Assembly (NCBI RefSeq): GCF_022271405.1
Contig: NZ_JAJNAL010000002.1
Coordinates: 124,001 to 188,000 of the forward strand
Direction of reading: 5' to 3'
Length of the DNA stretch: 64,000 nucleotides
DNA from: Rhodopseudomonas infernalis
Lineage (GTDB): Bacteria; Pseudomonadota; Alphaproteobacteria; Rhizobiales; Xanthobacteraceae
The position numbers were made by a program, and so were the translations under genes. Below the pieces are notes generated by a model. That model was not told the origin of the DNA. It saw only the letters and a program-made list of their open reading frames with translations, and did no database searches. Of this stretch, positions 1-64,000 are shown piece after piece; the first letter of the stretch is position 1, and every line of letters starts with the position of its first letter.

Positions 1-7
1 CGCTGCG

Positions 8-1006
8 ATGACCGATGCGGTGCAGACGAACGGCGAGGGCGCGATCACCGCCCGCGTCCCGATCTTTCCAAGGCTGTGGCGCGACGGTCTGTTGGCCGGC
101 TTGTCCTGGTGCGCTGCCAGCGTCGTGACAGTGAGCCTTCCGGATGTCGTACCGTGGGGCAGCGGACAGTTTTTCGCATTGATCACCGGCGGCATCGCGG
201 CGGCTTTGATCGTGCTGGCGCTGGTCGTGCATCGGCTCGGCCGGGTGGGCGAGGTGCTGATCCACTATGGGCCGTGGCTGATCGCGATCGGGATCTGGCT
301 GGCGCTGTGGGAATTGACGACGGCGAAATTCGGCTGGCTGCCGAAGCCGTTCTTCTCGCCGCCGCACGGGCTTCTGAATGTCTACGTCACCGACGGCCAG
401 CGGCTGCTGATCTGCATCGGCTATACGCTGCGGCTGTGGGCGCTCGGCTTCCTGTCCGGAATCGTGGTCGGCTACGTTGTCGGCGTCGCGCTCGGCTGGT
501 CGAAGCGGTTCAGCTATTGGGGCATGCCGCTGTTGAAGCTGATCGGACCGGTGCCGGCGACGGCGTGGATTCCCTGCACTTTCTATTTCTTTCCGACAAC
601 CTTCGGCGCCAGCATCTTCATCGTCGCGCTCGCTTCCGGCATTCCGGTGGCGATTCTGACGGCCTCCGGCGTCGGTTCGGTCAATCGGGCGTTCTACGAC
701 GTCGGCCGGATTCTCGGCGCCGACAATCGCTACTTGATCCGCCGCGTCGCGATTCCGGCCGCGATGCCGCATGTGTTCGTCGGCCTGTTCATGGCGCTGT
801 ACTATTCCTTCGCCGTGCTGGTGGTCGCCGAGATGCTCGGCGCCAAATACGGGCTCGGCTGGTACATCCAGTTTCAGACGGCGTATTCGGGCTACGCCAA
901 CGTCTACGCGGCGCTGTTGATCATGGCGTTGCTGTGTGCGGGCATCATCCGGCTGCTGTTCGTCGTTCGCGATCGTCTGCTCGGCTGGCAGCAAGGGTTC
1001 ATCTGA
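8..1006 (+). CDS. ABC transporter permease, SsuC/TauC type
   Basis: This is an inner-membrane permease of the sulfonate/nitrate/taurine importer family (BPD_transp_1). The 332-residue protein is longer than a usual SsuC (about 260) because of an extra hydrophobic N-terminal part (about residues 25-110) before the core domain. The EAA-type cytoplasmic loop that docks on the ATPase is visible as GRILGADNRYLIRR followed by a proline about 10 residues on. The stop overlaps the ATG of the next gene (ATGA), so the two are translationally coupled. The substrate-binding protein is not in view and probably lies just before the window. The ABC genes lead directly into the marBHDK set, so a small organosulfur compound is a plausible substrate; that is inference. 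The start at base 8 could be internal if the gene begins upstream. Confidence 0.85.
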   Translation: MTDAVQTNGEGAITARVPIFPRLWRDGLLAGLSWCAASVVTVSLPDVVPWGSGQFFALITGGIAAALIVLALVVHRLGRVGEVLIHYGPWLIAIGIWLALWELTTAKFGWLPKPFFSPPHGLLNVYVTDGQRLLICIGYTLRLWALGFLSGIVVGYVVGVALGWSKRFSYWGMPLLKLIGPVPATAWIPCTFYFFPTTFGASIFIVALASGIPVAILTASGVGSVNRAFYDVGRILGADNRYLIRRVAIPAAMPHVFVGLFMALYYSFAVLVVAEMLGAKYGLGWYIQFQTAYSGYANVYAALLIMALLCAGIIRLLFVVRDRLLGWQQGFI

Positions 1007-1818
1007 TGACGGGCACAGCTTTCGTGGAAGCCGAGATTGCGGCGTCCTCGATCCGGGATGGGGCGCCATCTGGCATGGCCGTCGACATCCGCGGGGTCAG
1101 CCATCAATTCAACCTGTCCGGATCGGCGCTGCCTGTTCTCGAAGCGGTCGATTTCAGCGTGGCGCCCGGCGAATTCGTTGCGCTGCTCGGCCCGTCCGGG
1201 TGCGGCAAGTCGACCTTGCTGCGGCTGATCGCAGGGCTGGAGCCGCCGTCGAGCGGCGCGATCCTCGCGGACGGCGACGCGGTGGTCCGGCCTGATCCGT
1301 CGCGCAATCTGGTGTTTCAGGATCCGACGTTGTTTCCCTGGGCCACCGTCTGGAGCAACGTCGCCACCGGGCTCGAGGCGCGCGGGGTGCTGAAGCAGCA
1401 GCGTGGGCGGGTCGACGAGGCGCTGGCGTTGGTCGAACTGGGCGGCTTCGCCTGCGCCTATCCGCATCAACTCTCCGGCGGCATGGCGCAACGCGCCTCG
1501 CTGGCCCGCGCACTGGTCAATGATCCGTCGCTGCTGTTGCTCGACGAGCCACTCGGGAAACTGGATTCGCTGACACGTCTGACGTTGCAGGCCGAACTGG
1601 TTCGGCTGTGGCAGCGCAACGGCTTCACCGCACTGCTGGTCACCCACGACGTCGAGGAGGCGCTGCTGCTGGCGTCGCGCATCATCGTGTTCAGCGAGCG
1701 GCCGGCGCGGATCAAGGCGGAGTTTGCCTTTGACGAGCCATATCCGCGGCGGCGCGACGATCCGGAATTGATCGATCTGCGGCGGCGCATTCTGGCCACG
1801 CTCGGCCTCGCCACGTGA
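1006..1818 (+). CDS. ABC transporter ATP-binding protein, SsuB/TauB type
   Basis: This is the ATPase subunit of the importer begun by the preceding permease. Walker A is GPSGCGKST (residues 62-70), the ABC signature is LSGGMAQRASLARAL (about 155-169), Walker B is LLLLDEP (about 178-184), and the H-loop is in VTHDVEEA. The reading frame stays open far upstream through the permease gene, but that part is a shadow. The ATG at 1006 overlaps the permease stop and gives a normal 270-residue protein starting about 20 residues before the first conserved strand. The Q-loop reads FQDPTLFPW, as in sulfonate and taurine ATPases. The substrate cannot be told from this subunit. Confidence 0.9.
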   Translation: MTGTAFVEAEIAASSIRDGAPSGMAVDIRGVSHQFNLSGSALPVLEAVDFSVAPGEFVALLGPSGCGKSTLLRLIAGLEPPSSGAILADGDAVVRPDPSRNLVFQDPTLFPWATVWSNVATGLEARGVLKQQRGRVDEALALVELGGFACAYPHQLSGGMAQRASLARALVNDPSLLLLDEPLGKLDSLTRLTLQAELVRLWQRNGFTALLVTHDVEEALLLASRIIVFSERPARIKAEFAFDEPYPRRRDDPELIDLRRRILATLGLAT

Positions 1819-1825
1819 GGCCGAC

Positions 1826-2113
1826 GTGACGCGCGTGGGCAAAGTTCTCCTCGCCACCGGAGCTCTGGTTCTGTTGGCCGCGGTCGCCTGGTGGTGGCTG
1901 ACCTATGCGGACGTGGTGCAATACACCTATCTCAGTGCACCGGAAGCGGCCGCCTGTCTGGTCGGTCGCTCGGGCATCTGCGATCTCGCGCGCGCGCTGT
2001 GCCGCGGGTCGCATCCGGCCGCGATCGTCGCCTATTGGTGGGGGACGTTCTGGATCGGAGTCGGTGTTGCATCGGCGGGCCTCAGTCTCGCCGGCGTGAA
2101 GCGCGCGCCGTGA
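1826..2113 (+). CDS. Small two-helix membrane protein in the mar-linked ABC operon
   Basis: I do not recognise this 95-residue protein. It begins with a GTG 7 bp after the ATPase stop, so it is part of the transporter operon. Two hydrophobic segments are visible (about residues 5-25 and 66-88). They flank a loop with three cysteines (in AACLVG, GICDLA and ALCRGS) and a short basic C-terminus. It lies between the importer and marB. It could be a transporter accessory subunit or a redox or metal-binding membrane protein; both are guesses. The tight spacing and the membrane-protein composition support it being real. Confidence 0.6.
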   Translation: MTRVGKVLLATGALVLLAAVAWWWLTYADVVQYTYLSAPEAAACLVGRSGICDLARALCRGSHPAAIVAYWWGTFWIGVGVASAGLSLAGVKRAP

Positions 2114-2344
2114 TCGTCCGACCGGCATTGCTGCGCGCCGGCAAGTACATACCGCAAGATCAAAACATAGCATCGATGAGTTGCGCACGCGGTTGCAGGA
2201 GAAAACGCGTCATGCATCGGCGCAGACTATGAAAGCCAATCCTCGGACGAATGAGATACGAGTGTCGGTATTGAGTGATTAGTTATGTATCGGACGATCT
2301 GATCGCTCATTGCAAATGATCGTCAAGGAATCGCGAAACAGCAT

Positions 2345-3307
2345 ATGGATAGTGCGTCGAACTCGATTACAGGCACGACCGCGGCAGCGAGTGCCTGTCC
2401 GGCACAGGCGATGCGCATGGCGGCGTCCACGCCGGCGTTTCCCGCATTGGAAGGCCGCCATCCCTGTTTCAGCACAACGGCCGAGGGGCATTCGCGTAGC
2501 GCGCGGCTGCATCTGCCGGTGAGCCCCGGCTGCAACATCGATTGCGCCTTCTGCATTCGCGATTTCAATCGACGCGACCAGCGGCCCGGCGTCGCGACGC
2601 GGCTGCTGACGCCTGAGCAGGCGGTCGACATCGTCGAGCGTGCGCTCGAACTGTGCCCGACGATCAATGTGGTCGGCATTGCGGGGCCGGGCGATCCGCT
2701 GGCGACGCCGCATGCCTTGAATACGTTCAAGCTGGTGCATGAGCGCTGGCCGGAGCTGGTGCTGTGCCTGTCGACCAACGGCCTGATGCTGCCGGAGCGG
2801 ATCGACGAGATTGCCGCGGTCGGCGTCTCGACGCTGACGGTGACGGTGAATTCGATCGATCCGCTGATCCAGGCGCAGATCACGCCGAAGATCGCCTGGC
2901 AGCGCAGGCGCATGGACGGCGTCGCCGCCGCCGAACGGCTGATCGCCAACCAGCTCGAGGGCATTGCCCGAGCCGCGGCGCTCGGCCTGACCATCAAGAT
3001 CAACACCGTGCTGATTCCGACCGTCAACGATCACCACGTCGGTGCGGTCGCCCAGCGCGTGGCCGCGGCCGGCGCGCATCTGATCAACATCATCCCGCTG
3101 ATCCCGCAACACGGCTTTGCGCACCTGCCGGCACCCGGAATGATGGCGCGCTATGCGGCCCGCGCTGCGGCCGAGCAGCATCTGCGCGTGTTCACCCATT
3201 GCCAGCGCTGCCGCGCCGACGCCTGCGGCATTCCCGGCGTCAGCGACTACGCCGCGCAGCTCTATGGCGATGGCCTCAGCGCCGAGCCGACCTTTTCACA
3301 CGGCTGA
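2345..3307 (+). CDS. marB: NifB-like radical SAM protein, cofactor maturase for the Mar system
   Basis: This is a NifB-type radical SAM enzyme. In nitrogenase, NifB fuses two [4Fe-4S] clusters and inserts carbide to make the NifB-co precursor; here the same role would serve the methylthio-alkane reductase. The SAM-cluster motif CNIDCAFC (C63, C67, C70) follows the NifB hallmark HPCF, and PGV follows it as in NifB. The NifB C-terminal motif is present as CQRCRADACG. The protein is 320 residues and lacks the NifX-like domain that many NifB proteins carry. It is followed after 35 bp by marH. The ATG at 2345 has only a distant AAGGA; in-frame ATGs at 2411 and 2417 are alternatives that keep the whole conserved region. 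The 231 bp upstream show no convincing sigma-54 promoter. Confidence 0.82.
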   Translation: MDSASNSITGTTAAASACPAQAMRMAASTPAFPALEGRHPCFSTTAEGHSRSARLHLPVSPGCNIDCAFCIRDFNRRDQRPGVATRLLTPEQAVDIVERALELCPTINVVGIAGPGDPLATPHALNTFKLVHERWPELVLCLSTNGLMLPERIDEIAAVGVSTLTVTVNSIDPLIQAQITPKIAWQRRRMDGVAAAERLIANQLEGIARAAALGLTIKINTVLIPTVNDHHVGAVAQRVAAAGAHLINIIPLIPQHGFAHLPAPGMMARYAARAAAEQHLRVFTHCQRCRADACGIPGVSDYAAQLYGDGLSAEPTFSHG

Positions 3308-3342
3308 GGCCGATCACTCGACATCCAACTGGAGAAGCCCAC

Positions 3343-4218
3343 ATGGCCAGACAACTCAAGCAGATTGCGATCTACGGCAAGGGTGGAATCGGCAAGTCGA
3401 CGACCACGTCGAACATCAGCGCGGCGCTGGCGGAGGCCGGCTACAAGGTGATGCAGTTCGGCGCGGATCCCAAGGCCGACTCCACCAATACGTTGCGCGG
3501 CGGCGAATACATCCCCTCGGTGCTCGACCTGCTCGCGGAGCGGCGGCGGGTCGATGCCTACGAGGCGATCTTCGAAGGCTTCGGCGGCATCTATTGCGTC
3601 GAGGCCGGCGGCCCTCAGCCCGGCGTCGGCTGCGCCGGCCGCGGCATCATCACGGCGGTGGAGCTGCTCAAGCAGCAACGCGTCTTCGAGGAACTGAACA
3701 TCGACATCGTGATCTACGACGTGCTCGGCGACGTGGTGTGCGGCGGCTTCGCGGTGCCGGTGCGCGAGGGCATCGCCGAGCATGTCTTCACCGTCTCGTC
3801 GTCGGATTTCATGGCAATCTACGCCGCCAACAATCTGTTCCGCGGCATCGAGCGGTTCTCCAATTCGGGCGGGGCGCTGCTCGGCGGCATCATCGCCAAT
3901 TCGATCAACACCGATTTCCAGCGCGAGATCATCGACGATTTCGCCGCCCGCACCGACACCCCTATCGTCCAATATGTGCCGCGCTCGCTCACCGTGACTC
4001 AGGCCGAGCTGAGCGGCCGCACCACGATCGAGGCGGCGCCGCAATCGGCCCAAGCCGACGTCTATCGCCAGCTCGCCAAGCGCATCGCCGAGCACACCGA
4101 CTCCAAGGTGCCGACCCCCCTCAATCCGCAGCAATTGCGCGAATGGTCGGCGCGCTGGGCCGACCATCTGGTCGCGGCGGAGCGTGCGGAAGCCGAGCGC
4201 AACCGCGAGATCGCGTAG
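3343..4218 (+). CDS. marH: NifH-like iron protein, reductase component of the Mar system
   Basis: This homodimeric ATP-dependent [4Fe-4S] protein should pass electrons to MarDK. The P-loop GKGGIGKS is at residues 12-19. The two cluster cysteines are C97 (in GVGCAGRG) and C133 (in GDVVCGGF). R100, the residue ADP-ribosylated by DraT in NifH, is kept. An oddity is that residue 41, in GADPKAD, is alanine where NifH, and the second H protein in this window, has cysteine (GCDPK). Length (291) is normal for the family. The ATG at 3343 has a GGAG about 9 bp upstream. It lies in the order marB-H-D-K with short gaps, consistent with one transcript. Orthologue assignment rests on gene order and on the MarD/MarK motifs. 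Confidence 0.88.
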   Translation: MARQLKQIAIYGKGGIGKSTTTSNISAALAEAGYKVMQFGADPKADSTNTLRGGEYIPSVLDLLAERRRVDAYEAIFEGFGGIYCVEAGGPQPGVGCAGRGIITAVELLKQQRVFEELNIDIVIYDVLGDVVCGGFAVPVREGIAEHVFTVSSSDFMAIYAANNLFRGIERFSNSGGALLGGIIANSINTDFQREIIDDFAARTDTPIVQYVPRSLTVTQAELSGRTTIEAAPQSAQADVYRQLAKRIAEHTDSKVPTPLNPQQLREWSARWADHLVAAERAEAERNREIA

Positions 4219-4284
4219 CTGCAGCGTCTCGTTCTCTCGACCGGACGTTAGCGTTAGCCCCTCATTTCGAGTGGAGCATCTTCG

Positions 4285-5796
4285 ATGACTCTGAATCTCA
4301 AGACCTCGACCGTCGAGACCCGCGAGCAGCGGCTCGGCACCATCATCGGCTGGGACGGTACGGCCTCGAAGCTCGCCGATGAATCGGCGTTCTCGCGCGG
4401 CGATTGCGGCGGCTGCGGCTCCAAGGCGCGGCGGGTCTGCGAGCTCGAAGGGCCGTTCACGCAGGGCTCGGTGTGCAGCGAGCAGATGGTCGAATGCCAG
4501 GCCGGCAACATCCGCGACGCCGTGCTGGTCCAGCATTCGCCGATCGGCTGTGGCGCGGGGCAGGTGATCTATAATTCGATCTATCGAAACGGGCTCGCGA
4601 TGCGCGGCCTGCCGGTGCAGAACATCCGCTTCATCTCGACCAATCTACGCGAGCGCGACATGGTCTATGGCGGTGCCGACAAGCTCGCGGTCGCCATTCG
4701 TGCGGCGGTCGAACGCCACGCGCCGAAGGCGGTGTTCATCGCCACCTCTTGCGCCAGCGGCATCATCGGCGACGACGTCGAGAGCGTCGCGCGCGCCGCC
4801 GAGGCGGAGTTCGGCATCCCGATCATCCCGCTGCACTGCGAGGGCTTCAAGTCCAAGCACTGGTCGACCGGCTTCGACGCCACCCAGCATGGCATCCTGC
4901 GCCAGATCGTGCGCAAGAATCCGGAGACCAGGCAGGACGACCTGATCAACGTCATCAATCTGTGGGGCACCGACGTGTTCACCCCGATGCTGGCCGAGCT
5001 CGGGCTGCGGGTGAACTACGTCGTCGACATGGCGACCGTCGAGCAGCTCGCGCAGATGTCGGAGGCGAGGGCGACCGTGAGCTTCTGCTACACGCTCGGC
5101 ACCTATCTCGCGACCGCGCTCGAGCAGGAATTCGGCGTCGAGCAGATCAAGGCGCCGCAGCCCTACGGCTTCCCCGGCACCGATTCCTGGCTGCGCGAAT
5201 TGGCCCGCGTCACCGGCCGCGAGGCGCAGGCCGAGGACTACATCGCCCGCGAGCACGCGCGGGTGAAGCCGCTGCTCGACGAGCTCCGTCCGAAGCTGAA
5301 GGGCCTCAAGGGCTATGTCGCGACCGGCTCGGCCTATTCGCACGGGTTGATCGGCGTGCTGCGCGAGATCGGCGTCGAGGTCGACGGCTCGCTCGTGTTT
5401 CATCATGACCCAGTCTACGATTCCGAGGATCCGCGCCAGGATTCGCTCGGCCACCTGGTCGAGAACTACGGCGACGTCAGACATTTCACCGTTGGTAATA
5501 GGCAGCAGTACCAGTTCTACAATCTCCTGCAGCGGGTGAAGCCGGACTTCATCATCATCCGCCACAACGGCCTCGCGCCGCTCGCGGCGCGTCTCGGCAT
5601 TCCGGCGATCCCGCTCGGCGACGAGCATCATGCGCTCGGCTATCAGGGCATGGTCAATTTGGGCGAGTCGATCCTGGCGGCGTTGCAGCACCGCAAATTC
5701 CATCAGGACATCGCGAAGCGCGTGAGCCTTCCCTACAAGCAATCCTGGCTGGCCCAGCCGGATCCGTTCGCGCTCTCCCGCGCCGCCGTCGCCTAG
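4285..5796 (+). CDS. marD: NifD-like catalytic subunit, methylthio-alkane reductase alpha
   Basis: In the known Mar enzyme the MarDK complex reductively cleaves C-S bonds of small methylthio-alkanes, releasing methanethiol for methionine synthesis plus ethylene, ethane or methane. The P-cluster cysteines are C64, C89 (SPIGCGAG) and C156 (SCASGIIGDD). C268 (FCYTLGTYL) aligns with the FeMo-co ligand Cys275 of NifD. By hand alignment, nitrogenase active-site residues are changed: Val70 to C71, Gln191 to W193, His195 to F197, and the His442 position to Q454 (Y-Q-G), with a His-His pair five residues before it. Loss of His195 argues against N2 reduction as the main role. The 503-residue length fits. 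The ATG at 4285 follows marH by 66 bp. Mar assignment is by family features and context, not by search. Confidence 0.82.
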   Translation: MTLNLKTSTVETREQRLGTIIGWDGTASKLADESAFSRGDCGGCGSKARRVCELEGPFTQGSVCSEQMVECQAGNIRDAVLVQHSPIGCGAGQVIYNSIYRNGLAMRGLPVQNIRFISTNLRERDMVYGGADKLAVAIRAAVERHAPKAVFIATSCASGIIGDDVESVARAAEAEFGIPIIPLHCEGFKSKHWSTGFDATQHGILRQIVRKNPETRQDDLINVINLWGTDVFTPMLAELGLRVNYVVDMATVEQLAQMSEARATVSFCYTLGTYLATALEQEFGVEQIKAPQPYGFPGTDSWLRELARVTGREAQAEDYIAREHARVKPLLDELRPKLKGLKGYVATGSAYSHGLIGVLREIGVEVDGSLVFHHDPVYDSEDPRQDSLGHLVENYGDVRHFTVGNRQQYQFYNLLQRVKPDFIIIRHNGLAPLAARLGIPAIPLGDEHHALGYQGMVNLGESILAALQHRKFHQDIAKRVSLPYKQSWLAQPDPFALSRAAVA

Positions 5797-5806
5797 AGGA
5801 ATCCCC

Positions 5807-7189
5807 ATGGCCATCCTTGCCCTCAAATCGCGCCCGAACGAGATCACGCCGGACGCCGACAAATCCGGCCCGATCGAACTGGTGCGTTACGTCTGCGCGA
5901 TCGGCGCGATGCAGAGCGCCGCCGCGATCCCGCGCGTGGTGCCGATCACCCATTGCGGCCCCGGCTGCGCCGACAAGCAGTACATGAACCTCGCGTTCTA
6001 CAACGGCTTCCAGGGCTCGGGTTACGGCGGTGGCCCGGTCGTGCCCAGCACCAACGCGTCGCAGCGCGAAGTAATCTTCGGCGGCGCCGACCGGCTCCGC
6101 GAACTGATCGAATCGACGCAGCTCGTCCTCGATGCCGATCTGTTCGTGGTGCTGACCGGCTGTATCCCCGATCTGGTCGGCGACGATGTCGGCTCGGTCG
6201 TGCGCGATTTCCAGAAGAAGGGCGTGCCGATCGTCTATGCCGAAACCGGCGGCTTCCGCGGCAACAATTTCACCGGCCATGAGGCGGTGACGCAAGCGAT
6301 TATCGAGCAATATCTCGGCCCGTGGGACGGCGTGCGGGAGCAGGGCCTGGTCAATCTCTGGTCGCTGCTGCCGTATCAGAACACGTTCTGGCGCGGCGAT
6401 CTCGAAGAGATCAAGCGGCTGCTTGAGAGTATCGGCCTGAAGGTCAACGTGTTGTTCGGCCCGGACTCGGCGGGGCTCAGCGAGTGGCGCAGCATTCCGC
6501 GCGCCCAGTTCAACGTGGTGCTGTCGCCATGGCTGGGTCTCGCGACCGCGAAGCTGCTCGAAGAGCGCTACGACCAGCCGTATCTGCACATCCCGGTGCT
6601 GCCAATCGGCGCGCGGCAGAGCGGCGAGTTCCTGCGCAAGGTCGCCGAATTCGCGGGTCTGGCGGCCGGGCCGGTGGAGCAGGTGATCGCCCGCGAGGAG
6701 ACACGCTATTACAACTACATCGACGGCTTCACCGATTTCTACTCGGAATATTGGTGGGGGCTGCCGGCGCGGTTTGCGGTGATCGGCGACAGCGCCTACA
6801 ATCTGGCTCTGACGAAGTTTCTCGTCACCCAGCTCGGTCTGATCCCGGCCAAGCAGATCGTCACCGAGGATCCGCCGGTCGAACATCGCGAGGCGATCCG
6901 CGAGCAGTTCCGTGCCATCGACCACGACGTCTCGGTCGAGATCGAATTCGCCGAGGACAGCTACCTAATCCACGATGCGATCCGGAAAGCGGATTTCGGC
7001 CACAAGCCGCCGATCATCTTCGGCACCACCTGGGAACGCGATCTGGTCAAGGAGATGAAGGGCTCGCTGATCGAGGTCGGCTTCCCGGCCTCCTACGAGG
7101 TGGTGCTGTCGCGCAGCTATGTCGGCTATCGCGGCGCGCTGTCGCTGCTCGAGCGGATCTACAGCACGGTCGTCAGCCACAGCGCGTGA
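5807..7189 (+). CDS. marK: NifK-like subunit, methylthio-alkane reductase beta
   Basis: This is the beta subunit paired with MarD. Three P-cluster cysteines are visible: C30 (YVCAIGAM), C54 (HCGPGC) and C119 (LTGCIPDLVGDD). Their 24- and 65-residue spacings are like NifK's, so an eight-iron P-cluster shared with MarD is possible. At 460 residues it lacks the long N-terminal arm of NifK in molybdenum nitrogenases. It starts 10 bp after marD with AGAGGAA just upstream of the ATG. No nifE, nifN or nifX homologue follows, so the cofactor is presumably matured on MarDK itself from the MarB product; that is inference. The gene ends at a hairpin before the convergent ssu genes. Confidence 0.84.
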   Translation: MAILALKSRPNEITPDADKSGPIELVRYVCAIGAMQSAAAIPRVVPITHCGPGCADKQYMNLAFYNGFQGSGYGGGPVVPSTNASQREVIFGGADRLRELIESTQLVLDADLFVVLTGCIPDLVGDDVGSVVRDFQKKGVPIVYAETGGFRGNNFTGHEAVTQAIIEQYLGPWDGVREQGLVNLWSLLPYQNTFWRGDLEEIKRLLESIGLKVNVLFGPDSAGLSEWRSIPRAQFNVVLSPWLGLATAKLLEERYDQPYLHIPVLPIGARQSGEFLRKVAEFAGLAAGPVEQVIAREETRYYNYIDGFTDFYSEYWWGLPARFAVIGDSAYNLALTKFLVTQLGLIPAKQIVTEDPPVEHREAIREQFRAIDHDVSVEIEFAEDSYLIHDAIRKADFGHKPPIIFGTTWERDLVKEMKGSLIEVGFPASYEVVLSRSYVGYRGALSLLERIYSTVVSHSA

Positions 7190-7216
7190 CGTCGGTCCGG
7201 ATCGGGCTGAAGAGGG

Positions 7217-7242
7217 ATCGGCGGCGCCACGGCGCCGCCGAT
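7217..7242 (+). terminator. Hairpin downstream of marK, probable terminator
   Basis: An 11-bp GC-rich perfect stem (7217-7227 with 7232-7242) has a 4-nt loop and begins 28 bp after the marK stop. Only a weak T run (GTTTG) follows, so intrinsic termination would be imperfect. It is the first stem-loop after the mar genes. Confidence 0.55.
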
Positions 7243-7300
7243 TGCGTTTGACGGCGCTTTGCCCTCAGCGGCGGCGGCCCGTCAATGGCGCCAAAGCAGA

Positions 7301-7326
7301 CGGCCGGACCTCGATCGGTCCGGCCG
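7301..7326 (-). terminator. Hairpin between the convergent mar and ssuA2 genes
   Basis: A perfect 10-bp stem (7301-7310 with 7317-7326) has a 6-nt loop. It lies 45 bp beyond the stop of the - strand ssuA-like gene. Read on the - strand it is followed by TCTGCTTT, a poor but T-containing tail. It may end the ssuA2 transcript, or act from both sides with the hairpin at 7217. Confidence 0.5.
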
Positions 7327-7370
7327 GATGTATTGTCGCGTGAGAGGCGTGGGTGCGCTGTTCGTGTGGG

Positions 7371-8324
7371 TCAGGACGCCGGCGACCACTTCCAGACGAT
7401 GTCGCGCACGTTGATCGGCTTCGGAATCAGGCCGAGCTTGTGAAACCGGTCGGCGGTCTTCTGCTGGGCGGCGAGATATTTGTCGGTCACGGGAGTCACC
7501 TCGAAGACCGAGCGATCGACCAGGATCTTGATCACGCCCGGATCGACGCCCGTCGAGGCGGCGAGCGATTTGGTGATCTCGTCGTGATGGCTGTTGGCCC
7601 ATTGCGCTTCCTCGGCGAAGCTCTGGTTCAGCAGCGCGACCACATCGCCGTGGGCGTTTGTGAACTCGCGATTGGCGAGAAAGAAGCCGATCGTTTCGTG
7701 AGCGTCGCCGGCGAAATTCACGACTCGCGCACCGCTCTTCTCGGCGAGCGCCAGATAGGGATCCCATATCGCCCAGGCGTCGACGGTGCCACCGGCGAAG
7801 GCCGCGGTGCCGTCGGCCGGCGCGAGATACACTGGCGTGACGTCGGAGAACTGCAGGCCCGCCTTCTCGAGGATCGCCACGGCCGTGTTGTGCGCGCTCG
7901 ATCCCTTCGGGATCGCGATCCGCTTGCCCTTGAGATCGGCGGCGGTCTTGATCGGCGAGTTCGCCGGAACGACGATGCCTTCGTTCTTGCCGGAGCCGGG
8001 CAGCGCCGCGACGTAGAGCAGATTGGCGGTGGCGGCCTGCGCGAAGATCGGCGGCGTGTCGCCGGTGTAGCCGAAATCGATATTGCCGGTGTTGAGCGCC
8101 TCGAGCAGCGGCGGCCCGAACGCGAACTCGACCCACTTCACGGACAGACCCTTCTCCTTCAGCGCCGCTTCGAGAACTCCGCGCTCTTTCACCGCGGGTT
8201 GAATGCCGGCCTTCTGGAAGCCGATGCGGACTTCCTTCAACTCAGCGGCAAACGATGGTGCGACGGAGGTCGCAGCAAAAGCAGCAAAGGCAAGGGCGAG
8301 TAGCGATCTGCGCGATGTGATCAT
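7371..8324 (-). CDS. Aliphatic sulfonate-binding protein, second SsuA paralogue
   Basis: This is a periplasmic binding protein of the SsuA/TauA (NMT1-like) family for an ABC importer of sulfonates. The signal peptide at residues 1-26 has a twin-arginine-like start (TSRRSLLALAF) and a likely cut after SFA. Family motifs include VRIGFQKAG, FGYTGDTPPIFAQA, PKGSSAH and WAIWDPYLA. The ATG at 8324, with GGAG about 11 bp upstream, is preferred over an in-frame start 25 residues earlier, which would bury the signal peptide. It is the last gene of the ssu region, separated by 200 bp from the flavin reductase gene, so it may have its own promoter. It is a paralogue of the ssuA at 11970-12920 and may serve the same permease with a different ligand range. 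Confidence 0.88.
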   Translation of the reverse strand: MITSRRSLLALAFAAFAATSVAPSFAAELKEVRIGFQKAGIQPAVKERGVLEAALKEKGLSVKWVEFAFGPPLLEALNTGNIDFGYTGDTPPIFAQAATANLLYVAALPGSGKNEGIVVPANSPIKTAADLKGKRIAIPKGSSAHNTAVAILEKAGLQFSDVTPVYLAPADGTAAFAGGTVDAWAIWDPYLALAEKSGARVVNFAGDAHETIGFFLANREFTNAHGDVVALLNQSFAEEAQWANSHHDEITKSLAASTGVDPGVIKILVDRSVFEVTPVTDKYLAAQQKTADRFHKLGLIPKPINVRDIVWKWSPAS

Positions 8325-8420
8325 GTGATGGCTCCGACGTAACGTTGATGGGCGATCATTAGAGGCACCAACGCCGTCCGGGTGAATTCCAAAGATCAAT
8401 GTAATAAGTACAAACTATTC

Positions 8421-8447
8421 TTCCGACTTTCGGCGATCAGGTCGGAA
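8421..8447. promoter_or_regulatory. Inverted repeat upstream of the second ssuA
   Basis: TTCCGAC (8421-8427) and GTCGGAA (8441-8447) form a perfect 7-bp inverted repeat with a 13-bp spacer. It lies about 100 bp upstream of the ssuA2 start in an AT-richer stretch (8395-8425) that could hold the promoter. The layout suits an operator for a dimeric (LysR-like) regulator; a terminator for the flavin reductase gene is the alternative. Confidence 0.4.
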
Positions 8448-8525
8448 TGTTCTCAGCCAGTCGGCGCGCGATGAGATTCGGCGTCAGACGGGCGCGGGGG
8501 CGGGCTACTACCGCCTTTCGCTGCC

Positions 8526-9092
8526 CTACCTGTGACCCGGCACGCTCACTTCGGCGAGCCGTATCAGATCCTCGTCCCGGTCGATCGCGACGTAGCTGCC
8601 CTGCCAATAGGTCAGCGATGATTTGCGCGGCAGCGTCGCGGTACGGATCACGCGCCCGATCAGGATTGCGTGGGTGTGGCGCTTGATGCTCTCGTCGAGT
8701 TCGCACTCGATCGTCGCCAGCGAACCGCTGAGCACCGGTGCGCCGGACAGCCCGGTGCTCCATGCGTCGCCGGCGAACCGCGCGTCGCCCTTGAGGCCGC
8801 CTTTTCCGGCAAATCGCTCGCCGATCTCGATTTGATCGGCAGCGAGGACATTGACGGCGAAGGTTCGGCTCCGCGCCAACAAAGGCCCCGCCGAGGATTG
8901 CTGATTGAGGCAGACGATGAGCGTCGGCGGCGTCATCGACAGCGAGGTGACCGCGGTCGCGGTCATGCCGACGCGTTCGGCGCCGGCGCCCGCGGTGATG
9001 ATGGAGACGCCGCTGGCGAGCTGGCGCATCGCATGGGCGAAGTCGGCCGGCGTCGCGGATCGGAGGCTGTCGTCGTGGCGTGCCAGGTTCAT
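8526..9092 (-). CDS. NAD(P)H:flavin reductase, partner of SsuD
   Basis: This is a flavin reductase-like (FMN-binding split-barrel) protein that would supply FMNH2 to the SsuD monooxygenase. The conserved start LASGVSIITAG is followed by GMTATAVTSLSMTPPTLIVCLN and by FAVNVLAADQ, and HTHAILIGRV comes later, as in HpaC/SsuE-type two-component reductases. At 188 residues it has the length of the HpaC-like family and does not resemble the flavodoxin-like E. coli SsuE. It starts 7 bp after ssuB in the same operon. Function is inferred from family and position. Confidence 0.85.
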   Translation of the reverse strand: MNLARHDDSLRSATPADFAHAMRQLASGVSIITAGAGAERVGMTATAVTSLSMTPPTLIVCLNQQSSAGPLLARSRTFAVNVLAADQIEIGERFAGKGGLKGDARFAGDAWSTGLSGAPVLSGSLATIECELDESIKRHTHAILIGRVIRTATLPRKSSLTYWQGSYVAIDRDEDLIRLAEVSVPGHR

Positions 9093-9099
9093 CGCCGCC

Positions 9100-9951
9100 T
9101 CAAAGTTCGAAGGCTCCCTCGGAGCCTTTCAACAGGTCGCGCAGAATCTCGCCCTCGAGCGCCGCGAGTTCGGCCGAGCCGCGCTGGCGCGGGCGGGGAA
9201 GGTCGACAACGATGTCGTTGGAGATCCGGCCGTCCTCGATCACCAGCACGCGGTCGGCGAGCGCGACCGCTTCGGCGACATCATGCGTCACCAGGATCGC
9301 GGTGAAGCCCTGATCCTGCCAGACCTGTTCCAGCAGCCGCTGCATGGCGATGCGCGTTAGCGCATCGAGTGCACCCAGCGGCTCGTCAAATGCCAGCACG
9401 CGCGGCTGGCTGACCAGTGCACGCGCCAGCGCCACGCGCTGCTTCTGCCCGCCGGACAACACCGCCGGCCACTGGTCGCGCTTGTCGTCGAGGCCGACCT
9501 CGATCAGTGCGGCATCGGCGCGCCCGCGCGCGTCGGGCGAGTTGCGGTCGGCGCCGAGCCCGACCTCGACATTGGACAGCACGCGCGCCCACGGCAGCAG
9601 CCGTGGCTCCTGAAACATCACGCGGACGTCTCCGGGCTGGCGCTCCTCGCCGAACGAGATGTTGCCGCTGGTCGGCGCGTCGAGTCCCGCGATCAGCCGC
9701 AGCAGCGTGCTCTTGCCGCAGCCGCTGCGCCCGACGATGGTGACGAACTGGCCGGCGGGGATGTGCAGATCGATGCCGCGCAGCACGTCGTTGTCGCCGA
9801 ACGATTTGCGCAAGGCACGGATCGTCAGCGGCAGGCCGCGGGTGTCGGCGTCGCCGTGCTGCCGTCCGTCCTTGGCGGTGACGTGATCGGCGGGCTCAGC
9901 CGCGGCGGTCCGGCTGTCGGCGAGAATGAACTGAAGCGCTTCCATCATCAT
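9100..9951 (-). CDS. ssuB: Aliphatic sulfonate ABC transporter ATPase
   Basis: This is the ATPase of the sulfonate importer. Walker A is GRSGCGKST (residues 74-82), the signature is [15 protein letters not shown] (about 160-175), Walker B is VLAFDEP, and the H-loop is in VTHDVAEA. Three consecutive ATG codons (9951, 9948, 9945) can each start it; the first is used here, giving 283 residues. The frame stays open upstream through ssuC, but that part is a shadow. The 40-residue polar leader before the first strand is longer than usual. It sits 5 bp after ssuC, so the two are probably co-translated. Confidence 0.92.
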
Positions 9952-9956
9952 CGATC

Positions 9957-10763
9957 TCAGTTCTTCTGGAAGGCCGGATGCCAGGACAGGGTCAGGCGTT
10001 CGAGCAGCCGCGAAGCGCTGTCGGCTGCCTTGCCCAGCAGGGCGTAGATCAGGATGCTGAGCACCACGACGTCGATCAGCATGAATTCGCGCGCCTGCAT
10101 CGCCATGTAGCCGAGCCCCGACGAGGCCGCGATCGTCTCGGCGACGATCAGCGTCAGCCACATGATGCCGAGCGCGAAGCGGACACCGACGAACACCGAG
10201 GGCAGGGCGCCCGGGAAGATCACCCGGCGGAACAGCTCGACATTGGTCATGCCGTAGATGCGGCCCATCTCGATCAGTTGCGGATCGACGGTGCGGATGC
10301 CGTGTAGCGTGTTCAGGTAGATCGGGAAGAACACGCCGAGCGCGACCAGGAACAGCTTGGCCTGCTCGTCGATGCCGAACCACAGGATCACCAGTGGAAT
10401 CAGCGCCAGATGCGGCACGTTGCGGACCATCTGCAGCGTGGTGTCCGACAGTTTCGAACTGAGGCTGGACAGGCCGTTGGCGAGGCCGAAGGCAAAGCCG
10501 ATCAGGCCGCCGATCGCGAAGCCGACCGAAGCCCGCCAGAAGCTGACCCAGATGTTCTTCGCCAGATCGCCGGATTGCAGCAGCTTCCAGCCGGCGACGA
10601 CGACGTCGGTCGGCGCGGGCAGGACCCGTGATGAAACCAGACCGAACATGCAGGCGGCCTGCCAGACAAGGATGATCAGCAGCGGCACGATCCACTGGAT
10701 CAGGCCGTCGGCACGGGGCAGACGCCAGGCGCGCGGGCGGGCGAGCGTTTCGACGAGGCTCAT
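9957..10763 (-). CDS. ssuC: Aliphatic sulfonate ABC transporter permease
   Basis: This is an inner-membrane permease (BPD_transp_1) of 268 residues with about six hydrophobic segments. The ATPase-docking loop [16 protein letters not shown] is followed by the usual IFPGALPSV. The ATG at 10763 overlaps the end of ssuD by 4 bp, as is common in ssuDCB operons; the longer upstream frame is antisense-like shadow inside ssuD. Together with ssuA and ssuB it makes a full importer for alkanesulfonates. Confidence 0.93.
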
Positions 10764-11935
10764 GGTTTGGCGGCCTGTTTGGTTTGGGGGACCAGTTCGT
10801 TGGCGATCGTTTCGCCGAACGGGCCGGTGTTGGCGCGGAGCTTGGTGACGTTGCCCTCGTGCTGCGGCTTGACCAGCGGGAACACCAGCTCGGCGAAGCG
10901 ATAGGCTTCCTCCAGATGCGGGTAGCCGGACAGGATGAACGTATCGATGCCGACGTCCTGATATTCCTTGATCCGCGCGGCCACAGTCTGCGGGTCGCCG
11001 ACCAGCGCGGTGCCCGCGCCGCCGCGGACGAGGCCGACGCCGGCCCACAGATTGGGGCTGATCTCGAGCTTGTCTCGCCGGCCGCCGTGCAATTGCGCCA
11101 TCCGCTGCTGCCCGACCGAATCCATCCGCGAGAACACCTTTTGCGCGGCGGCGATGGTGTCGTCGGTGACGTAGCGGATCAGATCGTCCGCCGCGGCCCA
11201 GGCGGCCTCGTTGGTTTCGCGCACGATCACATGCAGCCGGATGCCGAACGACAATTTGCGACCGCGCGGTTCCGCCACGGCGCGGACGCGGGCGACCTTG
11301 TCGGCGACCAGCTCCGGCGGCTCACCCCACGTGAGATACTTGTCGACGGTGTCGGCGGCGACGTCGATGCCGGCATCCGACGAGCCGCCGAAATACAGCG
11401 GCGGCCTCGGCGTCTGCACCGGCGGAAATAGCAGCCGGCCGTCTTCAATCGTGATGTGCTTGCCGGCGACGTTGACGGTCTTGCCCGACAACAAATCGGA
11501 ATAGACGTTGAGGAATTCGCGGGTGACCTCGTAGCGCTCGTCGTGCGACAGGAATATGCCGTCACCCTTGTTCTCGACCGGATCGCCGCCGGTGACAACG
11601 TTGATCAGCAGGCGTCCGCCGGTGACGCGGTCGAGTGTCGCCGTCATCCGCGCTGCAACGGTCGGCGATTGCAGGCCGGGGCGGACGGCGACCAGATAGC
11701 GCAGCCTCTCGGTCCACGGTGCCACCGCGGAGGCGACGACCCAGGAATCCTCGCAGCTCCGGCCCGTGGGCAGCAGTACGCCGAAATAGCCGAGCTGATC
11801 GGCGGCCTGCGCGATCTGGCGCAGATAGTTGAAATTCACGTCGCGGCCGCCGGCGCTCGTGCCGAGATAATGCCCGTCGCCGTGGGTGGGCAGGAACCAT
11901 AGGAAATGGGCGCCCGGCGCGTGGAGTGAACTCAT
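10760..11935 (-). CDS. ssuD: FMNH2-dependent alkanesulfonate monooxygenase
   Basis: SsuD uses FMNH2 and O2 to cleave C1-C10 alkanesulfonates to aldehyde and sulfite in the cytoplasm. The sequence begins with the family hallmark [15 protein letters not shown] in slightly changed form ([16 protein letters not shown]). It keeps the active-site cysteine (GRSCEDSW), the [16 protein letters not shown] segment that holds Arg226 and His228 of E. coli SsuD, and the lid tyrosine ([10 protein letters not shown]). The ATG at 11935 is preferred to the one at 11941, because GGGAG lies 7 bp before the former and abuts the latter. The 391-residue length fits. It follows ssuA by 34 bp. It needs oxygen, in contrast to the two reductive systems on either side. 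Confidence 0.95.
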
Positions 11936-11969
11936 CCGCATTCTCCCTTGTTCTGTTTGTTATGGGCGT

Positions 11970-12920
11970 TCAGGCCTGCGTCGGGGTCCAGACCGCGTCA
12001 CGCACCACAATCGGCCGTGGAATCAGTCCGAGCTGATGGAAACGATCGGCGACGCCCTGCTGTGTCGCGATGATGTCGTCGGTGATCAGCCCGACGGCGA
12101 ACGACGATCGGTCCGCGGCGATGGTTTGAATATCCAGCGGAATGCCGGTGACGGCGCTGAGCGATTGTGCGACGTCGCCGCGATGCTGCTCCGCCCATTG
12201 CGCGGTGGCGCTGGTGACGTCGATGACCTGCTTCAGGATCTGCTTGTTGCGCTGCGCGAAGTCACGATTTGCGATGTAGAACGAGTTGGTGCGGCCGACC
12301 TCGGACGCGTTGACCAGAACCCGTCCGTTCTGTTTCAACTCGCCGATCGCGAAATACGGATCCCAGATCGACCACGCGTCGATGCTGCCCTGCGCGAAGG
12401 CGGGGCCGGCATCGGGCGGCGTCAGATAGACCGGGGTGATGTCGGCGTAGCTCAGGCCGGCCTTGGCCAGCACCAGCAGCACGACGTTGTGGGCGCTCGA
12501 GCCCTTGGTGAAGCCGATTCGTTTGCCCTTGAGATCGGCCAGCGTCCGGATTGGTGAATCTTGCGGGACCAGAATGCCCTGGCCGTTGGTGATCGGCTGG
12601 CCTGCGGCATAGACGATCGCCGCGCCTGCGGCCTGTGCGAAGATCGGCGGCGAGTCGCCGACCGCGCCGTAGTGAATGCTGCCGACGTTCATCGCCTCCA
12701 GCATCGGCGGGCCGGAGGAAAACTCGACCCACTTCACCCCGATCTTCTGTGGCGCGAAATGCTCTTCCAGGGCGCGACGCTGGCGCGCGATCACCAGCAC
12801 GCCGTTCTTCTGATAGCCGATGCGGATCTCTGTCGGCGAAGCGTCGGCAGAAGCGCTGGCCCCGAAGCCGGGTAGCAGCGCTAAGCCGGCTGACAAAGTG
12901 AGGAAGTCCCGTCGCTTCAT
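11970..12920 (-). CDS. ssuA: Aliphatic sulfonate-binding periplasmic protein
   Basis: This is the periplasmic receptor of the ssu importer and the first gene of the - strand operon. The N-terminus MKRRDFLTLSAGLALLPG is a twin-arginine-type signal peptide with cleavage likely after ASA or SADA (about residues 25-27). The mature part has the SsuA motifs IRIGYQKNG, GAVGDSPPIFAQA, TKGSSAHN and WSIWDPYFA. The ATG at 12920 gives 316 residues; the longer open frame upstream has no signal-like start. It faces the second nitrogenase-like set across a 474-bp divergent spacer, so the two may share control. Confidence 0.92.
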   Translation of the reverse strand: MKRRDFLTLSAGLALLPGFGASASADASPTEIRIGYQKNGVLVIARQRRALEEHFAPQKIGVKWVEFSSGPPMLEAMNVGSIHYGAVGDSPPIFAQAAGAAIVYAAGQPITNGQGILVPQDSPIRTLADLKGKRIGFTKGSSAHNVVLLVLAKAGLSYADITPVYLTPPDAGPAFAQGSIDAWSIWDPYFAIGELKQNGRVLVNASEVGRTNSFYIANRDFAQRNKQILKQVIDVTSATAQWAEQHRGDVAQSLSAVTGIPLDIQTIAADRSSFAVGLITDDIIATQQGVADRFHQLGLIPRPIVVRDAVWTPTQA

Positions 12921-13394
12921 GCGGTGCGCTCGCCGATCATCGTGACATTCATCGTTCGCGGATGATGGGCAGCGCTGCGAAGTGTGTCGAGACGTCCGGA
13001 AAAATAGCAACGACAGGCCTGCGCTCCCCGAAATGGGGAGTGGTAAATTGCTCCGATCAGGCGGATGGCGGGATGGCTGTTCTCCCACTGAAATGGGCCG
13101 CACGGGCTATGCGGTCCGTCACGCATCCGTGAACAGCGATCTGGCGAGAATTGCGCCAGCGATTTCGCCCAACACGCGTAGTAGCGCGATGCGAGGCTGC
13201 ATCTCCCACCCGAAGGACGAATAGCACCACACAATCAGTTACCATAGCGATAGGGCTATGCTTCCGGTTCCACCGGTGCCGTTCGAAAACCTCTCCAACA
13301 TCGGTGATCTTCAGAATTGTCGCTGGGAACCCGTTCGTCGATGATCACTCGACCGCGCGATGGTGCGCGCTTAGCAGCGACGGACAAAGAACCT
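12921..13394. promoter_or_regulatory. Divergent intergenic region between ssuA and the second radical SAM gene
   Basis: This 474-bp spacer between divergent operons has no convincing gene. It holds a small hairpin (CTCCCC at 13024-13029 with GGGGAG at 13035-13040) and the inverted repeat listed separately at 13141-13159. The part near 13215-13262 is AT-richer and could carry the + strand promoter. I found no clear sigma-54 -24/-12 element. Confidence 0.5.
13141..13159. promoter_or_regulatory. Inverted repeat in the ssuA / radical SAM spacer
   Basis: CTGGCG (13141-13146) and CGCCAG (13154-13159) are perfect inverted arms with a 7-bp centre. The site lies about 220 bp before the ssuA ATG and about 235 bp before the divergent radical SAM gene. 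It is a possible operator for a dimeric regulator controlling either side; no regulator gene adjoins it. Confidence 0.3.
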
Positions 13395-14612
13395 ATGCCG
13401 ACGGTGAGCGAATTGAAGGAAGGGCTCTGGCGCGAGCTCGCCCTGAAGGCTGAGCTTGGAATCAACGGCGTCGCCATCAGCGGGGAAGCGCTCGAACTGA
13501 TCCAGCCGGGGATCAAGGCGCAGGAACAGGTGCACTGTCTGTTCGAAATGGATTTCGAGACTCACACCGTCGAGCTGCCGTCGCACTTCTATCTGCCGCT
13601 GGGACTGACCACGCCGTTCCGCTGGAATCCGCGTTCGTCCTATCGGATCGACGCGCTCGACGGGCGGACGGTGCTGCGTGACGGCGACCGCGTTCTGTCC
13701 GAGATCGCCTTCTATCAGCGTCCGGCATTCTACAGCGCTAGAACCTCCGACGGCATCGAAATATCCAACATCGGCGCCCACTATGCCGAGCGGCATCTGT
13801 TCGTCGTCTACAGCAACGAATGTTCTTACAAGGAGAAGGGCGAGGATTGCCTGTTCTGCAACATCAATCACACCAAGGACGTCTATGGCGGCCGGCAGAA
13901 CGTCTTCTGGAAAAACGCCAAGCAGATCGGCGAGACCGCGGCGCGGGCCTACAAGGACGGTGCGATCGACCATCTAACGGTCAGCGGCGGCGTCATCCCG
14001 GAGCGGCGTGAGCTGGAATACTATCTCGACGTCGCCGAGGCGATCCAGCGGCATACGGGACGTGATGACTTCAACGGCACCGCGACGGTCGCGGCGCCGC
14101 TCGATCTGCGCAACATCGATCGCTTCAAGGAAGCGGGCTACCGGACAACCGCGATGAATATCGAGATCTGGGACAAGGGCATCTACGATGCGATCTGCCC
14201 CGGCAAGGCGCGCGGTGGTGGCGGCTGGGAGCATTGGGTCAAGGCGCTCGAACACGCCGCCAAAGTGTTCGGCCATGGCCGGGTTCGCTCGAATATCGTC
14301 GCCGGCATTGAGCCGAAACGCAGCACGCTCGCCGGCCTGGAGTATTTGGCGTCGAAAGGTGTGGTCGGCACCTTCACGGTGTGGTGCCCGAATCCCGGCT
14401 CCGAGTTGGAGGGCCACCGTTCGCCCGAGCCCGGCTGGTATCTCGACCTCGCGCACAAGCTGGTCGCGATCTGGAAGAAGAACGGCATCAGCTACGAGCA
14501 CGTGTTCGACAGCCACGCCTCGTCGGACACGTTGCAGCACGACATCTACCGGATCGAGGACGAATTGCTGCCGGTGTTCGCCACCGCCAAGCAGCTCGAG
14601 CCGGCCGAATAG
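13395..14612 (+). CDS. Radical SAM protein with CX8CX2C motif, first gene of the second nitrogenase-like set
   Basis: I recognise a radical SAM-type barrel but not a named family. The putative cluster motif is C143, C152, C155 ([13 protein letters not shown]), a CX8CX2C spacing instead of the classical CX3CX2C. It is preceded by a strand (HLFVVYSNE) and followed by a Gly-Gly motif ([11 protein letters not shown]) and by later barrel strands ([46 protein letters not shown]). It is not NifB: it lacks HPCF and the C-terminal CRADA motif. The first 130 residues form a separate N-terminal domain. The start is uncertain: ATG 13395 gives 405 residues, ATG 13341 adds 18. It precedes the NifH-like gene by 40 bp. 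It may mature a cofactor or substrate for the H-D-K proteins, or act on the same substrate. Confidence 0.75.
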
Positions 14613-14652
14613 GCCGTCGCGCAATCGATCAGGCAGAGCAATCGGGGGAATC

Positions 14653-15525
14653 GTGAGCAGCGGAAAAGCCAAGCACATCGCCATCTACGGCAAGGGCGGC
14701 ATCGGCAAATCGACGACGACGTCGAACATCAGCGCGGCGCTGGCCGAGGCGGGGCATCGCGTCATTCAGATCGGCTGCGATCCGAAGAGCGACTCGACCA
14801 CCATCCTGCGCGGCGGCGAGGATCTGCCGACCGTGCTCGACAGCCTGCGCGACAGCGGCCGACCGACCATCGCTGACGTCTCGGCGACCGGCTTCGGCGG
14901 CGTGCTGTGCATCGAGGCCGGCGGGCCGGTGCCGGGCGTCGGCTGCGCCGGCCGCGGCATCAACGCGGCGGTGGACCTGCTGCACGAGCTGAAGCTGTTC
15001 GAAGAGTTCAAGCCGGACTACGTGCTGTACGACGTGCTCGGCGACGTGGTGTGCGGCGGCTTCGCGGTGCCGATCCGCAACGGTATTGCCGAATCTGCCT
15101 TCGTGGTGACGTCGTCGGACTTCATGGCGATCTTCGCGGCCAATAATCTGTTCAAGGCGATCAGCAAGTATGCGCCGTCCGGCGGCGCCCGGCTCGGCGG
15201 CGTGATCGCCAACAGCATCCAGACGTCGTACGCGTCGTCGCTGATCGACGATTTCGCGGCGCGGACCGGCACCAGCGTGGTCGGCTACGTGCCGCGGTCT
15301 CTGACAGTGGCGCAGAGCGAACTTTACGGCCAGACCGTGATCGAAGCCGCGCCGACATCCGAGCAGGCCGATGTCTATCGCCAGCTCGCGCGCCATATCG
15401 CCAGCGATCACCCGGTCGCGATCCCGAAGCCGCTGAATGGGCCCGCTCTGAAAGACTGGGCCAAGCAATGGGGCGACCGTGTGTTCGGCGCACCTGCGGA
15501 GCGATCATTGGCCGAGGCGGTGTGA
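14653..15525 (+). CDS. NifH-like iron protein of the second, unassigned nitrogenase-like set
   Basis: This is an ATP-dependent [4Fe-4S] reductase of the NifH/BchL/CfbC superfamily, 290 residues. The P-loop GKGGIGKS is at residues 13-20. The switch segment GCDPKSDST keeps the cysteine (C42) that marH lacks. The cluster ligands are C98 (GVGCAGRG) and C134 (GDVVCGGF), and the DraT-target arginine is R101. The GTG at 14653 has an excellent GGGGGAA 3-9 bp upstream. It is closely similar to marH over the first 35 residues. The stop at 15525 is one base before the GTG of the D-like gene, which implies coupled translation. It should donate electrons to the D-K pair that follows. Confidence 0.88.
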
Positions 15526-15526
15526 C

Positions 15527-16888
15527 GTGACCAGGCAGTTGCAACCGCCGACGCGCGAGCGGCGGCTCGGCGCGCTCAGCGCCTATCTGGGCGATGTCGG
15601 CTCGCTGATCGCGGAGTTCGAGGCTGGGCCGCCAGTTACCCGGATCCGCACGTTCTCCCAGGTTGCCGTGGACGACGTGTCGGCCGCCCTGCAGGTTCTT
15701 ACTGAAACCGACGGGCTGGGGATCATCGTTCATGGTGCGCGCGGATGCGCTGGCGCGTTGGCCGCGGCGGAGGCCGACCGGCCGTGGGCGGTCACCAATC
15801 TCGATCAGCGTGACACCATCCTCGGCGCCGACGGTACGCTCGCGCGGACGCTGCGGCAGCTTCATCTTCGGCACCGGCCGTGGGCAATCGTCGTGGTGGC
15901 GACGCCGGTGGTGGCGATCAACAACGACGACATTCAATCCGTCGCCGAAGAACTGAGCGACGAACTCGGCATTCCGATCATCGAGCTGCGCACCGACGGC
16001 TTTCGCTCGAGGGTCGCCGCGACAGGACTCGACATCGCCGCGCAGGCGATCGCGACACTGGTGCCGCCCGGCGGAGCGCGACAGAGGGACGTGATCAACC
16101 TGCTGGCGCTCGAACGCGGGCCGGGGTTGGCCGGCGTCGTGCAAGCGATCGAGAGCCTCGGCCTCGCGGTCAATCTGTTTCCGGTTGGCGCAGGCCCTGC
16201 CACATTTGCCAGAGCGGCGCAGGCCGTGTTGAGCGTGGCTGTGTTCGAGGACGAGACCGATGCATTGCGGCGCGAGCTCGACCGGCTGCACGGCGTGCCG
16301 TTCCTGCGGCTGCCGCCGCCGATCGGCGCTGCGGCGACACAACGCTTCGTTGCTGCGATCGCGGCCGCGACCGAGCGGACCGCGCCGGCGCCCGTTGCCG
16401 ACACGCACGATGTCCGGATCCTCAACGGCCGCAGCGTCGTCGTGGCTCTGCCGCCGTCCAGCGCGTTGGCCGTCGCTGAACTCGTCGATCGGTTCGGCGG
16501 CGAACTCGTGGGTCTCAGCGTCGACTGGGTCGACAGTCTGCATCTCGACGGATTGCGAACCATCGGGACCGCACATCCCGAGCTGCCGCTGCATGTCGCG
16601 GCAGGGCAGCCGTTCGAGCTGGTCAACTGGCTCGGCCGCATCGCTCCGGATCTAGTCATCGGCACACCCGCGACTGCGGCGACGGCGGCGCGCGCCGGCA
16701 TTGCGGCAGTCGCGGTCGGCGCCGACGATCTGCTCGGCGCCTCCGGCGAAACCCGTCTCGGGTCGCGGATCCAGCGACTGCTGGATGGTCAGGCCCTGAA
16801 GCAACGGCTCGCCGCGCCGGCTGCGAGCTATCTCGCGGGGTGGATGAAGCGCAGTCCCGACTGGCACATCAAACGCGAGGTGAGATGA
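15527..16888 (+). CDS. NifD/BchB-like subunit with a single cysteine, second nitrogenase-like set
   Basis: This is a nitrogenase component-1-like (Oxidored_nitro) protein of 453 residues, starting with GTG at 15527. The only cysteine in the whole protein is C74, in VHGARGC, the position of the second P-cluster cysteine of NifD. The loop that carries the third cysteine in NifD (before GDD) reads VATPVVAINNDD, with none. No cysteine matches the cofactor ligand Cys275. It therefore cannot hold a standard P-cluster half or a NifB-derived cofactor in the known way. With the three cysteines of its partner it could complete one [4Fe-4S] cluster. It overlaps the K-like gene by 4 bp (ATGA). Function unknown; the motifs, not overall similarity, place it in the family. 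Confidence 0.8.
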   Translation: MTRQLQPPTRERRLGALSAYLGDVGSLIAEFEAGPPVTRIRTFSQVAVDDVSAALQVLTETDGLGIIVHGARGCAGALAAAEADRPWAVTNLDQRDTILGADGTLARTLRQLHLRHRPWAIVVVATPVVAINNDDIQSVAEELSDELGIPIIELRTDGFRSRVAATGLDIAAQAIATLVPPGGARQRDVINLLALERGPGLAGVVQAIESLGLAVNLFPVGAGPATFARAAQAVLSVAVFEDETDALRRELDRLHGVPFLRLPPPIGAAATQRFVAAIAAATERTAPAPVADTHDVRILNGRSVVVALPPSSALAVAELVDRFGGELVGLSVDWVDSLHLDGLRTIGTAHPELPLHVAAGQPFELVNWLGRIAPDLVIGTPATAATAARAGIAAVAVGADDLLGASGETRLGSRIQRLLDGQALKQRLAAPAASYLAGWMKRSPDWHIKREVR

Positions 16889-18156
16889 TGGCGGCGTCTC
16901 TGGCGCGACCGCGCGCCGGCTGCGCGCTGCACGGCGCGCTGTATGCGGCATCGGCCATCGATGGCGTCACGCCGCTGGTGCATGCGACGCCGGGCTGCGG
17001 CCTGCAGGCCGGCCTCTGGCAAGGCCACGTCGGCTGCGGTGCCGCGGGCGGTTGGGCTACGTCCAATCTGTCGGAGAAGCACATCGTGTTCGGCGGCGCG
17101 TCGCGGCTGCGCGAGCAGATCAAGAACACCGGCGGGATTATCCCCGGCGAGCTGACGGTGGTGATGACCGGCTGTCCGGCCGAAATGATCGGCGACGACG
17201 TCGAGGCGATGGCGCGGGAGGCCCGCGACCTCGGTCACAACGTGCTCGATCTGGCGACGGCGGGATTTCGTGGCTCGGCCTATCACGGTTACGAAGCCTT
17301 TCTCAAAGGTGCGATCGGGACTTCGCAGGGCATTGCTCCGCGACGCGCCGGGCTGATCAACATTTTCGGTCCGGTGCCGCATCAGGATGCGTTCTGGCTC
17401 GCCGAGATCGAAGAGCTGTCGCGGTTGATTGCGGGCGTCGGTCTCACACCCAATCCGGTGTTCGGGCCGCAAGGCGACGTCGCGGGCCTCCGCGCTGTTG
17501 CGCAGGCCGAACTCAGCCTGTCGGTGTCGCCGTGGGGCACCGCCGCCGCTCGCGCGCTCGACGATGGCTTCGGCGTGCCGTGGGTCGAGAGTGGCAGCCT
17601 GCCGATCGGCGCGATCGCAACGACGAAGCTGCTCGAGCAGGTCGTCGCCGCCGTCAGCGACATTGACGACAGCACGGCGCAGGCTTTCATCGATGCGGAA
17701 CGACGGCGCGAAGCCTATTGTCTCGATCATCTGCTGGAAACGCTCTACCGCCAGGGCGGCCCGCGCAGCTTCGCCATTGCGGTGCCAAGCCTGCACGCCA
17801 CGGGCATTGCGCGCTTTCTGATCGAGACGCTCGGCTGGTCACCGGTGTGCATCGTCGTCACCGACAATCCGCCGCCGGGTGCTCGCGAATCGCTACAGGC
17901 CGGCCTGGGAGCCGTGCACTACAGCGAGGACGACGACGAGATTGCTCAACTCATCGCCGGCAGCGGCGCGGAGTTCGTGTTCGGGAGCGCGCTGGAGCGC
18001 TCGACGGCCGCGAAACTGGGCGTGCCGCTGATCGAATGTGCAGCGCCGACGCGCAGGCTTGGCCTGACGACCGGCTTCGGTGGTTGTCGCGGCGGGCTCG
18101 CGCTTCTCGAAACCATCGTGACGTCGATCTCTGACGTTCAGAAGCCGGCCAGATAG
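16885..18156 (+). CDS. NifK/BchN-like subunit with three cluster cysteines, second nitrogenase-like set
   Basis: This 423-residue component-1-like protein is the partner of the single-cysteine subunit. C13 (RAGCALHGAL), C38 (HATPGCGLQ) and C97 (MTGCPAEMIGDD) match the three P-cluster cysteines of NifK in order and spacing (25 and 59 residues); C51 (GHVGCG) is extra. The D-like to K-like ratio is thus one to three, as in chlorophyllide reductase BchY/BchZ. A second in-frame ATG at 16888 has the better distance from GAGG and is an alternative start. The gene ends 33 bp before a tRNA-Ser on the other strand, with no clear terminator. Absence of bch neighbours and the low overall likeness argue against a pigment role, but I cannot exclude another tetrapyrrole substrate. 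Confidence 0.82.
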   Translation: MMAASLARPRAGCALHGALYAASAIDGVTPLVHATPGCGLQAGLWQGHVGCGAAGGWATSNLSEKHIVFGGASRLREQIKNTGGIIPGELTVVMTGCPAEMIGDDVEAMAREARDLGHNVLDLATAGFRGSAYHGYEAFLKGAIGTSQGIAPRRAGLINIFGPVPHQDAFWLAEIEELSRLIAGVGLTPNPVFGPQGDVAGLRAVAQAELSLSVSPWGTAAARALDDGFGVPWVESGSLPIGAIATTKLLEQVVAAVSDIDDSTAQAFIDAERRREAYCLDHLLETLYRQGGPRSFAIAVPSLHATGIARFLIETLGWSPVCIVVTDNPPPGARESLQAGLGAVHYSEDDDEIAQLIAGSGAEFVFGSALERSTAAKLGVPLIECAAPTRRLGLTTGFGGCRGGLALLETIVTSISDVQKPAR

Positions 18157-18189
18157 CAATAGATTTTGCAAAATACAATCAACGGTTTA

Positions 18190-18279
18190 TGGCGGAAGGG
18201 GTGGGATTCGAACCCACGGTACCCTTGCGGGCACGCCGGTTTTCAAGACCGGTGCCTTAAACCACTCGGCCACCCTTCC
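18190..18279 (-). tRNA. tRNA-Ser (anticodon TGA)
   Basis: The 5' acceptor GGAAGGG (18279-18273) pairs with CCCTTCC (18200-18194), followed by discriminator G and an encoded CCA (18192-18190). The anticodon loop CTTGAAA reads TGA. A long variable arm, as expected for tRNA-Ser, and the T-loop GGTTCGAATCC are present. It is close to the E. coli tRNA-Ser(TGA) throughout. It is convergent with the end of the second nitrogenase-like set. Confidence 0.97.
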
Positions 18280-18847
18280 GATTTGGCAGATCAGGCCCTT
18301 AGCAAACCGGGGACCGCTGCGAAAGGGGCTTGCGAGGCGGTGCGGGTGGGCGGGCGCTAGGCCCCGCACTGATGCATGCGACGGGCGCGAGGCGAGCGCA
18401 CCACGTGATCGGAGTGCTGAACGGCGAAACCACGCTGCTCGTGTGATCTCCGCCTGCTTCGTATGTCGCCGCGAGAGGTGGCGAAAACACCTCCAGTCGT
18501 TGCAGTAGCGCCACCGCGAGCTTGAGCCAGGCTTCCATTCGAATCGCGCGGCGGTGATGGCAGCACGCCGCAGGCCGCCATTTTGGGCGGAAGTCGAGGC
18601 TGGAGAGATGCAGCTTGAAGCTGGGAAGGCGGCGGGGCTGTCAAAATGCGTGTCAGTCAACGCTGGAGAACGGCGAGACCGTTCATAAACTGTGACAGTT
18701 TTGCCGCGATCTCATCCCGATTTGGCTTCGCTGAGTGCCAACTCGGCCCAGTGTGTCCCAAATTGGTCGGTCGGAACTCCGCGACACAACTAGGTTTGGC
18801 TCAGCAAAACTGGGCCCAATCCAGACGAACCGTGGAGTTCTCAAGGT
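18280..18847. other. Long non-coding spacer before an AraC-type gene
   Basis: This 568-bp stretch has no convincing gene: a - strand open frame here runs into the tRNA and is spurious. The right half is AT-richer and has several symmetric elements: the palindrome at 18687-18701, a small hairpin (GAGT at 18732-18735 with ACTC at 18741-18744), and a long-range inverted pair GGCCCAGT (18745-18752) with ACTGGGCC (18809-18816). It probably carries the promoter and control sites of the AraC-type gene. Confidence 0.5.
18687..18701. promoter_or_regulatory. Perfect 15-bp palindrome, possible operator
   Basis: AAACTGT-G-ACAGTTT is a perfect palindrome about one central base. It lies 146 bp upstream of the AraC-type gene start and is the most symmetric element of the spacer. 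No regulator is assigned. Confidence 0.35.
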
Positions 18848-19840
18848 ATGGTCGACGCGTCCGAGCACGGGAGAGAGGCTGAATACCCGATCAACCGGGC
18901 CCCGATCGTTCACACCACAGATCCTGAGGAGATGCGGCACGCGCTGATCCATTTCTATGGCGCGCAGACGTTTTCAGCGGCGGCGGAGGGGTTCGAGGGG
19001 TTTGGCAGCTACGTGAAGCTGGGTTCCGCGGGGTTCGGATTCTGCCGCTATCGAACCCCCGCCCAGGCGGAGTTTGCCGAAGCGGATTTCGCTCGGCTTC
19101 AGATCGCGTTGCGCGGTAGCAGTCGGACCACGACCGGTCGGGCGACCATCGATGTCGATCATGACAACTGGTGCGTATCGTCATCCGGAGAACCGTCGCG
19201 GCTCGAGTTCGGCGGCGACTACGAGCAGATGATCATCCGTTTCCCGAATGACGCGCTGATGACCACGCTCGAGGCGATGCTGGGCGTCAAGCCGCGCGGC
19301 AAGCTGACGTTTGCGCCGAGTGCCCGGATCGATCAGCGCGGCGCGCAGGCGCTACGCGACTTCGGGCTGTTCCTCGCCCAGCATGTCGATCCATCGCGGC
19401 CGCGTCTGCCGCCGTCGATGCTGCGGGAATTCGAGAACGCGTTGATGGTGTCGTTCCTCAGCGTGGTTCGTCATAATTTCAGCGATCAACTCGATCGCGA
19501 CGCTCCGGATACGGCGCCGGAATATGTCCGTCTGGCCGAAGAGTACATCGCAGCGTCCTGGAGCAGGGCGATCACCATCAACGATCTGGCGGCGGCGACC
19601 AATGTCGGCGTCCGGAGCCTGTTCAAGGCCTTCCAGAAGCATCGCGGCTATTCCCCGATGGCGTTCGCCAAATCGGTCCGGCTGAACCGGGCGCGTGAGA
19701 TGCTGCTGCAGGGCGAGCCGTCGCGCTCGGTCACGTCGGTGGCGTTCGCCTGTGGCTTCAGCAATCTCGGGCACTTCGCCCACGACTATCGCCAAAAGCA
19801 CGGCGAATTGCCGTCCGAAACGCTGTCGCGGGCCCGCTGA
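18848..19840 (+). CDS. AraC-family transcriptional regulator
   Basis: This 330-residue regulator has an N-terminal AraC-binding-like (cupin) domain (about residues 30-215) and a C-terminal double helix-turn-helix (about 230-328). The first recognition region is INDLAAATNVGVRSLFKAFQ and the second is SVTSVAFACGFSNLGHFAHD, followed by the family end motif GELPSET. The ATG at 18848 follows AAGGT. It stands alone between tRNA-Ser and draT on the + strand; its spacer contains symmetric sites it might bind. Its ligand and targets are unknown. Proximity makes the second nitrogenase-like set or draTG possible targets, which is only a guess. Confidence 0.88.
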   Translation: MVDASEHGREAEYPINRAPIVHTTDPEEMRHALIHFYGAQTFSAAAEGFEGFGSYVKLGSAGFGFCRYRTPAQAEFAEADFARLQIALRGSSRTTTGRATIDVDHDNWCVSSSGEPSRLEFGGDYEQMIIRFPNDALMTTLEAMLGVKPRGKLTFAPSARIDQRGAQALRDFGLFLAQHVDPSRPRLPPSMLREFENALMVSFLSVVRHNFSDQLDRDAPDTAPEYVRLAEEYIAASWSRAITINDLAAATNVGVRSLFKAFQKHRGYSPMAFAKSVRLNRAREMLLQGEPSRSVTSVAFACGFSNLGHFAHDYRQKHGELPSETLSRAR

Positions 19841-19909
19841 GCCGCCATTCCGGGATGTCGCAGGGCTAGCCGAGATGCGCATAGGCAGGAGGAGCCGGGT
19901 CCGTTAACG

Positions 19910-20794
19910 ATGGTGGTCGTCACCGCGGTGGCGCGCATCATCGGTGCCCCAAGGGGCGCGAGCGGCAAGGCCGGCATTTTGAACGCAGCAGCGGGCATCG
20001 GTCATTCAACCAATCTCGTCGGCGTGCCGATGGGATATCTCACCGATGTTGCCTTCAACGATCAGCCGTTGCCGCTGCACGTCGCCGGCGTGCGCGAGAT
20101 GAACCCGAGCCTGTTCGAAATGCTCGGCCAGGCGGCCGATCTCGCCGAAGCCGGCGATGCATTCGCCTGTTACATGAATGCGCTGTTCGGTATCGATCCG
20201 GAGCAGCGCATCCGCAGCGGCGCCAGTGGTGGGCGCCGGCGCTTCCGCTCGTCTTTCCTCGACCTGATCAAGGGCTGGGGCTTCGACAGCAACGGACCGG
20301 AGGGCGCGGTGCTGAAGGGGTGGGTTGAAAGCCGGTTCGGCATCTTCCCGACGTTCCACAAGCAGCCGCTCACGCAGATCGTCAGCCCTGCTTGGACGAG
20401 CTACGTCGAGCAGAAGATGTCGAGTCGCTTCCATAACAACGCCATCACCGTGCAGCTCGACCTGTTGTACGAGTTCTGCCAATGGGCGCTCGCGCATTTC
20501 ACCGCGGCGGGAAGTACGCATTTAACGCTGTATCGCGGTGTCAATGATTTCGACGAACACCAGATCGTGCATCGCCTCGACAAGCGCCATGTCGTGATGC
20601 GGCTGAACAATCTGACCTCGTTCTCGTCGGATCGCAGCGTTGCGGATTGCTTTGGCGACACCATCCTGACGGTCCGTGTGCCGGTGCCGAAGATTCTGTT
20701 CTTCAACCGGCTGCTCGCCGCGCATCCGCTGAAGGGTGAGGGCGAGTATCTGGTGATCGGCGGCGCCTATCGGGTCACCGCGAGCTACTTCTGA
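19910..20794 (+). CDS. draT: NAD+-dinitrogen-reductase ADP-ribosyltransferase
   Basis: DraT switches off nitrogenase by ADP-ribosylating one arginine (Arg100/101) of NifH, using NAD+, when ammonium or darkness is sensed. The 294-residue protein has the DraT opening GHSTNLVGVPMGYLTDV and LYRGVND (NAD-binding arginine). Further on come a serine-rich LTSFSSDRSVAD and the catalytic glutamate region GEGEYLVIGGAYRV. The chosen ATG at 19910 leaves a 30-residue leader; AGGAGG lies rather far upstream (about 16 bp). It is followed after 8 bp by draG. Notably it is near the two nitrogenase-like H genes and no nif genes are in view. Confidence 0.93.
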   Translation: MVVVTAVARIIGAPRGASGKAGILNAAAGIGHSTNLVGVPMGYLTDVAFNDQPLPLHVAGVREMNPSLFEMLGQAADLAEAGDAFACYMNALFGIDPEQRIRSGASGGRRRFRSSFLDLIKGWGFDSNGPEGAVLKGWVESRFGIFPTFHKQPLTQIVSPAWTSYVEQKMSSRFHNNAITVQLDLLYEFCQWALAHFTAAGSTHLTLYRGVNDFDEHQIVHRLDKRHVVMRLNNLTSFSSDRSVADCFGDTILTVRVPVPKILFFNRLLAAHPLKGEGEYLVIGGAYRVTASYF

Positions 20795-20802
20795 GAGGCG
20801 CC

Positions 20803-21693
20803 ATGGCCGAACCGAGCATCGACGAACGAGCGCTAGCCGCCTATCTCGGCTTTGCGATCGGCGACGCTCTGGGCGCAACCGTCGAGTTCATGACGCGATC
20901 GGAAATCGCGGAACGCTACGGCGTGCACAACGAGATCGTCGGCGGCGGCTGGCTCCGGTTGAAGCCGGGGCAGGTGACCGACGACACCGACATGGCGTTG
21001 GCGCTCGGCCGGTCGCTGATCCGCTGCGGCGGCTTGAATGTGCACGACGTCTGCGAGGAATTCGCTGCGTGGCTGAAGACCGGACCGGTCGATGTCGGCA
21101 GCACCTGCCGTCGTGGCATCCGTCGCTACATCACGACCGGTAGCGTGGAAGGTCCGTATTTCGAGGGTGACGCGGGCAACGGTGCAGCGATGCGCATTCT
21201 GCCGCTGGCGCTGGCGACTTACGGACGCCCGGCCGAGGCGGAAGCGTGGACCATCGCGCAGGGGCACATCACCCACCACCATCCGCTGTCCGATGGCGCC
21301 GCCGTGGCGCTGGTGCGAATGCTGCACGCGTTGCTCCGCGGCGAGGGGCCCGCGCAGGCGCATGCGATAGCGGACGAACTGGTGCAGCGCCATCGCAGCT
21401 TCGGGTTCCAGCCGTATCGCGGCCAGTCGTCCGCCTATGTGGTGGATACGATGCAGACCGTGCTGCACTTCTATTTCAGCACGGACAGTTTTGCCGATTG
21501 CGTGATCGCGACGGTCAATCAGGGTGGTGACGCCGACACCACCGGAGCGCTGGCAGCGATGCTCGCTGGCGCGACCTACGGACTTGCAGCGCTGCCGAAG
21601 CGTTGGCTCGATCGGCTGGATCGGACTGTCGTGTCCGCTGCACGCGATCAAGTGCCGCGTCTGTTAGCATTGTCGTCGCGTGCATCTTTGTAA
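20803..21693 (+). CDS. draG: ADP-ribosyl-[dinitrogen reductase] hydrolase
   Basis: DraG removes the ADP-ribose that DraT adds, restoring Fe-protein activity. It is a dinuclear Mn/Mg enzyme of the ADP-ribosylglycohydrolase fold. The metal ligands are visible in VTDDTDMAL near residue 60 and in GGDADTTGALAAMLAG near 245; other family motifs are GFAIGDALGATVEF and GDAGNGAAMRILPLAL. The 296-residue length is typical. It starts 8 bp after draT, so the two opposed enzymes are co-expressed and balance is presumably set by PII proteins and membrane sequestration, as known in related bacteria. Confidence 0.94.
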   Translation: MAEPSIDERALAAYLGFAIGDALGATVEFMTRSEIAERYGVHNEIVGGGWLRLKPGQVTDDTDMALALGRSLIRCGGLNVHDVCEEFAAWLKTGPVDVGSTCRRGIRRYITTGSVEGPYFEGDAGNGAAMRILPLALATYGRPAEAEAWTIAQGHITHHHPLSDGAAVALVRMLHALLRGEGPAQAHAIADELVQRHRSFGFQPYRGQSSAYVVDTMQTVLHFYFSTDSFADCVIATVNQGGDADTTGALAAMLAGATYGLAALPKRWLDRLDRTVVSAARDQVPRLLALSSRASL

Positions 21694-22053
21694 GACACCA
21701 TACAAGTCGCTTATCGCATCATTTGATACGATCGGTCTCGATATTCTGATATAATGTCGGAACAGAACGATTTTAATGAGTGGTGACATCGCGCGAGCCT
21801 CGCATGTGGGCCGCGTTGGTGTCTCTATTGCTGCAGCTCATCCCGATCCTGTGCTGAGCAATCAGTACGCCGTCGAATAGCCAATCATGCGAATAGCCAA
21901 TCATGCAGATTGCCGCTGCGTCAGATCGCTATTGCACTGGTAATTGGGATAGGGCGACCCCATAATCCAAGCGTCACCGAACATCGAGGGCAGTGGTGGG
22001 TGATGAGAACGCGACATCGCGCTCCCGCCATTCGAGCGATATGGGAGGAGTAA
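21694..22053. other. AT-richer spacer after draG
   Basis: This 360-bp stretch holds no supported gene. It contains an AT-rich patch (about 21715-21780) with several TGATA and GATAC words, and the 16-bp tandem repeat at 21875-21906. A short - strand open frame over its right end looks like chance. Confidence 0.5.
21875..21906. repeat. Exact 16-bp tandem duplication
   Basis: The unit GAATAGCCAATCATGC occurs twice in direct succession (21875-21890 and 21891-21906) without mismatch. It is likely a recent slippage duplication; no other copies were noticed. Confidence 0.85.
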
Positions 22054-22248
22054 ATGCAGCCCCGTCCCCCACGGCATCCCAAATCTTTGTATCAACGCCT
22101 GATCGAAGAGGCTCTCAGCCTTCGTGATCAGGCGGAGAATGCGCCGAGCGATGCACGCGATCGCTTACTTTCGCGGGCGCAGCAGCTCGAGAGTGCGGCG
22201 AATATGGAAGGCTGGCTGTCGTCGGCTGAGTTGAAGCCGCCGACCTGA
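22054..22248 (+). CDS. Small conserved-looking hypothetical protein, helical
   Basis: This 64-residue polar protein is predicted mainly alpha-helical from its heptad-like pattern (LYQRLIEEALSLRDQAENA, then RDRLLSRAQQLESAANM). The ATG at 22054 follows GGGAGGAG with 6 bp spacing, one of the best ribosome-binding sites in the window, which is the main support for it being real. Function unknown. Confidence 0.65.
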   Translation: MQPRPPRHPKSLYQRLIEEALSLRDQAENAPSDARDRLLSRAQQLESAANMEGWLSSAELKPPT

Positions 22249-22309
22249 TCACGCAGAGGGCGCTCGCTGCCGCGCAGCGGCCCTGAGGCTTCGTCTCGGC
22301 TTTTCACGT

Positions 22310-22585
22310 TCAGCGTTTCACCTGCAAAAACTTGACGCCGATCTCTTCGCCGTTGATCCAGGCGAGTTCGCAACGGCGATAGGCGAGCCCGGTCGAGGAC
22401 AGCAACAAGAAGAACTCCTTCTCCTTGAGCTTTTCGATCGACGACGGCACCAGCCGCGCGCCCTCCGCTGATGCATCCCGCATCTTGCAGCTCAGCCGCC
22501 ATGTGCCGTCGATCGACATGATCCAGGCGTCGAAGCCGCGATCGAAGGCGATGCGAGGAGACTTACGTTTTTCCGGAATGCTCAT
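22310..22585 (-). CDS. PilZ-domain protein
   Basis: This is a single PilZ domain of 91 residues, a cyclic-di-GMP receptor fold. The arginine motif RKSPR (residues 7-11) and the second motif DASAEGARL (D-x-S-x-x-G) are both present and close to consensus, so c-di-GMP binding is likely. Its start overlaps the end of the GrlR-like gene by 23 bp, so the two are probably translated from one message. Such stand-alone PilZ proteins are abundant in Rhodopseudomonas and Bradyrhizobium; the target process is unknown. Confidence 0.88.
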   Translation of the reverse strand: MSIPEKRKSPRIAFDRGFDAWIMSIDGTWRLSCKMRDASAEGARLVPSSIEKLKEKEFFLLLSSTGLAYRRCELAWINGEEIGVKFLQVKR

Positions 22586-22973
22586 CAGGTCGTCCGCTAT
22601 GGTGAGGGCGGTGGCCGCCGGCGGCGGGATGCTGTTCGTCGATCCGCGTCAAAACTGCGCGCAGCGACAGGCTGGGAGTTTCGCGGGCGGCGCCTTCGAT
22701 CGAGACGTAGCCGTCCTTGGCGACGCCGTCGAAGGAGACTTCGACCGGATCGATGCCGAAAACCGAGACGTGCGCCGGGTCTCTGGGGTGGGCGTGGCGA
22801 ATGCCGCGCAAGCTGCCGAAAACCACATGGCCGACCTGGGTGTAGGAGCCGATATAGGCGAAGCTGGAATCTCCGCCGCGGATCTGTCCGTCCCCCAGCA
22901 CGACGACGCCATGCGCCTTCTTACGAGCCGTCTCGAATTCCGCTGCGTAAAAGCCGTTCAAAGTATCGATCAT
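22563..22973 (-). CDS. GrlR-like small regulatory protein
   Basis: This 136-residue protein resembles the GrlR (type III secretion negative regulator) beta-barrel family, seen in LNGFYAAEFET, GVVVLGDGQIRGGDSSFAYIGSY and a later SLSLRAVLTRI. In rhizobia-like genomes such proteins are found without type III secretion, so the role in virulence control does not carry over. The GGCGGGG before its ATG lies inside a small stem (CCCCGC 22981-22986 with GCGGGG 22995-23000), which could affect translation. The C-terminal 20 residues overlap the PilZ gene and are low in complexity. Confidence 0.65.
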   Translation of the reverse strand: MIDTLNGFYAAEFETARKKAHGVVVLGDGQIRGGDSSFAYIGSYTQVGHVVFGSLRGIRHAHPRDPAHVSVFGIDPVEVSFDGVAKDGYVSIEGAARETPSLSLRAVLTRIDEQHPAAGGHRPHHSGRPDEHSGKT

Positions 22974-23138
22974 GACTATCCCCCGCCGTGCAATGCGGGG
23001 GGTCTAACACCTTTCGTTTACATCTTTGCTAAGACGTGATGCCCGCCAGGCAACGGTACATTTACCTAGATGAAAGACTTGAAGAGCGGGCGGTCACGAA
23101 CGGCCGGCGCTTGGGCGCACTACAGCGACGCGCAGCGA

Positions 23139-23570
23139 TCAGTCGTGGTGGTGACCGTCGCCGGTTGCGTCCGGGCTGGCCGGGATCGTCACCAGCCGGC
23201 CGTAGCGCACCCCCCGTTCGGAAAAGATGTGGTCGGCGAAGTGCTGCAGTTCGTTCGCCTTGCCGTCCAGGATCGTCACTTCGAGACATTGGTCCTGATC
23301 GAGATGCACGTGCATCGTGGCGCGCGACAAGTCGTGATGGGTGTGGAAGTTCTGCGTCAGCTTGCGGGGCAGATCGCGCTTGGAGTGATCATAGGTGTAG
23401 ATCATCGCGCCCACGCAGTGCTCATTGTTCGCATGCGCAGCGGTCTGCTGGATGCCGATCCGCGCCAGATCGCGGATCGCCTCGGAACGGTTCTGGTAGC
23501 CGCGCGCCGCGATGATGGCGTCGAGCTTTTCCATCAGGTCATCATCCAAAGTGATGGTCACGCGATGCAT
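23139..23570 (-). CDS. nikR: Nickel-responsive regulator NikR
   Basis: NikR is a Ni(II)-sensing repressor of nickel uptake genes. The 143-residue protein has an N-terminal ribbon-helix-helix (MHRVTITLDDDL, then NRSEAIRDL) and an ACT-like nickel domain. The high-affinity Ni ligands are all present at E. coli numbering: H76, H87, H89 (MHVHLD) and C95 (CLEV). The C-terminus is His-rich (DGHHHD). The ATG at 23570 starts the true protein; the longer upstream frame is spurious. It is divergent from a TonB receptor gene, with a NikR-type operator between them, so it probably controls that receptor and itself. Confidence 0.95.
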   Translation of the reverse strand: MHRVTITLDDDLMEKLDAIIAARGYQNRSEAIRDLARIGIQQTAAHANNEHCVGAMIYTYDHSKRDLPRKLTQNFHTHHDLSRATMHVHLDQDQCLEVTILDGKANELQHFADHIFSERGVRYGRLVTIPASPDATGDGHHHD

Positions 23571-23586
23571 CGCAGGCCCTCTTGTT

Positions 23587-23614
23587 GTATGCAGTTTCGT
23601 TGACTTCGTCATAC
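23587..23614. promoter_or_regulatory. NikR operator
   Basis: GTATGC (23587-23592), a 16-bp spacer and TCATAC (23609-23614) differ at one base from the E. coli NikR consensus GTATGA-N16-TCATAC. The spacing is exact. It sits 17 bp upstream of the nikR start and 103 bp upstream of the divergent TonB receptor gene, well placed to repress both when nickel is plentiful. Confidence 0.85.
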
Positions 23615-23717
23615 CGGCCGTGCCACGCTGGGAACACGGGAGATCTGCCGGGATGGCCCGCGATAGCAGATTGGGGCGAGCGCGTCTTGCAATGGAGCAG
23701 GGCGTGAGGGTGGTGGC

Positions 23718-25925
23718 ATGCGGCGGTGTGATTTCCGGCATTGGGCGCGGGGCGGGGCGGTCTGCGCGATCATCGGCTTTCCATGGACAAATGAGGCGTT
23801 GGCCCAGCAGGTTCGGACGCTCCCCCAGATCGCGGTGGATGCGCCATCCGAACAGGTGAGGCCGGGGCCGCGGCGTTCGACGCGGCACTCCAACTCGGAT
23901 CAGGCGCGCACGGCGTCTGATGCTCCAGCGCCTCCACACAGTGCCGTGGGCACCCCGCCAAGCGATCGCTCCTCAACGCCGGTCCCGCTGAGCGCGCCGC
24001 AGAACCAGGCGGCGAGCGCGCTGGTGATCAGTGGCACCGAGGTCAACGCGCTGCCGGTGGCGCGGGTCGGCGAAGCGCTCGAGGTTGTGCCTGGGCTGGT
24101 GGTCACTCAGCACTCCGGCGAGGGCAAGGCCAACCAGTACTTCTTGCGCGGCTTCAACCTCGACCACGGCACAGATCTGGCGATCACCGTCGACGGCATG
24201 CCGGTCAACATGCCGACCCACGGCCATGGCCAGGGCTACGCCGACATCAACTTCATGATCCCCGAGCTGATCAGCACGATGACGGTGCGCAAGGGGCCGT
24301 ACTTCGCCGATGTCGGCGACTTCGGCTCGGCCGGTGCGGTCGGCATCGACTATCTGCGCACGATGCCGAAGAACCTCGCCGAGGTCAGCCTCGGCAGCTT
24401 CGGCTATCGCCGACTGCTCGGTGCCGGCTCGACGGCGGTCGGCGATGGTACCTTGCTGGCGGCGTTCGAGGGCAACACTTATAACGGCCCCTGGAACGTG
24501 CCCGACAACGTCCGCAAGCTCAACGGCGTGCTGCGCTACAGCCAGGGCACGCTGACCGACGGCTTCTCGCTGACAGGCATGGCCTACGCCAACCGCTGGA
24601 CCTCGACCGATCAGGTCGCGCAGCGTGCGATCGATCAGGGCCTGATCGGCCGCTACGGCTCGCTCGATCCGACCGACGGCGGCACAGCCAGCCGCTTCAG
24701 CCTGTCCGGCCGGTTCGCGCAGTCGAGCGACATCGGGCAGACCGACCTCAATGCCTATGTGATCCGCTCATCGCTGCAGCTCTACAACAACTTCACCTAC
24801 GTCCTCGACGATCCCATCAACGGCGATCAGTTCAACCAATACGACCGCCGCACGGTGGTCGGGCTGAACGGCACCCAGCGCTTCGACTATCGGTTCGCCG
24901 GATTGCCGGTGGAAACCCGCGTCGGGCTGCAGAGCCGCGCCGACAGCATCAGCCTTGGGCTCAACAAGACGCTGCAGCGCGACTGGTTGTCCACGGTGCG
25001 TGCCGACGAGGTCTCCGAGCAGTCGCTCGGGGTGTGGACCGACACCACGGTGCGTTGGACGGACTGGCTGCGGACCACCGCAGGCGTGCGCGAGGATTAC
25101 ATCGGCGGCCGCGTGATCAGCGATACACCGGCAAACTCGGGCAATGTTTCCGCGACGATGACCAGCCCGAAGCTTGGCATTGTGCTCGGGCCGTGGGTGT
25201 CGACCGAGTTCTACGGCAATGCCGGCACCAGCCTGCACAGCAACGACATTCGCGGCGCCACCATCACGGTCGATCCCACTGATAAGACGACGCCGCTCGA
25301 CCGCGTGCCGTTGCTGGTGCGCTCGAAGGGCGGCGAGCTTGGTATTCGCAACCGCTCGATCCCAGGGCTGACGACGTCACTCGCGGTGTTCGTGCTCGAT
25401 TTCGACTCCGAGCTGCTGTTCGTCGGCGACGCTGGTACGACCGAGCCCAGCCGGCCGAGCAGGCGCGTCGGCGTCGAGTGGATCAGCCAGTATAGGCCGC
25501 TGCCGTGGCTCGGTTTCGATCTCGACGTCGCCTATACGCGCGCGCGCTTCACCGACATCGATCCCGCCGGCGATCTGATCCCCGGCGCGCCGGCCTGGGT
25601 GGCGAGCGCGGGGCTGACGCTCGGGCGTGAGACCGGCTGGTTCGGCGCGGTGAAGGGGCGCTATTTTGGGCCGCGACCGCTGATCGAGGATGGCAGCGAG
25701 ACCTCGCTGGCGTCGCTGATCTTCAACGCGCGGCTCGGCTATCGCTTCGACAACGGCATCCGCGTGCAGCTCGACGCGCTGAACCTGTTCAACGCCAGGA
25801 CCAACCAGATCGAATACTACTATCTGTCGCGCCTCCCCGGCGAGCCGCTCGGCGGCGTCGGCGATCGCCACGTCCATCCGGCCGAGCCGTTGGCTGTGCG
25901 ACTGACTCTGGCGGGGGCGTTCTGA
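23718..25925 (+). CDS. TonB-dependent outer-membrane receptor, probably for nickel
   Basis: This is a 735-residue TonB-dependent receptor. A signal-like N-terminus ends near NEALAQQ (about residue 31). A proline- and serine-rich linker (about 40-95) follows, then the plug (about 100-215: VGEALEVVPGLVV, NQYFLRGFNLDHGTD, VDGMPVNMPTHGHGQGY), then the beta-barrel ending in LTLAGAF with a terminal aromatic. His pairs occur in the plug (THGHG) and near the C-terminus (RHVHP). The adjacent NikR operator points to nickel or a nickel chelate as substrate; this is inference from regulation. No NikABCDE or NiCoT transporter is in view. It uses the ATG at 23718. Confidence 0.88.
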   Translation: MRRCDFRHWARGGAVCAIIGFPWTNEALAQQVRTLPQIAVDAPSEQVRPGPRRSTRHSNSDQARTASDAPAPPHSAVGTPPSDRSSTPVPLSAPQNQAASALVISGTEVNALPVARVGEALEVVPGLVVTQHSGEGKANQYFLRGFNLDHGTDLAITVDGMPVNMPTHGHGQGYADINFMIPELISTMTVRKGPYFADVGDFGSAGAVGIDYLRTMPKNLAEVSLGSFGYRRLLGAGSTAVGDGTLLAAFEGNTYNGPWNVPDNVRKLNGVLRYSQGTLTDGFSLTGMAYANRWTSTDQVAQRAIDQGLIGRYGSLDPTDGGTASRFSLSGRFAQSSDIGQTDLNAYVIRSSLQLYNNFTYVLDDPINGDQFNQYDRRTVVGLNGTQRFDYRFAGLPVETRVGLQSRADSISLGLNKTLQRDWLSTVRADEVSEQSLGVWTDTTVRWTDWLRTTAGVREDYIGGRVISDTPANSGNVSATMTSPKLGIVLGPWVSTEFYGNAGTSLHSNDIRGATITVDPTDKTTPLDRVPLLVRSKGGELGIRNRSIPGLTTSLAVFVLDFDSELLFVGDAGTTEPSRPSRRVGVEWISQYRPLPWLGFDLDVAYTRARFTDIDPAGDLIPGAPAWVASAGLTLGRETGWFGAVKGRYFGPRPLIEDGSETSLASLIFNARLGYRFDNGIRVQLDALNLFNARTNQIEYYYLSRLPGEPLGGVGDRHVHPAEPLAVRLTLAGAF

Positions 25926-25938
25926 CCCGCATCGGTGG

Positions 25939-27300
25939 TCAGAACGTCGTCGTCGTGCGAATTCCGAACACGATCGCATCGCGGATTCGCCGGGTCCCGC
26001 TGGGGTCGCGCGGATCGACCAGACCGCCGCCGGGATGCATCACGTATTCGAACACAGGCTGAACCGCGAAGTTCGGCGTGAGCTGCGCCCAATAGGTCGC
26101 CTCGATCACGGCTTCAAAATCCCGGATTGGCGTGGCAACGCTGGTGAAGATCTGGCGATCGCGGTCGAATTGCCGTGCGCCCTCGGAGATCCGCGCGAAG
26201 GTTGCGGCAAGGCCGATTTTGTCGTCGGGACGGCTGGCGCTGAAGCCGGTGAGCTGCAGCCCGCCATCGATATAGAAGCTGATCAGGTTGCGGTCACCCG
26301 GACTGACCGAAGTCCGCACGAACATGCCGAGGCCTTTGGCCGGATCGATCGGGCTGTGCCACAGCTTCTGCTCGAGGACGCCGAAGATCCCCTGATTGCG
26401 TCGCAGCGAGATCGGCTCGCCCGTGCCTGACGGGTCGGCGAGCGACCGGCCGTCGGCGCCAAGGTGGAAGTGATCGAACTTGCCGAAATGGTACCAAGCC
26501 CCCGCCGCGATCGTGCCGGGCAGCGCCGCATTCCCGAGTTCGAAGCCGTATCGGATTTGACCGATCATCCACGGCGGATCGTTGATGCGGAATGCCAGGC
26601 CGTTAGCGTTCTTGATCTGCGGATCGTCCGGCCCCGGCGGCGCCGCGTCGCCGTCGAACACGGCCAGGTAGGCGGTGAGGCTGTCGCTGAGTTGCGCTTT
26701 CAGGCGGATGCCGGGGGCGGCCAGCGGCGGCGAGGGGCCGCCGCTCGGCAGGATGATGCCGGTGATGCCGGGCCAGCCGAGCGCCGAATTAACGAAGATA
26801 TCGTCGTACTTACTGTCGATGAATTCGGCGTCGGACGGCTGTTGTCCGACACGGATCAGCAGCCGTCTGCCGAACAGTGCCTGCTCGATCCACATCTCGT
26901 ACAGCCGCGTCGCGGACAGAGCTTCGACGCCGCTGACCAGCATCAAATTGCCGACATAGCTCCGCGACAGCCCGTCGCCGTGGATCTGGTACATGTTGGC
27001 GTGGAAGGTTGCCCCGGTCCAGCCGACTAAGCGTTCGAGGTCGATGGTGGTGCCGATATCGGCCCGGCCGGTGTAGACGGCGCCGGTGCGGACGCCTCCC
27101 GAGATATTCCCCAGCACTTCGCCGATATAGGTGATGTTGAACTGGACGCCCCAATCGGCCAGGCGCTGCCGCAGCTCATTGGCCGAGCTTTCAGTAACCG
27201 GCCTGCGCTCGTCGCCGCGCGCCGCTCCGCTGATCGCGGAGAGCAGCATGGCGGCGAGCAGGACGGCTGCGCGAAGGGCGATCGGCAGGACTTTCGGCAC
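25939..27300 (-). CDS. OprB-family carbohydrate-selective porin
   Basis: This is an outer-membrane porin-like protein of 453 residues with a Sec signal peptide (cut near residue 29, after ARG or AAR). OprB features include the start LADWGVQFNITYIGEVLGN, the segment ALFGRRLLIRVGQQPSDAEFI, and the C-terminal part TYWAQLTPNFAVQPVFEYV ending in phenylalanine. It is convergent with the TonB receptor (13-bp gap) and lies 12 bp after the CorA/ZntB-like gene on the same strand, so may share its transcript. The substrate is unknown; related proteins pass sugars or alcohols. Confidence 0.85.
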   Translation of the reverse strand: MPKVLPIALRAAVLLAAMLLSAISGAARGDERRPVTESSANELRQRLADWGVQFNITYIGEVLGNISGGVRTGAVYTGRADIGTTIDLERLVGWTGATFHANMYQIHGDGLSRSYVGNLMLVSGVEALSATRLYEMWIEQALFGRRLLIRVGQQPSDAEFIDSKYDDIFVNSALGWPGITGIILPSGGPSPPLAAPGIRLKAQLSDSLTAYLAVFDGDAAPPGPDDPQIKNANGLAFRINDPPWMIGQIRYGFELGNAALPGTIAAGAWYHFGKFDHFHLGADGRSLADPSGTGEPISLRRNQGIFGVLEQKLWHSPIDPAKGLGMFVRTSVSPGDRNLISFYIDGGLQLTGFSASRPDDKIGLAATFARISEGARQFDRDRQIFTSVATPIRDFEAVIEATYWAQLTPNFAVQPVFEYVMHPGGGLVDPRDPSGTRRIRDAIVFGIRTTTTF

Positions 27301-27312
27301 GCACCACCCGGA

Positions 27313-28335
27313 CTATCTGATCAGGCCGATCCGCTTCATCACCACGAAGGCGGCTGCTGAAGACGCCAGTATCAGCAGCAGGGCCCAAGAGAATCCGCTG
27401 TCCGTATCGGTGAACGGCAGGCCTTTGACGTTCATGCCGAACAGGCCGGTGACCAGGGTGGGCGGCAGCAGCAGTGCGGTCAGCACCGAGAGAACCCGCA
27501 AGCTGTTATTGGTCTGCTCCTCGATCTGAAGATGCAGTTCTTCCTGCAGCAGCCGGCTGCGCTCGCGCATCTCGACGACGGAGTGATCCAGGCTGTCGAG
27601 GCGCTGCGCCAACTTTCCGGCGCGTAGCTGCAGGCTCGGTTTGAGGTCGGCGCTGCTGTCGCGTTCGAACCGATGCAGCACGATCCGCAGACCCGACAGA
27701 TGCCGGTGCAGCCGCACGCAGCTTCGCCGGGTCTGGCCGAGGCCCTGACGCACATCGGCGGTGTCGTCGGACAGCACTTTCTCTTCGATATGGTCGAGCT
27801 CGTGTTCGACGCCGTCGACGACCCGCTCCATGGCATCGGCGACCTCGTCGATGATGGTCTCGAACAACGCTGCGGCGCTTTCGATGCGCCGGCCCCGCTC
27901 GAGCGCGCGCCGCGTGGCGTCGACGGCGCACAGCGCCTGATGCCGGCCGCTGATCAACAGATTCTCCGTCATCACGAAGCGCAGAAAGCCGGTGTCGTCC
28001 GTGATGTCGGCGATGTCACGCTTCAGATCGGCGACCACGCCGTAAACGCAGTCCTCCGAGCCGTGCATCTGCTGATAGCTGTCCTTGGACAGCAACAATT
28101 GCCGCGCCCGCGGCGGCAGATCCGCCGACGCGAGCCATTGCAAGGCGCGCGCGTCGGCGAGGTTGAAGTGCAGCCAGCACCAGCCGCCGGGCTCGGAGAC
28201 CAGCGCGGCGTCGGACATCGGCTGCGGCGTGCCGTCCGGGGCGAACCGGAACGCCCAGACCAATCCCGGCAGGAGCGCGTCGGCGGGAACGGGCGGCAGC
28301 GATGGAGCGCCGGCCGCCGGTCTTAGTTGCTGCAT
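27313..28335 (-). CDS. CorA/ZntB-family divalent metal transporter
   Basis: This is an inner-membrane pentameric channel subunit for Mg2+, Zn2+ or similar ions. The long cytoplasmic domain (about residues 1-275) includes coiled segments such as VEHELDHIEEKVL. Two C-terminal helices are joined by a loop, with the invariant GMN motif in FGMNVKGLPF. The end is short and basic. At 340 residues, with the N-terminal WCWLHFNL and the polar loop, it is closer to ZntB than to Mg2+-specific CorA. It lies between an OprB porin and the Pit transporter gene on the same strand, 20 bp after pit. Confidence 0.88.
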   Translation of the reverse strand: MQQLRPAAGAPSLPPVPADALLPGLVWAFRFAPDGTPQPMSDAALVSEPGGWCWLHFNLADARALQWLASADLPPRARQLLLSKDSYQQMHGSEDCVYGVVADLKRDIADITDDTGFLRFVMTENLLISGRHQALCAVDATRRALERGRRIESAAALFETIIDEVADAMERVVDGVEHELDHIEEKVLSDDTADVRQGLGQTRRSCVRLHRHLSGLRIVLHRFERDSSADLKPSLQLRAGKLAQRLDSLDHSVVEMRERSRLLQEELHLQIEEQTNNSLRVLSVLTALLLPPTLVTGLFGMNVKGLPFTDTDSGFSWALLLILASSAAAFVVMKRIGLIR

Positions 28336-28355
28336 GACTGTCGACCGGGCTCGGC

Positions 28356-29984
28356 TCAGAGCACCCGAGAGAACAGCACGTACAGCGTTCCCGACAGCAG
28401 GATTGCGGCCGGCAGTGTCAGCACCCAGGCCATCAGCAGATTGCGGATCGTCGCCATCTGCAGCCCGGAGCCGTTCGCCGCCATCGTGCCGGCGACGCCC
28501 GATGACAGCACGTGGGTGGTCGACACCGGCAACCCGAACATGTCGGCGGCGCCGATCGTCGTCGCCGCGACGAGCTCGGCAGAGGCGCCCTGAGCGTAGG
28601 TCAAATGCGACTTGCCGATCTTCTCGCCGACGGTGATGACGATGCGCTTCCAGCCGATCATGGTGCCGAGGCCGAGCGCGATCGCCACCGCGATCTTCAC
28701 CCAGGTCGGGATGAACTTGGTCGCGCTGTCGAGCGAGCCCTTGTAGGCGTTGAGCGTGGCGACCTCGTCCTTGCTCAGGTCGTTCTCCTTGTCCTTCATC
28801 AGGAAGCGGATCGCCTCCGAGGCGAGATACATGTCGTTGCGGGTGTTGCCGACGGCTTCGGCCGGCACCTTGCTGAGCGAGCCGTAGCGTTGCACCTGAT
28901 CGCCGATGTCCTTCACCAGCACCGCCAGCGACGGGTAGGTGCCTTCGCTAATGTGGTGCTGCGAGACGTATTGCGTCACCGCGGGCCGCGGATCGCCGAT
29001 GATGCTGTGACCGGCGCCCTTGGCGGCGATCACAGCCGACGCTGCGGACGAGGTCCGCTCGAACTGCGCGACCTGCGAATCCGGCAGCGCGCGGTTCAGC
29101 GCATAGGCGGTCGGCACGGTGCCGATCAGGATCAGCATGATCAGGCCCATGCCCTTCTGGCCGTCATTGGAGCCGTGGGCGAAGCTGACGCCGGTGCAGG
29201 TCAGGATCAGCAGGCCGCGGATCCACAGCGGCGGCGGCTTGTTGCCTTCCGGCGCGGTGTAGAGCGCCTTGTTGCGCACCACCAGCTTGAGCAGCAGCAG
29301 CAGTGCTGCGGCGCAGACGAAGCCGACCAGCGGCGACAGCAGCAGCGCGTAGCCGATCTCGGTGGCCTTGCCCCAATCGACGCCAGACGTGCCGTCGCGG
29401 CCGCGCAGCAGCGCGTTGGCGACGCCGACGCCGATGATCGAGCCGATCAGCGTGTGCGAGCTCGACGCAGGCAGTCCGAAATACCAGGTGCCGAGATTCC
29501 ACAGGATCGCCGCGATCAGCAGGGCGAACACCATCGCGAAGCCGGCGCTGGAGCCGACCTGGAGGATCAGTTCGACCGGCAGCAGCGAGACGATTCCGAA
29601 CGCCACCGCGCCGGTCGACATCAGCACGCCGAAGAAATTGAAGAAGCCCGACCAGACCACGGCGACTTCGGCCGGCAGGGAATGGGTGTAGATCACCGTC
29701 GCGACCGCATTGGCGGTGTCGTGGAAGCCGTTGACGAATTCGAACCCGAGCGCGATCAGCAACGCGACCAGCAGCAACAGGTAGGGCACATAGCTGGTGA
29801 CACGGAGGCCGGTGGCCTGCACATCGACATAAATACTATAGGCGACGTACAGCAGGCCGGCAGCGAGGACCCCGACAAACAGGATCATCGTCAACGGGTT
29901 GAACCCTTTGTCCAGATTGGGCCGGCCGGCCGGCTGGATCGGGCCGGCCGTATCGATGGATTGATTGATGGTGAAGTCGGTCAT
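28356..29984 (-). CDS. Pit-family inorganic phosphate transporter
   Basis: This low-affinity metal-phosphate:H+ symporter of the inner membrane has 542 residues. The duplicated Pit signatures are GFHDTANAVATVIYT and, in the second half, FAHGSNDGQKGMG. The loops ASSSHTLIGSIIG and PVSTTHVLSSGVAG are also paired. An insert of about 120 polar residues (about 320-440) separates the halves, as in PitA of proteobacteria. The ATG at 29984 is chosen because the upstream extension is hydrophilic and unlike the family. No PhoU-like gene adjoins it. Confidence 0.93.
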   Translation of the reverse strand: MTDFTINQSIDTAGPIQPAGRPNLDKGFNPLTMILFVGVLAAGLLYVAYSIYVDVQATGLRVTSYVPYLLLLVALLIALGFEFVNGFHDTANAVATVIYTHSLPAEVAVVWSGFFNFFGVLMSTGAVAFGIVSLLPVELILQVGSSAGFAMVFALLIAAILWNLGTWYFGLPASSSHTLIGSIIGVGVANALLRGRDGTSGVDWGKATEIGYALLLSPLVGFVCAAALLLLLKLVVRNKALYTAPEGNKPPPLWIRGLLILTCTGVSFAHGSNDGQKGMGLIMLILIGTVPTAYALNRALPDSQVAQFERTSSAASAVIAAKGAGHSIIGDPRPAVTQYVSQHHISEGTYPSLAVLVKDIGDQVQRYGSLSKVPAEAVGNTRNDMYLASEAIRFLMKDKENDLSKDEVATLNAYKGSLDSATKFIPTWVKIAVAIALGLGTMIGWKRIVITVGEKIGKSHLTYAQGASAELVAATTIGAADMFGLPVSTTHVLSSGVAGTMAANGSGLQMATIRNLLMAWVLTLPAAILLSGTLYVLFSRVL

Positions 29985-30132
29985 TGAAGCCCCTCGACTA
30001 CTCGTGGGACCAATCTTGATCAGTCGACATAACGGCGCGATGACGCCTGCGACAAAATGGACGATTTCGCGCTTTGAACGGCGCGCGCCCAACCGGTGTC
30101 GGGCGGGCCTCGTTCCGATCGTGGTGTATTCG

Positions 30133-30705
30133 CTAGGCGCGGATCAGGTGGGCGGCGGCTTCGCCGGCGCTGTCCATATAGCTCGGGTCGCGGTTGAGCA
30201 GTACGACCGAGAAGGCGCCGTCGATCAGCAGCACGGTCTGCCGCGCCAGCGCGCGGGCGTCTTGCTCGGCGCGGTCTTCCGCGAAGATCGTGCAAAGCCA
30301 GTCCTCGGTGCGCTTCTTATGCGCGCGGCCGGCCTGGATCGCCGGATGGCCGGGGAGATTCATCAGCTCGACCGAGGTCCGCAGGAAGCCGCAGCCTTTC
30401 CATCGCGGATGGCGGGCGTTCTCAGCGAGGTGGCGGAAGATCGCCTGCACCTTGTCGGCGGTGTCGCCTGTGGCCTCGGCGAACCAGCGCTGGAAGATCG
30501 CCACGTTGGGCTGATCGCGGGTCTGCAGATACGCGGCGATCAGGTCGTCCTTGCTGCGGAAGTGATAATAGATCGTGCGCTTGGTCAGGCCGGCCTTTGC
30601 CGCCACCGCGTCGACGCTGACGGCGCGAATGCCGTCGCGATGAAACAGCTTTCCGGCGGCCTCGACGATGCGGTCGCGGGTGGGAGAGGCGGGGGCCTTG
30701 CTCAT
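30133..30705 (-). CDS. TetR-family regulator
   Basis: This 190-residue TetR-type repressor has an N-terminal helix-turn-helix (about residues 10-55) with VDAVAAKAGLTKRTIYYHF, a strong family signature. The C-terminal ligand domain contains KGCGFLRTSVELMN, a segment common in TetR proteins of reactive-compound sensing. The ATG at 30705 has AGGAGA 5 bp upstream and is preferred over a start 11 residues earlier. It is divergent from an alpha/beta hydrolase gene across 62 bp that include a symmetric site, so that hydrolase is the likely target. Confidence 0.92.
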   Translation of the reverse strand: MSKAPASPTRDRIVEAAGKLFHRDGIRAVSVDAVAAKAGLTKRTIYYHFRSKDDLIAAYLQTRDQPNVAIFQRWFAEATGDTADKVQAIFRHLAENARHPRWKGCGFLRTSVELMNLPGHPAIQAGRAHKKRTEDWLCTIFAEDRAEQDARALARQTVLLIDGAFSVVLLNRDPSYMDSAGEAAAHLIRA

Positions 30706-30714
30706 GTCTCCTAG

Positions 30715-30736
30715 GTATACCGACCAGTGAATATAC
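30715..30736. promoter_or_regulatory. Possible TetR operator between divergent genes
   Basis: GTATA (30715-30719) and TATAC (30732-30736) form an inverted repeat with a 12-bp spacer. It lies directly between the TetR gene and the divergent hydrolase gene and could bind the TetR dimer to control both. The arms are short, so confidence is moderate to low. Confidence 0.4.
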
Positions 30737-30767
30737 ACAACGCGGCGCGCGCTCTATCGTCGGCGGC

Positions 30768-31694
30768 ATGAACCCGTCCGCGCTCGACCTCTCCGCCGAC
30801 ATCCGCCCAGTCGAGATCCTGTGCAGCGACGGCGTCGTCCTTGGCGGCCATCTGTTTCGGACGGGGAGGCACGATCCGATCGGCATAGCGATCGTCAATG
30901 CCGCCACCGGCGTCCTAGCACGCTACTATCATCGCTACGCCGGCTTCCTTGCCGCGCAGGGCTTCGACGTGCTCACCTACGACTATCGCGGCATCGGCGC
31001 GTCACGGCCGGCGCGCATGCGGGGTTGCGGCTATCGCTGGCGGCATTGGGGCGAATTCGATTTCGCGGCGGCGCTGCGGTTCGCACGCGGCGAAGCGCGC
31101 GGCGGTCCCGTCGTTGTCGTCGGCCACAGCATCGGTGGGTTTCTGCCGGGGCTCGCCGAGAATGCGGCCGGCATCGACCGGCTGCTCACCGTCGGTGCCC
31201 AATATGCGTGGTGGCCGGACTATGTGGCGCATCGCAGGGCGGGCCTGTTCCTGAAATGGCATGTCGCGATGCCGGCGCTGACGGCCGCGTTCGGCTATTT
31301 CCCCGGCCGGCGGCTCGGCTGGCTGGAGGATCTGCCGGCCGGCGTGGCTCATGAATGGAGCTTTCGCGGTCCGCGCTTCGAGCGCAGCCATCCGCGCGGC
31401 GAGCGGCGTGCCGTGCTCGCGCGGATGGCGGCTGTGAGGTCTCCGATCCTCGCGGTCGCGGTGGCCGATGACGAGTTCGGCACCGCGCCGGCGATCCGCC
31501 GCGCGCTGCATTATTATAAAGGTGCCGAGCGAACCGCAGTGATGCTGCGGCCCGCCGACTATGGCCGCGAGAGCATCGGCCATTTCAGCCTGTTCCACGA
31601 CAGCCACGCCGCCGACTTCTGGGGCGACTCGCTGCGCTGGCTGCGCGATGGCGCCAATCCGTGGCCGGACCGCGTCATCGCTCGCTTGGTCTAA
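30768..31694 (+). CDS. Alpha/beta hydrolase
   Basis: This is a cytoplasmic alpha/beta-fold hydrolase of 308 residues. The nucleophile elbow is GHSIGG (serine near residue 122). An earlier DYRGIGAS strand-loop is typical of the family, and late acidic and histidine residues (VADDEFG, SIGHFSLFH) complete a plausible triad. The pattern AATGVLARYYHRYA and the closing aromatic motifs match the uncharacterised group COG4757. It is divergently paired with a TetR gene. The substrate is unknown. Confidence 0.82.
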   Translation: MNPSALDLSADIRPVEILCSDGVVLGGHLFRTGRHDPIGIAIVNAATGVLARYYHRYAGFLAAQGFDVLTYDYRGIGASRPARMRGCGYRWRHWGEFDFAAALRFARGEARGGPVVVVGHSIGGFLPGLAENAAGIDRLLTVGAQYAWWPDYVAHRRAGLFLKWHVAMPALTAAFGYFPGRRLGWLEDLPAGVAHEWSFRGPRFERSHPRGERRAVLARMAAVRSPILAVAVADDEFGTAPAIRRALHYYKGAERTAVMLRPADYGRESIGHFSLFHDSHAADFWGDSLRWLRDGANPWPDRVIARLV

Positions 31695-31732
31695 ATAAGC
31701 GCAGCGAACGCGAGCAGCGCGACCGGCATTGC

Positions 31733-33406
31733 TCAGGCCACCGCGCTGGCCGCGCTCAGGACAGCTTTCACCGTGGCGGTCGCGACGTCGCCGTCGATGC
31801 CGACGCCGAACACTTCCCCGCCGTCGGGCCGGACGCACTGCAGATAGGCGGCAGCCTGTGCGTCAGTCCCGCGCCGCAGCGCATGTTCCTGATAGTCCAC
31901 GACGCTGAGCGAGATGCCGAAGCTCTCGTCCAGCGCGGCGAGGATCGCCGAGACCAGGCCGTTGCCGCGCCCGGTGATGGATACTTCCTGTCCGCGATGG
32001 CGCAGGCGACCCGCGAAGATCCGCTCCGCGCCGGCGTGCCGGCGCAAGCCGCCTTCATAGTCGACCAGTTCGAAGCGGTCGGTCTGGTCGAGATGATAGG
32101 CGCTGACGAACTCGGTCCAGATATCTTCGGCCGTCAGCTCGCGGCTGCTGTCGTCCGCGAGCCGCTGGATGCGCCGGCTCAGATCGACCTGCATGGCCCG
32201 TGGCAGCTTCAACCCTTTGTCCTGCTCGATCACCCAGGCGACGCCGCCCTTGCCGGACTGGCTGTTGACGCGGATCACCGCCTCGTAGCTCTCGCCGATG
32301 TCGGCCGGATCGATCGGCAGGTAGGGCATTTCCCAGATGCCGTCGTTGCGGCGGGCATGGGCGGCAAACCCCTTCTTGATCGCGTCCTGATGCGACCCCG
32401 AAAAGGCGGTGTGAACGAGTTCGCCCGCATACGGGTGGCGCGGATGCACGGCCAGGCCGTTGCAATATTCGACCGTCTTCACCACCTCGCGCATCTTCGG
32501 GAAGGTGAGCTTCGGATCGATCCCCTGAGTGTAGAGGTTCAGCGCCAGGGTGACGAGATCGACATTGCCGGTGCGCTCGCCATTGCCGAACAGGCAGCCC
32601 TCGACGCGATCGGCGCCGGCCAGCAGGGCCTGCTCGATCGCGGCGACGGCGGTGCCCCGGTCGTTGTGCGGATGCACGCTGATCACCACAGCGTCGCGCC
32701 GGGAGATCGAGCGGCAGAACCATTCGATCTGGTCGGCATAGACGTTCGGCATCGCCACTTCCACGGTCGCCGGCAGGTTCAGGATCACCGGTCGCTCGGG
32801 CGTCGGCTGCCAGACATCCAGCACGCGCTCGCAGATCTCCAAGGCGAAGTCCGGTTCGGTGAAGGAGAACGTCTCGGGCGAGTACTCGAACGTCCACGCG
32901 GTCTCTGGTCGCTTCAGGCTTTCCTCGAGCATGGCCGTCACGCCGCTGACCGCCAGACTGACGATCTCGCGTCGCTCCATCCCGAACACGACGCGCCGGA
33001 ACAACGGCGCGGTCGCGTTGTAGAGGTGGACGATGGCCTGCTTCGCGCCGGACAGCGACTCGAAGGTCCTGGTGATCAGATCGGCGCGCGATTGGGTCAG
33101 CACCTGGATCGTCACATCGTCAGGGATGCGCCCAGCCTCGATCAGCGCCCGCACGAAATCGAAGTCGGTCTGCGAGGCGGAAGGAAACGCGACCTCGATC
33201 TCCTTGAAGCCGCAGCCGACCAGCATGTCGTAGAAGCGCAACTTACGCTCGACATCCATCGGATGAGCGAGCGACTGATTGCCGTCGCGCAAATCTGTCG
33301 ACAGCCAGCGCGGCGCTTTCGCGAGCTGCCGCGAGGGCCAGATGCGGTCGGGCAGGTCGATGGGAGAGATAAAGGGGCGATACTTGATCGCGGGATCGGT
33401 CAGCAT
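31733..33406 (-). CDS. leuA: 2-Isopropylmalate synthase
   Basis: LeuA condenses acetyl-CoA with 2-ketoisovalerate, the first committed step of leucine synthesis. The 557-residue protein is of the long type 2 form. The TIM barrel has [14 protein letters not shown] and the metal-site motif [12 protein letters not shown]. The linker follows, then the C-terminal leucine-binding regulatory domain (about 430-557), ending [17 protein letters not shown]. The ATG at 33406 matches the family start (a short leader, then KYRPF); an ATG at 33424 is possible but has no ribosome-binding site. It stands alone, convergent with the hydrolase gene. Confidence 0.95.
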
Positions 33407-33714
33407 GGCGGAGTTCCGTTGCATGGAGAAGGAGTCGTCGGCGGGCTGCGTGCACGGCCGCCGGACGCCCTCAGCCCCGACGGCCGCCGATAAGTCGGTG
33501 TGCAACGGACAGCGCTTGCGTAAGGGCAGGGACGCTGGCTCCGGCCCCGAACGCAGCAATCCGAGCCGCCAGCGGCGTCGGACCAGACTGAAAGACGGGG
33601 TGAAGGGGAGCGAACACGGGCGGACCTGCTGCTGTGGAATGAACCGACGCTATCGCCATCGGATATGATATTCTCTCGCGGCAGGCTCAAATATCGTCGC
33701 GAAAGGATCAATTG
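33407..33714. promoter_or_regulatory. Divergent spacer between leuA and an AraC-type gene
   Basis: This 308-bp spacer has no supported gene. A 62-codon - strand frame (33471-33659) lies upstream of leuA but shows no leucine run of the kind expected of an attenuator peptide. An AT-rich stretch (33655-33700) is a likely promoter zone for the + strand gene. Confidence 0.45.
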
Positions 33715-34470
33715 ATGAAGCAGGGCTTGGCCGTCACCGACACGATTGCGGTGATCGTGCAGGACGGCCCGCGCTACGCGAGCCCATGGCACCGGCACGA
33801 CAGGGCTCAGTTGCTCTATGCCAAGAGCGGCGTGCTGTCGGTGACGACCGCGGATGGGACCTGGGTCGTTCCGCCAAGCCGTGCGGTTTGGCTGCCGGCC
33901 CATCTGGAACACGCCACGGCCAGCCATGCAGGCGTGAGGTTTCGTTCTCTGCTGATCGAGGCGGCCGGCACGCCGGGGCTTCCTGACACGTGCCGCGTCG
34001 TCGAAGTCACGCCGCTGCTACGGGAACTGATCCTCAAGCTCGCCGCGCTCGCCGATCGGGGCGATCGGAAGGACATGGCGGAAGCGGTCAGCCGCGTGCT
34101 GATGATGGAGTTGTCGTTTCTGCCGACGCAGGCGCTCGGACTGCCGCTCCCCAGGCACGCGGGATTGGCTGCGCTGTGCGAGACCATCCGCAAGGACTTG
34201 GCGCGGGATATGGCTGTCGAAGAGGCTGCCAGCCTGCTTCACATGAGCCGCGCCAGCTTCATGCGGCTGTTTCAGCGTGAGACCGGCATGAGCTTCGGCC
34301 GGTGGCGACAGCAGGCTCGGATGCAGCATGCGCTGGTATTGCTGGCCGAAGGCGAGAGCATCGTCGATGTGGCGTTCGGCTGTGGCTACGACAGTCCCAG
34401 CGCTTTTTCAGCCGCCTTCCGCCGCACCCTCGGTCGTAGCCCGAGCACCTATTTTCTCCCTGAACCTTAA
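33715..34470 (+). CDS. AraC-family regulator with cupin sensor domain
   Basis: This 251-residue regulator has an N-terminal cupin domain (WHRHDRAQLLYAKSGVLSV, then WVVPPSRAVWLPAHLEH) and a C-terminal AraC helix-turn-helix (about 150-250: MAVEEAASLLHMSRASFMRL and SIVDVAFGCGYDSPSAFSAA). The ATG at 33715 has GAAAGGA 8 bp upstream; a TTG one codon earlier is possible. It is convergent with the MocR-type gene. Its ligand is unknown. The histidines of the cupin motif (WHRHD) could bind metal or ligand. Confidence 0.9.
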   Translation: MKQGLAVTDTIAVIVQDGPRYASPWHRHDRAQLLYAKSGVLSVTTADGTWVVPPSRAVWLPAHLEHATASHAGVRFRSLLIEAAGTPGLPDTCRVVEVTPLLRELILKLAALADRGDRKDMAEAVSRVLMMELSFLPTQALGLPLPRHAGLAALCETIRKDLARDMAVEEAASLLHMSRASFMRLFQRETGMSFGRWRQQARMQHALVLLAEGESIVDVAFGCGYDSPSAFSAAFRRTLGRSPSTYFLPEP

Positions 34471-34554
34471 CCGGCAAGCTGAATTGGCTCCGGCATTGAG
34501 TAAGCAGCGCCCTGCGATGCTTAAGCATCCAGGTGATAAGTTCAATCGACCCGG

Positions 34555-36045
34555 TCACTCACCTCTCGCCGTCTGCAGCGCGTTCGCCAGCTTTTTGACA
34601 GCACTCGCAAGCTCCGCTGGCGTATAGGCGGCAAAGCCCATCAGGAAGCCGGCCTTGCCGTCACCAGCGGCATGAAGCTCAGATAGTCCCAGCAGTTCAA
34701 CGCCGACGCGGCGTGCGCAGTCGATGGCAGCGCGCTCGGGGATATCGCAAGTCAGCACGCAGGGCATTTGCAGACCGCCGATAGGAACGCGCGGCTCGAC
34801 GAATTCGCAAAGGTGCTTGCGAACGAGGCCCGCCAGCACATCAAGTCTTTCGGCATAGATCCCGCGCATGGTGCGGACATGCGCCCCGAAATGCCCGCCC
34901 TCCATGAACCGCGCCAGCGTCAATTGCGCGATGGATGCGGTGTGGCCGTCGAGCAGCGTGCGCGCGACCGTCATCGGTTTCACCAGTTGCGGCGGCAGCA
35001 CGACATAACCGAGCCGCAAGCCCGGAAACAGGGATTTGGTGAAGGTGCCGATGTAAATGGTCCGATCATGAGGATCGAGACCCTGCACGCAGGCGGTGGG
35101 CTTTCCGGCATAATGGAATTCGCTGTCGTAATCATCCTCGATGATCCACGCCTGATTCCGGGCTGCCCATTCGATCAGCGCCAAACGACGATCCAGCGTC
35201 AGCGTCACGCCGGTCGGAAACTGGTGGGATGGCGTAAGACAGGCAGCTTTCGCGCGACGAGGATCATTGATGATCGACTCGACGACAATGCCCTGCCGAT
35301 CGACACGAACCGGCACGCATTCCAGTCCCGCTGCGTCGAACGCCTTGCGCGCGCCGTAGTAAGCGGGGTCTTCGATGAATATCCTCTCGCCGGGATCGAG
35401 CAGCATAGTCGCGCAGAGCGTCATCGCCTGTTGCGAGCTGGTGAGCACCACGACGCGGTCGGCGGTGGCCCGCGCGCCGCGTTCGAGATTTACATAATCC
35501 GCTATTGCCCGGCGTAGCGGCTCTGCACCTTGAGGATCGCCATGAAGGAGCGCCTGCGTGCCGACTTCCTTGAGCACCTGCCGTTGCAGGCGCTCCCATA
35601 GCGGGAGTGGAAAGCTGCGCGTCTCCGGCACGCCAGGCGCGAACGGGCGCGGCATCAGCATTTCACGCACGCCGCCGCTCCGGAATATCGCGTCGCCACG
35701 CTTGCCAAGATTCGGTGCCGGGTTGCGCAGGAGTGCACCGCGCTTCGAGCGCCGAAGGCCGGGTGCGAACTCGGTCATCTCCGCCACGAAGCTGCCGCTG
35801 CCGACACGCCGCTCGATGAAACCTTCAGCGTGAAGCTGCGCGTAGGCGGACTCGATCGTGTCACGCGAAACACCCAGCGAGGACGCAAGCGCGCGCGAGG
35901 CGGGGAGTGGCTTTCCTGGGCCGAGTGCGCCGTCGAGGATCAGTTGCCGGATCGCCCGCTGGATCCGCGCATGCAGCGGCATCGCCGCATGCGCGGGGTG
36001 GGCGAGCCAAGCCTTCACGGATTCGAGTTGGGAGTGCTTGAACAA
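34555..36045 (-). CDS. MocR/PdxR-type GntR regulator with aminotransferase domain
   Basis: This 496-residue chimeric regulator joins an N-terminal GntR winged helix (about residues 20-90: LPASRALASSLGVSRDTIE) to a fold-type I aminotransferase-like domain (about 130-490). The PLP lysine is in YIGTFTKSLFPGLRLGY and the aspartate in IIEDDYDSEFHY. Members sense PLP or amino-compound adducts. It is divergent, across 107 bp, from a BenE-type transporter gene, which is the natural candidate target. Confidence 0.92.
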   Translation of the reverse strand: MFKHSQLESVKAWLAHPAHAAMPLHARIQRAIRQLILDGALGPGKPLPASRALASSLGVSRDTIESAYAQLHAEGFIERRVGSGSFVAEMTEFAPGLRRSKRGALLRNPAPNLGKRGDAIFRSGGVREMLMPRPFAPGVPETRSFPLPLWERLQRQVLKEVGTQALLHGDPQGAEPLRRAIADYVNLERGARATADRVVVLTSSQQAMTLCATMLLDPGERIFIEDPAYYGARKAFDAAGLECVPVRVDRQGIVVESIINDPRRAKAACLTPSHQFPTGVTLTLDRRLALIEWAARNQAWIIEDDYDSEFHYAGKPTACVQGLDPHDRTIYIGTFTKSLFPGLRLGYVVLPPQLVKPMTVARTLLDGHTASIAQLTLARFMEGGHFGAHVRTMRGIYAERLDVLAGLVRKHLCEFVEPRVPIGGLQMPCVLTCDIPERAAIDCARRVGVELLGLSELHAAGDGKAGFLMGFAAYTPAELASAVKKLANALQTARGE

Positions 36046-36152
36046 ATGGTCTGCACAGCTGGAGACAATTGGCAGGGAATATCAGGCCATTGATCGGCTA
36101 GCTGTCAAGCCGTGTTGCAGCATCGTGCCTGTCTCGGGAGACCTCTCGAACC

Positions 36153-37385
36153 ATGTCGTCCAGCCCATCGTCATCATCCATTCGATTGAATGATCTCACT
36201 CACCCCATCGTCGCGGGCCTGATCTCCGTCATCGTCAACTATGGCGGGACGTTCATTCTTGTGTTTCAGGCCGCTCGGGTCGCGGGCCTCAGCCCGGAAT
36301 TGACGGCGTCCTGGGTTTGGTCGGTCTCGATCGGTGTCGGTCTGACCGGTCTGTTCTTGAGCTGGCGTTATCGCGAGCCGATCATCACGGCCTGGTCGAC
36401 CCCAGCGGCGGCTTTCCTTGTCACGGCACTTGCCACCACGCCTTATGCGGAAGCGGTGGGGGCCTACATCATCTCTGCCGTCGCTTTCGTTCTGCTCGGG
36501 CTTTCGGGATATTTCGAGAAAGTCATCCGGCTGATCCCGCCTGGTATCGCCTCGGGTCTGCTCGCAGGCATATTGCTGCAATTCGGGATCGGAGCGTTTG
36601 GCGGCGCCAGCGTCGACCCTGTTCTTGTCGGCCTGCTGATCGTTGCCTATGTGCTGCTCAAGCGTATTTCGGCGCGATATGCGGTGGTCGGCATATTGGT
36701 ACTCGGTCTGCTGTTTCTGCTCGTGCAGGATCGCGTCGATCTGTCCGGCCTGCAATTGAAGCTCGCCATGCCGGCCTTCACGATGCCGGAGTTCACGCTG
36801 AACGCCACCTTGAGCGTCGCGCTGCCTTTGTTCCTGATCACGCTGACCGGCCAGTATATGCCGGGCATGCTGGTGCTTCGGAATGACGGCTTCAGGACGA
36901 GCGCCAACCCGATTGTGACCGTCACCGGCCTTGGCTCACTCGTCATGGCGCCTTTCGGCTCGCATGCGTTCAACATCGCCGCCATCACAGCCGCCATTGC
37001 CACAGGCCGGGAAGCCCATGAGGACCCGTCCAAGCGCTGGATCGCGGGCATCGCGGCGGGCTGCTTCTATGTGCTGGTCGGTGTGTTCGGTGTGACTCTC
37101 GCAGCGGTGTTCATGGCGCTCCCGGCGACGTTCATCACCACGCTGGCGGGCCTGGCGCTGCTCGGCACCATCGGCGGAAGCCTCGCCGGCGCCATGGCCG
37201 ACCCGGCATCGCGTGAAGCGGCGCTCATCACGTTCCTCGCCTCGGCCGCGAACATCAAGATGCTTGGTGTCGGCGGGGCATTCTGGGGGCTGGTGATCGG
37301 CCTTGTCGCCTACATGGTGTTGAACGGGCGGTTGCCGCGCAAACGGCGGATCGAATCCGCGATCAGCGGGGGCGCGGCCGAGTGA
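36153..37385 (+). CDS. BenE-family benzoate/H+ symporter-like transporter
   Basis: This 410-residue polytopic inner-membrane protein has about 12 hydrophobic segments. BenE features are HPIVAGLISVIVNYGGT, the half-helix region AWSTPAAAFLVTA, and the second repeat TGLGSLVMAPFGSHAFNIAAITAAIA. The family is named for benzoate import, but substrates of most members are untested. Pairing with a PLP-sensing MocR regulator, and no benzoate genes nearby, makes an amino-compound or vitamin substrate possible. Confidence 0.87.
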   Translation: MSSSPSSSSIRLNDLTHPIVAGLISVIVNYGGTFILVFQAARVAGLSPELTASWVWSVSIGVGLTGLFLSWRYREPIITAWSTPAAAFLVTALATTPYAEAVGAYIISAVAFVLLGLSGYFEKVIRLIPPGIASGLLAGILLQFGIGAFGGASVDPVLVGLLIVAYVLLKRISARYAVVGILVLGLLFLLVQDRVDLSGLQLKLAMPAFTMPEFTLNATLSVALPLFLITLTGQYMPGMLVLRNDGFRTSANPIVTVTGLGSLVMAPFGSHAFNIAAITAAIATGREAHEDPSKRWIAGIAAGCFYVLVGVFGVTLAAVFMALPATFITTLAGLALLGTIGGSLAGAMADPASREAALITFLASAANIKMLGVGGAFWGLVIGLVAYMVLNGRLPRKRRIESAISGGAAE

Positions 37386-37822
37386 CCGACCGAAAGCGAC
37401 GGAGGTCAGAGCCGTTCTGCTTGAGGTGGAATCGGGCTTCGATGCGCAGCAAGGCGTAAAACCTCACGGCGAGGAGGCGCGCAGCGCCGTCTCGAACCAT
37501 GCGCCACCGGCACTGTGTGGCCCCATCCTTCGAGACGCCCGGCTTCGCCGGGCTCCTTAGGATGAGGAGTCAGTGCGTCTGGAAAGGCCGGACTGCTTCC
37601 ATCAATCGCTGAAGTGCACGAGCTGGCGCTCGCGCATCGCGCTCGGCTCAGCTTCGGCGGAGAGGGGGGCGAATGTCGCTGGCCTTACTGATCCGGGAGG
37701 CCGGGACTGGTGGGCGCGTCGTTTGCGACGTCCGCGTTGGACGTGGACGCCCATACAGCTTTTGGCGGTGACCGATTCGTCATCTCGGAGATCATCGCGC
37801 GATAGCGTGCGATCGGCGAGGC
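37386..37822. other. Non-coding spacer with a palindromic repeat, before tRNA-Ser
   Basis: This 437-bp stretch between the BenE-like gene and tRNA-Ser has no supported gene. It contains the palindromic repeat at 37524-37567 and a related fragment (GCCGTCTCGAACCATG) about 40 bp before it. A + strand open frame across the right part ends inside the tRNA and is spurious. Confidence 0.55.
37524..37567. repeat. Palindromic intergenic repeat
   Basis: CATCCTTCGAG on the left and AGGATGAGG on the right flank a 7-bp hairpin (GCCCGGC 37537-37543 with GCCGGGC-type partner 37547-37553, loop TTC). The same CATCCTTCGAG / CTCAGGATGA ends recur at 40192-40313 and 48430-48570. It is a REP-like element of the kind common between genes in Rhodopseudomonas and Bradyrhizobium. 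Confidence 0.75.
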
Positions 37823-37916
37823 TGGCGGAGACGGAGGGATTCGAACCCTCGATAGGGCTTTACAACCCTATAACGGTTTAGCAAACCGCCGCCTTCAGCC
37901 ACTCGGCCACGTCTCC
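37823..37916 (-). tRNA. tRNA-Ser (anticodon GCT)
   Basis: The 5' acceptor GGAGACG (37916-37910) pairs with CGTCTCC (37833-37827), then discriminator G and an encoded CCA (37825-37823). The anticodon loop TTGCTAA reads GCT. The large variable arm, with an 8-nt ATAGGGTT/… stem, is typical of serine tRNAs. The T-loop GGTTCGAATCC is present. Confidence 0.97.
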
Positions 37917-38606
37917 AGCTGGCCCGATATGCCCGACGCGCTCGCGAGCCGCAAGCGGGATTCGCGCCCGATAACCGAGACTTCCGGATCGAGCGCCAGT
38001 TTTACCCAACTCGTCCAGTTTTCTCCGTTCTCGACGCAGTATGCAGTCGGAGCCACGCCACCGGCGATGGAACCTCGACCGGCATGCGTTGGTGCACAAT
38101 GGCGCCATATTCCCGTCGGAGCCCGGTTCCATCCGGTTCTCGAGGACTCGATTCTCAGAGGATTCGCCGCGCTCCGGTTGAGATTCGCTCCAAAATCGGC
38201 CCGCTTCGAGCGGTCGGTGAAGCCGTGGCATCTTTGTGGATCGCGGCATCGCGCTGCGCGACCGCGTGATTTTCTCTCATATATTCAGAGGCTTGCGCAG
38301 GTTCCAAATCGATCGCGTAGTGTTATTTGTGCAACACCCCCCTGAAAACGGCGGTACTGCAGCGCTTCCGAGGCGTTCCTTTGTTGCGTGTGCATCACGC
38401 TTAGGTAATTCTCCTGACCGCGACGGAGGGGGGCATCCCGAGGTCGTCCCGTATAGGTGGTTCGCTTAAGTCCCTCGCGTTCAGCGGGTGTGTCCGAAGG
38501 CGCGAAGCGGCTAGGCGGGTTTGATTGGGACAAAGGAACCACCCTGCGGGTGCCATGTGCATCCTGCGGAAGGAACCTTCCCTAGAGAGCAAACTTGGAG
38601 GTTTAC
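37917..38606. promoter_or_regulatory. Long leader and promoter region upstream of the major porin
   Basis: This 690-bp stretch has no supported gene. The left part (to about 38270) has nothing recognisable. The right part shows an AT-richer block near 38270-38340 and a small hairpin (CACCC 38541-38545 with GGGTG 38549-38553, loop TGC) about 55 bp before the porin start. That suggests a structured 5' leader for a highly expressed outer-membrane protein. Confidence 0.5.
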
Positions 38607-40055
38607 ATGAACATGGTTAAGGGCCTTTTCCTCGGCTCCGCGGCGGCTCTGGTCGCGATGAGCGGTGCACAGGCGGCCGATCTTCCGTTGAAGGCCAAAG
38701 CGGTCGAATACGTGAAGGTTTGCTCGATCTACGGCGCCGGCTTCTACTACATCCCGGGCACCGACACCTGCATCAAGCTCGGTGGCTATCTGCGCGCCGA
38801 CGCGACCTTCTTCGGTTCGGGCGCCTATAACTCGCCGGCCTGGAACGGTAACGCTGGTGCCAAGAACCGCCTCGCGAACAACACCATCTTCCGTTCGCGT
38901 CAGGACATCAACATCGACACCCGCACCGCGACCGAATACGGCGTGGTCCGCACCTACTTCGATGCGACCTTCAACTGGACCACTGGTGACGCGATCGCCA
39001 GCGGCTCGCTCGGCGTCTACTACGCGTTCATCCAGTTCGCGGGCTTCACCTTCGGTAAGGCCGTGTCGCAGTTCGATACGCCCTGGACCGGTTACCCGGG
39101 CAACAACACCTCGTTCCTGCTCGGCGGTTACGACGACGTGACCGGCATCAACCAGGTGTCGTACACCGCGCAGTTCGGCAACGGCGTGTCGGCCGCGATC
39201 TCGCTCGAAGATCAGTCGTCCTACCTGCAGTCGGCGCTGTACAACACTGCGACGATCTCGACCCTCGGCTACTCGCAGGGCCTGCTCGGCACCAACTCCT
39301 ACGCCGGCACGCAGATCCCCGACATCGTCGGTCAGATCCGCGTCGACCAGGCTTGGGGCCTCTTCCAGGTGTCGGCCGCCGCTCACCAGGTTCGCGCCAG
39401 CTACTACACCCCCACTCTCGAGACCTCGGGCCACCCGAGCGACACCTGGGGCTACGCGGTGCAGGGCGCCATCTCGCTCAAGAACCTGCCGACCGGCCCC
39501 GGCGACAGCATCAACTTCACGGCCAGCTACTCGAACGGCGCGACCCGTTACGTGCTGGGCGGCGTGACCGGCAACTCGTTCGCCATCTTCGGCAACAGCG
39601 GTGGTGCTTACCAGAGCATCGCGTTCGGTGCCTCGGCTGACGGCGTGTTCAACGGCACCAACAACCTGAACGGCACTGGCATCGAGAAGACCACTGCCTG
39701 GGGCGTCCGTGGTGCGTTCAACCACAACTGGAACCCCTACTGGTCGACCTCGCTGTTCGGCGCCTACACCTCGATCGACTACAACGGCACCGCGACTGCT
39801 CTGATCTGCGGCACCGCTGTGGGCTTCACCTGCAACCCCGACTTCCGCATTGCGCAGGTTGGTACCGTCACCCGCTGGACCCCGGTCAAGAACCTGACCT
39901 TCTCGGGCGAAGTGATGTACACCTACCTCGACCAGAGCAACGCGGGCGCTCTCGCCATCCCGGCGAACGCCGCGATTGCGAAGCCGGCTGCTGCCTACGA
40001 GCTCAAGGACCAGGGCGTTTGGAGCGGCAACCTCCGCGTTCAGCGCGTGTTCTAA
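38607..40055 (+). CDS. Major outer-membrane porin, Porin_2 family
   Basis: This is a trimeric-porin-type beta-barrel of 482 residues. The signal peptide MNMVKGLFLGSAAALVAMSG ends at QAAD (cut near residue 26). The alphaproteobacterial Porin_2 hallmark follows: KAVEYVKVCSIYGAGFYYIPGTD with a CIKLGGYLR strand; two cysteines pair in this segment. The barrel ends in QRVF with a terminal phenylalanine. The ATG at 38607 has GGAGG 7 bp upstream; a TTG 12 bp earlier is rejected. Codon choice appears more uniform (AAC, TAC, TTC) than in neighbours, as in highly expressed genes. A strong terminator follows. Confidence 0.95.
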   Translation: MNMVKGLFLGSAAALVAMSGAQAADLPLKAKAVEYVKVCSIYGAGFYYIPGTDTCIKLGGYLRADATFFGSGAYNSPAWNGNAGAKNRLANNTIFRSRQDINIDTRTATEYGVVRTYFDATFNWTTGDAIASGSLGVYYAFIQFAGFTFGKAVSQFDTPWTGYPGNNTSFLLGGYDDVTGINQVSYTAQFGNGVSAAISLEDQSSYLQSALYNTATISTLGYSQGLLGTNSYAGTQIPDIVGQIRVDQAWGLFQVSAAAHQVRASYYTPTLETSGHPSDTWGYAVQGAISLKNLPTGPGDSINFTASYSNGATRYVLGGVTGNSFAIFGNSGGAYQSIAFGASADGVFNGTNNLNGTGIEKTTAWGVRGAFNHNWNPYWSTSLFGAYTSIDYNGTATALICGTAVGFTCNPDFRIAQVGTVTRWTPVKNLTFSGEVMYTYLDQSNAGALAIPANAAIAKPAAAYELKDQGVWSGNLRVQRVF

Positions 40056-40085
40056 GCCTGATCGTTCCGCAAGGAACGTTCTGCG

Positions 40086-40115
40086 AAACCCCGGCGGGCA
40101 ACCGCCGGGGTTTTT
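40086..40115 (+). terminator. Rho-independent terminator of the porin gene
   Basis: A 9-bp stem (CCCCGGCGG 40089-40097 with CCGCCGGGG 40102-40110) has a GCAA tetraloop and is followed by TTTTT. AAA precedes it, so it is nearly bidirectional. It lies 31 bp after the porin stop and is the clearest terminator in the window. Confidence 0.95.
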
Positions 40116-40191
40116 CGTTATGGGCCGTTGCAACGGCGAGACAGGGAACGGATCCTGCTCGAGCAGTTCTGCTTTTGATCGAATTGCCGCC

Positions 40192-40313
40192 GTCGTCTCG
40201 AGGTGCCCGCTGGGCCCAGCTGCGCGTGGCTACGCGCGCCTCGAAGGATGAGCCGCAAACACCGCGGACCGCATGTTTCGAGGCGCGCTACGCGCGCACC
40301 TCAGCATGACGAG
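40192..40313. repeat. Pair of palindromic intergenic repeats
   Basis: Two REP-like copies stand in tandem between the porin and the transglycosylase gene. The first (about 40192-40252) has inner stems of GC-rich bases and the CTCGAAGGATGAG end. The second (about 40275-40313) has TTTCGAGGCGCGC, a CTAC loop, GCGCGCACCTCAGCATGA. They share ends with the elements at 37524 and 48430. Confidence 0.7.
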
Positions 40314-40379
40314 TCCGCACCAAAGGTGGCGGCGTCGTTTCAATCAATCGATGAAGCGCCTAGCCTCGGGATCGCGGCG

Positions 40380-42626
40380 TTACTCGACTCTCTCGGCGCC
40401 GCGCCGGAGGTCTGCGTCGATCTGCAGGCGACTGCCGCCGCCGAATCGCGAGCGATAGACCTGCAGGTTCTCCATGATCCGCTGCACGTAGTTGCGGGTT
40501 TCGGAAAACGGAATCAGTTCGACCCAGTCCACCGCGTCGACCTTGGGATCGCGCGGATCGCCGTAGCGCTCGACCCATTTCCGCACGCTGCCGCGGCCGG
40601 CATTGTACGCGGCGAACGTCATGATGTAGGAGCCGCGATAATCGTCGAGCAGCCCGCCCAGTTCGGCGGCGCCGAGCGCGACGTTGTAGACAGAATCGGT
40701 CTTCAGGCGCTTCAGATCGTAGCTGCAGCCGTGGCGGCGACAGACATATTGGGCCGCAGGCGACGTCACCTGCATCAGGCCATAGGCCTGCGCCGGCGAG
40801 ACGACGGCGGGATTGAAGCCGCTTTCCTGCCGGGCGATCGCATAAACGATGGCGCGTTCGATCTCCGGGCCGACCGACCGGAACTGCGGAATTCCTGTCA
40901 TCGGATAGGCGTAGTGATCGAAGGGCAGGCCACGGTTCAGCGCCGCCTTGCCGACCAGGAGCAACGCGCGTCCGTCATTGTTGCGCGCGGCGAGTTCGGA
41001 CAGGCCGAGCAGGGCATCGACATCGCCATTGTCGCCGACATCGGCATAGATCGGGATCGCGACGTCGCCTTCGCCGATCGCGTACAGCAGCTGCACCGCG
41101 CGCACGACCTCAAGGCGCTCGACGCCGCGGCCCTGGCTCGACGGCTGGCCGTTGAGATCGAGATGCGGCAGGCCGAGCTTGGCGCGCGCGAGCTGACCGT
41201 AATAGCTGGTGGATTGCGCGGCGGCCGCCGAATAGGCGGCACGGGCGTCCTGCGTGCGGCCGAGGGCCTCGGCGGCTCGGCCTTGCCAGTAACCGGCGCG
41301 CGCCAATGCGGTCGGGTTGGTCGTGTCGGTGCCGATGCGCGCGAAGTGCTGCGCGGCGGTGGCGGGATCGTTGAGAAACCGCAGCGCGATCCAGCCGGCG
41401 GTGAATTCTTGCTCGGTCTTGTAGACTTCTCTGCTCGGTGTCGCGGCGTTACGCGCGACCAGGTAAGCGAGCCGGTAGTCACCGATATCGATCAGCTTGC
41501 GCGCCAGCAGCCGGCGCTCGATCCACCATTCGTCGAGATTATACAGCCGGTTCGGATCGCGCGGCACGGTGAGCATCAGCCGGCCGGCTTCGGCGATCTT
41601 CTCGTCGCGGCGCAGCGTCTGGATCCGCGCGAACATGTAGCCGGGATCGCTGTGGAGTTCGGACGGCACGGCATCGAGTAGCGCCTTGCCTTGCGGCGAC
41701 TTGTTGTCGACGGCGAGCCGCGCCCGGCCAAGCGCGTATTGCGCCGCGCCCAGTCGCTTCGCGGCGCGCAGCCCGGGATCGTTGTCGTTACCGTATAGGA
41801 ACGCGTCCATCCGCGCCTTGTGATCGCCGGGCGTCAGCAGCGCGCCGAACATTTCGATCGCGGTCGTCTCGTTGGCGGCGGACATCGTGTCGTTACGCCA
41901 GGCGTCGCGGATGATCTGCTCGGCGGTGCGACGATCGCCGCGCGCCAGCATCGCACGCGCCAGCGCCAGCTTGCCCTTTGCCGAGAGCGGCGTCTCACCC
42001 TCGAAGTAAGCAAGCACGGCGCTGTCGTCGCGCTTGTCGTCCCACAGCGCCGCTTCTGCGCGGCGGCGGAAGAAGGTCTGCGACGGCCAGCTTGGATTGG
42101 CGCGGGTGAATTCGCGATAGCGCTCGACGCTGACGCCGTTGTACTCCGCCCGAAGGATGATCCACTCGGCGAGCTTGCGCGCCACCGGATCCGAGATGGT
42201 GTCCGCGACCTGCGTGGCGTCCGACGCCTTGCGCTTGCGCACCTGCTCGAGCACGGTTTTGAGCGCCTGGGCATCGGCCTGTGAAGTCTGCGCGGTCGCC
42301 GCGACGGCGGAGCGCGTCGCCGGCTTGCGCGTGACGATCGGCGGGGTCCCCGGCTGCCGGGAAGGCTCGATCGCCGGCGCGGTGGGCGCAGCATTGGCGA
42401 GCCGCGCCGCCGGCTTCGGGATCGACCCGACCGTCGCCGGGTTGGCGGGGGCGGTCTTCGGCACAACACTGCGCGAGATCGGCCGCGGCTTCGGCAGCGG
42501 CACGGACTTCGGCGCCGCCAGCAACTCGGCGGTGAATCCGCCGAGTCCGAGGCTCAGCGCCAGCGTCGCAGTCGAGGCGCGCAGGGCGAGCGCCGTCCAG
42601 CTTTTGATGTGTCGTTGATCACGCAA
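40380..42626 (-). CDS. Soluble lytic murein transglycosylase
   Basis: This periplasmic enzyme cleaves peptidoglycan strands to 1,6-anhydro-muropeptides. The 748-residue protein has a signal peptide (cut near residue 38, LLAAP) and a proline/alanine-rich linker (about 40-125). A long helical superhelix (U/L domain, about 130-560) follows, then the SLT catalytic domain (about 585-730). The catalytic glutamate is in ARQESGFNPAVVSPAQ, followed by AYGLMQVTSPAA and later TFAAYNAGRGSVRKW. It resembles Slt70 of E. coli in layout but is longer because of the linker. Confidence 0.94.
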   Translation of the reverse strand: MRDQRHIKSWTALALRASTATLALSLGLGGFTAELLAAPKSVPLPKPRPISRSVVPKTAPANPATVGSIPKPAARLANAAPTAPAIEPSRQPGTPPIVTRKPATRSAVAATAQTSQADAQALKTVLEQVRKRKASDATQVADTISDPVARKLAEWIILRAEYNGVSVERYREFTRANPSWPSQTFFRRRAEAALWDDKRDDSAVLAYFEGETPLSAKGKLALARAMLARGDRRTAEQIIRDAWRNDTMSAANETTAIEMFGALLTPGDHKARMDAFLYGNDNDPGLRAAKRLGAAQYALGRARLAVDNKSPQGKALLDAVPSELHSDPGYMFARIQTLRRDEKIAEAGRLMLTVPRDPNRLYNLDEWWIERRLLARKLIDIGDYRLAYLVARNAATPSREVYKTEQEFTAGWIALRFLNDPATAAQHFARIGTDTTNPTALARAGYWQGRAAEALGRTQDARAAYSAAAAQSTSYYGQLARAKLGLPHLDLNGQPSSQGRGVERLEVVRAVQLLYAIGEGDVAIPIYADVGDNGDVDALLGLSELAARNNDGRALLLVGKAALNRGLPFDHYAYPMTGIPQFRSVGPEIERAIVYAIARQESGFNPAVVSPAQAYGLMQVTSPAAQYVCRRHGCSYDLKRLKTDSVYNVALGAAELGGLLDDYRGSYIMTFAAYNAGRGSVRKWVERYGDPRDPKVDAVDWVELIPFSETRNYVQRIMENLQVYRSRFGGGSRLQIDADLRRGAERVE

Positions 42627-42888
42627 TCGAGATGTTCCCGGTTAGCGGGCGATTCGCCTGAGTCTGTCAGTATCTTCGGCACAAGTGAACAAATTGGGCT
42701 GTCCCGAAACGTACGAACGATCGCGTTACATCCGATCAGCAGGGCGGAAACACGGCCGTTTGGCTCACTGCTGTGTGACGCAGCCGCGCCGCGCGACGAT
42801 ATGGCTCGCTTTCAGGCCGCGGTCGTTTCGGGTGGCTCAGGGGTGGTTTTTCGGCCATCGTGTCGAAAAAGCCGGGGGCGACGCCAAG

Positions 42889-43788
42889 ATGACCACTGCT
42901 CACGATGCGGCCGCGCGGGGCCGGATCTCGCCGCTCGGACTGCTGTTCCTGGTGATCACCTCGGTCGGCTGGGGTCTGAACTTCCCGATCATGAAGCACC
43001 TGCTAACGGAGTGGCCGCCGCTGACCTCGCGTGGGCTGTCGGGCATCGTCGGTGCGATCGCGCTTGGGCTCGTCGCGTGGGGGAGGGGGCAAACGCTGCG
43101 GGTGTCGCCCGGCATGTGGTCGCGCCTGATCCTGGTTTCGATGCTCACCATCGGCGGCTGGGTCGGATTTATGGGACTGGCGCTGCTCTGGCTGCGCGCC
43201 AGCGATGCGGCGGTGCTCGGCATCTCGATCCCGCTCTGGGTCGCGCTGGTGGCGTGGCCGGTGCTGGGAGAACGGTTGTCGGTGACGCGCGCTGTCGCAT
43301 TGCTGGTGGCGCTCGGCGGCATCGCCGTGCTGATCGGCGGCGGCGGCTTTTCCGCCAGTGTCGACAAGCTGCCCGGCATTCTGTGTGCGCTCGCGGGCGC
43401 CATCTGCGTGGCGCTGGGGACGGTGCTGACCAAGCATTTTCCGCTGGCGCTGCCGCCGCTGTCGCTGGCGGCGTGGCAGATCGCGCTCGGCTGTGTGCCG
43501 GTCGCGCTCGCGGGGGTGATCTTCGAGAGTGCGGACGTTGCCGCGCTGTCGACGACCGGCTGGGCGTCGATGATCTACATGACTCTGGTGCAGTTCTGCG
43601 TCTGCTACGTGTGTTGGTTCGCTGCGCTCGAGCGATTGCCGGCGGCGACGGCGTCGATTGGCACGCTGCTGGTGCCGGTGGTGGGCGTATTGGCGGCCGC
43701 GGCGATGTTGCACGAGCCGCTGGGACTGCGCGAAATCGTCGCGCTGGCAGTGACGCTCGGCAGCGTCGCGGTAGCCTTGCGGTCGTAG
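42889..43788 (+). CDS. EamA/DMT-family transporter
   Basis: This is a drug/metabolite exporter-like inner-membrane protein of 299 residues with ten hydrophobic segments in two EamA repeats (about 15-145 and 160-295). Family motifs are SVGWGLNFPIMKH near the start and PLWVALVAWPVLGERLS at the end of repeat one. Repeat two has LLVPVVGVLAAAAMLHEPLGLRE in shortened match. The ATG at 42889 is chosen because the open frame before it is antisense-like and hydrophilic. The substrate is unknown; amino acids or nucleosides are usual for the family. Confidence 0.88.
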   Translation: MTTAHDAAARGRISPLGLLFLVITSVGWGLNFPIMKHLLTEWPPLTSRGLSGIVGAIALGLVAWGRGQTLRVSPGMWSRLILVSMLTIGGWVGFMGLALLWLRASDAAVLGISIPLWVALVAWPVLGERLSVTRAVALLVALGGIAVLIGGGGFSASVDKLPGILCALAGAICVALGTVLTKHFPLALPPLSLAAWQIALGCVPVALAGVIFESADVAALSTTGWASMIYMTLVQFCVCYVCWFAALERLPAATASIGTLLVPVVGVLAAAAMLHEPLGLREIVALAVTLGSVAVALRS

Positions 43789-43800
43789 TCCCAAAACAAA

Positions 43801-43824
43801 AACGGCGCCCGCGAGGGCGCCGTT
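43801..43824 (-). terminator. Terminator between convergent EamA and BA14K-like genes
   Basis: A perfect 10-bp stem (AACGGCGCCC 43801-43810 with GGGCGCCGTT 43815-43824) has a 4-nt loop. On the - strand it is followed by TTTTGTTTT, a good intrinsic terminator for the BA14K-like gene. It can also act on the EamA transcript, whose stop is 13 bp before it. Confidence 0.9.
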
Positions 43825-43843
43825 GATCGTTGCGTCGTCGGTC

Positions 43844-44506
43844 TTACGGGCAGGGGTGCCGCTTGCCGTCGTAACCGAGGTAAGTGCCCGTAGCGGGGTT
43901 GTACGACTTGAAGCGCTGCGAGCAGTACGCGTCGTCGCGATCCCCGCCGCCGGGCACGACCGCAACCGTCGGCTCGTCGTAATAGCCGTAATCGTACGCA
44001 TACGGGTCATTGTAGTAGTAAGAAGACCCAATGCCGCCGATGAACGCTCCGGCGTAGGCACCCGGCCAATAGCCGCCACCGCGCCAATGGCGATGGCCAT
44101 GCCAGCCGCCACGATAGCCGCCCGCGTAGCCGCCGCGATAGCCGGAGACGTTGCCGCCACGGAAGCCCGGGTTCGGAACGCCGGAGAAGCCCGGATTGCG
44201 CATTCCGCCGCCCGCCATGCTCGGACCACGCGGCCCAGCGCCCATGCCGGCGCCGCCACCCATCCGCGGACCGCCGCCGCCCATTGCCGGACCACCGCCG
44301 CCACGCATGCCGCCGCCGCCCATGCTGGCGCCGCCGCCGCCACCGATCGAGCCGCCGGCCATACCGCCGCCACCTCCACCGCCACCACCGCCCCCTCCGC
44401 CGCCGCCGCCACCCATGCTGCCCTGGGCGTGGACCATGCCGGCGGACGCCAGCGGCATCGCGATGGCCAACGCGGCCACAGCGGTCAAAGTTTTGAGATT
44501 GATCAT
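43844..44506 (-). CDS. Glycine-rich BA14K-family secreted protein
   Basis: This 220-residue exported protein has a signal peptide (MINLKTLTAVAALAIAMPLA..., cut near HAQG, residue 28). A tract of 17 consecutive glycines and further Gly/Met/Arg repeats (about 30-125) follow, then a Gly-Tyr-Arg part and a hydrophobic GAYAGAFIGGIG segment. The C-terminal BA14K motif is YCSQRFKSYNPATGTYLGYDG, seen in part, ending RHPCP. BA14K proteins are small surface antigens of Brucella and relatives with lectin-like activity. The ATG at 44506 gives the signal peptide directly; the frame extends 21 codons upstream without support. Confidence 0.82.
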   Translation of the reverse strand: MINLKTLTAVAALAIAMPLASAGMVHAQGSMGGGGGGGGGGGGGGGGGMAGGSIGGGGGASMGGGGMRGGGGPAMGGGGPRMGGGAGMGAGPRGPSMAGGGMRNPGFSGVPNPGFRGGNVSGYRGGYAGGYRGGWHGHRHWRGGGYWPGAYAGAFIGGIGSSYYYNDPYAYDYGYYDEPTVAVVPGGGDRDDAYCSQRFKSYNPATGTYLGYDGKRHPCP

Positions 44507-44718
44507 TCTCGGCTCCATCGATGGGGGAATTGGTGGTCGAAACACTGTCGCAGCCACAACACGCGTCATGCGCGGTCGTTCCCGGAGCGTTCCGGTGGCG
44601 GATTGTCGCCAGGATATAGGGACGAAGCAGGGTGGAACCAGCCGATGGCGTTCGAAACCGTTCGCAGTGGCTGGACAATCACCTCCGCGGGTGGCAATCA
44701 GGGACCTTGTCGCCGCCC

Positions 44719-45141
44719 ATGGATGCGCTCATGAAACTGTTTCTGCTGCGGATTTTTACCTGGTGGTCGGGCTTTACGTTCGGCACCCAACTCTGGACCT
44801 GGCGGTTCGGCGAACTGGTCGGCACCGACGGGACCGGCAATCGTTATTTCCGCACCAAGGGTGGCAAGATCGACCCGACGCTCGGTTTCGAGCGGCGCTG
44901 GGTGCTGTACAATGGCTATGCCGAGGCGACCCGCATTCCGCCGGAATGGCACGCCTGGATGCATCACATCGTCGATGTGCCGCCGACCGAAGAGACGTAT
45001 CAGGCCCGGGAGTGGGAGAAGCCGCATCATCCCAATCTGACCGGCACGCCCTATGCGTATCGCCCGTCGGGCTCTACGCTGGCGGGAGGCCGCCGGCCGA
45101 AGGCGACCGGCGACTATCAACCCTGGACGCCCGGGAGCTGA
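44719..45141 (+). CDS. NADH:ubiquinone oxidoreductase subunit NDUFA12-like
   Basis: This is a homologue of the 17.2-kDa accessory subunit of respiratory complex I, kept in alphaproteobacteria and mitochondria. The 140-residue protein has FGTQLWTWRFGELVGTDGTGNRYF in shortened match, then ERRWVLYNGYAEATRIPPEWHAWMHH, the family core. The C-terminus is rich in Pro/Tyr (GTPYAYRPSGS). The start is either ATG 44719 or ATG 44731 (MKLFLLRIFTWW); neither has a strong ribosome-binding site. Its usual neighbours DUF2155 and aat lie 5 and 16 kb away here. Confidence 0.93.
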   Translation: MDALMKLFLLRIFTWWSGFTFGTQLWTWRFGELVGTDGTGNRYFRTKGGKIDPTLGFERRWVLYNGYAEATRIPPEWHAWMHHIVDVPPTEETYQAREWEKPHHPNLTGTPYAYRPSGSTLAGGRRPKATGDYQPWTPGS

Positions 45142-45183
45142 GGCTCCGGACTCACAACTTATCTGATCGGCGTTGACGGCGGC

Positions 45184-45888
45184 TCAGGCCGCCGTTTCTG
45201 TTTCCGCCTCGAGCCGCGCAGCTGCGCGGGCGATCGCTTCGCTGCGGCTTTGCCGTGCGCCCTGCATCCGCGAGCGGAGCATGGCGACCACGTCTTCGGG
45301 CGCAGTGTCGGGCGAGCCGGCATTGAACGGCGGCGCCGGGTTGTACTCCAGCATCAGTTGAATGGCCTGCGCGGTGGGGCGGTCAGCCAGCAGTTCCGCC
45401 AGGGTCAGCGCGAAATCGATCCCCGCCGTGACGCCGCCGCCGGTGATCCGGTTGCGATCGATGCAGACGCGGCTGCGATCGGGGATCGCATCGAACGAGG
45501 CGAGATCGTCGATCGCCGACCAGTGCGTCGTTGCGCGATAGCCCTGCAGCAGTCCGGCGGCGCCCAGCACCAACGCTCCTGTGCACACCGAAGTGATGTA
45601 GCGCGCGGCCGGTGCCTGTCGGCGCAGGAAAGCGAGCGTGTCCTGGTCATTGATCAGGTCGTCGGCGCCGACGCCGCCGGGGACGCAGATGACGTCGAGC
45701 TGTGGACACGCCGCGAAGTCCACCGTCGGTGGCAGCGACAGCACCGTGTCGCTGGTGACCGGATGGAGCGTCTTGGCGACAAGATGCACGCTCGCTCCGG
45801 GCACGCGCGAGAACACTTGCAGCGGGCCTGTGAGGTCGAGCTGGGTGAGTTTGGGAAACAGCAGCAAACCGATCTGAATGGCGCTCAT
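45184..45888 (-). CDS. DJ-1/PfpI-family protein, isonitrile hydratase-like
   Basis: This 234-residue class I glutamine amidotransferase-like protein is close in pattern to isonitrile hydratase (InhA), which turns isonitriles into N-formamides. The strand GLLLFPKLTQLDLTGP carries the early acidic residues, and the nucleophile cysteine is in SVCTGALVLGAAGLL. GGGVTAGIDFAL and a C-terminal region AIQLMLEYNPAPPF also fit InhA. It is divergent from an AraC regulator that itself has a DJ-1 domain (109-bp spacer), so that protein likely controls it. The true substrate is not known. Confidence 0.83.
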   Translation of the reverse strand: MSAIQIGLLLFPKLTQLDLTGPLQVFSRVPGASVHLVAKTLHPVTSDTVLSLPPTVDFAACPQLDVICVPGGVGADDLINDQDTLAFLRRQAPAARYITSVCTGALVLGAAGLLQGYRATTHWSAIDDLASFDAIPDRSRVCIDRNRITGGGVTAGIDFALTLAELLADRPTAQAIQLMLEYNPAPPFNAGSPDTAPEDVVAMLRSRMQGARQSRSEAIARAAARLEAETETAA

Positions 45889-45997
45889 CGAAACCTCCTC
45901 GGGCTGACGCGACGTTCTTGACGCGACGATCCTGGCATGCTCGGCTATTGTCCGAAATGACCAATAACCCTCGATTTAAGACATCGGCCGAGGCGGC

Positions 45998-46936
45998 ATG
46001 ATCGGCGTCTTGATCTATCCCGGCTTTCAACTGCTCGACGCGGCGGGGCCGATCGCGGCCTTCGAGATCGCGGGGCGCTACGTCGCTGCGCCCGAGCCGG
46101 TCAGGATCCTCAGCGCGGTGCCGGGGCCGGTGCGGAGTTCGTCGGGCGTGGAGATGATGGCACGCGGTCTCCGCCACGATCGCGGCATGCGCACGCTGAT
46201 GATCGCGGGCGGCGATGGCGTGCGCGATGCGGCGCGCTGTCCGCGGACGCTCGCCTTCCTGCGCGCCGCGGCGGCGCGCGGCTGCCGCATCGCCAGCGTC
46301 TGTTCGGGCGCCTATCTGCTCGCCGAAGCCGGGCTGCTCGATGGCCGGCGCGCAACGACGCATTGGGGCCGCACGCGCGATTTTCTGAAGCGCTATCCGC
46401 AGGTGCGGCTCGAGCCCGATCGCATCTTCGTCCGCGACGGCGACGTCTGGACCTCGGCGGGCATCACCGCCGGCATCGACCTGGCGTTGGCCATCATCGC
46501 CGATGAGACGTCCGACGCGGTCGCGCGCGACACCGCTCGGCAACTCGTACTAGCGCAGCGCCGTTCGGGCGGGCAGTCGCAGTTCTCGTCGCTGCTGGAG
46601 CTGCAGACGCCGTCGGGGCGGTTCGCGACGTTACTGAGCTGGGTACGCGAGCATCTGGACGAACATCTCACCGTCGAACGGCTGGCCGACCAGGCGGGCA
46701 TGAGCGCGAGGCATTTCAGCCGCGCCTTCATCGCCGAGACCGGTGCGACGCCGGCGAAGGCGGTCGAGCGGCTGCGGCTCGAGGCTGCGCGGACGCGGGT
46801 CCAAACCACCGGGGAAGCGATCGAGCGCGTCGCCGAGGCAACCGGTTTCGGCGACACGGAGCGGATGCGTCGCGCCTTTCTCCGCGCATTCGGCCAGCCG
46901 CCGCAGGCGGTGCGGCGAGCCGCGCGGGCGGCGTGA
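45998..46936 (+). CDS. GlxA-type AraC regulator with DJ-1 domain
   Basis: This 312-residue regulator has an N-terminal DJ-1/PfpI domain (about 1-185) and a C-terminal AraC helix-turn-helix (about 210-310). The domain keeps the elbow ASVCSGAYLLAEAGLL, with a cysteine at the nucleophile place, and TSAGITAGIDLALA. The DNA-binding part has LTVERLADQAGMSARHFSRAF and ERVAEATGFGDTERMRRAF. The ATG at 45998 is preceded by GAGG. It is divergent from the isonitrile hydratase-like gene and ends flush against the convergent glycoside hydrolase gene with no spare base. Confidence 0.9.
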   Translation: MIGVLIYPGFQLLDAAGPIAAFEIAGRYVAAPEPVRILSAVPGPVRSSSGVEMMARGLRHDRGMRTLMIAGGDGVRDAARCPRTLAFLRAAAARGCRIASVCSGAYLLAEAGLLDGRRATTHWGRTRDFLKRYPQVRLEPDRIFVRDGDVWTSAGITAGIDLALAIIADETSDAVARDTARQLVLAQRRSGGQSQFSSLLELQTPSGRFATLLSWVREHLDEHLTVERLADQAGMSARHFSRAFIAETGATPAKAVERLRLEAARTRVQTTGEAIERVAEATGFGDTERMRRAFLRAFGQPPQAVRRAARAA

Positions 46937-48325
46937 TCAGGCTGCCGGCGCCGTGGCGATGCGTCGGGCGGTGGAGCCGGCGGCTTCATGCAGCCATTCG
47001 GCGTCGTCGTTGACGACGCGCATCGCCTCGGTCAGCTCCGGATAGACGTCGTCGTTGATGGTGACGACGCCGTAGTTGGAGTCTTCGCCGTCCCAGCGGC
47101 CCTCCGCGGGCTGATCGGCGTGCAGAAACCAGTGATAACCGACCAGATTTGGATGCCGCAGCCCGGCGCCGACATAGCGCGCGAAGCCGGCGGCGCGGTC
47201 GGCCTGGGTTTCGACACGCGGGCCTGCGCCGTGCGTATTCGGCAGACCGGCATCGTCGCCGCGGAACGAGAACTCGCCGATCAGGCACGGCCGTCCGGTC
47301 GCCGCATAGGCCTCGATCGTGGCGCCGGGCAGTGCATCGTAGCAATTGATGCTGATGACGTCGCAATGCCGGCCGGCGGCGGCGATCACTTGCGGCGGCG
47401 GCACATAGGCGAAGCGGCTGCCGAGCACCAGATGATGCGGAGCCGCCGCGCGGATCGCCGCGGCGCTCACCGCGAAGTAACGCTCGGCCAGCAGCCCGGC
47501 AAAGGCGTCGCAATCGGCGAAGTACCGCGCCCGCAGGACATCGCGCTCCTGGATGTGATCGTGCGTGAAGAAGTTGCGATTGAACGGCGGCGGAGACACC
47601 GGCTGGCTGGCCAGTTGCTCCCACGAGGTCATGGCGCTCAGCCACGCCTCGTTGAACGCCGTGATATCCTTGTAGCGCTCGCGCAGCAGCGCCACCGCGG
47701 CGCGGCGCGTGTAGGGTGCAGCGGTGTCGCGCAGAATGCCGGGCAGCAGCTCGTTCTCGCCGCGCCAGTCCGGCCCCCATGGCAACTCGTTGTCGATGAA
47801 CCAGCCGAGCACGCTGGCGTCGTCGCGCACCGGCCCGCAGATCTGTTGCGTGCGCTGCTGTGCGAAGCGCTCGAACGCCGGATCGAACAGATCGGATTGC
47901 GGCCAGCCGCGGCCTTCGCCATAGGCTGCAGCGAGATAGAGCACGCCGGCCGCGGAGGCGAGGGGCGCAGCGCCGGCGCGGGCGACCTCCGGCTCGGACC
48001 ACGCCCCGACCGTGTTGAAGCCCCAGCCGTGCAGTCGATCCGCGGCCGACTGCCGCCAGGCATCACGACTGCCGTATCTGCGAAGGCAGGCTTCGCGATA
48101 TGGCCGTCGTTCGCTGTCCTTGATGTTGTCGTGGTCGAGCTGCACCGAGACCACGCCCTTGGACAGAAAGCGGCCGCCGTCCGGATCGATGAACCACCAC
48201 ACGCCGTCGATCCGGGCCACGCGGAAGAAGCCGGTCGCTTTGGCCGTGCAGGTGGCGAGGCCGCCCCAGCGGGTGCGAGATATGCAGGTCATTGCATCAG
48301 CCCGCGCAATGCGAGCTTCCCTCAT
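46937..48325 (-). CDS. Glycoside hydrolase, clan GH-A, agarase-like
   Basis: This is a cytoplasmic (no signal peptide) TIM-barrel hydrolase of 462 residues. It begins with a small domain whose segment GVWWFIDPDGGRFLSKGV is typical of agarase-like GH families. The acid/base glutamate is in FIDNELPWG and the nucleophile in CLIGEFSFRG, the clan GH-A arrangement. The loop GYHWFLHADQ follows. The start is uncertain: ATG 48325 and ATG 48292 are both possible, and the second lies just before the conserved part. The natural substrate is unknown; related sequences in soil bacteria are not agar degraders. Confidence 0.75.
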   Translation of the reverse strand: MREARIARADAMTCISRTRWGGLATCTAKATGFFRVARIDGVWWFIDPDGGRFLSKGVVSVQLDHDNIKDSERRPYREACLRRYGSRDAWRQSAADRLHGWGFNTVGAWSEPEVARAGAAPLASAAGVLYLAAAYGEGRGWPQSDLFDPAFERFAQQRTQQICGPVRDDASVLGWFIDNELPWGPDWRGENELLPGILRDTAAPYTRRAAVALLRERYKDITAFNEAWLSAMTSWEQLASQPVSPPPFNRNFFTHDHIQERDVLRARYFADCDAFAGLLAERYFAVSAAAIRAAAPHHLVLGSRFAYVPPPQVIAAAGRHCDVISINCYDALPGATIEAYAATGRPCLIGEFSFRGDDAGLPNTHGAGPRVETQADRAAGFARYVGAGLRHPNLVGYHWFLHADQPAEGRWDGEDSNYGVVTINDDVYPELTEAMRVVNDDAEWLHEAAGSTARRIATAPAA

Positions 48326-48429
48326 GGCAGAGAGAGTGCTCCTTGCGCCTTTCCGACGCGTCGGCGTTGACGCCGGTCAATTGCCGATAGCAGGCAACTC
48401 GCCGAGCCTCTTCGTTCTCGTGCCGCGCC

Positions 48430-48570
48430 GTCATCGTGAGGCGCTCGCCCGCAGGGCGAGACTCGAAGGATACGGACACGGCTGCCGTGCGTGCGGCCCA
48501 TCCTTCGAGGCTCGCTCCGCTCGCGCCTTGTATTAGCGCGAGCCGCTCAGGATGACGGCCGTGTCCGTAT
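48430..48570. repeat. Compound palindromic repeat with 13-bp flanking arms
   Basis: Two REP-like elements (about 48430-48470 and 48499-48557) carry the CTCGAAGGAT / CATCCTTCGAG and CTCAGGATGA ends seen at 37524 and 40192. In addition, 48470-48482 and 48558-48570 are perfect 13-bp inverted copies (ATACGGACACGGC and its complement), so the second element can be enclosed in a larger stem. The unit lies between two - strand genes. Confidence 0.75.
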
Positions 48571-48581
48571 CGCGCGCTGGC

Positions 48582-49526
48582 CTACAGAGCTTTCAGCCAA
48601 TCACCGATCTCGCTGACTGCAACATTGGCCTGTTGCAGCAGCTTGCCCATGGTGAAGAAGCCGTGGAATTGCCCCGGATAGGTGCGGTGCTTGACGGGCA
48701 CGCCGGCGTCTTCGAGGCGGCGGGCATATTCGTCGCCTTCGTCGCGCAGCGGATCGGCGCCGGCGGTGATGACGAAAGCCGGCGGCAGGCCGGCGAGGGT
48801 TTCGACGCGGGCCGGCGAGGCGCGCCAGTCCTCGGCGTCATGGCTGCCGCCGAGATAGTGATCGCGAAACCACCTGATGACGGAATGCGTCAGCAGCACG
48901 CTGGTTTCCGGCTCGCTGTGCGACGGATGGCTCATCGCGAAGTCGGTCGCCGGATAGATCAGAACCTGACCTGCCAGCATCGGCCCACCATGGTCACGCG
49001 CGTCGATCGCCACCACGGCGGCGAGATTGCCGCCGGCGCTGTCGCCGCCGACGCTGATCTCTTCGGCGTCGATGCCGAGCTTGCGTGCGTTGTCGGCGAT
49101 CCAACGCGTCGCGGCGATCGCGTCGTCGACCGCGGCGGGGAATTTGTGCTCGGGCGCGAGCCGGTAGTCGACCGAGATGACGATCAGCTGGCCCTCGTCG
49201 GCGATCGCGCGGCACACCACGTCGTGGGTGTCGAGATTGCCGATCACCCAGCCGCCGCCGTGGAAGAACACCAGCGCGGGTGCGAGCCCGTTGTCCTGGC
49301 GGAGTGTTTTCGGCGTGTAGATCCGAGCGGGGATGTCGCCCGCCGGACCGGGGATCGCGACCGACTGCACCGAGGCGAGTTCGCGCGGCTCGGGATTGCT
49401 GACGACGCGGGCCGCCAGATAGTAGGCGCGGGCTTCGTCGGCACTGAGGTCTTCATAGGCCGGGCGTCCGGCGTCCTGGAATGCTTTGTAGACGGCTGCA
49501 GCGTCTGGATCGAGTTTGGCTGGCAT
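48582..49526 (-). CDS. Alpha/beta hydrolase, hormone-sensitive lipase family
   Basis: This is a cytoplasmic carboxylesterase of family IV, 314 residues. The oxyanion motif HGGGW is followed by SVDYRLAPEHKFPAA. The nucleophile is in GGDSAGGNLAA, the acid in ITAGADPLRDEG, and the histidine in GQFHGFF. The ATG at 49526 (MPAKLDPD) is the family-like start; a start 10 residues earlier has no support. It lies 30 bp after the SDR gene on the same strand, so the two are likely one operon acting on an ester and its alcohol. Confidence 0.92.
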   Translation of the reverse strand: MPAKLDPDAAAVYKAFQDAGRPAYEDLSADEARAYYLAARVVSNPEPRELASVQSVAIPGPAGDIPARIYTPKTLRQDNGLAPALVFFHGGGWVIGNLDTHDVVCRAIADEGQLIVISVDYRLAPEHKFPAAVDDAIAATRWIADNARKLGIDAEEISVGGDSAGGNLAAVVAIDARDHGGPMLAGQVLIYPATDFAMSHPSHSEPETSVLLTHSVIRWFRDHYLGGSHDAEDWRASPARVETLAGLPPAFVITAGADPLRDEGDEYARRLEDAGVPVKHRTYPGQFHGFFTMGKLLQQANVAVSEIGDWLKAL

Positions 49527-49556
49527 GGTGTGAGTTACCCGTGAGATGGAAAACAA

Positions 49557-50336
49557 TCAGCTCGCGACGCGGCCGCCGTCGACCGTGTAGGCCGAGCCCG
49601 ACACGTAGCTCGAATCGTCCGACGCCAGGAACGCGACGATCGGAGCGACTTCGTCGGCCCCGCCGAGCCGGCGCATCGGGATGCGGTCGACGACGCGCTC
49701 TTTCGGCACCGGCGTGGGGCCGGGATTGCGGCCTTCGACGATCGCGCTCAGCATCCGGCTGTCGATCATGCCGGGGCAGACGCAGTTCACGCGCACGCCG
49801 CTGTCGCCGCATTCCAGCGCCGCGGTCTTGGTCATGCCGATCACGGCGTGCTTGCTGGCCGTGTAGGCGATGATGTCGCTCGAGCCGATCAAGCCGGCGA
49901 CCGACGCGGTGTTGATGATACTGCCGGCGCGCTGCTGCAGCATCACCGGCAGCACGTGCTTCAGGCCTAGGAACACGCCGACGACGTTGACGTCGAGCAC
50001 GCGGCGGAACGCGTCGAGCGAGGTCTGCACGATCGGCTTGATGTCACCTTCGATGCCGGCGTTGTTGTAGAACACGTCGATCCGTCCGCAGTGCGCGAGC
50101 GTGTCGCGGACGTAGCCGGCGACCTGATCTTCCTGCGTGACGTCGGAGGTCAGGGCCAGCGCCTGAGCCGAGGCGGGCAGGGCGGCGATCGCCTCTCGCA
50201 GTGCGTCGGCATCGCGGTCCACCGCGACGATGCGGGCGCCGCGTGCGGCGAGTAGCGTAATGGTGGCGCGGCCGATCACGCCCGCGGCGCCGGTGACGAG
50301 CGCCACCTTGCCGTCCAGCCGTATTCTGTCAGTCAT
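49557..50336 (-). CDS. Short-chain dehydrogenase/reductase
   Basis: This classical SDR has 259 residues. The cofactor motif is TGAAGVIG (about 16-23), followed by an acidic residue after the second strand (VAVDRDAD), which favours NAD(H). NNAG is near 91-94, the catalytic serine is in NTASVAG, and Tyr/Lys are in YTASKHA. The end SGSAYTVDGGRVAS is typical. It is the first gene of a two-gene - strand unit with the esterase. The substrate is not predictable. Confidence 0.92.
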   Translation of the reverse strand: MTDRIRLDGKVALVTGAAGVIGRATITLLAARGARIVAVDRDADALREAIAALPASAQALALTSDVTQEDQVAGYVRDTLAHCGRIDVFYNNAGIEGDIKPIVQTSLDAFRRVLDVNVVGVFLGLKHVLPVMLQQRAGSIINTASVAGLIGSSDIIAYTASKHAVIGMTKTAALECGDSGVRVNCVCPGMIDSRMLSAIVEGRNPGPTPVPKERVVDRIPMRRLGGADEVAPIVAFLASDDSSYVSGSAYTVDGGRVAS

Positions 50337-50571
50337 CCTGTATCTCCCCGGTTCCTTCCGGTTCGCTCCGGAATGGTCGGCAGCGTCGGCCCGCCCGGTT
50401 GGGAGGGCCGCGCTGTCTTGTCGCCGAGTATTTCAGCTGCGGCGGAGGATGGCCAGTCGGAGAGGCGGTCGCCCTTCCCCCGCCGTATTCGGCGTGTTAA
50501 CCGGGACCGATGCAAGCGGCCGAAGCTGTAGAATGTCGCGAGCCTGATTCGTCATTTTGAAGCCGCGCGGA

Positions 50572-51498
50572 ATGTCCCGAAGCCTTTGTCTTGTCGGCCT
50601 GGCGGCGCTGATCGCCGCACCGTTGATCGCGTCCGCGCTACCCGCGCGCGCGCAGATCGGAAATATTTTCTCGGACCCCGCACCGCGGCCGCCGGGCGCG
50701 ATCCCGCGTGGCGGGCCGCAGATGGACGACGAGGAAGAGGTCCCCGACCTGCCGCCGCAGGGACGCGTGCTGCCGGCGCCGACGCGGCCGCCCCAAGGCT
50801 CGGCCTTGCCCGGTCCGGTGCAATCGCAGCCGTTGCCGCCGCCGCCCGGGACCACCATCCTGCCGCAGAGCCCGCCGGCGACCGCCAATGTGCCGCCCGC
50901 CGCGCCGCAGCCGGGCGCCCCGGCGCAACCGAATAACGGCGTCGCCACCGCGCCGCCGGGCGCCAATCCGGCCCCTGGCGCGCCCGGTCAGCGTCCGCAG
51001 CGCGGCGCCCCGCCGGCGCCCGCGACCCTGCAGCCCGGCGACGAGATCGTCACCGAGCCGCCGGCGCAGAAGATCGTCAACAAGAAGGCCAGCTTTACCG
51101 GCCTCGACAAGATCACCGGCCGCACCATCAATTTCGACGCCGATATCGGCGAGACCGTGCAGTTCGGCGCGCTCCGGGTGAAGACCGACGCCTGCTACAC
51201 GCGGCCCTCGACCGAGGCCGCCAACACCGACGCCTTCGTGGAGGTCGACGAGATCACCTTGCAGGGTGAGGTGAAGCGGATTTTCTCAGGCTGGATGTTC
51301 GCCGCCAGCCCGGGCCTGCATGCCGTCGAGCATCCGATCTACGACATCTGGCTGACCGACTGTAAGAACCCTGAGAGTCCCGTCGCGACGGCCCAGCCCG
51401 ATGCGCCGAAGCCTGCCGCGCAGCAGCCGCAGCGGCGCCGCCAGCCGCCGCGTCAGACCCAGCAGGCTCCGCCGCCGCCGCTTCCGACGTTTCGATAG
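50572..51498 (+). CDS. DUF2155-containing secreted protein, proline-rich
   Basis: This 308-residue exported protein has a signal peptide (cut near ARAQ, residue 28). A long Pro/Ala/Gln-rich linker (about 35-165) is followed by the DUF2155 domain (about 168-270: KKASFTGLDKITGRTINF, GETVQFGALRVKTDACYTRP). A second proline-rich tail closes the protein. The two cysteines (ACYTR and LTDCKN) may form a disulfide. The ATG at 50572 is chosen over a TTG 15 bp earlier. DUF2155 genes usually sit beside aat and NDUFA12 in alphaproteobacteria. Molecular role unknown; cell-envelope location is likely. Confidence 0.88.
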   Translation: MSRSLCLVGLAALIAAPLIASALPARAQIGNIFSDPAPRPPGAIPRGGPQMDDEEEVPDLPPQGRVLPAPTRPPQGSALPGPVQSQPLPPPPGTTILPQSPPATANVPPAAPQPGAPAQPNNGVATAPPGANPAPGAPGQRPQRGAPPAPATLQPGDEIVTEPPAQKIVNKKASFTGLDKITGRTINFDADIGETVQFGALRVKTDACYTRPSTEAANTDAFVEVDEITLQGEVKRIFSGWMFAASPGLHAVEHPIYDIWLTDCKNPESPVATAQPDAPKPAAQQPQRRRQPPRQTQQAPPPPLPTFR

Positions 51499-51525
51499 TC
51501 GGCGCTGAGTAGCTCGGCCGATCGC

Positions 51526-52335
51526 TCAGATCGTACTCTGCGCCAGCGCCGGGCTCAGTCCGACGGCGAAGCTCCTGATCAGAGCCGCGACGTCGCCCGG
51601 AGCCTGCAGCGTCGGGACGTGGGCGCAGTTGGCGATCAGGTGGAACGTGCCGCGCGGCGCCAGCGCGGCGAGTTCTTCCGCCATCACCGCCGGCGTTGCC
51701 TCGTCGAGATCTCCTGCGCAGGCGAGGACCGGGACGGCGAGTCCTTTGGCCGCTTCGCGAAGATCGAGGGTCGCGAGTTGTTGACAGGCCGCCCGGAAGA
51801 CGTCGGGGTTGGTCCGCAGAAAGCTCGCGCGCCGCTCCGCCACAACGTCCGGCACCTTCGCCGCCATCTCCGGCGGAAACAGCCGTCGCATCGCGACGTC
51901 GGCGATTTCTGAAAGTCCGTCCTGACCTGCTTTCGCCGCCATGAAGCGGAAGGCGTTCCGTCCTTCCTCGCTGAACGCGGCGCCGCACCCGGCGAGCAGC
52001 AGCCCCCGCGTCGCGGCGGGGTGGCGCAGCGCCAGCGACAGCGCCGCAAAAGACCCATAGCCGTTACCGAACAGGATCGGCGTCTCGCCATCACAGAATC
52101 CGTGGAGCGCTTCCGCCACACGATCGGCCAGCGCGTCGAGGTCTCCGGCGCTCGCAGGTGAGTCGCCGAAGCCGGGAAGGTCGATCAGGACCAGACGGAA
52201 GTCGTTGGCGAGCAGAGGGACCACCGGCTCCAGGCTGCCCCGGTCGGACAGCAGCGAGTGTAGCAGCACGAGGGTGGGGCCTGCGCCCGTGATGTGGGCG
52301 GACACATTCGCCGCGCGGCTGTTAGCGGCCAGCAT
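51526..52335 (-). CDS. Alpha/beta hydrolase-like protein lacking the nucleophile serine
   Basis: This 269-residue alpha/beta-fold protein has the usual landmarks: LVLLHSLLSDRGS (oxyanion loop), LIDLPGFGDS, and a late acid (AGDLDEATP) and histidine (ANCAHVPTL). However the nucleophile elbow, normally G-x-S-x-G, reads FGNGYGS: glycine stands where serine is expected. A serine follows three residues later, but not in the elbow position. The protein may be a non-hydrolytic member (lyase, chaperone or ligand receptor) or be inactive. It is convergent with DUF2155 and divergent from the GntR gene. The frame is intact, which argues against a decayed gene. Confidence 0.8.
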   Translation of the reverse strand: MLAANSRAANVSAHITGAGPTLVLLHSLLSDRGSLEPVVPLLANDFRLVLIDLPGFGDSPASAGDLDALADRVAEALHGFCDGETPILFGNGYGSFAALSLALRHPAATRGLLLAGCGAAFSEEGRNAFRFMAAKAGQDGLSEIADVAMRRLFPPEMAAKVPDVVAERRASFLRTNPDVFRAACQQLATLDLREAAKGLAVPVLACAGDLDEATPAVMAEELAALAPRGTFHLIANCAHVPTLQAPGDVAALIRSFAVGLSPALAQSTI

Positions 52336-52594
52336 TGTTGCGCTCCAGAGCGGTGAAGCCAGCGGATCGAAGGCTCGGTTCGGAAGCTGCGGATCGATCT
52401 GTCCGGGGCGCAGGGGCGCGCCTGGCTGGGCTGCTTTGAAGGCGGAAATCTCTCAAAAGTCATCTCCCTTGACAGCGAATATCGTCGGTGTGATATTTCA
52501 GCATAACGGTTTCCGGATTGGAAGAGCTAAAAATATCGCCGAATACCAGCGATGAAATGGCCTCTCAATCGGACCAGGCAAGAAGATCTGATAT

Positions 52595-53275
52595 ATGAAT
52601 ATCGAGCCTCAAGAGATTTCTGATACGCTGAAGACGTCCAGTCTTCTGCGGGACTCGATCTACGCCCGGCTACGGGAAGAGATTCTCGGCTGCCGCATGG
52701 CGCCCGGCGAGGAATTGCGCGAGCAGGAGCTCGCGGTCCGGTTCGAAGTCAGCAAGCAGCCGGTGCGGGAGGCGCTGCTGCGGCTCGAACAGGAGCGGCT
52801 GATCACCGTGCTGCCGCGGCAGGGATATCGCGTGAAGCCGGTGTCGATCGCCGATGCCCGCGACATCTTCCGCTTCCGGGAAATCATCGAGCCGGCCTGC
52901 GCGGCGGATGCGGCGCAATTCGCCAGCGATGCTCAGCTTCGTAGTCTCGACGAGTTTCGCAGCTTCGACGCGCCGGCCGCGGAGTTCATCAAATACAACC
53001 GAGCTTTCCACATCGCCGTGGCGATGTGTTCGCCCCACCGCCGGATGCGCGAAGAGGTTGCCAATCTGGTCTCTCAGGCGGACCGTCTGGTGCTGGTGAG
53101 CATCGGCTTCGCTCAGGGGCGCGACACCAATCGGCTGCTCGCAGAGCACGTCGCGATCATCGATGCGTTGCAGGCGCGCGATGGACGGCAGGCTGCGCGC
53201 CTGCTGCGCACGCATATCATCGACGCACAGAAGCGCGTGGTCGCTAATCTTTCGCGCCACGCCGTCATCCTTTGA
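52595..53275 (+). CDS. GntR-family regulator, FCD type
   Basis: This 226-residue regulator has an N-terminal winged helix (about 18-85: ELAVRFEVSKQPVREALLRL) and a C-terminal FCD helical domain (about 92-220). The metal-ligand histidines typical of FCD are visible in FHIAVAMCS, EHVAIIDAL and RTHIIDAQ. FadR/FCD proteins bind carboxylic acids. Only 20 bp separate it from the aldehyde dehydrogenase gene, so it heads the catabolic module and is the likely regulator of it. Confidence 0.92.
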   Translation: MNIEPQEISDTLKTSSLLRDSIYARLREEILGCRMAPGEELREQELAVRFEVSKQPVREALLRLEQERLITVLPRQGYRVKPVSIADARDIFRFREIIEPACAADAAQFASDAQLRSLDEFRSFDAPAAEFIKYNRAFHIAVAMCSPHRRMREEVANLVSQADRLVLVSIGFAQGRDTNRLLAEHVAIIDALQARDGRQAARLLRTHIIDAQKRVVANLSRHAVIL

Positions 53276-53295
53276 GACGTAGGGAAGAGCACAGC

Positions 53296-54816
53296 ATGAA
53301 CGCTCCGCAAAACATCGCCGTTGCCGCCAGGGGCAACTTCATCGACGGGCGGGAGGTCGAGAGCGCCGGCGGCGCGACGGTGGAGGTCAGAAATCCGGCC
53401 ACAGGCGTGGTGATCGCCACCATTCCCGACAGCACGCGCGACGACGTCGATGCCGCAGTCCGCAGTGCCCGCGCGGCGTTTCGCGGGAGCGCGTGGGGCG
53501 GGCTGTCGGTGCGCGAGCGGGTCAAGCTGGTCAACCGCATCGCCGACGCGTTCGAGGCTGCGCTTCCGGAGCTGTATCTGCTGGAAACGCAGAACAACGG
53601 TCGCCCGGTCAACGAGACGCGCGCCCAGATGGCGCGGCTGCCGGACTTCCTGCGCTATTTCGCGGGCCTCGCGATGGCCCGGCGCGACGACGTGATCCCG
53701 GTCGAAGGCAATTACTTGGCCTACACCCGGCGCACCCCGATCGGCGTCGTCGCCAATTGCACGCCGTTCAATCATCCGCTGATGATCCTGTGCAAGTCGC
53801 TGGCGGCGGTGCTCGCCACCGGCTGCACCACGGTCGTCAAGCCGTCGGAATACACGCCGCTCACCACACTGCGGCTGGCGCAATTGATGACCGATGCCGG
53901 CTTGCCGCCAGGTGTGTTCAACGTGGTGAACGGGCTCGGACCGAACTCCGGTCGCTTCCTCGCCGAGCATTCGGACATCAACAAGCTGGTGCTGACCGGC
54001 GGAACCGAGGCGGGCCGCATCGCCGGCGCGGCGGCCTCCCGGGTGTTCGCGCATCAGACCCTCGAACTCGGCGGCAAGACGCCCGTCATGGTGTTCGATG
54101 ACTACAATGTCGAGCAGGCGGTGAACTACGCAGCGTTCGGCGCCTTCATCGGCGCCGGCCAGACCTGCGTCTGCGCCGCCCGCCATATCGTCCAGCGCAG
54201 CATCTACGACGAGTTCGTCGAGCGTCTGGCGGCCAAGGCCAAGGCGATCCGGATTGGCGATCCGCGTGATACCAACACCCAGCTCGGCCCGGTGATTTCA
54301 CAACGTCAGCTTGATCGGGTGCTGTCGTTCGTCAAGCTCGGCCTCGACGAGAAAGCGCGCCTCGTGGCCGGTGGCCAGCAGCGCAGCGTTCCCGGCCACG
54401 AGGGCGGTTACTTCGTCGAGCCCACCGTGTTTGCCGACGTGACGCCGCAGATGCGGATTGCGCGGGAAGAAGTGTTCGGTCCGTTCACGGTGGTGATTCC
54501 GTTCGACACCGAAGACGAGGCGCTCGCGATCGCCAACGACAGCCCGTTCGGGCTGGCGGCCGCGATCCGCACCCGCGACGTTCACCGGGCCCACCGGGTC
54601 GCGGCGAAGGTGAAAGCCGGCATCGTCTGGATCAACGATCATCATCGCCTCGATCCGGCCGCGCCGTGGGGAGGCGTGGACGACAGCGGTATCGGTCGTG
54701 AATTCGGCATCGAAAGCTTCAACGATCATTTCGACGTCAAGTCGGTGATGGTGTCGACCGACGACAAGCCGTTCGATTGGTACAGCGCCACGTCGGAGCA
54801 GAAGCGGCTCAACTGA
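53296..54816 (+). CDS. Aldehyde dehydrogenase
   Basis: This NAD(P)+-dependent aldehyde dehydrogenase has 506 residues. The motif TPFNHPLMILC is at the cofactor site, VKPSEYTPLT follows, the general-base glutamate is in LELGGKTP, and the catalytic cysteine is in GAGQTCVCAARH. EEVFGPFTVVIPF and SPFGLAAAI are also standard. The ATG at 53296 has GGGAAGAG about 8 bp upstream. In the operon GntR-ALDH-serine hydrolase-ABC importer it probably oxidises the aldehyde released after ester or amide cleavage of the imported compound. Confidence 0.94.
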   Translation: MNAPQNIAVAARGNFIDGREVESAGGATVEVRNPATGVVIATIPDSTRDDVDAAVRSARAAFRGSAWGGLSVRERVKLVNRIADAFEAALPELYLLETQNNGRPVNETRAQMARLPDFLRYFAGLAMARRDDVIPVEGNYLAYTRRTPIGVVANCTPFNHPLMILCKSLAAVLATGCTTVVKPSEYTPLTTLRLAQLMTDAGLPPGVFNVVNGLGPNSGRFLAEHSDINKLVLTGGTEAGRIAGAAASRVFAHQTLELGGKTPVMVFDDYNVEQAVNYAAFGAFIGAGQTCVCAARHIVQRSIYDEFVERLAAKAKAIRIGDPRDTNTQLGPVISQRQLDRVLSFVKLGLDEKARLVAGGQQRSVPGHEGGYFVEPTVFADVTPQMRIAREEVFGPFTVVIPFDTEDEALAIANDSPFGLAAAIRTRDVHRAHRVAAKVKAGIVWINDHHRLDPAAPWGGVDDSGIGREFGIESFNDHFDVKSVMVSTDDKPFDWYSATSEQKRLN

Positions 54817-54859
54817 GCGATGCGGCGGCGACGACAATTCTATAAGTCTGGGGTGGGTG

Positions 54860-56017
54860 ATGGACGACAATATTCGCATTGCAGGCACGTGTGACCCGGA
54901 GTTCGCCGGGGTGCAGGCGGCATTCGAGGAGAACTTTCGTCGGCGCGGCGAAGTCGGCGCCGCTGTGTGCGTCTACAAGGACGGCAAGAAGGTGGTCGAC
55001 CTCTGGGGCGGCCATCAGGATCTCGCGCGTACCAAGGAATGGGACGCCGACACCATCGTCATCATGAATTCGCTCGCGAAGAGCATGTCGGCGTTGTGCA
55101 CGCATATCCTGATCGACCGCGGGCTGGTCGATTTCGACGCGCCGGTCGCGACGTATTGGCCGGAATTCGCGCAGGCCGGCAAACACAAGGTGCTGGTTCG
55201 CCACGTGCTGTCGCACAGCGACGGCGTAATCTTCTGCGATGCCGCGCCTGCGGGCTCGTGGTTCGACTGGGACGCCCACATCAAGGCGCTCGAAGTGCAG
55301 GAGCCGGCCTGGGAGCCGGGCACCAATGGCGCTTACAACTCGGTCAACATCGGCTATCTGCTCGGCGAGATCATTCGCCGTGTCACCGGCAAGACAGTCG
55401 GCACGTTCCTGCGTGAGGAGATTTCGGAGCGGCTTGGCGCCGACTATCACATCGGCCTTCGGCCCGACGAGCTCGCCCGCGTCACCGACATGCACCAGAA
55501 TCCGAAGAACGCCTTCTTCGCGATCGCGTTCGACCAGGCGACGCCGCTGGGCCGAGCTTTCCAGTCGGGGCCGAAGGGTTACTTCCAGAATCTGCCCCAG
55601 ATCCGCGAAGTCGAAATGCCGTCGTTCGGCGGTCACGGCAACGCGCGTGCGGTCGCGCGGATCTATGCGGCGCTCGCCGGCAACGGCGAACTGGACGGCG
55701 TCCGGCTGCTGTCACCCGCCGCGGTCGAGCGCGCGTCGGCGCTGGCCTGGGACCACGACTGCATCATGACGACCCGCCGTTTGCGGATGGGGTACGGCTT
55801 CATGCACAACGACCCGGAGACCGGACCGATGGGGTTGCACATGACGACGTTCGGCCATACCGGCGCCGGCGGCGCGATCGCCTGGTGCGATCGCAAGCGC
55901 AACATGACCTTCGCCTACTGCCCCAACCTTCAGCGTGAAGGGCCCGGCATTGGCTCGCGCGGCGCCGCCGTCTCGATTGCGGCGGGCGGGGGATCGATCC
56001 CGAGTTGGTTCGATTAG
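54860..56017 (+). CDS. Serine hydrolase, beta-lactamase/EstB family
   Basis: This class C beta-lactamase-like esterase has 385 residues and no signal peptide, so is cytoplasmic. The S-x-x-K motif is in MNSLAKSMSA (serine about residue 71), the Tyr motif is GAYNSVN, and the third motif is FGHTGAGG. The group includes esterases, amidases and lactonases more than antibiotic resistance enzymes. The ATG at 54860 is used; the GTG one codon before is possible. It lies 43 bp after the aldehyde dehydrogenase gene. A role in releasing an alcohol or aldehyde from an imported ester is inferred. Confidence 0.9.
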   Translation: MDDNIRIAGTCDPEFAGVQAAFEENFRRRGEVGAAVCVYKDGKKVVDLWGGHQDLARTKEWDADTIVIMNSLAKSMSALCTHILIDRGLVDFDAPVATYWPEFAQAGKHKVLVRHVLSHSDGVIFCDAAPAGSWFDWDAHIKALEVQEPAWEPGTNGAYNSVNIGYLLGEIIRRVTGKTVGTFLREEISERLGADYHIGLRPDELARVTDMHQNPKNAFFAIAFDQATPLGRAFQSGPKGYFQNLPQIREVEMPSFGGHGNARAVARIYAALAGNGELDGVRLLSPAAVERASALAWDHDCIMTTRRLRMGYGFMHNDPETGPMGLHMTTFGHTGAGGAIAWCDRKRNMTFAYCPNLQREGPGIGSRGAAVSIAAGGGSIPSWFD

Positions 56018-56194
56018 CGGCGGGGAGAGGGCACCGGACTAAGCCCGGCGCTGCGACGGAAATTTCGATAGTCATGCCGCCGCAGCGGGACGAACGACGA
56101 CGATCGACAGCACGGTGTGCGAGCGATCGGAGAAGATAGACCAACCGCAGGACTCGATCCTGCAGATCAATCAAAATCGGCAAGGGAGGATTGA

Positions 56195-57124
56195 ATGAAC
56201 TTCAAGATGATTCTGGCGGCGCTGGTCGCACTGACCACCGCCACCGCGGCGCAGGCCGATCCAAAGCTCAAGATCGGATGCACGACGACGACGGATTGCT
56301 CCTCCGCGATGGTCGCCGTCGACGAAGGCATCTTCAAGCGTCTCGGCGTCGATGCCGAGATGGTGGTGATCGGCATCAATTCCAACATCCCGGCGGCGCT
56401 GCTGTCGGATTCGATCCAGATCGGCGGTCCGACGTCGCCGACCTTCCTGCAGGCTGTCGATGGCGGGCTCGATCTCGTCGCCGTGGCTGGCGCCTCGGTG
56501 ATGCATGAGTCCACCGGCAACCACACCGCCGCGGCCTATGCGCGTAACGGCGTCGACATCAAGCAGCCGAAGGATTTCGTCGGCAAGAAAGTCGGGGCCC
56601 CCGGGTTCGGCGCGTTTCTGCACGTGATGTTCGTGAAATGGCTGTCGGACAACGGCGTCGATCCGAAGAGCGTCAACTTCGTCGAAGTCTCGATCCCGAC
56701 GCAGGGCGATGCCCTCAAATCCGGCTCGATCGATGTCGGGCTGACCGGCGAACCCTGGGTCACCCGCATGAACAATGCCGGCGTCGGCAAGGTTGCGTCC
56801 TACTACGTGACCGAACTGAAGCGGACCGAGCCGGTGATCTTCTATGCGGCTTCGCGCGCCTGGGCAGAGAAGAACCCGGAATTGGTCAAGAAATTCCGCG
56901 AAGCCATTGCCGAGGGCGCCAAGATCGTCAACTCTGACCACGAGAAGGCCGCGCAGGCGATTTCGAAGTTCACCAAACAGCCGCTGGATATCGTTCGCGC
57001 CAATAAGGTTTCGTATCAGCAGCCCGAGATCAAGGGGAACGATTTTGCCTGGTACGTCGACTTCATGACCAAGATGAAGTTGCTGCAGGGCAACGTCGAT
57101 CTCACCAAATTGGTCCTGAAGTAG
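56195..57124 (+). CDS. ABC importer substrate-binding protein, NMT1/SsuA type
   Basis: This is a periplasmic receptor of the NMT1 superfamily, 309 residues, with a signal peptide cut near TAAQA (residue 20). Typical segments are LKIGCTTTTDCSS, AALLSDSIQIGGPTSP, GKKVGAPGFGAFLHV and SGSIDVGLTGEPWVT. Two cysteines (GCTTTTDC) in the first ligand loop are unusual and may form a disulfide at the binding site. It starts the transporter block of the catabolic module. The 177-bp gap before it may hold its own promoter. The ligand is probably a small nitrogen, sulfur or carboxylate compound. Confidence 0.88.
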   Translation: MNFKMILAALVALTTATAAQADPKLKIGCTTTTDCSSAMVAVDEGIFKRLGVDAEMVVIGINSNIPAALLSDSIQIGGPTSPTFLQAVDGGLDLVAVAGASVMHESTGNHTAAAYARNGVDIKQPKDFVGKKVGAPGFGAFLHVMFVKWLSDNGVDPKSVNFVEVSIPTQGDALKSGSIDVGLTGEPWVTRMNNAGVGKVASYYVTELKRTEPVIFYAASRAWAEKNPELVKKFREAIAEGAKIVNSDHEKAAQAISKFTKQPLDIVRANKVSYQQPEIKGNDFAWYVDFMTKMKLLQGNVDLTKLVLK

Positions 57125-57148
57125 TTCGTAATCGAAAGGCCGCAGGTC

Positions 57149-57952
57149 GTGAACATGCATCAACCCGTCCAAGCCGCGACCAGCGCGGCGTCTCCTGCGA
57201 TGATCACGTTTTCGCAGGCGACGCTGCGATTGGGCGGGAAGAGCATCATCGAGAATCTCGACTTCACGCTGCGGCAGGGCGAGTTCGTCTGCGTGATCGG
57301 TGCGTCGGGATGCGGCAAGACGACGGCGCTGCGGCTGGCGGCTGGGTTGTACCAGCCGTCCAGCGGCAGTGTCAGCTTCGAGGGCAAGCCGATAACGTCG
57401 CCGCGCAGGGACGTCGCGATCATGTTTCAGGACTACGGCAAGGCGCTGTTGCCTTGGCGAACGGCCGCCGGCAACGTGTCGCTGGCGCTGGAGGCCGCGA
57501 ACGTGCCGGCAGCGAAGCGCGGCCCGCGCATCGCCGAATTGTTGGCCAAGGTCGGCCTGCCGGGACACGCCGGCAAGTATCCGGCGGAGATGTCCGGCGG
57601 TATGCAGCAGCGATTGCAGATCGCGCGTTGCCTGGCGCAGGATCCGGTGGTTCTGCTGATGGACGAGCCGTTCGGCGCTCTCGACGCGATGACGCGGCAG
57701 AGCCTGCAGGACGAGGTGCTGTCGCTGGTCGCCGCCTCGGGCACCACCGTGCTGTTCGTGACGCACGATTTGGAGGAGGCGATCTATCTCGGCGACCGGG
57801 TGATCGGCCTGCTGCCGCATCCCGGCCGCATCGGCATCGAGGTCGAGGTCAATCTGCCGAAGCCGCGCGACCAGCTCGCCACCCGCGAGCACCCGGAATT
57901 CTTGCGGCTGCGCCGTGAGCTGTTCGACTTCATCCAAGCATCGGAGTCTTGA
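57149..57952 (+). CDS. ABC importer ATP-binding protein
   Basis: This ATPase of the NMT1-type importer has 267 residues. Walker A is GASGCGKTT (about 51-59), the Q-loop is [11 protein letters not shown], the signature is [15 protein letters not shown], Walker B is VVLLMDEP and the H-loop is in VTHDLEEA. The listed start is GTG 57149; ATG 57155 two codons later is equally possible. It stands 24 bp after the binding-protein gene. Confidence 0.92.
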
Positions 57953-57955
57953 TGC

Positions 57956-58726
57956 ATGATGTCGACCTCGCGCCTGAAGGGGCTGGTGCTGCCGGTGGTG
58001 TTGATCGCCGCCGCCGAAATCGCCGGCCGCATGGTCGATATCTCGCATAGCGATTCGCTGGCGCTTCCGAGTGCCATTGCGCTCGCTTTCGTCGAGGCAA
58101 TCGCGGACGGCTCGCTGCTGGTCGCGACGCGCGACACGCTGGCGAGCGTGTTCGCCGGCCTCGCTATCGGCGCCTCGATCGGCCTCGTCCTCGGCGTCGT
58201 TCTCGGCATGCTGCCGATCGCGGATCGGCTGATGGAGGTAACGGTGGAATCGATCCGTCCGATCCCGCCGATCGCGGTGTTGCCGATCGCGCTGATCGCG
58301 CTCGGCTTCGGCTATCGCCTGGAGATCGCGATCGTCGCTTTCGCGAGCCTGTGGTCGCCGCTGATCCTGACGCGTTCGGCAGTGCGCGACGTCGAACCGC
58401 GCCTGCTCGAAGTCTCGCGGGTGTTGCGGCTGACCCCGGGTGCGCGCATCAGCAAGATCGTCATTCCCGCGGCCTTGCCGCGCATCTTCGTGGCGTTCCG
58501 GCTCGCGGTCGGCATTGCGCTGATCGTGGCCGTGACGGTCGAGATCGCCATCAACCCGCTTGGCCTGGGCCAGGGCATCATGATGGCACAGCAGGCGCTG
58601 CGGCCCGACCTGATGTTGGCCTATCTAGTCTGGCTCGGCATCGTCGGCTACGGCCTCAACAGCCTGATGCTGTTCGCCCAGCAGCGGCTGTTCGGTCGCG
58701 CCGCGATGATGGAGGAGCCGCGATGA
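57956..58726 (+). CDS. ABC importer permease 1
   Basis: This inner-membrane permease (BPD_transp_1) has 256 residues and about six hydrophobic segments. The docking loop is SRVLRLTPGARISKI followed by VIPAALPRIF. It starts 3 bp after the ATPase stop and overlaps the next permease by 4 bp. Having two different permease genes means the channel is a heterodimer, unlike the single SsuC of sulfonate importers. Confidence 0.9.
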   Translation: MMSTSRLKGLVLPVVLIAAAEIAGRMVDISHSDSLALPSAIALAFVEAIADGSLLVATRDTLASVFAGLAIGASIGLVLGVVLGMLPIADRLMEVTVESIRPIPPIAVLPIALIALGFGYRLEIAIVAFASLWSPLILTRSAVRDVEPRLLEVSRVLRLTPGARISKIVIPAALPRIFVAFRLAVGIALIVAVTVEIAINPLGLGQGIMMAQQALRPDLMLAYLVWLGIVGYGLNSLMLFAQQRLFGRAAMMEEPR

Positions 58727-59505
58727 GAGCCGTATTGTCCGCCCGTTCGGCGCTCGGTTGGCGCGTCGCAAGTTTTGCGGTCGCGGCGGGGCTGGTCGGC
58801 GTATGGCAACTGATTGCCAATGCCCGGCTGATTGCGCCGGCGTTCCTGCCGGGACCCGATCGCGCCTGGGCGGCCCTGGTGCGCGGTCTCACTGAGGGTG
58901 ATCTGCTGAGCAAGGTCACCGGCACGCTGCAGCATATGGTGATCGGCTGGCTGGTCGCGTCACTGGCCGGCATCGCGCTCGGCGCATGGATCGGATCGTC
59001 GCCGCGCGTGCGCACCTACGTCACGCCGACGCTGGAATTCCTGCGCCCGCTGCCGGCGTCGGCGATCATTCCGGTCGCGATCGCGCTGTTCGGTCTGTCG
59101 CAGAGCATGGCACTGTTCGTCATCGCCTTCGGCGCGGTCTGGCCGATGCTGCTGTCCACCGTGCACGGCTTCGCCGCCGTCGAGCCGCGCTTGTACGAAG
59201 TGGCTCGCGCGCTGCACCTGTCGCGCATGGAGGTGATCTTCAAGATCGGTCTGCCGTCCGCCAGTCCCGATATTCTCGCCGGCATGCGCATCAGCGTCAC
59301 CGTTGCGCTGATCCTCTCGGTGGTCTGCGAGATGCTGGCCGGGCTGGACGGGCTCGGCCATTGGATCCTGGTCTCGGCGCGGCTGTTTCGCTCAGCCGAT
59401 CTGTTCGCCGGCGTGATCCTGCTCGGCCTGATCGGCTATGTGACGGCGCTGGCCGTCGAGCAGGTCGAGCGCAGGTTGCTGGTGTGGCGCAGGTCCGGCC
59501 ACTAG
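58723..59505 (+). CDS. ABC importer permease 2
   Basis: This is the second permease of the same importer, 260 residues. The docking loop is ARALHLSRMEVIFKI followed by GLPSASPDI. The ATG at 58723 overlaps the preceding stop (ATGA); the frame is open further upstream only as a shadow. The operon ends here; no clear hairpin follows in the 80 bp before the convergent protease gene. Confidence 0.9.
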   Translation: MRAVLSARSALGWRVASFAVAAGLVGVWQLIANARLIAPAFLPGPDRAWAALVRGLTEGDLLSKVTGTLQHMVIGWLVASLAGIALGAWIGSSPRVRTYVTPTLEFLRPLPASAIIPVAIALFGLSQSMALFVIAFGAVWPMLLSTVHGFAAVEPRLYEVARALHLSRMEVIFKIGLPSASPDILAGMRISVTVALILSVVCEMLAGLDGLGHWILVSARLFRSADLFAGVILLGLIGYVTALAVEQVERRLLVWRRSGH

Positions 59506-59585
59506 CAGCCGTACGGCAAGTACGGCGGAGTCCCGGGCTCGGCGCGCAAGCGTGCGTTCGCTTCCGCGACGAGTCCGCGAGCTGA

Positions 59586-60833
59586 TTAATTGCAGACAAC
59601 CTGCACGGTGAAGGATTTCGCCAGATCGGCGATTGCCTCCGGCTGGAGCTCGCGCGAGCTCACTGTTCCGCTAGTTACCACGCCGCTGGTGTCCAGGAAG
59701 TTCTTCGCCATGATGGATTTGATCGCGAAGTTGACGTTCTGCGGAATGTCCTTGGTGGCGGCGGCGACATTCAAGGCATTGAGCTTCGATACGATCACGC
59801 CGACGACGTTGCCGTACTTGTCGAGCAACGGCCCGCCACTGTTGCCCGGCTGAACTGGAGCCGAGATCTGGGCGAGGCGGGTGTCGTCTTCCATGCCCGT
59901 GGTCGCGGTGATCGCGCCGGCGGTGAAATTTCCCGATGTGGAAAGGATGCCGGTCAGGGGAAAGCCGAACACGTACACGGCTTCGCCCAACCGCATCTGG
60001 GTTCTCAGTCCGGGAACGGCCGGTGGCGATGAAGGGGTCTTCAGAATGGCGAGATCGTTGGTCTTGTCCTTCGCGACGAGCGTCGCTCGTACCGGAGTTC
60101 CGCCGGGAGGCATCACGTTGATCGTCGAGCATTCGGCAATGACGTGATTGTTTGTCACGATGTGCCCGTTCCCCGAGACGTAGAAGCCCGTGCCGGAACT
60201 CGTGGCGCTGCGTTTGGGTTTGGTCTCCGTCGAGCCTTCGTCGCGGGTGTCGCTCTGGGCCGTCATGAAGGCCTTCTGACAAGCCAGCACGGCTTCGAGG
60301 GCCCGGCGCGAGCCATCGAGCGAAAGTGCCGCGATGCGGTTTCGATTTAAGAAAACTCCGACACCGCCGGACTCAGCCAGCTCGACCATGAACTCAGTCT
60401 TGAGATTGCCAGAGAAAACGCCCTTCTCGGTGTCGCGCGCGAAGCCGACGAACTGACCGTTCCACCGCGTGCGGCCCATGACGAGCTGCATGTCGTACTG
60501 GCCGTCGACTTCGACCGAGGCCCAGCGCGGATTGGTGAAGGCGATGTACGCGCTCGGCTTGTCTCCGGCGAAACCGAACCACACCGTGGTCCGGTCACGA
60601 TAGGTCGCTGCCGCCAGACAACCGCCGACACTCTTGCTAAATCCAACGTCCCAACCCGAGACCGCTCCGAATGATTTGTCGATGTTGAGCGTGTCTTCGG
60701 AACGAGCAGAAGATGTGAGTACCAGCGAGACGATGGCTATCGTCGCCACTATCAGTCCCGGCCACCCTTCGCTGTGCGGGGGTGTTGGAGACGATCGGTA
60801 GGTTGATAGGGCCGCAAACGGCTTTGGCATCAT
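59586..60833 (-). CDS. Trypsin-like serine protease, exported
   Basis: This 415-residue protein has a long N-terminus with one hydrophobic segment (about residues 26-44, signal peptide or anchor). A 150-residue beta-rich domain follows, then a trypsin-like protease domain (about 210-400). The triad is His in TNNHVIAEC, Asp in KTNDLAIL and Ser in QPGNSGGPLL, as in DegP/HtrA proteases, but no PDZ domain follows. The ATG at 60833 has GAGG 6 bp upstream and is preferred over a start 15 residues earlier. The N-terminal domain is not one I recognise. Envelope quality control or processing is likely. Confidence 0.88.
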   Translation of the reverse strand: MMPKPFAALSTYRSSPTPPHSEGWPGLIVATIAIVSLVLTSSARSEDTLNIDKSFGAVSGWDVGFSKSVGGCLAAATYRDRTTVWFGFAGDKPSAYIAFTNPRWASVEVDGQYDMQLVMGRTRWNGQFVGFARDTEKGVFSGNLKTEFMVELAESGGVGVFLNRNRIAALSLDGSRRALEAVLACQKAFMTAQSDTRDEGSTETKPKRSATSSGTGFYVSGNGHIVTNNHVIAECSTINVMPPGGTPVRATLVAKDKTNDLAILKTPSSPPAVPGLRTQMRLGEAVYVFGFPLTGILSTSGNFTAGAITATTGMEDDTRLAQISAPVQPGNSGGPLLDKYGNVVGVIVSKLNALNVAAATKDIPQNVNFAIKSIMAKNFLDTSGVVTSGTVSSRELQPEAIADLAKSFTVQVVCN

Positions 60834-60890
60834 CGACCTCACATCGACAAATCGCGTGCATCCGGCGGTCGGGCCCACTTGATCGAACGC

Positions 60891-61211
60891 TCAGTCCCTC
60901 GCTGGGCGGATTTTTGAAGCGGTGACGCCTGCGAAGGGGTCCGCCATCGAAGCCTGCGAGACAGCCGGTCGCGAGCGATGCGCAACTTGCCGCCGAGCAC
61001 GCACGTTGCGATAGGTACGCGGCCGTTGTTGTTGTGCGATTCCGTTCGCAATGATCGCGGCGGCAGCAACGCCGGCGATCGCGCCGAACACTGCAGCACC
61101 ATCCCGCGCGACTGAACGAGTCGGGAAAGAAACCAGCGCGATCGCGAACGCCGCGGCCAACAAAGCCGGCGAAAAGCGCAATGACTTACGATCGAATTTG
61201 ATAGTCAGCAT
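60891..61211 (-). CDS. Small exported or membrane-anchored hypothetical protein
   Basis: This 106-residue protein begins MLTIKFDRK, then a hydrophobic segment (about 14-33, likely signal peptide with cut near SVA), then a Gly/Ala membrane-like segment (AAVFGAIAGVAAAAIIANGIA). The C-terminus is basic and Arg/Gln-rich. The ATG at 61211 has GGGGG about 7 bp upstream and is preferred over a GTG 8 codons earlier. It precedes the protease gene by 57 bp on the same strand and may be linked to it. Function unknown. Confidence 0.6.
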   Translation of the reverse strand: MLTIKFDRKSLRFSPALLAAAFAIALVSFPTRSVARDGAAVFGAIAGVAAAAIIANGIAQQQRPRTYRNVRARRQVAHRSRPAVSQASMADPFAGVTASKIRPARD

Positions 61212-61332
61212 GACTGCCCCCAGATGCCCTGCCACGATTAGTAGAAAACAGAGTTGCGTCGGTCAAGGAATGACCGCGCTGCGAGCGGGGCGCGCTGCCG
61301 CCGTGAGAGTCTGCGGATCGCGGGTTAGGGAG

Positions 61333-62007
61333 CTAATGCTTCGCGATTACAGCCAGCGCCTCGGCGCCCGTGACCGGGCGATCGATAGCAAGCGCGTCGA
61401 ATGCGGCGATGCTGCCGAGCGCGTCATCGAGCAGTGAGCGGTAGCGCTGGCGGGGGACTTCGATGGCGCCGAAGCTGCGCAGATGCTCTGTGACGAACTG
61501 CGTGTCGAGCAGCTCGTAGCCGCCGGCGAGCAGGCGGGCGACGAGATGCACCAGCGCCACTTTCGAGGCGTCGCGGGCGCGGTGGAACATGCTCTCGCCG
61601 AAGAACGCGCGGCCGAGGCTGACGCCGTAGAGGCCGCCGACGAGGTCGTCGTTCTGCCAGACTTCGACGCTGTGGCAATGGCCTATATCGTGCAGGCCGA
61701 TGTACAGCTCGCGGATGCGGCGGTTGATCCATGTGTCTTCGCGGCCGGGCTGCGGCTCGGCGCAGCCGTCGATTACCGCCTTGAAGGCGCGGTCGACCGT
61801 GACGGTGAAGGCGTCGGAGCGCACCGTGCGGGCGAGGCGGGAGGGCACACGAAGACCGCCGAGCGGGATGATGCCGCGCATCTCCGGTTCGACCCAGAAC
61901 AGCGTCGGATCGTCGATGCTCTCGGCCATCGGAAAGATGCCGCAGGCGTAAGCGCGCAGCAGCATTTCGGGCGTGATCTCGGCGTTGGCGGAGTCGCGGG
62001 AGGCCAT
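61333..62007 (-). CDS. aat: Leucyl/phenylalanyl-tRNA-protein transferase
   Basis: Aat attaches Leu or Phe from tRNA to proteins with N-terminal Arg or Lys, marking them for ClpAP (N-end rule). The 224-residue protein has the signatures [32 protein letters not shown], and [18 protein letters not shown]. Length and motifs match the standard short form. Its usual neighbour DUF2155 is 10 kb away in this window, while aat keeps the convergent orientation relative to it. Confidence 0.95.
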
Positions 62008-62053
62008 TTACGGAGCATAGCAGGGCGGGACCGGTGAGGCGACCCGCCTGGCG

Positions 62054-63271
62054 TCACCGGATTGGATCCGGCATCCAGCCGAGCAGCGCCAGCATGACGA
62101 AGAAGCCGACGAAGTACGCGATGCCGACGTGCCAGCCGAAGCGTAGCCACAGGTAAACCGACTTGCCCTCGGGGAACATGTTGGTGAGGGCGACGCCGGC
62201 CGAGGAGCCGAACCACATCATCGAGCCGCCGAAGCCGACCGCGTAGGCGAGGAAGCCCCAGTCGTAGCCGCCTTGTTTCAGCGCCAGCGCGGTGAGCGGA
62301 ATGTTGTCGAAGCCGGCGGAGACGAAGCCGAGGCCGAGGGCGGTCTGCCAGCTCGCCGCAGGCAGTTCTTCCACCGGCATCATCGAGGCGGCGGTCACCA
62401 GCGCCAGCAGGAAGATGGTGCCTTTGAGCGTCGACGGCATCAGCTCCCAGTCCGGCCGGCGGATCGGCGCGGTGATCAGCAGCACGGCCCACACGGTGAG
62501 GCCGAGCAGAGGCAACTGATCGAGCAGCGCCGGGTAGTTGACGTTGGCGATGATGTTGGCGGCCAGCGCCGCGATCAGGATCGCCGCGACGATGCCGACG
62601 CGGACCCATTCGATCCTGAGCCCGCGCGGCGGATCCTTGGCGATCGGCGAGAAGTTCTGCTGCTGGATCGAGGCAGGTACGGCGAACAGCAGCAGCGCGA
62701 CGCCGGCCGCCACATAGGCTTCCACGACGCTCAGCGGGCTGACGCCGGCGATCCACATCATCGTCGTGGTGGTATCACCGACGACGCTGCCGGAGCCGCC
62801 GGCGTTCGACGCCGCGACGATCGCCGCCAGATAGCCGATATGCACTCTGCCGCGAAACACGTGCCGCGCCACCATGCCGCCGATCAGCGCGGCGGCGATG
62901 TTGTCGAGGAAGCTCGACAGCACGAACACCATGACCAGCAGGACGACCGGGCCCTTCCAGTCGTCCGGCAGCAGCGCCGGCATCTCGTCCGGAATACCGC
63001 TCTTCTCGAAATGTGCCGACAGCAGCGCGAAGCCCATCAGCAGCAGGAACAGGTTCGCCAGCGTTACCCATTCGTGCTGCAGATGCAGCGTCAGCCCGAG
63101 CAGGCCGGTGCCGGTCTTGAAGCCGCTGAACACCAGCTTGGTGGTGGTGATCGTCGCGAGCCCCGCCAGCGCGATCGCCAAGGTGTGGCGATGAAAGATC
63201 GCGACACCGAGCAGAGTCAGCGCGAACAGGATGAAGTCGAGCGGAATGCCGAAGATCAGGACCGGCGTCAC
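62054..63271 (-). CDS. NhaD/ArsB-type ion transporter
   Basis: This polytopic inner-membrane protein of the ion-transporter (IT) superfamily has 405 residues and about 11 hydrophobic segments. The two inverted repeats each hold an Asn-containing motif: FLDNIAAALIGG with SNAGGSGSVVGDTTTTM in the first, AGFDNIPLTALAL with GSSAGVALTNMFPEG in the second. These resemble the Na+/H+ antiporter NhaD and related citrate/arsenite carriers. The substrate is not certain. It stands 46 bp upstream of aat on the same strand. Confidence 0.82.
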   Translation of the reverse strand: MTPVLIFGIPLDFILFALTLLGVAIFHRHTLAIALAGLATITTTKLVFSGFKTGTGLLGLTLHLQHEWVTLANLFLLLMGFALLSAHFEKSGIPDEMPALLPDDWKGPVVLLVMVFVLSSFLDNIAAALIGGMVARHVFRGRVHIGYLAAIVAASNAGGSGSVVGDTTTTMMWIAGVSPLSVVEAYVAAGVALLLFAVPASIQQQNFSPIAKDPPRGLRIEWVRVGIVAAILIAALAANIIANVNYPALLDQLPLLGLTVWAVLLITAPIRRPDWELMPSTLKGTIFLLALVTAASMMPVEELPAASWQTALGLGFVSAGFDNIPLTALALKQGGYDWGFLAYAVGFGGSMMWFGSSAGVALTNMFPEGKSVYLWLRFGWHVGIAYFVGFFVMLALLGWMPDPIR

Positions 63272-63473
63272 GCGGACCTCGGCGGGGCAGAAAGCTGTGC
63301 AGCGCCCGTTGCAACGGCGGCATGATGTCGGATGTTCAAGGTAGCGGTCTCGGTCTCGGCGAGGAAGTGGCCGACGCGCTCCTCAGAGGCGCCGGTCCGG
63401 CGCGGCGGAAGCTGCCCGACCTGCGACAAAATGGCAAGGTTACCCGGGAAGGGGCGACGTAAGCCTTTCGGCG

Positions 63474-64000
63474 TCAGCTCCGCACGGCGAGCCAGATCCA
63501 ATGCCGCGACCCGCTGCGCTTGCCGACGGCGCGGATCGGGACCTCGTTGACGGTAAAGCCGCTCTGCCGCAGCCGTCGGGTGAAGCCCTCGTCTGGCCCG
63601 GAGGACCACAGCGCCAGGACGCCGCCGTCGCGCAGCGCCGCACGGGTGGTGGCCAGGCCGCCATGGTCGTAAAGCCGATCGTTGGCTTTGCGGGACAGCC
63701 CCTCGGGCCCGTTGTCGACGTCGAGCAGGATGGCGTCGAAACGTCCGGCCCCGGCCTGGATCAGTTCGCCGACATCGCGGGCGATCAGGTTGACGCGGGG
63801 ATCGTCAAGGCTGTTGCCGTAGAGCGCGGCCATCGGCCCGCGACCCCAGTCGATCACCTCTGGCACCAATTCAGCGACGTCGATCGTCGCATCCTTGCCG
63901 AATACCGCCAGCGCAGCGCGCAGCGTGAAGCCCATGCCGAGGCCGCCGATCAGGACGTGCGGCCGAGTCCGCCCCGCGAGCTTCCTGCAGGCGAGGGTCG
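63474..64000 (-). CDS. Spermidine synthase-like methyltransferase-fold protein, 5' end outside the window
   Basis: This is the C-terminal part of a spermidine/spermine synthase-like protein. The frame continues off the window end, so the listed right edge is not the start. Visible motifs are the SAM-binding LIGGLGMGFT (just before an internal ATG at 63935), the acidic VAELVPEVIDW, and LLDVDNGPEGL; the end is SRHWIWLAVRS. True spermidine synthases have a D-T-D type catalytic loop; here DVDNGPEG differs, so it may act on another substrate. The 200 bp between it and the NhaD-like gene hold nothing recognisable. Confidence 0.82.
   Translation of the reverse strand, partial: TLACRKLAGRTRPHVLIGGLGMGFTLRAALAVFGKDATIDVAELVPEVIDWGRGPMAALYGNSLDDPRVNLIARDVGELIQAGAGRFDAILLDVDNGPEGLSRKANDRLYDHGGLATTRAALRDGGVLALWSSGPDEGFTRRLRQSGFTVNEVPIRAVGKRSGSRHWIWLAVRS

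Follow-up and report, generated by a model that had tools for sequence, protein, structure and literature searches.

An isethionate reductase (Isr) encoded by isrBHDK (rcc02237-02234) was named in Rhodobacter capsulatus in 2024. The main text of that study (PMC11423573) draws on deletion mutants, complementation with an isethionate lyase and transfer into another species. It reports that all four isr genes are needed for anaerobic growth with isethionate as the sole sulfur source, that sulfite release and a transporter were demonstrated, and that IsrD and IsrK form a complex carrying Fe-S clusters. Taurine use in R. capsulatus relies on other genes according to the same text, which also gives a rule for IsrD: one cysteine at the three P-cluster positions, with arginine and proline or serine at the others. 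Models of Isr were built in PMC12330013, and the isr work is cited in the reference lists of PMC11659671 and PMC13067680.

Several other described systems share features with Isr. The nearest sister group is MarBHDK, the methylthio-alkane reductase (PMC12552129; PDB 9fmg and 9d9u), which has the same H-D-K architecture and likewise performs reductive C-S cleavage. Mar differs from Isr in that its radical SAM partner, MarB, resembles NifB, that P-cluster cysteines are present and that Cys270 and His429 bind an [Fe8S9C] cluster. DPOR (BchLNB) and COR (BchXYZ) resemble Isr in having a component 1 without a FeMo-co-type cofactor, but they act on tetrapyrroles and form separate branches. The isethionate lyase IslAB, a glycyl radical enzyme and its activase, has the substrate and sulfite product of Isr; however, it belongs to an unrelated protein family and has no ATP-driven H-D-K. 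According to the main text of PMC11423573, IslAB stands in for isrDK in R. capsulatus.

Gene set and family matches

The window, a 64,000-nucleotide stretch of the Rhodopseudomonas infernalis genome analyzed here as a whole, contains these four genes:

13395..14612, + strand: isrB, radical SAM protein (ATG start, 405 aa; NF045502 variant_rSAM, 435 bits)
14653..15525, + strand: isrH, NifH-type ATP-dependent reductase (GTG start, 290 aa; TIGR01287, 374 bits; PF00142, 319 bits)
15527..16888, + strand: isrD, component-1 subunit (GTG start, 453 aa; PF00148, 148 bits)
16885..18156, + strand: isrK, component-1 subunit (ATG start, 423 aa; PF00148, 235 bits)

The first-pass annotation had described a tightly packed plus-strand set encoding a non-NifB radical SAM protein, a complete NifH-type iron protein and a component-1-like pair, and each element of that description was borne out. 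The genes isrB and isrH are separated by 40 bp and isrH and isrD by 1 bp, while isrD and isrK overlap by 4 bp. Searching IsrB with the nifB model TIGR01290 gave no match at an E value of 0.001. IsrH is a complete NifH-type protein whose TIGR01287 score lies slightly below the cut-off of 394 bits, and both component-1 subunits fall below every nif, anf, vnf, bch and cfb cut-off among the NCBIfam models matched. The genome contains 16 PF00148 genes in all. The set is far beyond chance: its reading frames are intact, its proteins match their families over the full length, and other species carry close orthologs. An Rfam scan returned two tRNAs and nothing else above gathering scores.

Residue patterns and placement among nitrogenase-like families

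IsrB carries the SAM-cluster motif C143-X8-C152-X2-C155 and an additional conserved C268-P-G-K. The cluster cysteines of IsrH, C98 and C134, are invariant across 70 aligned rows. At the three P-cluster positions IsrD has R41, C74 and P127, leaving a single cluster cysteine, which is the only cysteine in the whole chain; IsrK has three, C13, C38 and C97, in an alignment of 84 rows of which at least 3 are MarK. The R. capsulatus proteins were taken from strain SP108 in place of the characterized SB1003, for which it can stand because its cysteine numbering equals that of the published description (IsrD C74; IsrK C12/C37/C99; IsrH C99/C135). Identity between the window and SP108 is 63% for IsrB, 80% for IsrH, 42% for IsrD and 44% for IsrK.

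In a 71-row tree of D and K proteins, an Isr clade of 25 rows was recovered for each subunit (support, 100/99), within which the window proteins and those of SP108 fell in 7-row alphaproteobacterial clades (100/100). Mar lies outside the Isr clades for D and K alike, and the window proteins are not in the BchN, BchB, BchY or BchZ branches, whose rows are long branches. The phylogeny called for by the first-pass annotation thus placed D and K inside neither Bch nor Mar. In a quick tree made without bootstrap, the two IsrB proteins shared a 10-row alphaproteobacterial clade (SH-aLRT, 97). The window and R. capsulatus have in common the B-H-D-K order, the H, D and K cysteine pattern and the tree position, and we conclude that the set is almost certainly isrBHDK, an ortholog of Isr.

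Other families were considered and rejected. Membership in Mo, V or Fe nitrogenase fails on the curated cut-offs, which every nifD/nifK, anf and vnf match falls below, and membership in DPOR or COR fails on the separate branches of the 71-row tree. Cfb proteins were outside that tree; IsrH scores 324 bits against the CfbC cut-off of 402, IsrD and IsrK score 22.6 and 27.4 bits against the CfbD cut-off of 268, and D and K are two genes, whereas CfbD occurs without K. The earlier view of a separate nitrogenase-like set, distinguished from nif, anf, bch and mar by the cysteines of D and by the radical SAM partner, is thus upheld by these features and by the tree. The accompanying view that its function was undescribed is contradicted by the R. 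capsulatus isethionate reductase of 2024, for which the main text of PMC11423573 already includes deletions and growth tests of the kind that had been proposed.

The ssu flank and the substrate in this genome

On the other side of isrB, positions 7371-12914 of the minus strand hold an ssu operon, whose SsuA-type gene is divergent from isrB:

11970..12914 (start codon not fixed), - strand: SsuA-type sulfonate-binding protein (NF008588, 302 bits; TIGR01728, 242 bits)
10760..11941, - strand: SsuD-type FMNH2-dependent alkanesulfonate monooxygenase (TIGR03565, 634 bits)
9957..10754, - strand: SsuC-type permease (NF008470, 342 bits; cut-off, 347)
9100..9900 (start codon not fixed), - strand: SsuB-type ATPase (NF008420, 336 bits; cut-off, 395)
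8526..9092, - strand: flavin reductase (PF01613, 132 bits), the likely partner of the SsuD-type monooxygenase
7371..8330 (start codon not fixed), - strand: second binding protein, sulfonate/nitrate type (PF09084, 58 bits)

R. capsulatus likewise has genes for Ssu-type transport and for a flavin-dependent monooxygenase close by, but the neighbors there are xsc, tpa, tau and NtaA-type genes rather than an SsuD-type operon. The sulfur-containing substrate that the first-pass annotation suggested from the neighboring ssu genes is likely. Since the only IsrB of this genome belongs to the type found in R. capsulatus, the likely substrate in this species is isethionate or a close C2 sulfonate. Another main substrate for the same machinery (taurine, methanesulfonate or a longer alkanesulfonate) is conceivable because SsuD-type monooxygenases have a broad substrate range and the neighboring operon is of that type, not NtaA-type, and the identity of D and K to the R. 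capsulatus proteins is merely 42 to 44%. We consider this unlikely, however, as IsrB is 63% identical and falls in the same alphaproteobacterial B clade, and taurine is handled by other genes in R. capsulatus (PMC11423573, main text).

Distribution of Isr and copy number of IsrB

Even samples of genomes from the class (385), order (249) and phylum (349) were searched. At an E value of 1e-30 or lower, the class sample gave the window's own genome only. At 1e-12 or lower, the order sample gave the own genome, two strong relatives (G414 and G519; E value, ~1e-112) and weaker component-1 genes, and the phylum sample gave the own genome and otherwise weaker component-1 genes. In a plasmid collection, D matched two distant records; the component-1 proteins they encode fall with Mar rather than Isr in the tree.

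For the neighborhood analysis, the best 80 of 93 Isr loci found were used; 30 of the 80 are shorter than 20 kb, so neighbors can be missed, and genes were counted by searching all frames with profiles built from the same loci. All 49 Isr genomes compared have one IsrD each, counting as one the two adjacent pieces in which IsrD was read in G919, G920 and G950 (129 and 128 bits in G950), whereas 19 of the 49 have two to eight copies of IsrB (over 330 bits; counted by eye); locus L119 lies outside this count. A same-strand gene of a sulfonate-type ABC transporter is found within 300 bp of 60 of 117 IsrB copies and within 3 kb of 78, the 117 including one duplicate that is cut at the end of its stretch. 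Dropping that duplicate and thinning 74 genomes to 46, among them 17 with more than one IsrB, gave counts of 36/77 and 51/77. IsrB and the adjacent binding protein co-diverge beyond what their shared genome accounts for, as swaps within genomes reached the observed value in 1 of 2,000 cases; after thinning of relatives this became 54 of 5,000, a modest signal that cassettes moving as blocks would also give.

A MetK gene is present in 39 of the best 80 of 93 loci, many of them from Lachnospiraceae, and a gene resembling MTA/SAH nucleosidase in 22 of the 80 (match of 107 bits, below the NCBIfam cut-off of 169). Among 32 genomes chosen from the 49 and checked for MetK, 22 had a MetK within ~11 kb of isrD or isrB plus another elsewhere, and the remaining 10 had exactly one (compared by eye). 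Because these 32 were picked after some loci had been seen, 39/80 is the fairer figure. As a control, 180 Lachnospiraceae genomes per search were searched with IsrD, IsrB and MetK and counted by eye. IsrD exceeded 590 bits in 3 of the 180, the next score being 340 bits, and the IsrB class occurred in the same three genomes, in one of them split across two contigs (277 and 166 bits). All three have at least two MetK genes, compared with 24 of the 177 without Isr. Having a second MetK is thus not uncommon by itself, and what matters is its position in the locus. In a further Lachnospiraceae genome, G1037, there is an NF045502 match of 240 bits, and component-1 genes that belong to a different class score up to 296 bits.

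Arg204, Arg205 and Arg342 are conserved in 115, 117 and 117 of 118 IsrB rows. In a sister class they occur in 0, 0 and 1 of 8 distinct genes (11 rows, less two duplicates and the borderline IsrB L126), all 8 of which retain the SAM-cluster cysteines and C268-G-K. The main text of PMC11423573 does not mention MetK, adenosylmethionine synthase, nucleosidase or paralogs; the copy number of IsrB and its linkage to transporters and MetK go beyond that text. Neither several IsrB nor a MetK beside isr was found among the listed titles and abstract openings of the open-licence literature.

Proposed mechanism and the role of IsrB

As a whole, isrBHDK is quite likely to be an oxygen-independent assimilatory sulfonate reductase in which IsrB acts on the substrate at each turnover. 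Under sulfur limitation without oxygen, an Ssu-type transporter would import isethionate or a close C2 sulfonate, from which IsrBHDK would liberate sulfite for cysteine synthesis. IsrH would spend ATP to drive electrons to IsrDK, whose Fe-S site would be held by one cysteine from D and three from K, and H-D-K would serve as a shared low-potential reductase. IsrB would consume one SAM per turnover and set the substrate range rather than build a cofactor as NifB does.

That IsrB acts on the substrate itself is fairly probable on the sequence comparisons. We read it as a SAM-consuming, substrate-selecting protein because a cofactor maturase would need no extra B copies, transporter linkage or MetK. 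The co-divergence with the binding protein, the nucleosidase-like genes and the three arginines specific to IsrB also speak for this reading. Several observations run against a substrate-acting IsrB: 39 of the 117 copies, the window's included, lack a transporter gene on the same strand within 3 kb; copies stand in tandem, with no transporter between them, in the Chlorobiaceae loci L058 and L062; the window's genome has a single IsrB; and that genome and the five alphaproteobacterial genomes checked for MetK have one MetK each. A transporter and its IsrB may also share a substrate even if IsrB acts on D-K. A modular arrangement is one that could equally be right or wrong: a single H-D-K would serve interchangeable IsrB proteins, each using one SAM per turnover on its own sulfonate, held by Arg204, Arg205 and Arg342, and many would be inherited together with their own ABC transporter. 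Such consumption of SAM would explain why many loci have their own MetK and nucleosidase-like gene.

It is possible, but improbable, that IsrB is instead an activase or maturase that installs a cofactor or radical in IsrDK once, leaving IsrHDK alone to cleave the C-S bond. This is how NifB and MarB work in the sister systems; IslB serves as the activase of IslA, and the main text of PMC11423573 keeps the option. NifB is among the structural matches of IsrB (Z score, 16.0). The Foldseek list for IsrB was led by lipoyl synthase, MgmA, PylB and HydE, and a profile search started from IsrB gave no match among solved structures at an E value of 0.01. Against this role are the multiple IsrB copies beside a single IsrD, the MetK and nucleosidase-like genes within Isr loci, and an IsrD that, with one cysteine overall, lacks the ligands of a NifB-type cofactor (Cys275 and His442 in the main text of PMC11423573). 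A role for IsrHDK in merely supplying low-potential electrons, with IsrB doing all of the bond breaking, seems doubtful. It would suit a variable IsrB beside a single-copy H-D-K and an IsrD with no room for a large cofactor, but a NifH-type protein alone would then suffice, and the retention of a full D-K pair across phyla suggests a catalytic role.

Isr and Mar in one genome

The first nitrogenase-like set of the window is Mar: its MarB matches TIGR01290 (260 bits), and its MarD carries IIIRHNG, the same motif as solved MarD. A BLAST comparison of the window's IsrB and MarB gave a match of 5 residues at most, and the sole Arg-His of IsrD lies elsewhere in the chain, the loop I pair (MarD R428-H429) being absent. 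Although Mar is the nearest sister group and MarD the best solved relative of the IsrD model (Z score, 39.0), the isr set can hardly be a Mar paralog, a reading contradicted by the tree, in which D and K lie outside the Mar clade, and by the absence of the Mar loop motif, of the P-cluster cysteine set and of a MarB-like IsrB.

A Rhodopseudomonas-like phototroph joins the carriers of Isr, an enzyme described two years ago. The same genome contains Isr beside Mar, a Mar paralog and an oxygen-dependent SsuD operon, and it therefore offers a single genome in which routes of C-S bond breaking can be compared.

The isrBHDK gene set and its relatives

Four tightly packed plus-strand genes at positions 13395-18156 have the coordinates and spacing (a 40-bp gap between B and H, a 1-bp gap between H and D, and a 4-bp overlap of D and K) claimed in the first-pass annotation.

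13395-14612, + strand, isrB, radical SAM protein (NF045502, 435 bits)
14653-15525, + strand, isrH, NifH-type protein
15527-16888, + strand, isrD, GTG start, component-1 family PF00148
16885-18156, + strand, isrK, component-1 family PF00148

The same annotation called the function undescribed, which did not survive a look at the literature: orthologous isrBHDK genes have already been published for Rhodobacter capsulatus as isethionate reductase (PMC11423573), and the set is a further carrier of this known system. According to that paper, anaerobic growth of R. capsulatus with isethionate as the sole sulfur source requires B, H and DK each; DK can be replaced by isethionate lyase, so Isr releases sulfite. 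The trait is conferred on R. sphaeroides by isrBHDK plus ssuCAB, and IsrD and IsrK co-purify, with Fe-S clusters. The signature published there leaves one of three P-cluster cysteines in IsrD, the others being Arg and Pro/Ser, and all three in IsrK. This one-Cys D, three-Cys K pattern is common to the window set, with R41, C74 and P127 in IsrD and C13, C38 and C97 in IsrK. Among IsrD relatives, R41 was found in 79/79 rows and C74 in 78/79; 74 rows have Pro at position 127 and the other five have Ser.

Relatives of IsrD were collected by a pattern scan using one genome per species, and the best 80 of 93 were used, including R. capsulatus SP108, the stand-in for published strain SB1003. The cysteine numbering of SP108 (D 74; K 12, 37, and 99; H 99 and 135) is the published one, and SP108 therefore stands for the characterised operon. 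Its identity to the window proteins was 63% for B, 80% for H, 42% for D, and 44% for K. A maximum-likelihood tree was built from 71 D-like and K-like rows. All 25 IsrD rows fell into a single clade (100/99) and all 25 IsrK rows into another (100/99), with window D and K each grouping with R. capsulatus in a seven-row alphaproteobacterial clade (100/100). The tree neighbours of Isr were Mar (methylthio-alkane reductase) and kin; nitrogenases and Bch proteins were more distant, the latter on long branches. IsrD and IsrK missed every nif, anf, vnf, bch, and cfb cut-off.

Other component-1 genes in the genome

The genome holds 16 PF00148 genes, 10 of them on contigs C2 and C34 with matches to nifD, K, E, N, anfD, K, and bchN, B, Y, Z models. 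The window's contig (C12) carries the other six: the two Isr genes, two Mar genes, and, beyond the window, one more Mar-like D-K pair.

2345-7189, + strand, complete Mar set (MarB 2345-3307, H 3343-4218, D 4285-5796, K 5807-7189)
Locus L017 11210-14107 (contig C12 115210-118107), + strand, second Mar-like D-K pair, clustering with Mar in the tree
Locus L017 3883-4926 (contig C12 107883-108926), - strand, NifB/MarB-like gene 6 kb from that pair

The Mar set lies upstream of the ssu operon, and its MarD matched the solved methylthio-alkane reductase 9fmg at 912 bits. Unlike these proteins, window Isr D and K fall outside Mar and in the Isr clades with R. capsulatus; identity between window Isr and window Mar was 63% for H, 28% for D, and 31% for K, and IsrB and MarB share a match of five residues and none longer. 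The second pair retains the Arg-His motif of Mar and has no H gene directly adjoining in the ORF list. Its neighbours seem to code for cysteine/methionine enzymes and, in one case, for an Xsc-like TPP enzyme. Two plasmids, Treponema saccharophilum pTS2 (L040 4098-13179) and one of Candidatus Chlorohelix (L039 3702-8734), carry component-1 sets that also fall near Mar in the tree; NifX-type proteins and ABC transporter genes accompany them.

Surroundings of the isr genes

18190-18279, - strand, tRNA-Ser (anticodon TGA), directly after isrK
19910-20794 and 20803-21693, + strand, draT-draG pair (PF07357, 363 bits; PF03747, 226 bits)

The draT-draG pair, whose known target is NifH, begins ~1.8 kb past isrK. 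Divergent from isrB is the oxygen-dependent sulfonate operon (ssu), encoding SsuA, an SsuD-type monooxygenase, SsuC, SsuB, a flavin reductase, and a further binding protein; the same transporter may serve SsuD under oxic conditions and Isr under anoxic ones. The SP108 isr locus contains ABC transporter genes and encodes an NtaA-type monooxygenase, a TPP enzyme, and a GntR-aminotransferase protein, in agreement with the gene list in PMC11423573. Arylsulfotransferase-like genes recur in Isr loci (L056, L060, L062, L067, L075, and L123; PF05935 in the one scanned), and small PPOX-class FMN proteins occur in 21/80.

Structure and conserved residues of IsrB and IsrD

The IsrD model (mean pLDDT 85.7) was closest to MarD (9fmg_A, Z 39.0, 2.4 A over 413 residues). 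IsrB was modelled with AlphaFold2 from a 60-row alignment (mean pLDDT 93.9), and its radical SAM barrel was closest to lipoyl synthase (5exj, Z 18.7, 3.1 A over 233 residues), followed by MqnE, HydE, and HydG (Z 17.9 to 17.1); NifB gave Z 16.0 (3.0 A over 215 residues). Besides the CX8CX2C motif of the SAM cluster, IsrB has a fourth cysteine, C268, which belongs to a C-P-G-K stretch and is present in 115/118 rows. Arg204, Arg205, and Arg342 are retained in 115/118, 117/118, and 117/118 rows. Eight distinct genes near isr loci encode radical SAM proteins of a sister class within the same NCBIfam family.

L059 1425-2690, L055 88-1602, L064 1616-2866, L089 6193-7449, sister class
L068 5381-6643 and 15718-17088, L135 15317-16600, L069 15193-16446, sister class, further members

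These scored 331-381 bits in the IsrB profile (two scanned against NF045502 gave 187 and 217 bits) and retain the cluster cysteines, C268, G270, and K271 in 8/8; Arg204 and Arg205 occur in 0/8 and Arg342 in 1/8. In the IsrB model the three arginines sit on segments following strands 193-198 and 324-329, the substrate-binding side in radical SAM enzymes, and are candidates for holding the sulfonate.

IsrB copy number, transporter linkage, and SAM supply

Counted by eye, each of 49/49 Isr genomes has one IsrD-class gene (at least 232 bits in a single stretch, or in two adjacent pieces in genomes G919, G920, and G950; next tier at most 176 bits), and 19/49 have at least two IsrB-class genes (>330 bits). 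Copies number eight in G932 and six in G928 (both Chlorobiaceae), four each in G922, G934, and G935, and three each in G926, G930, and G937. Among the best 80 of 93 loci, 19 have at least two B genes and none has two D genes.

A same-strand ABC transporter gene lies within 300 bp of 60/117 B copies and within 3 kb of 78/117; the window's B is absent from these because its transporter is encoded on the opposite strand. The divergence of B tracks that of the adjacent binding protein (r 0.77 versus a mean of 0.50 with within-genome cassette swaps), and swaps reached the observed co-divergence in 1/2000 cases for the binding protein, 2/2000 for the permease, and 21/2000 for the ATPase. With near relatives removed, these became 54/5000, 42/5000, and 183/5000, and the effect is thus modest. 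Block inheritance of cassettes would equally produce parallel divergence.

A methionine adenosyltransferase (MetK) gene is present in 39/80 Isr loci (best 80 of 93), and an MTA/SAH-type nucleosidase-like gene, matching under its cut-off, in 22/80. Of 32 genomes examined, 22 have MetK within ~11 kb of isrD/isrB and another elsewhere; the remaining 10, the window's own included, have exactly one. The main text of PMC11423573 mentions neither gene. Gene content argues for the latter of two kinds of SAM demand: a cofactor maturase would need little SAM, and a per-turnover enzyme requires SAM resupply and removal of 5'-deoxyadenosine.

We propose that IsrB would generate a 5'-deoxyadenosyl radical on the bound sulfonate and that low-potential electrons from IsrHDK would complete C-S cleavage, with either IsrB or IsrHDK holding the substrate at bond breaking. 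IsrH alone could in principle feed electrons to IsrB; since DK is needed, DK would therefore finish the reduction or be the sole fitting electron donor. Not found in print in the literature searched, several B per one H-D-K, together with MetK, appears to be new as a family-level pattern.
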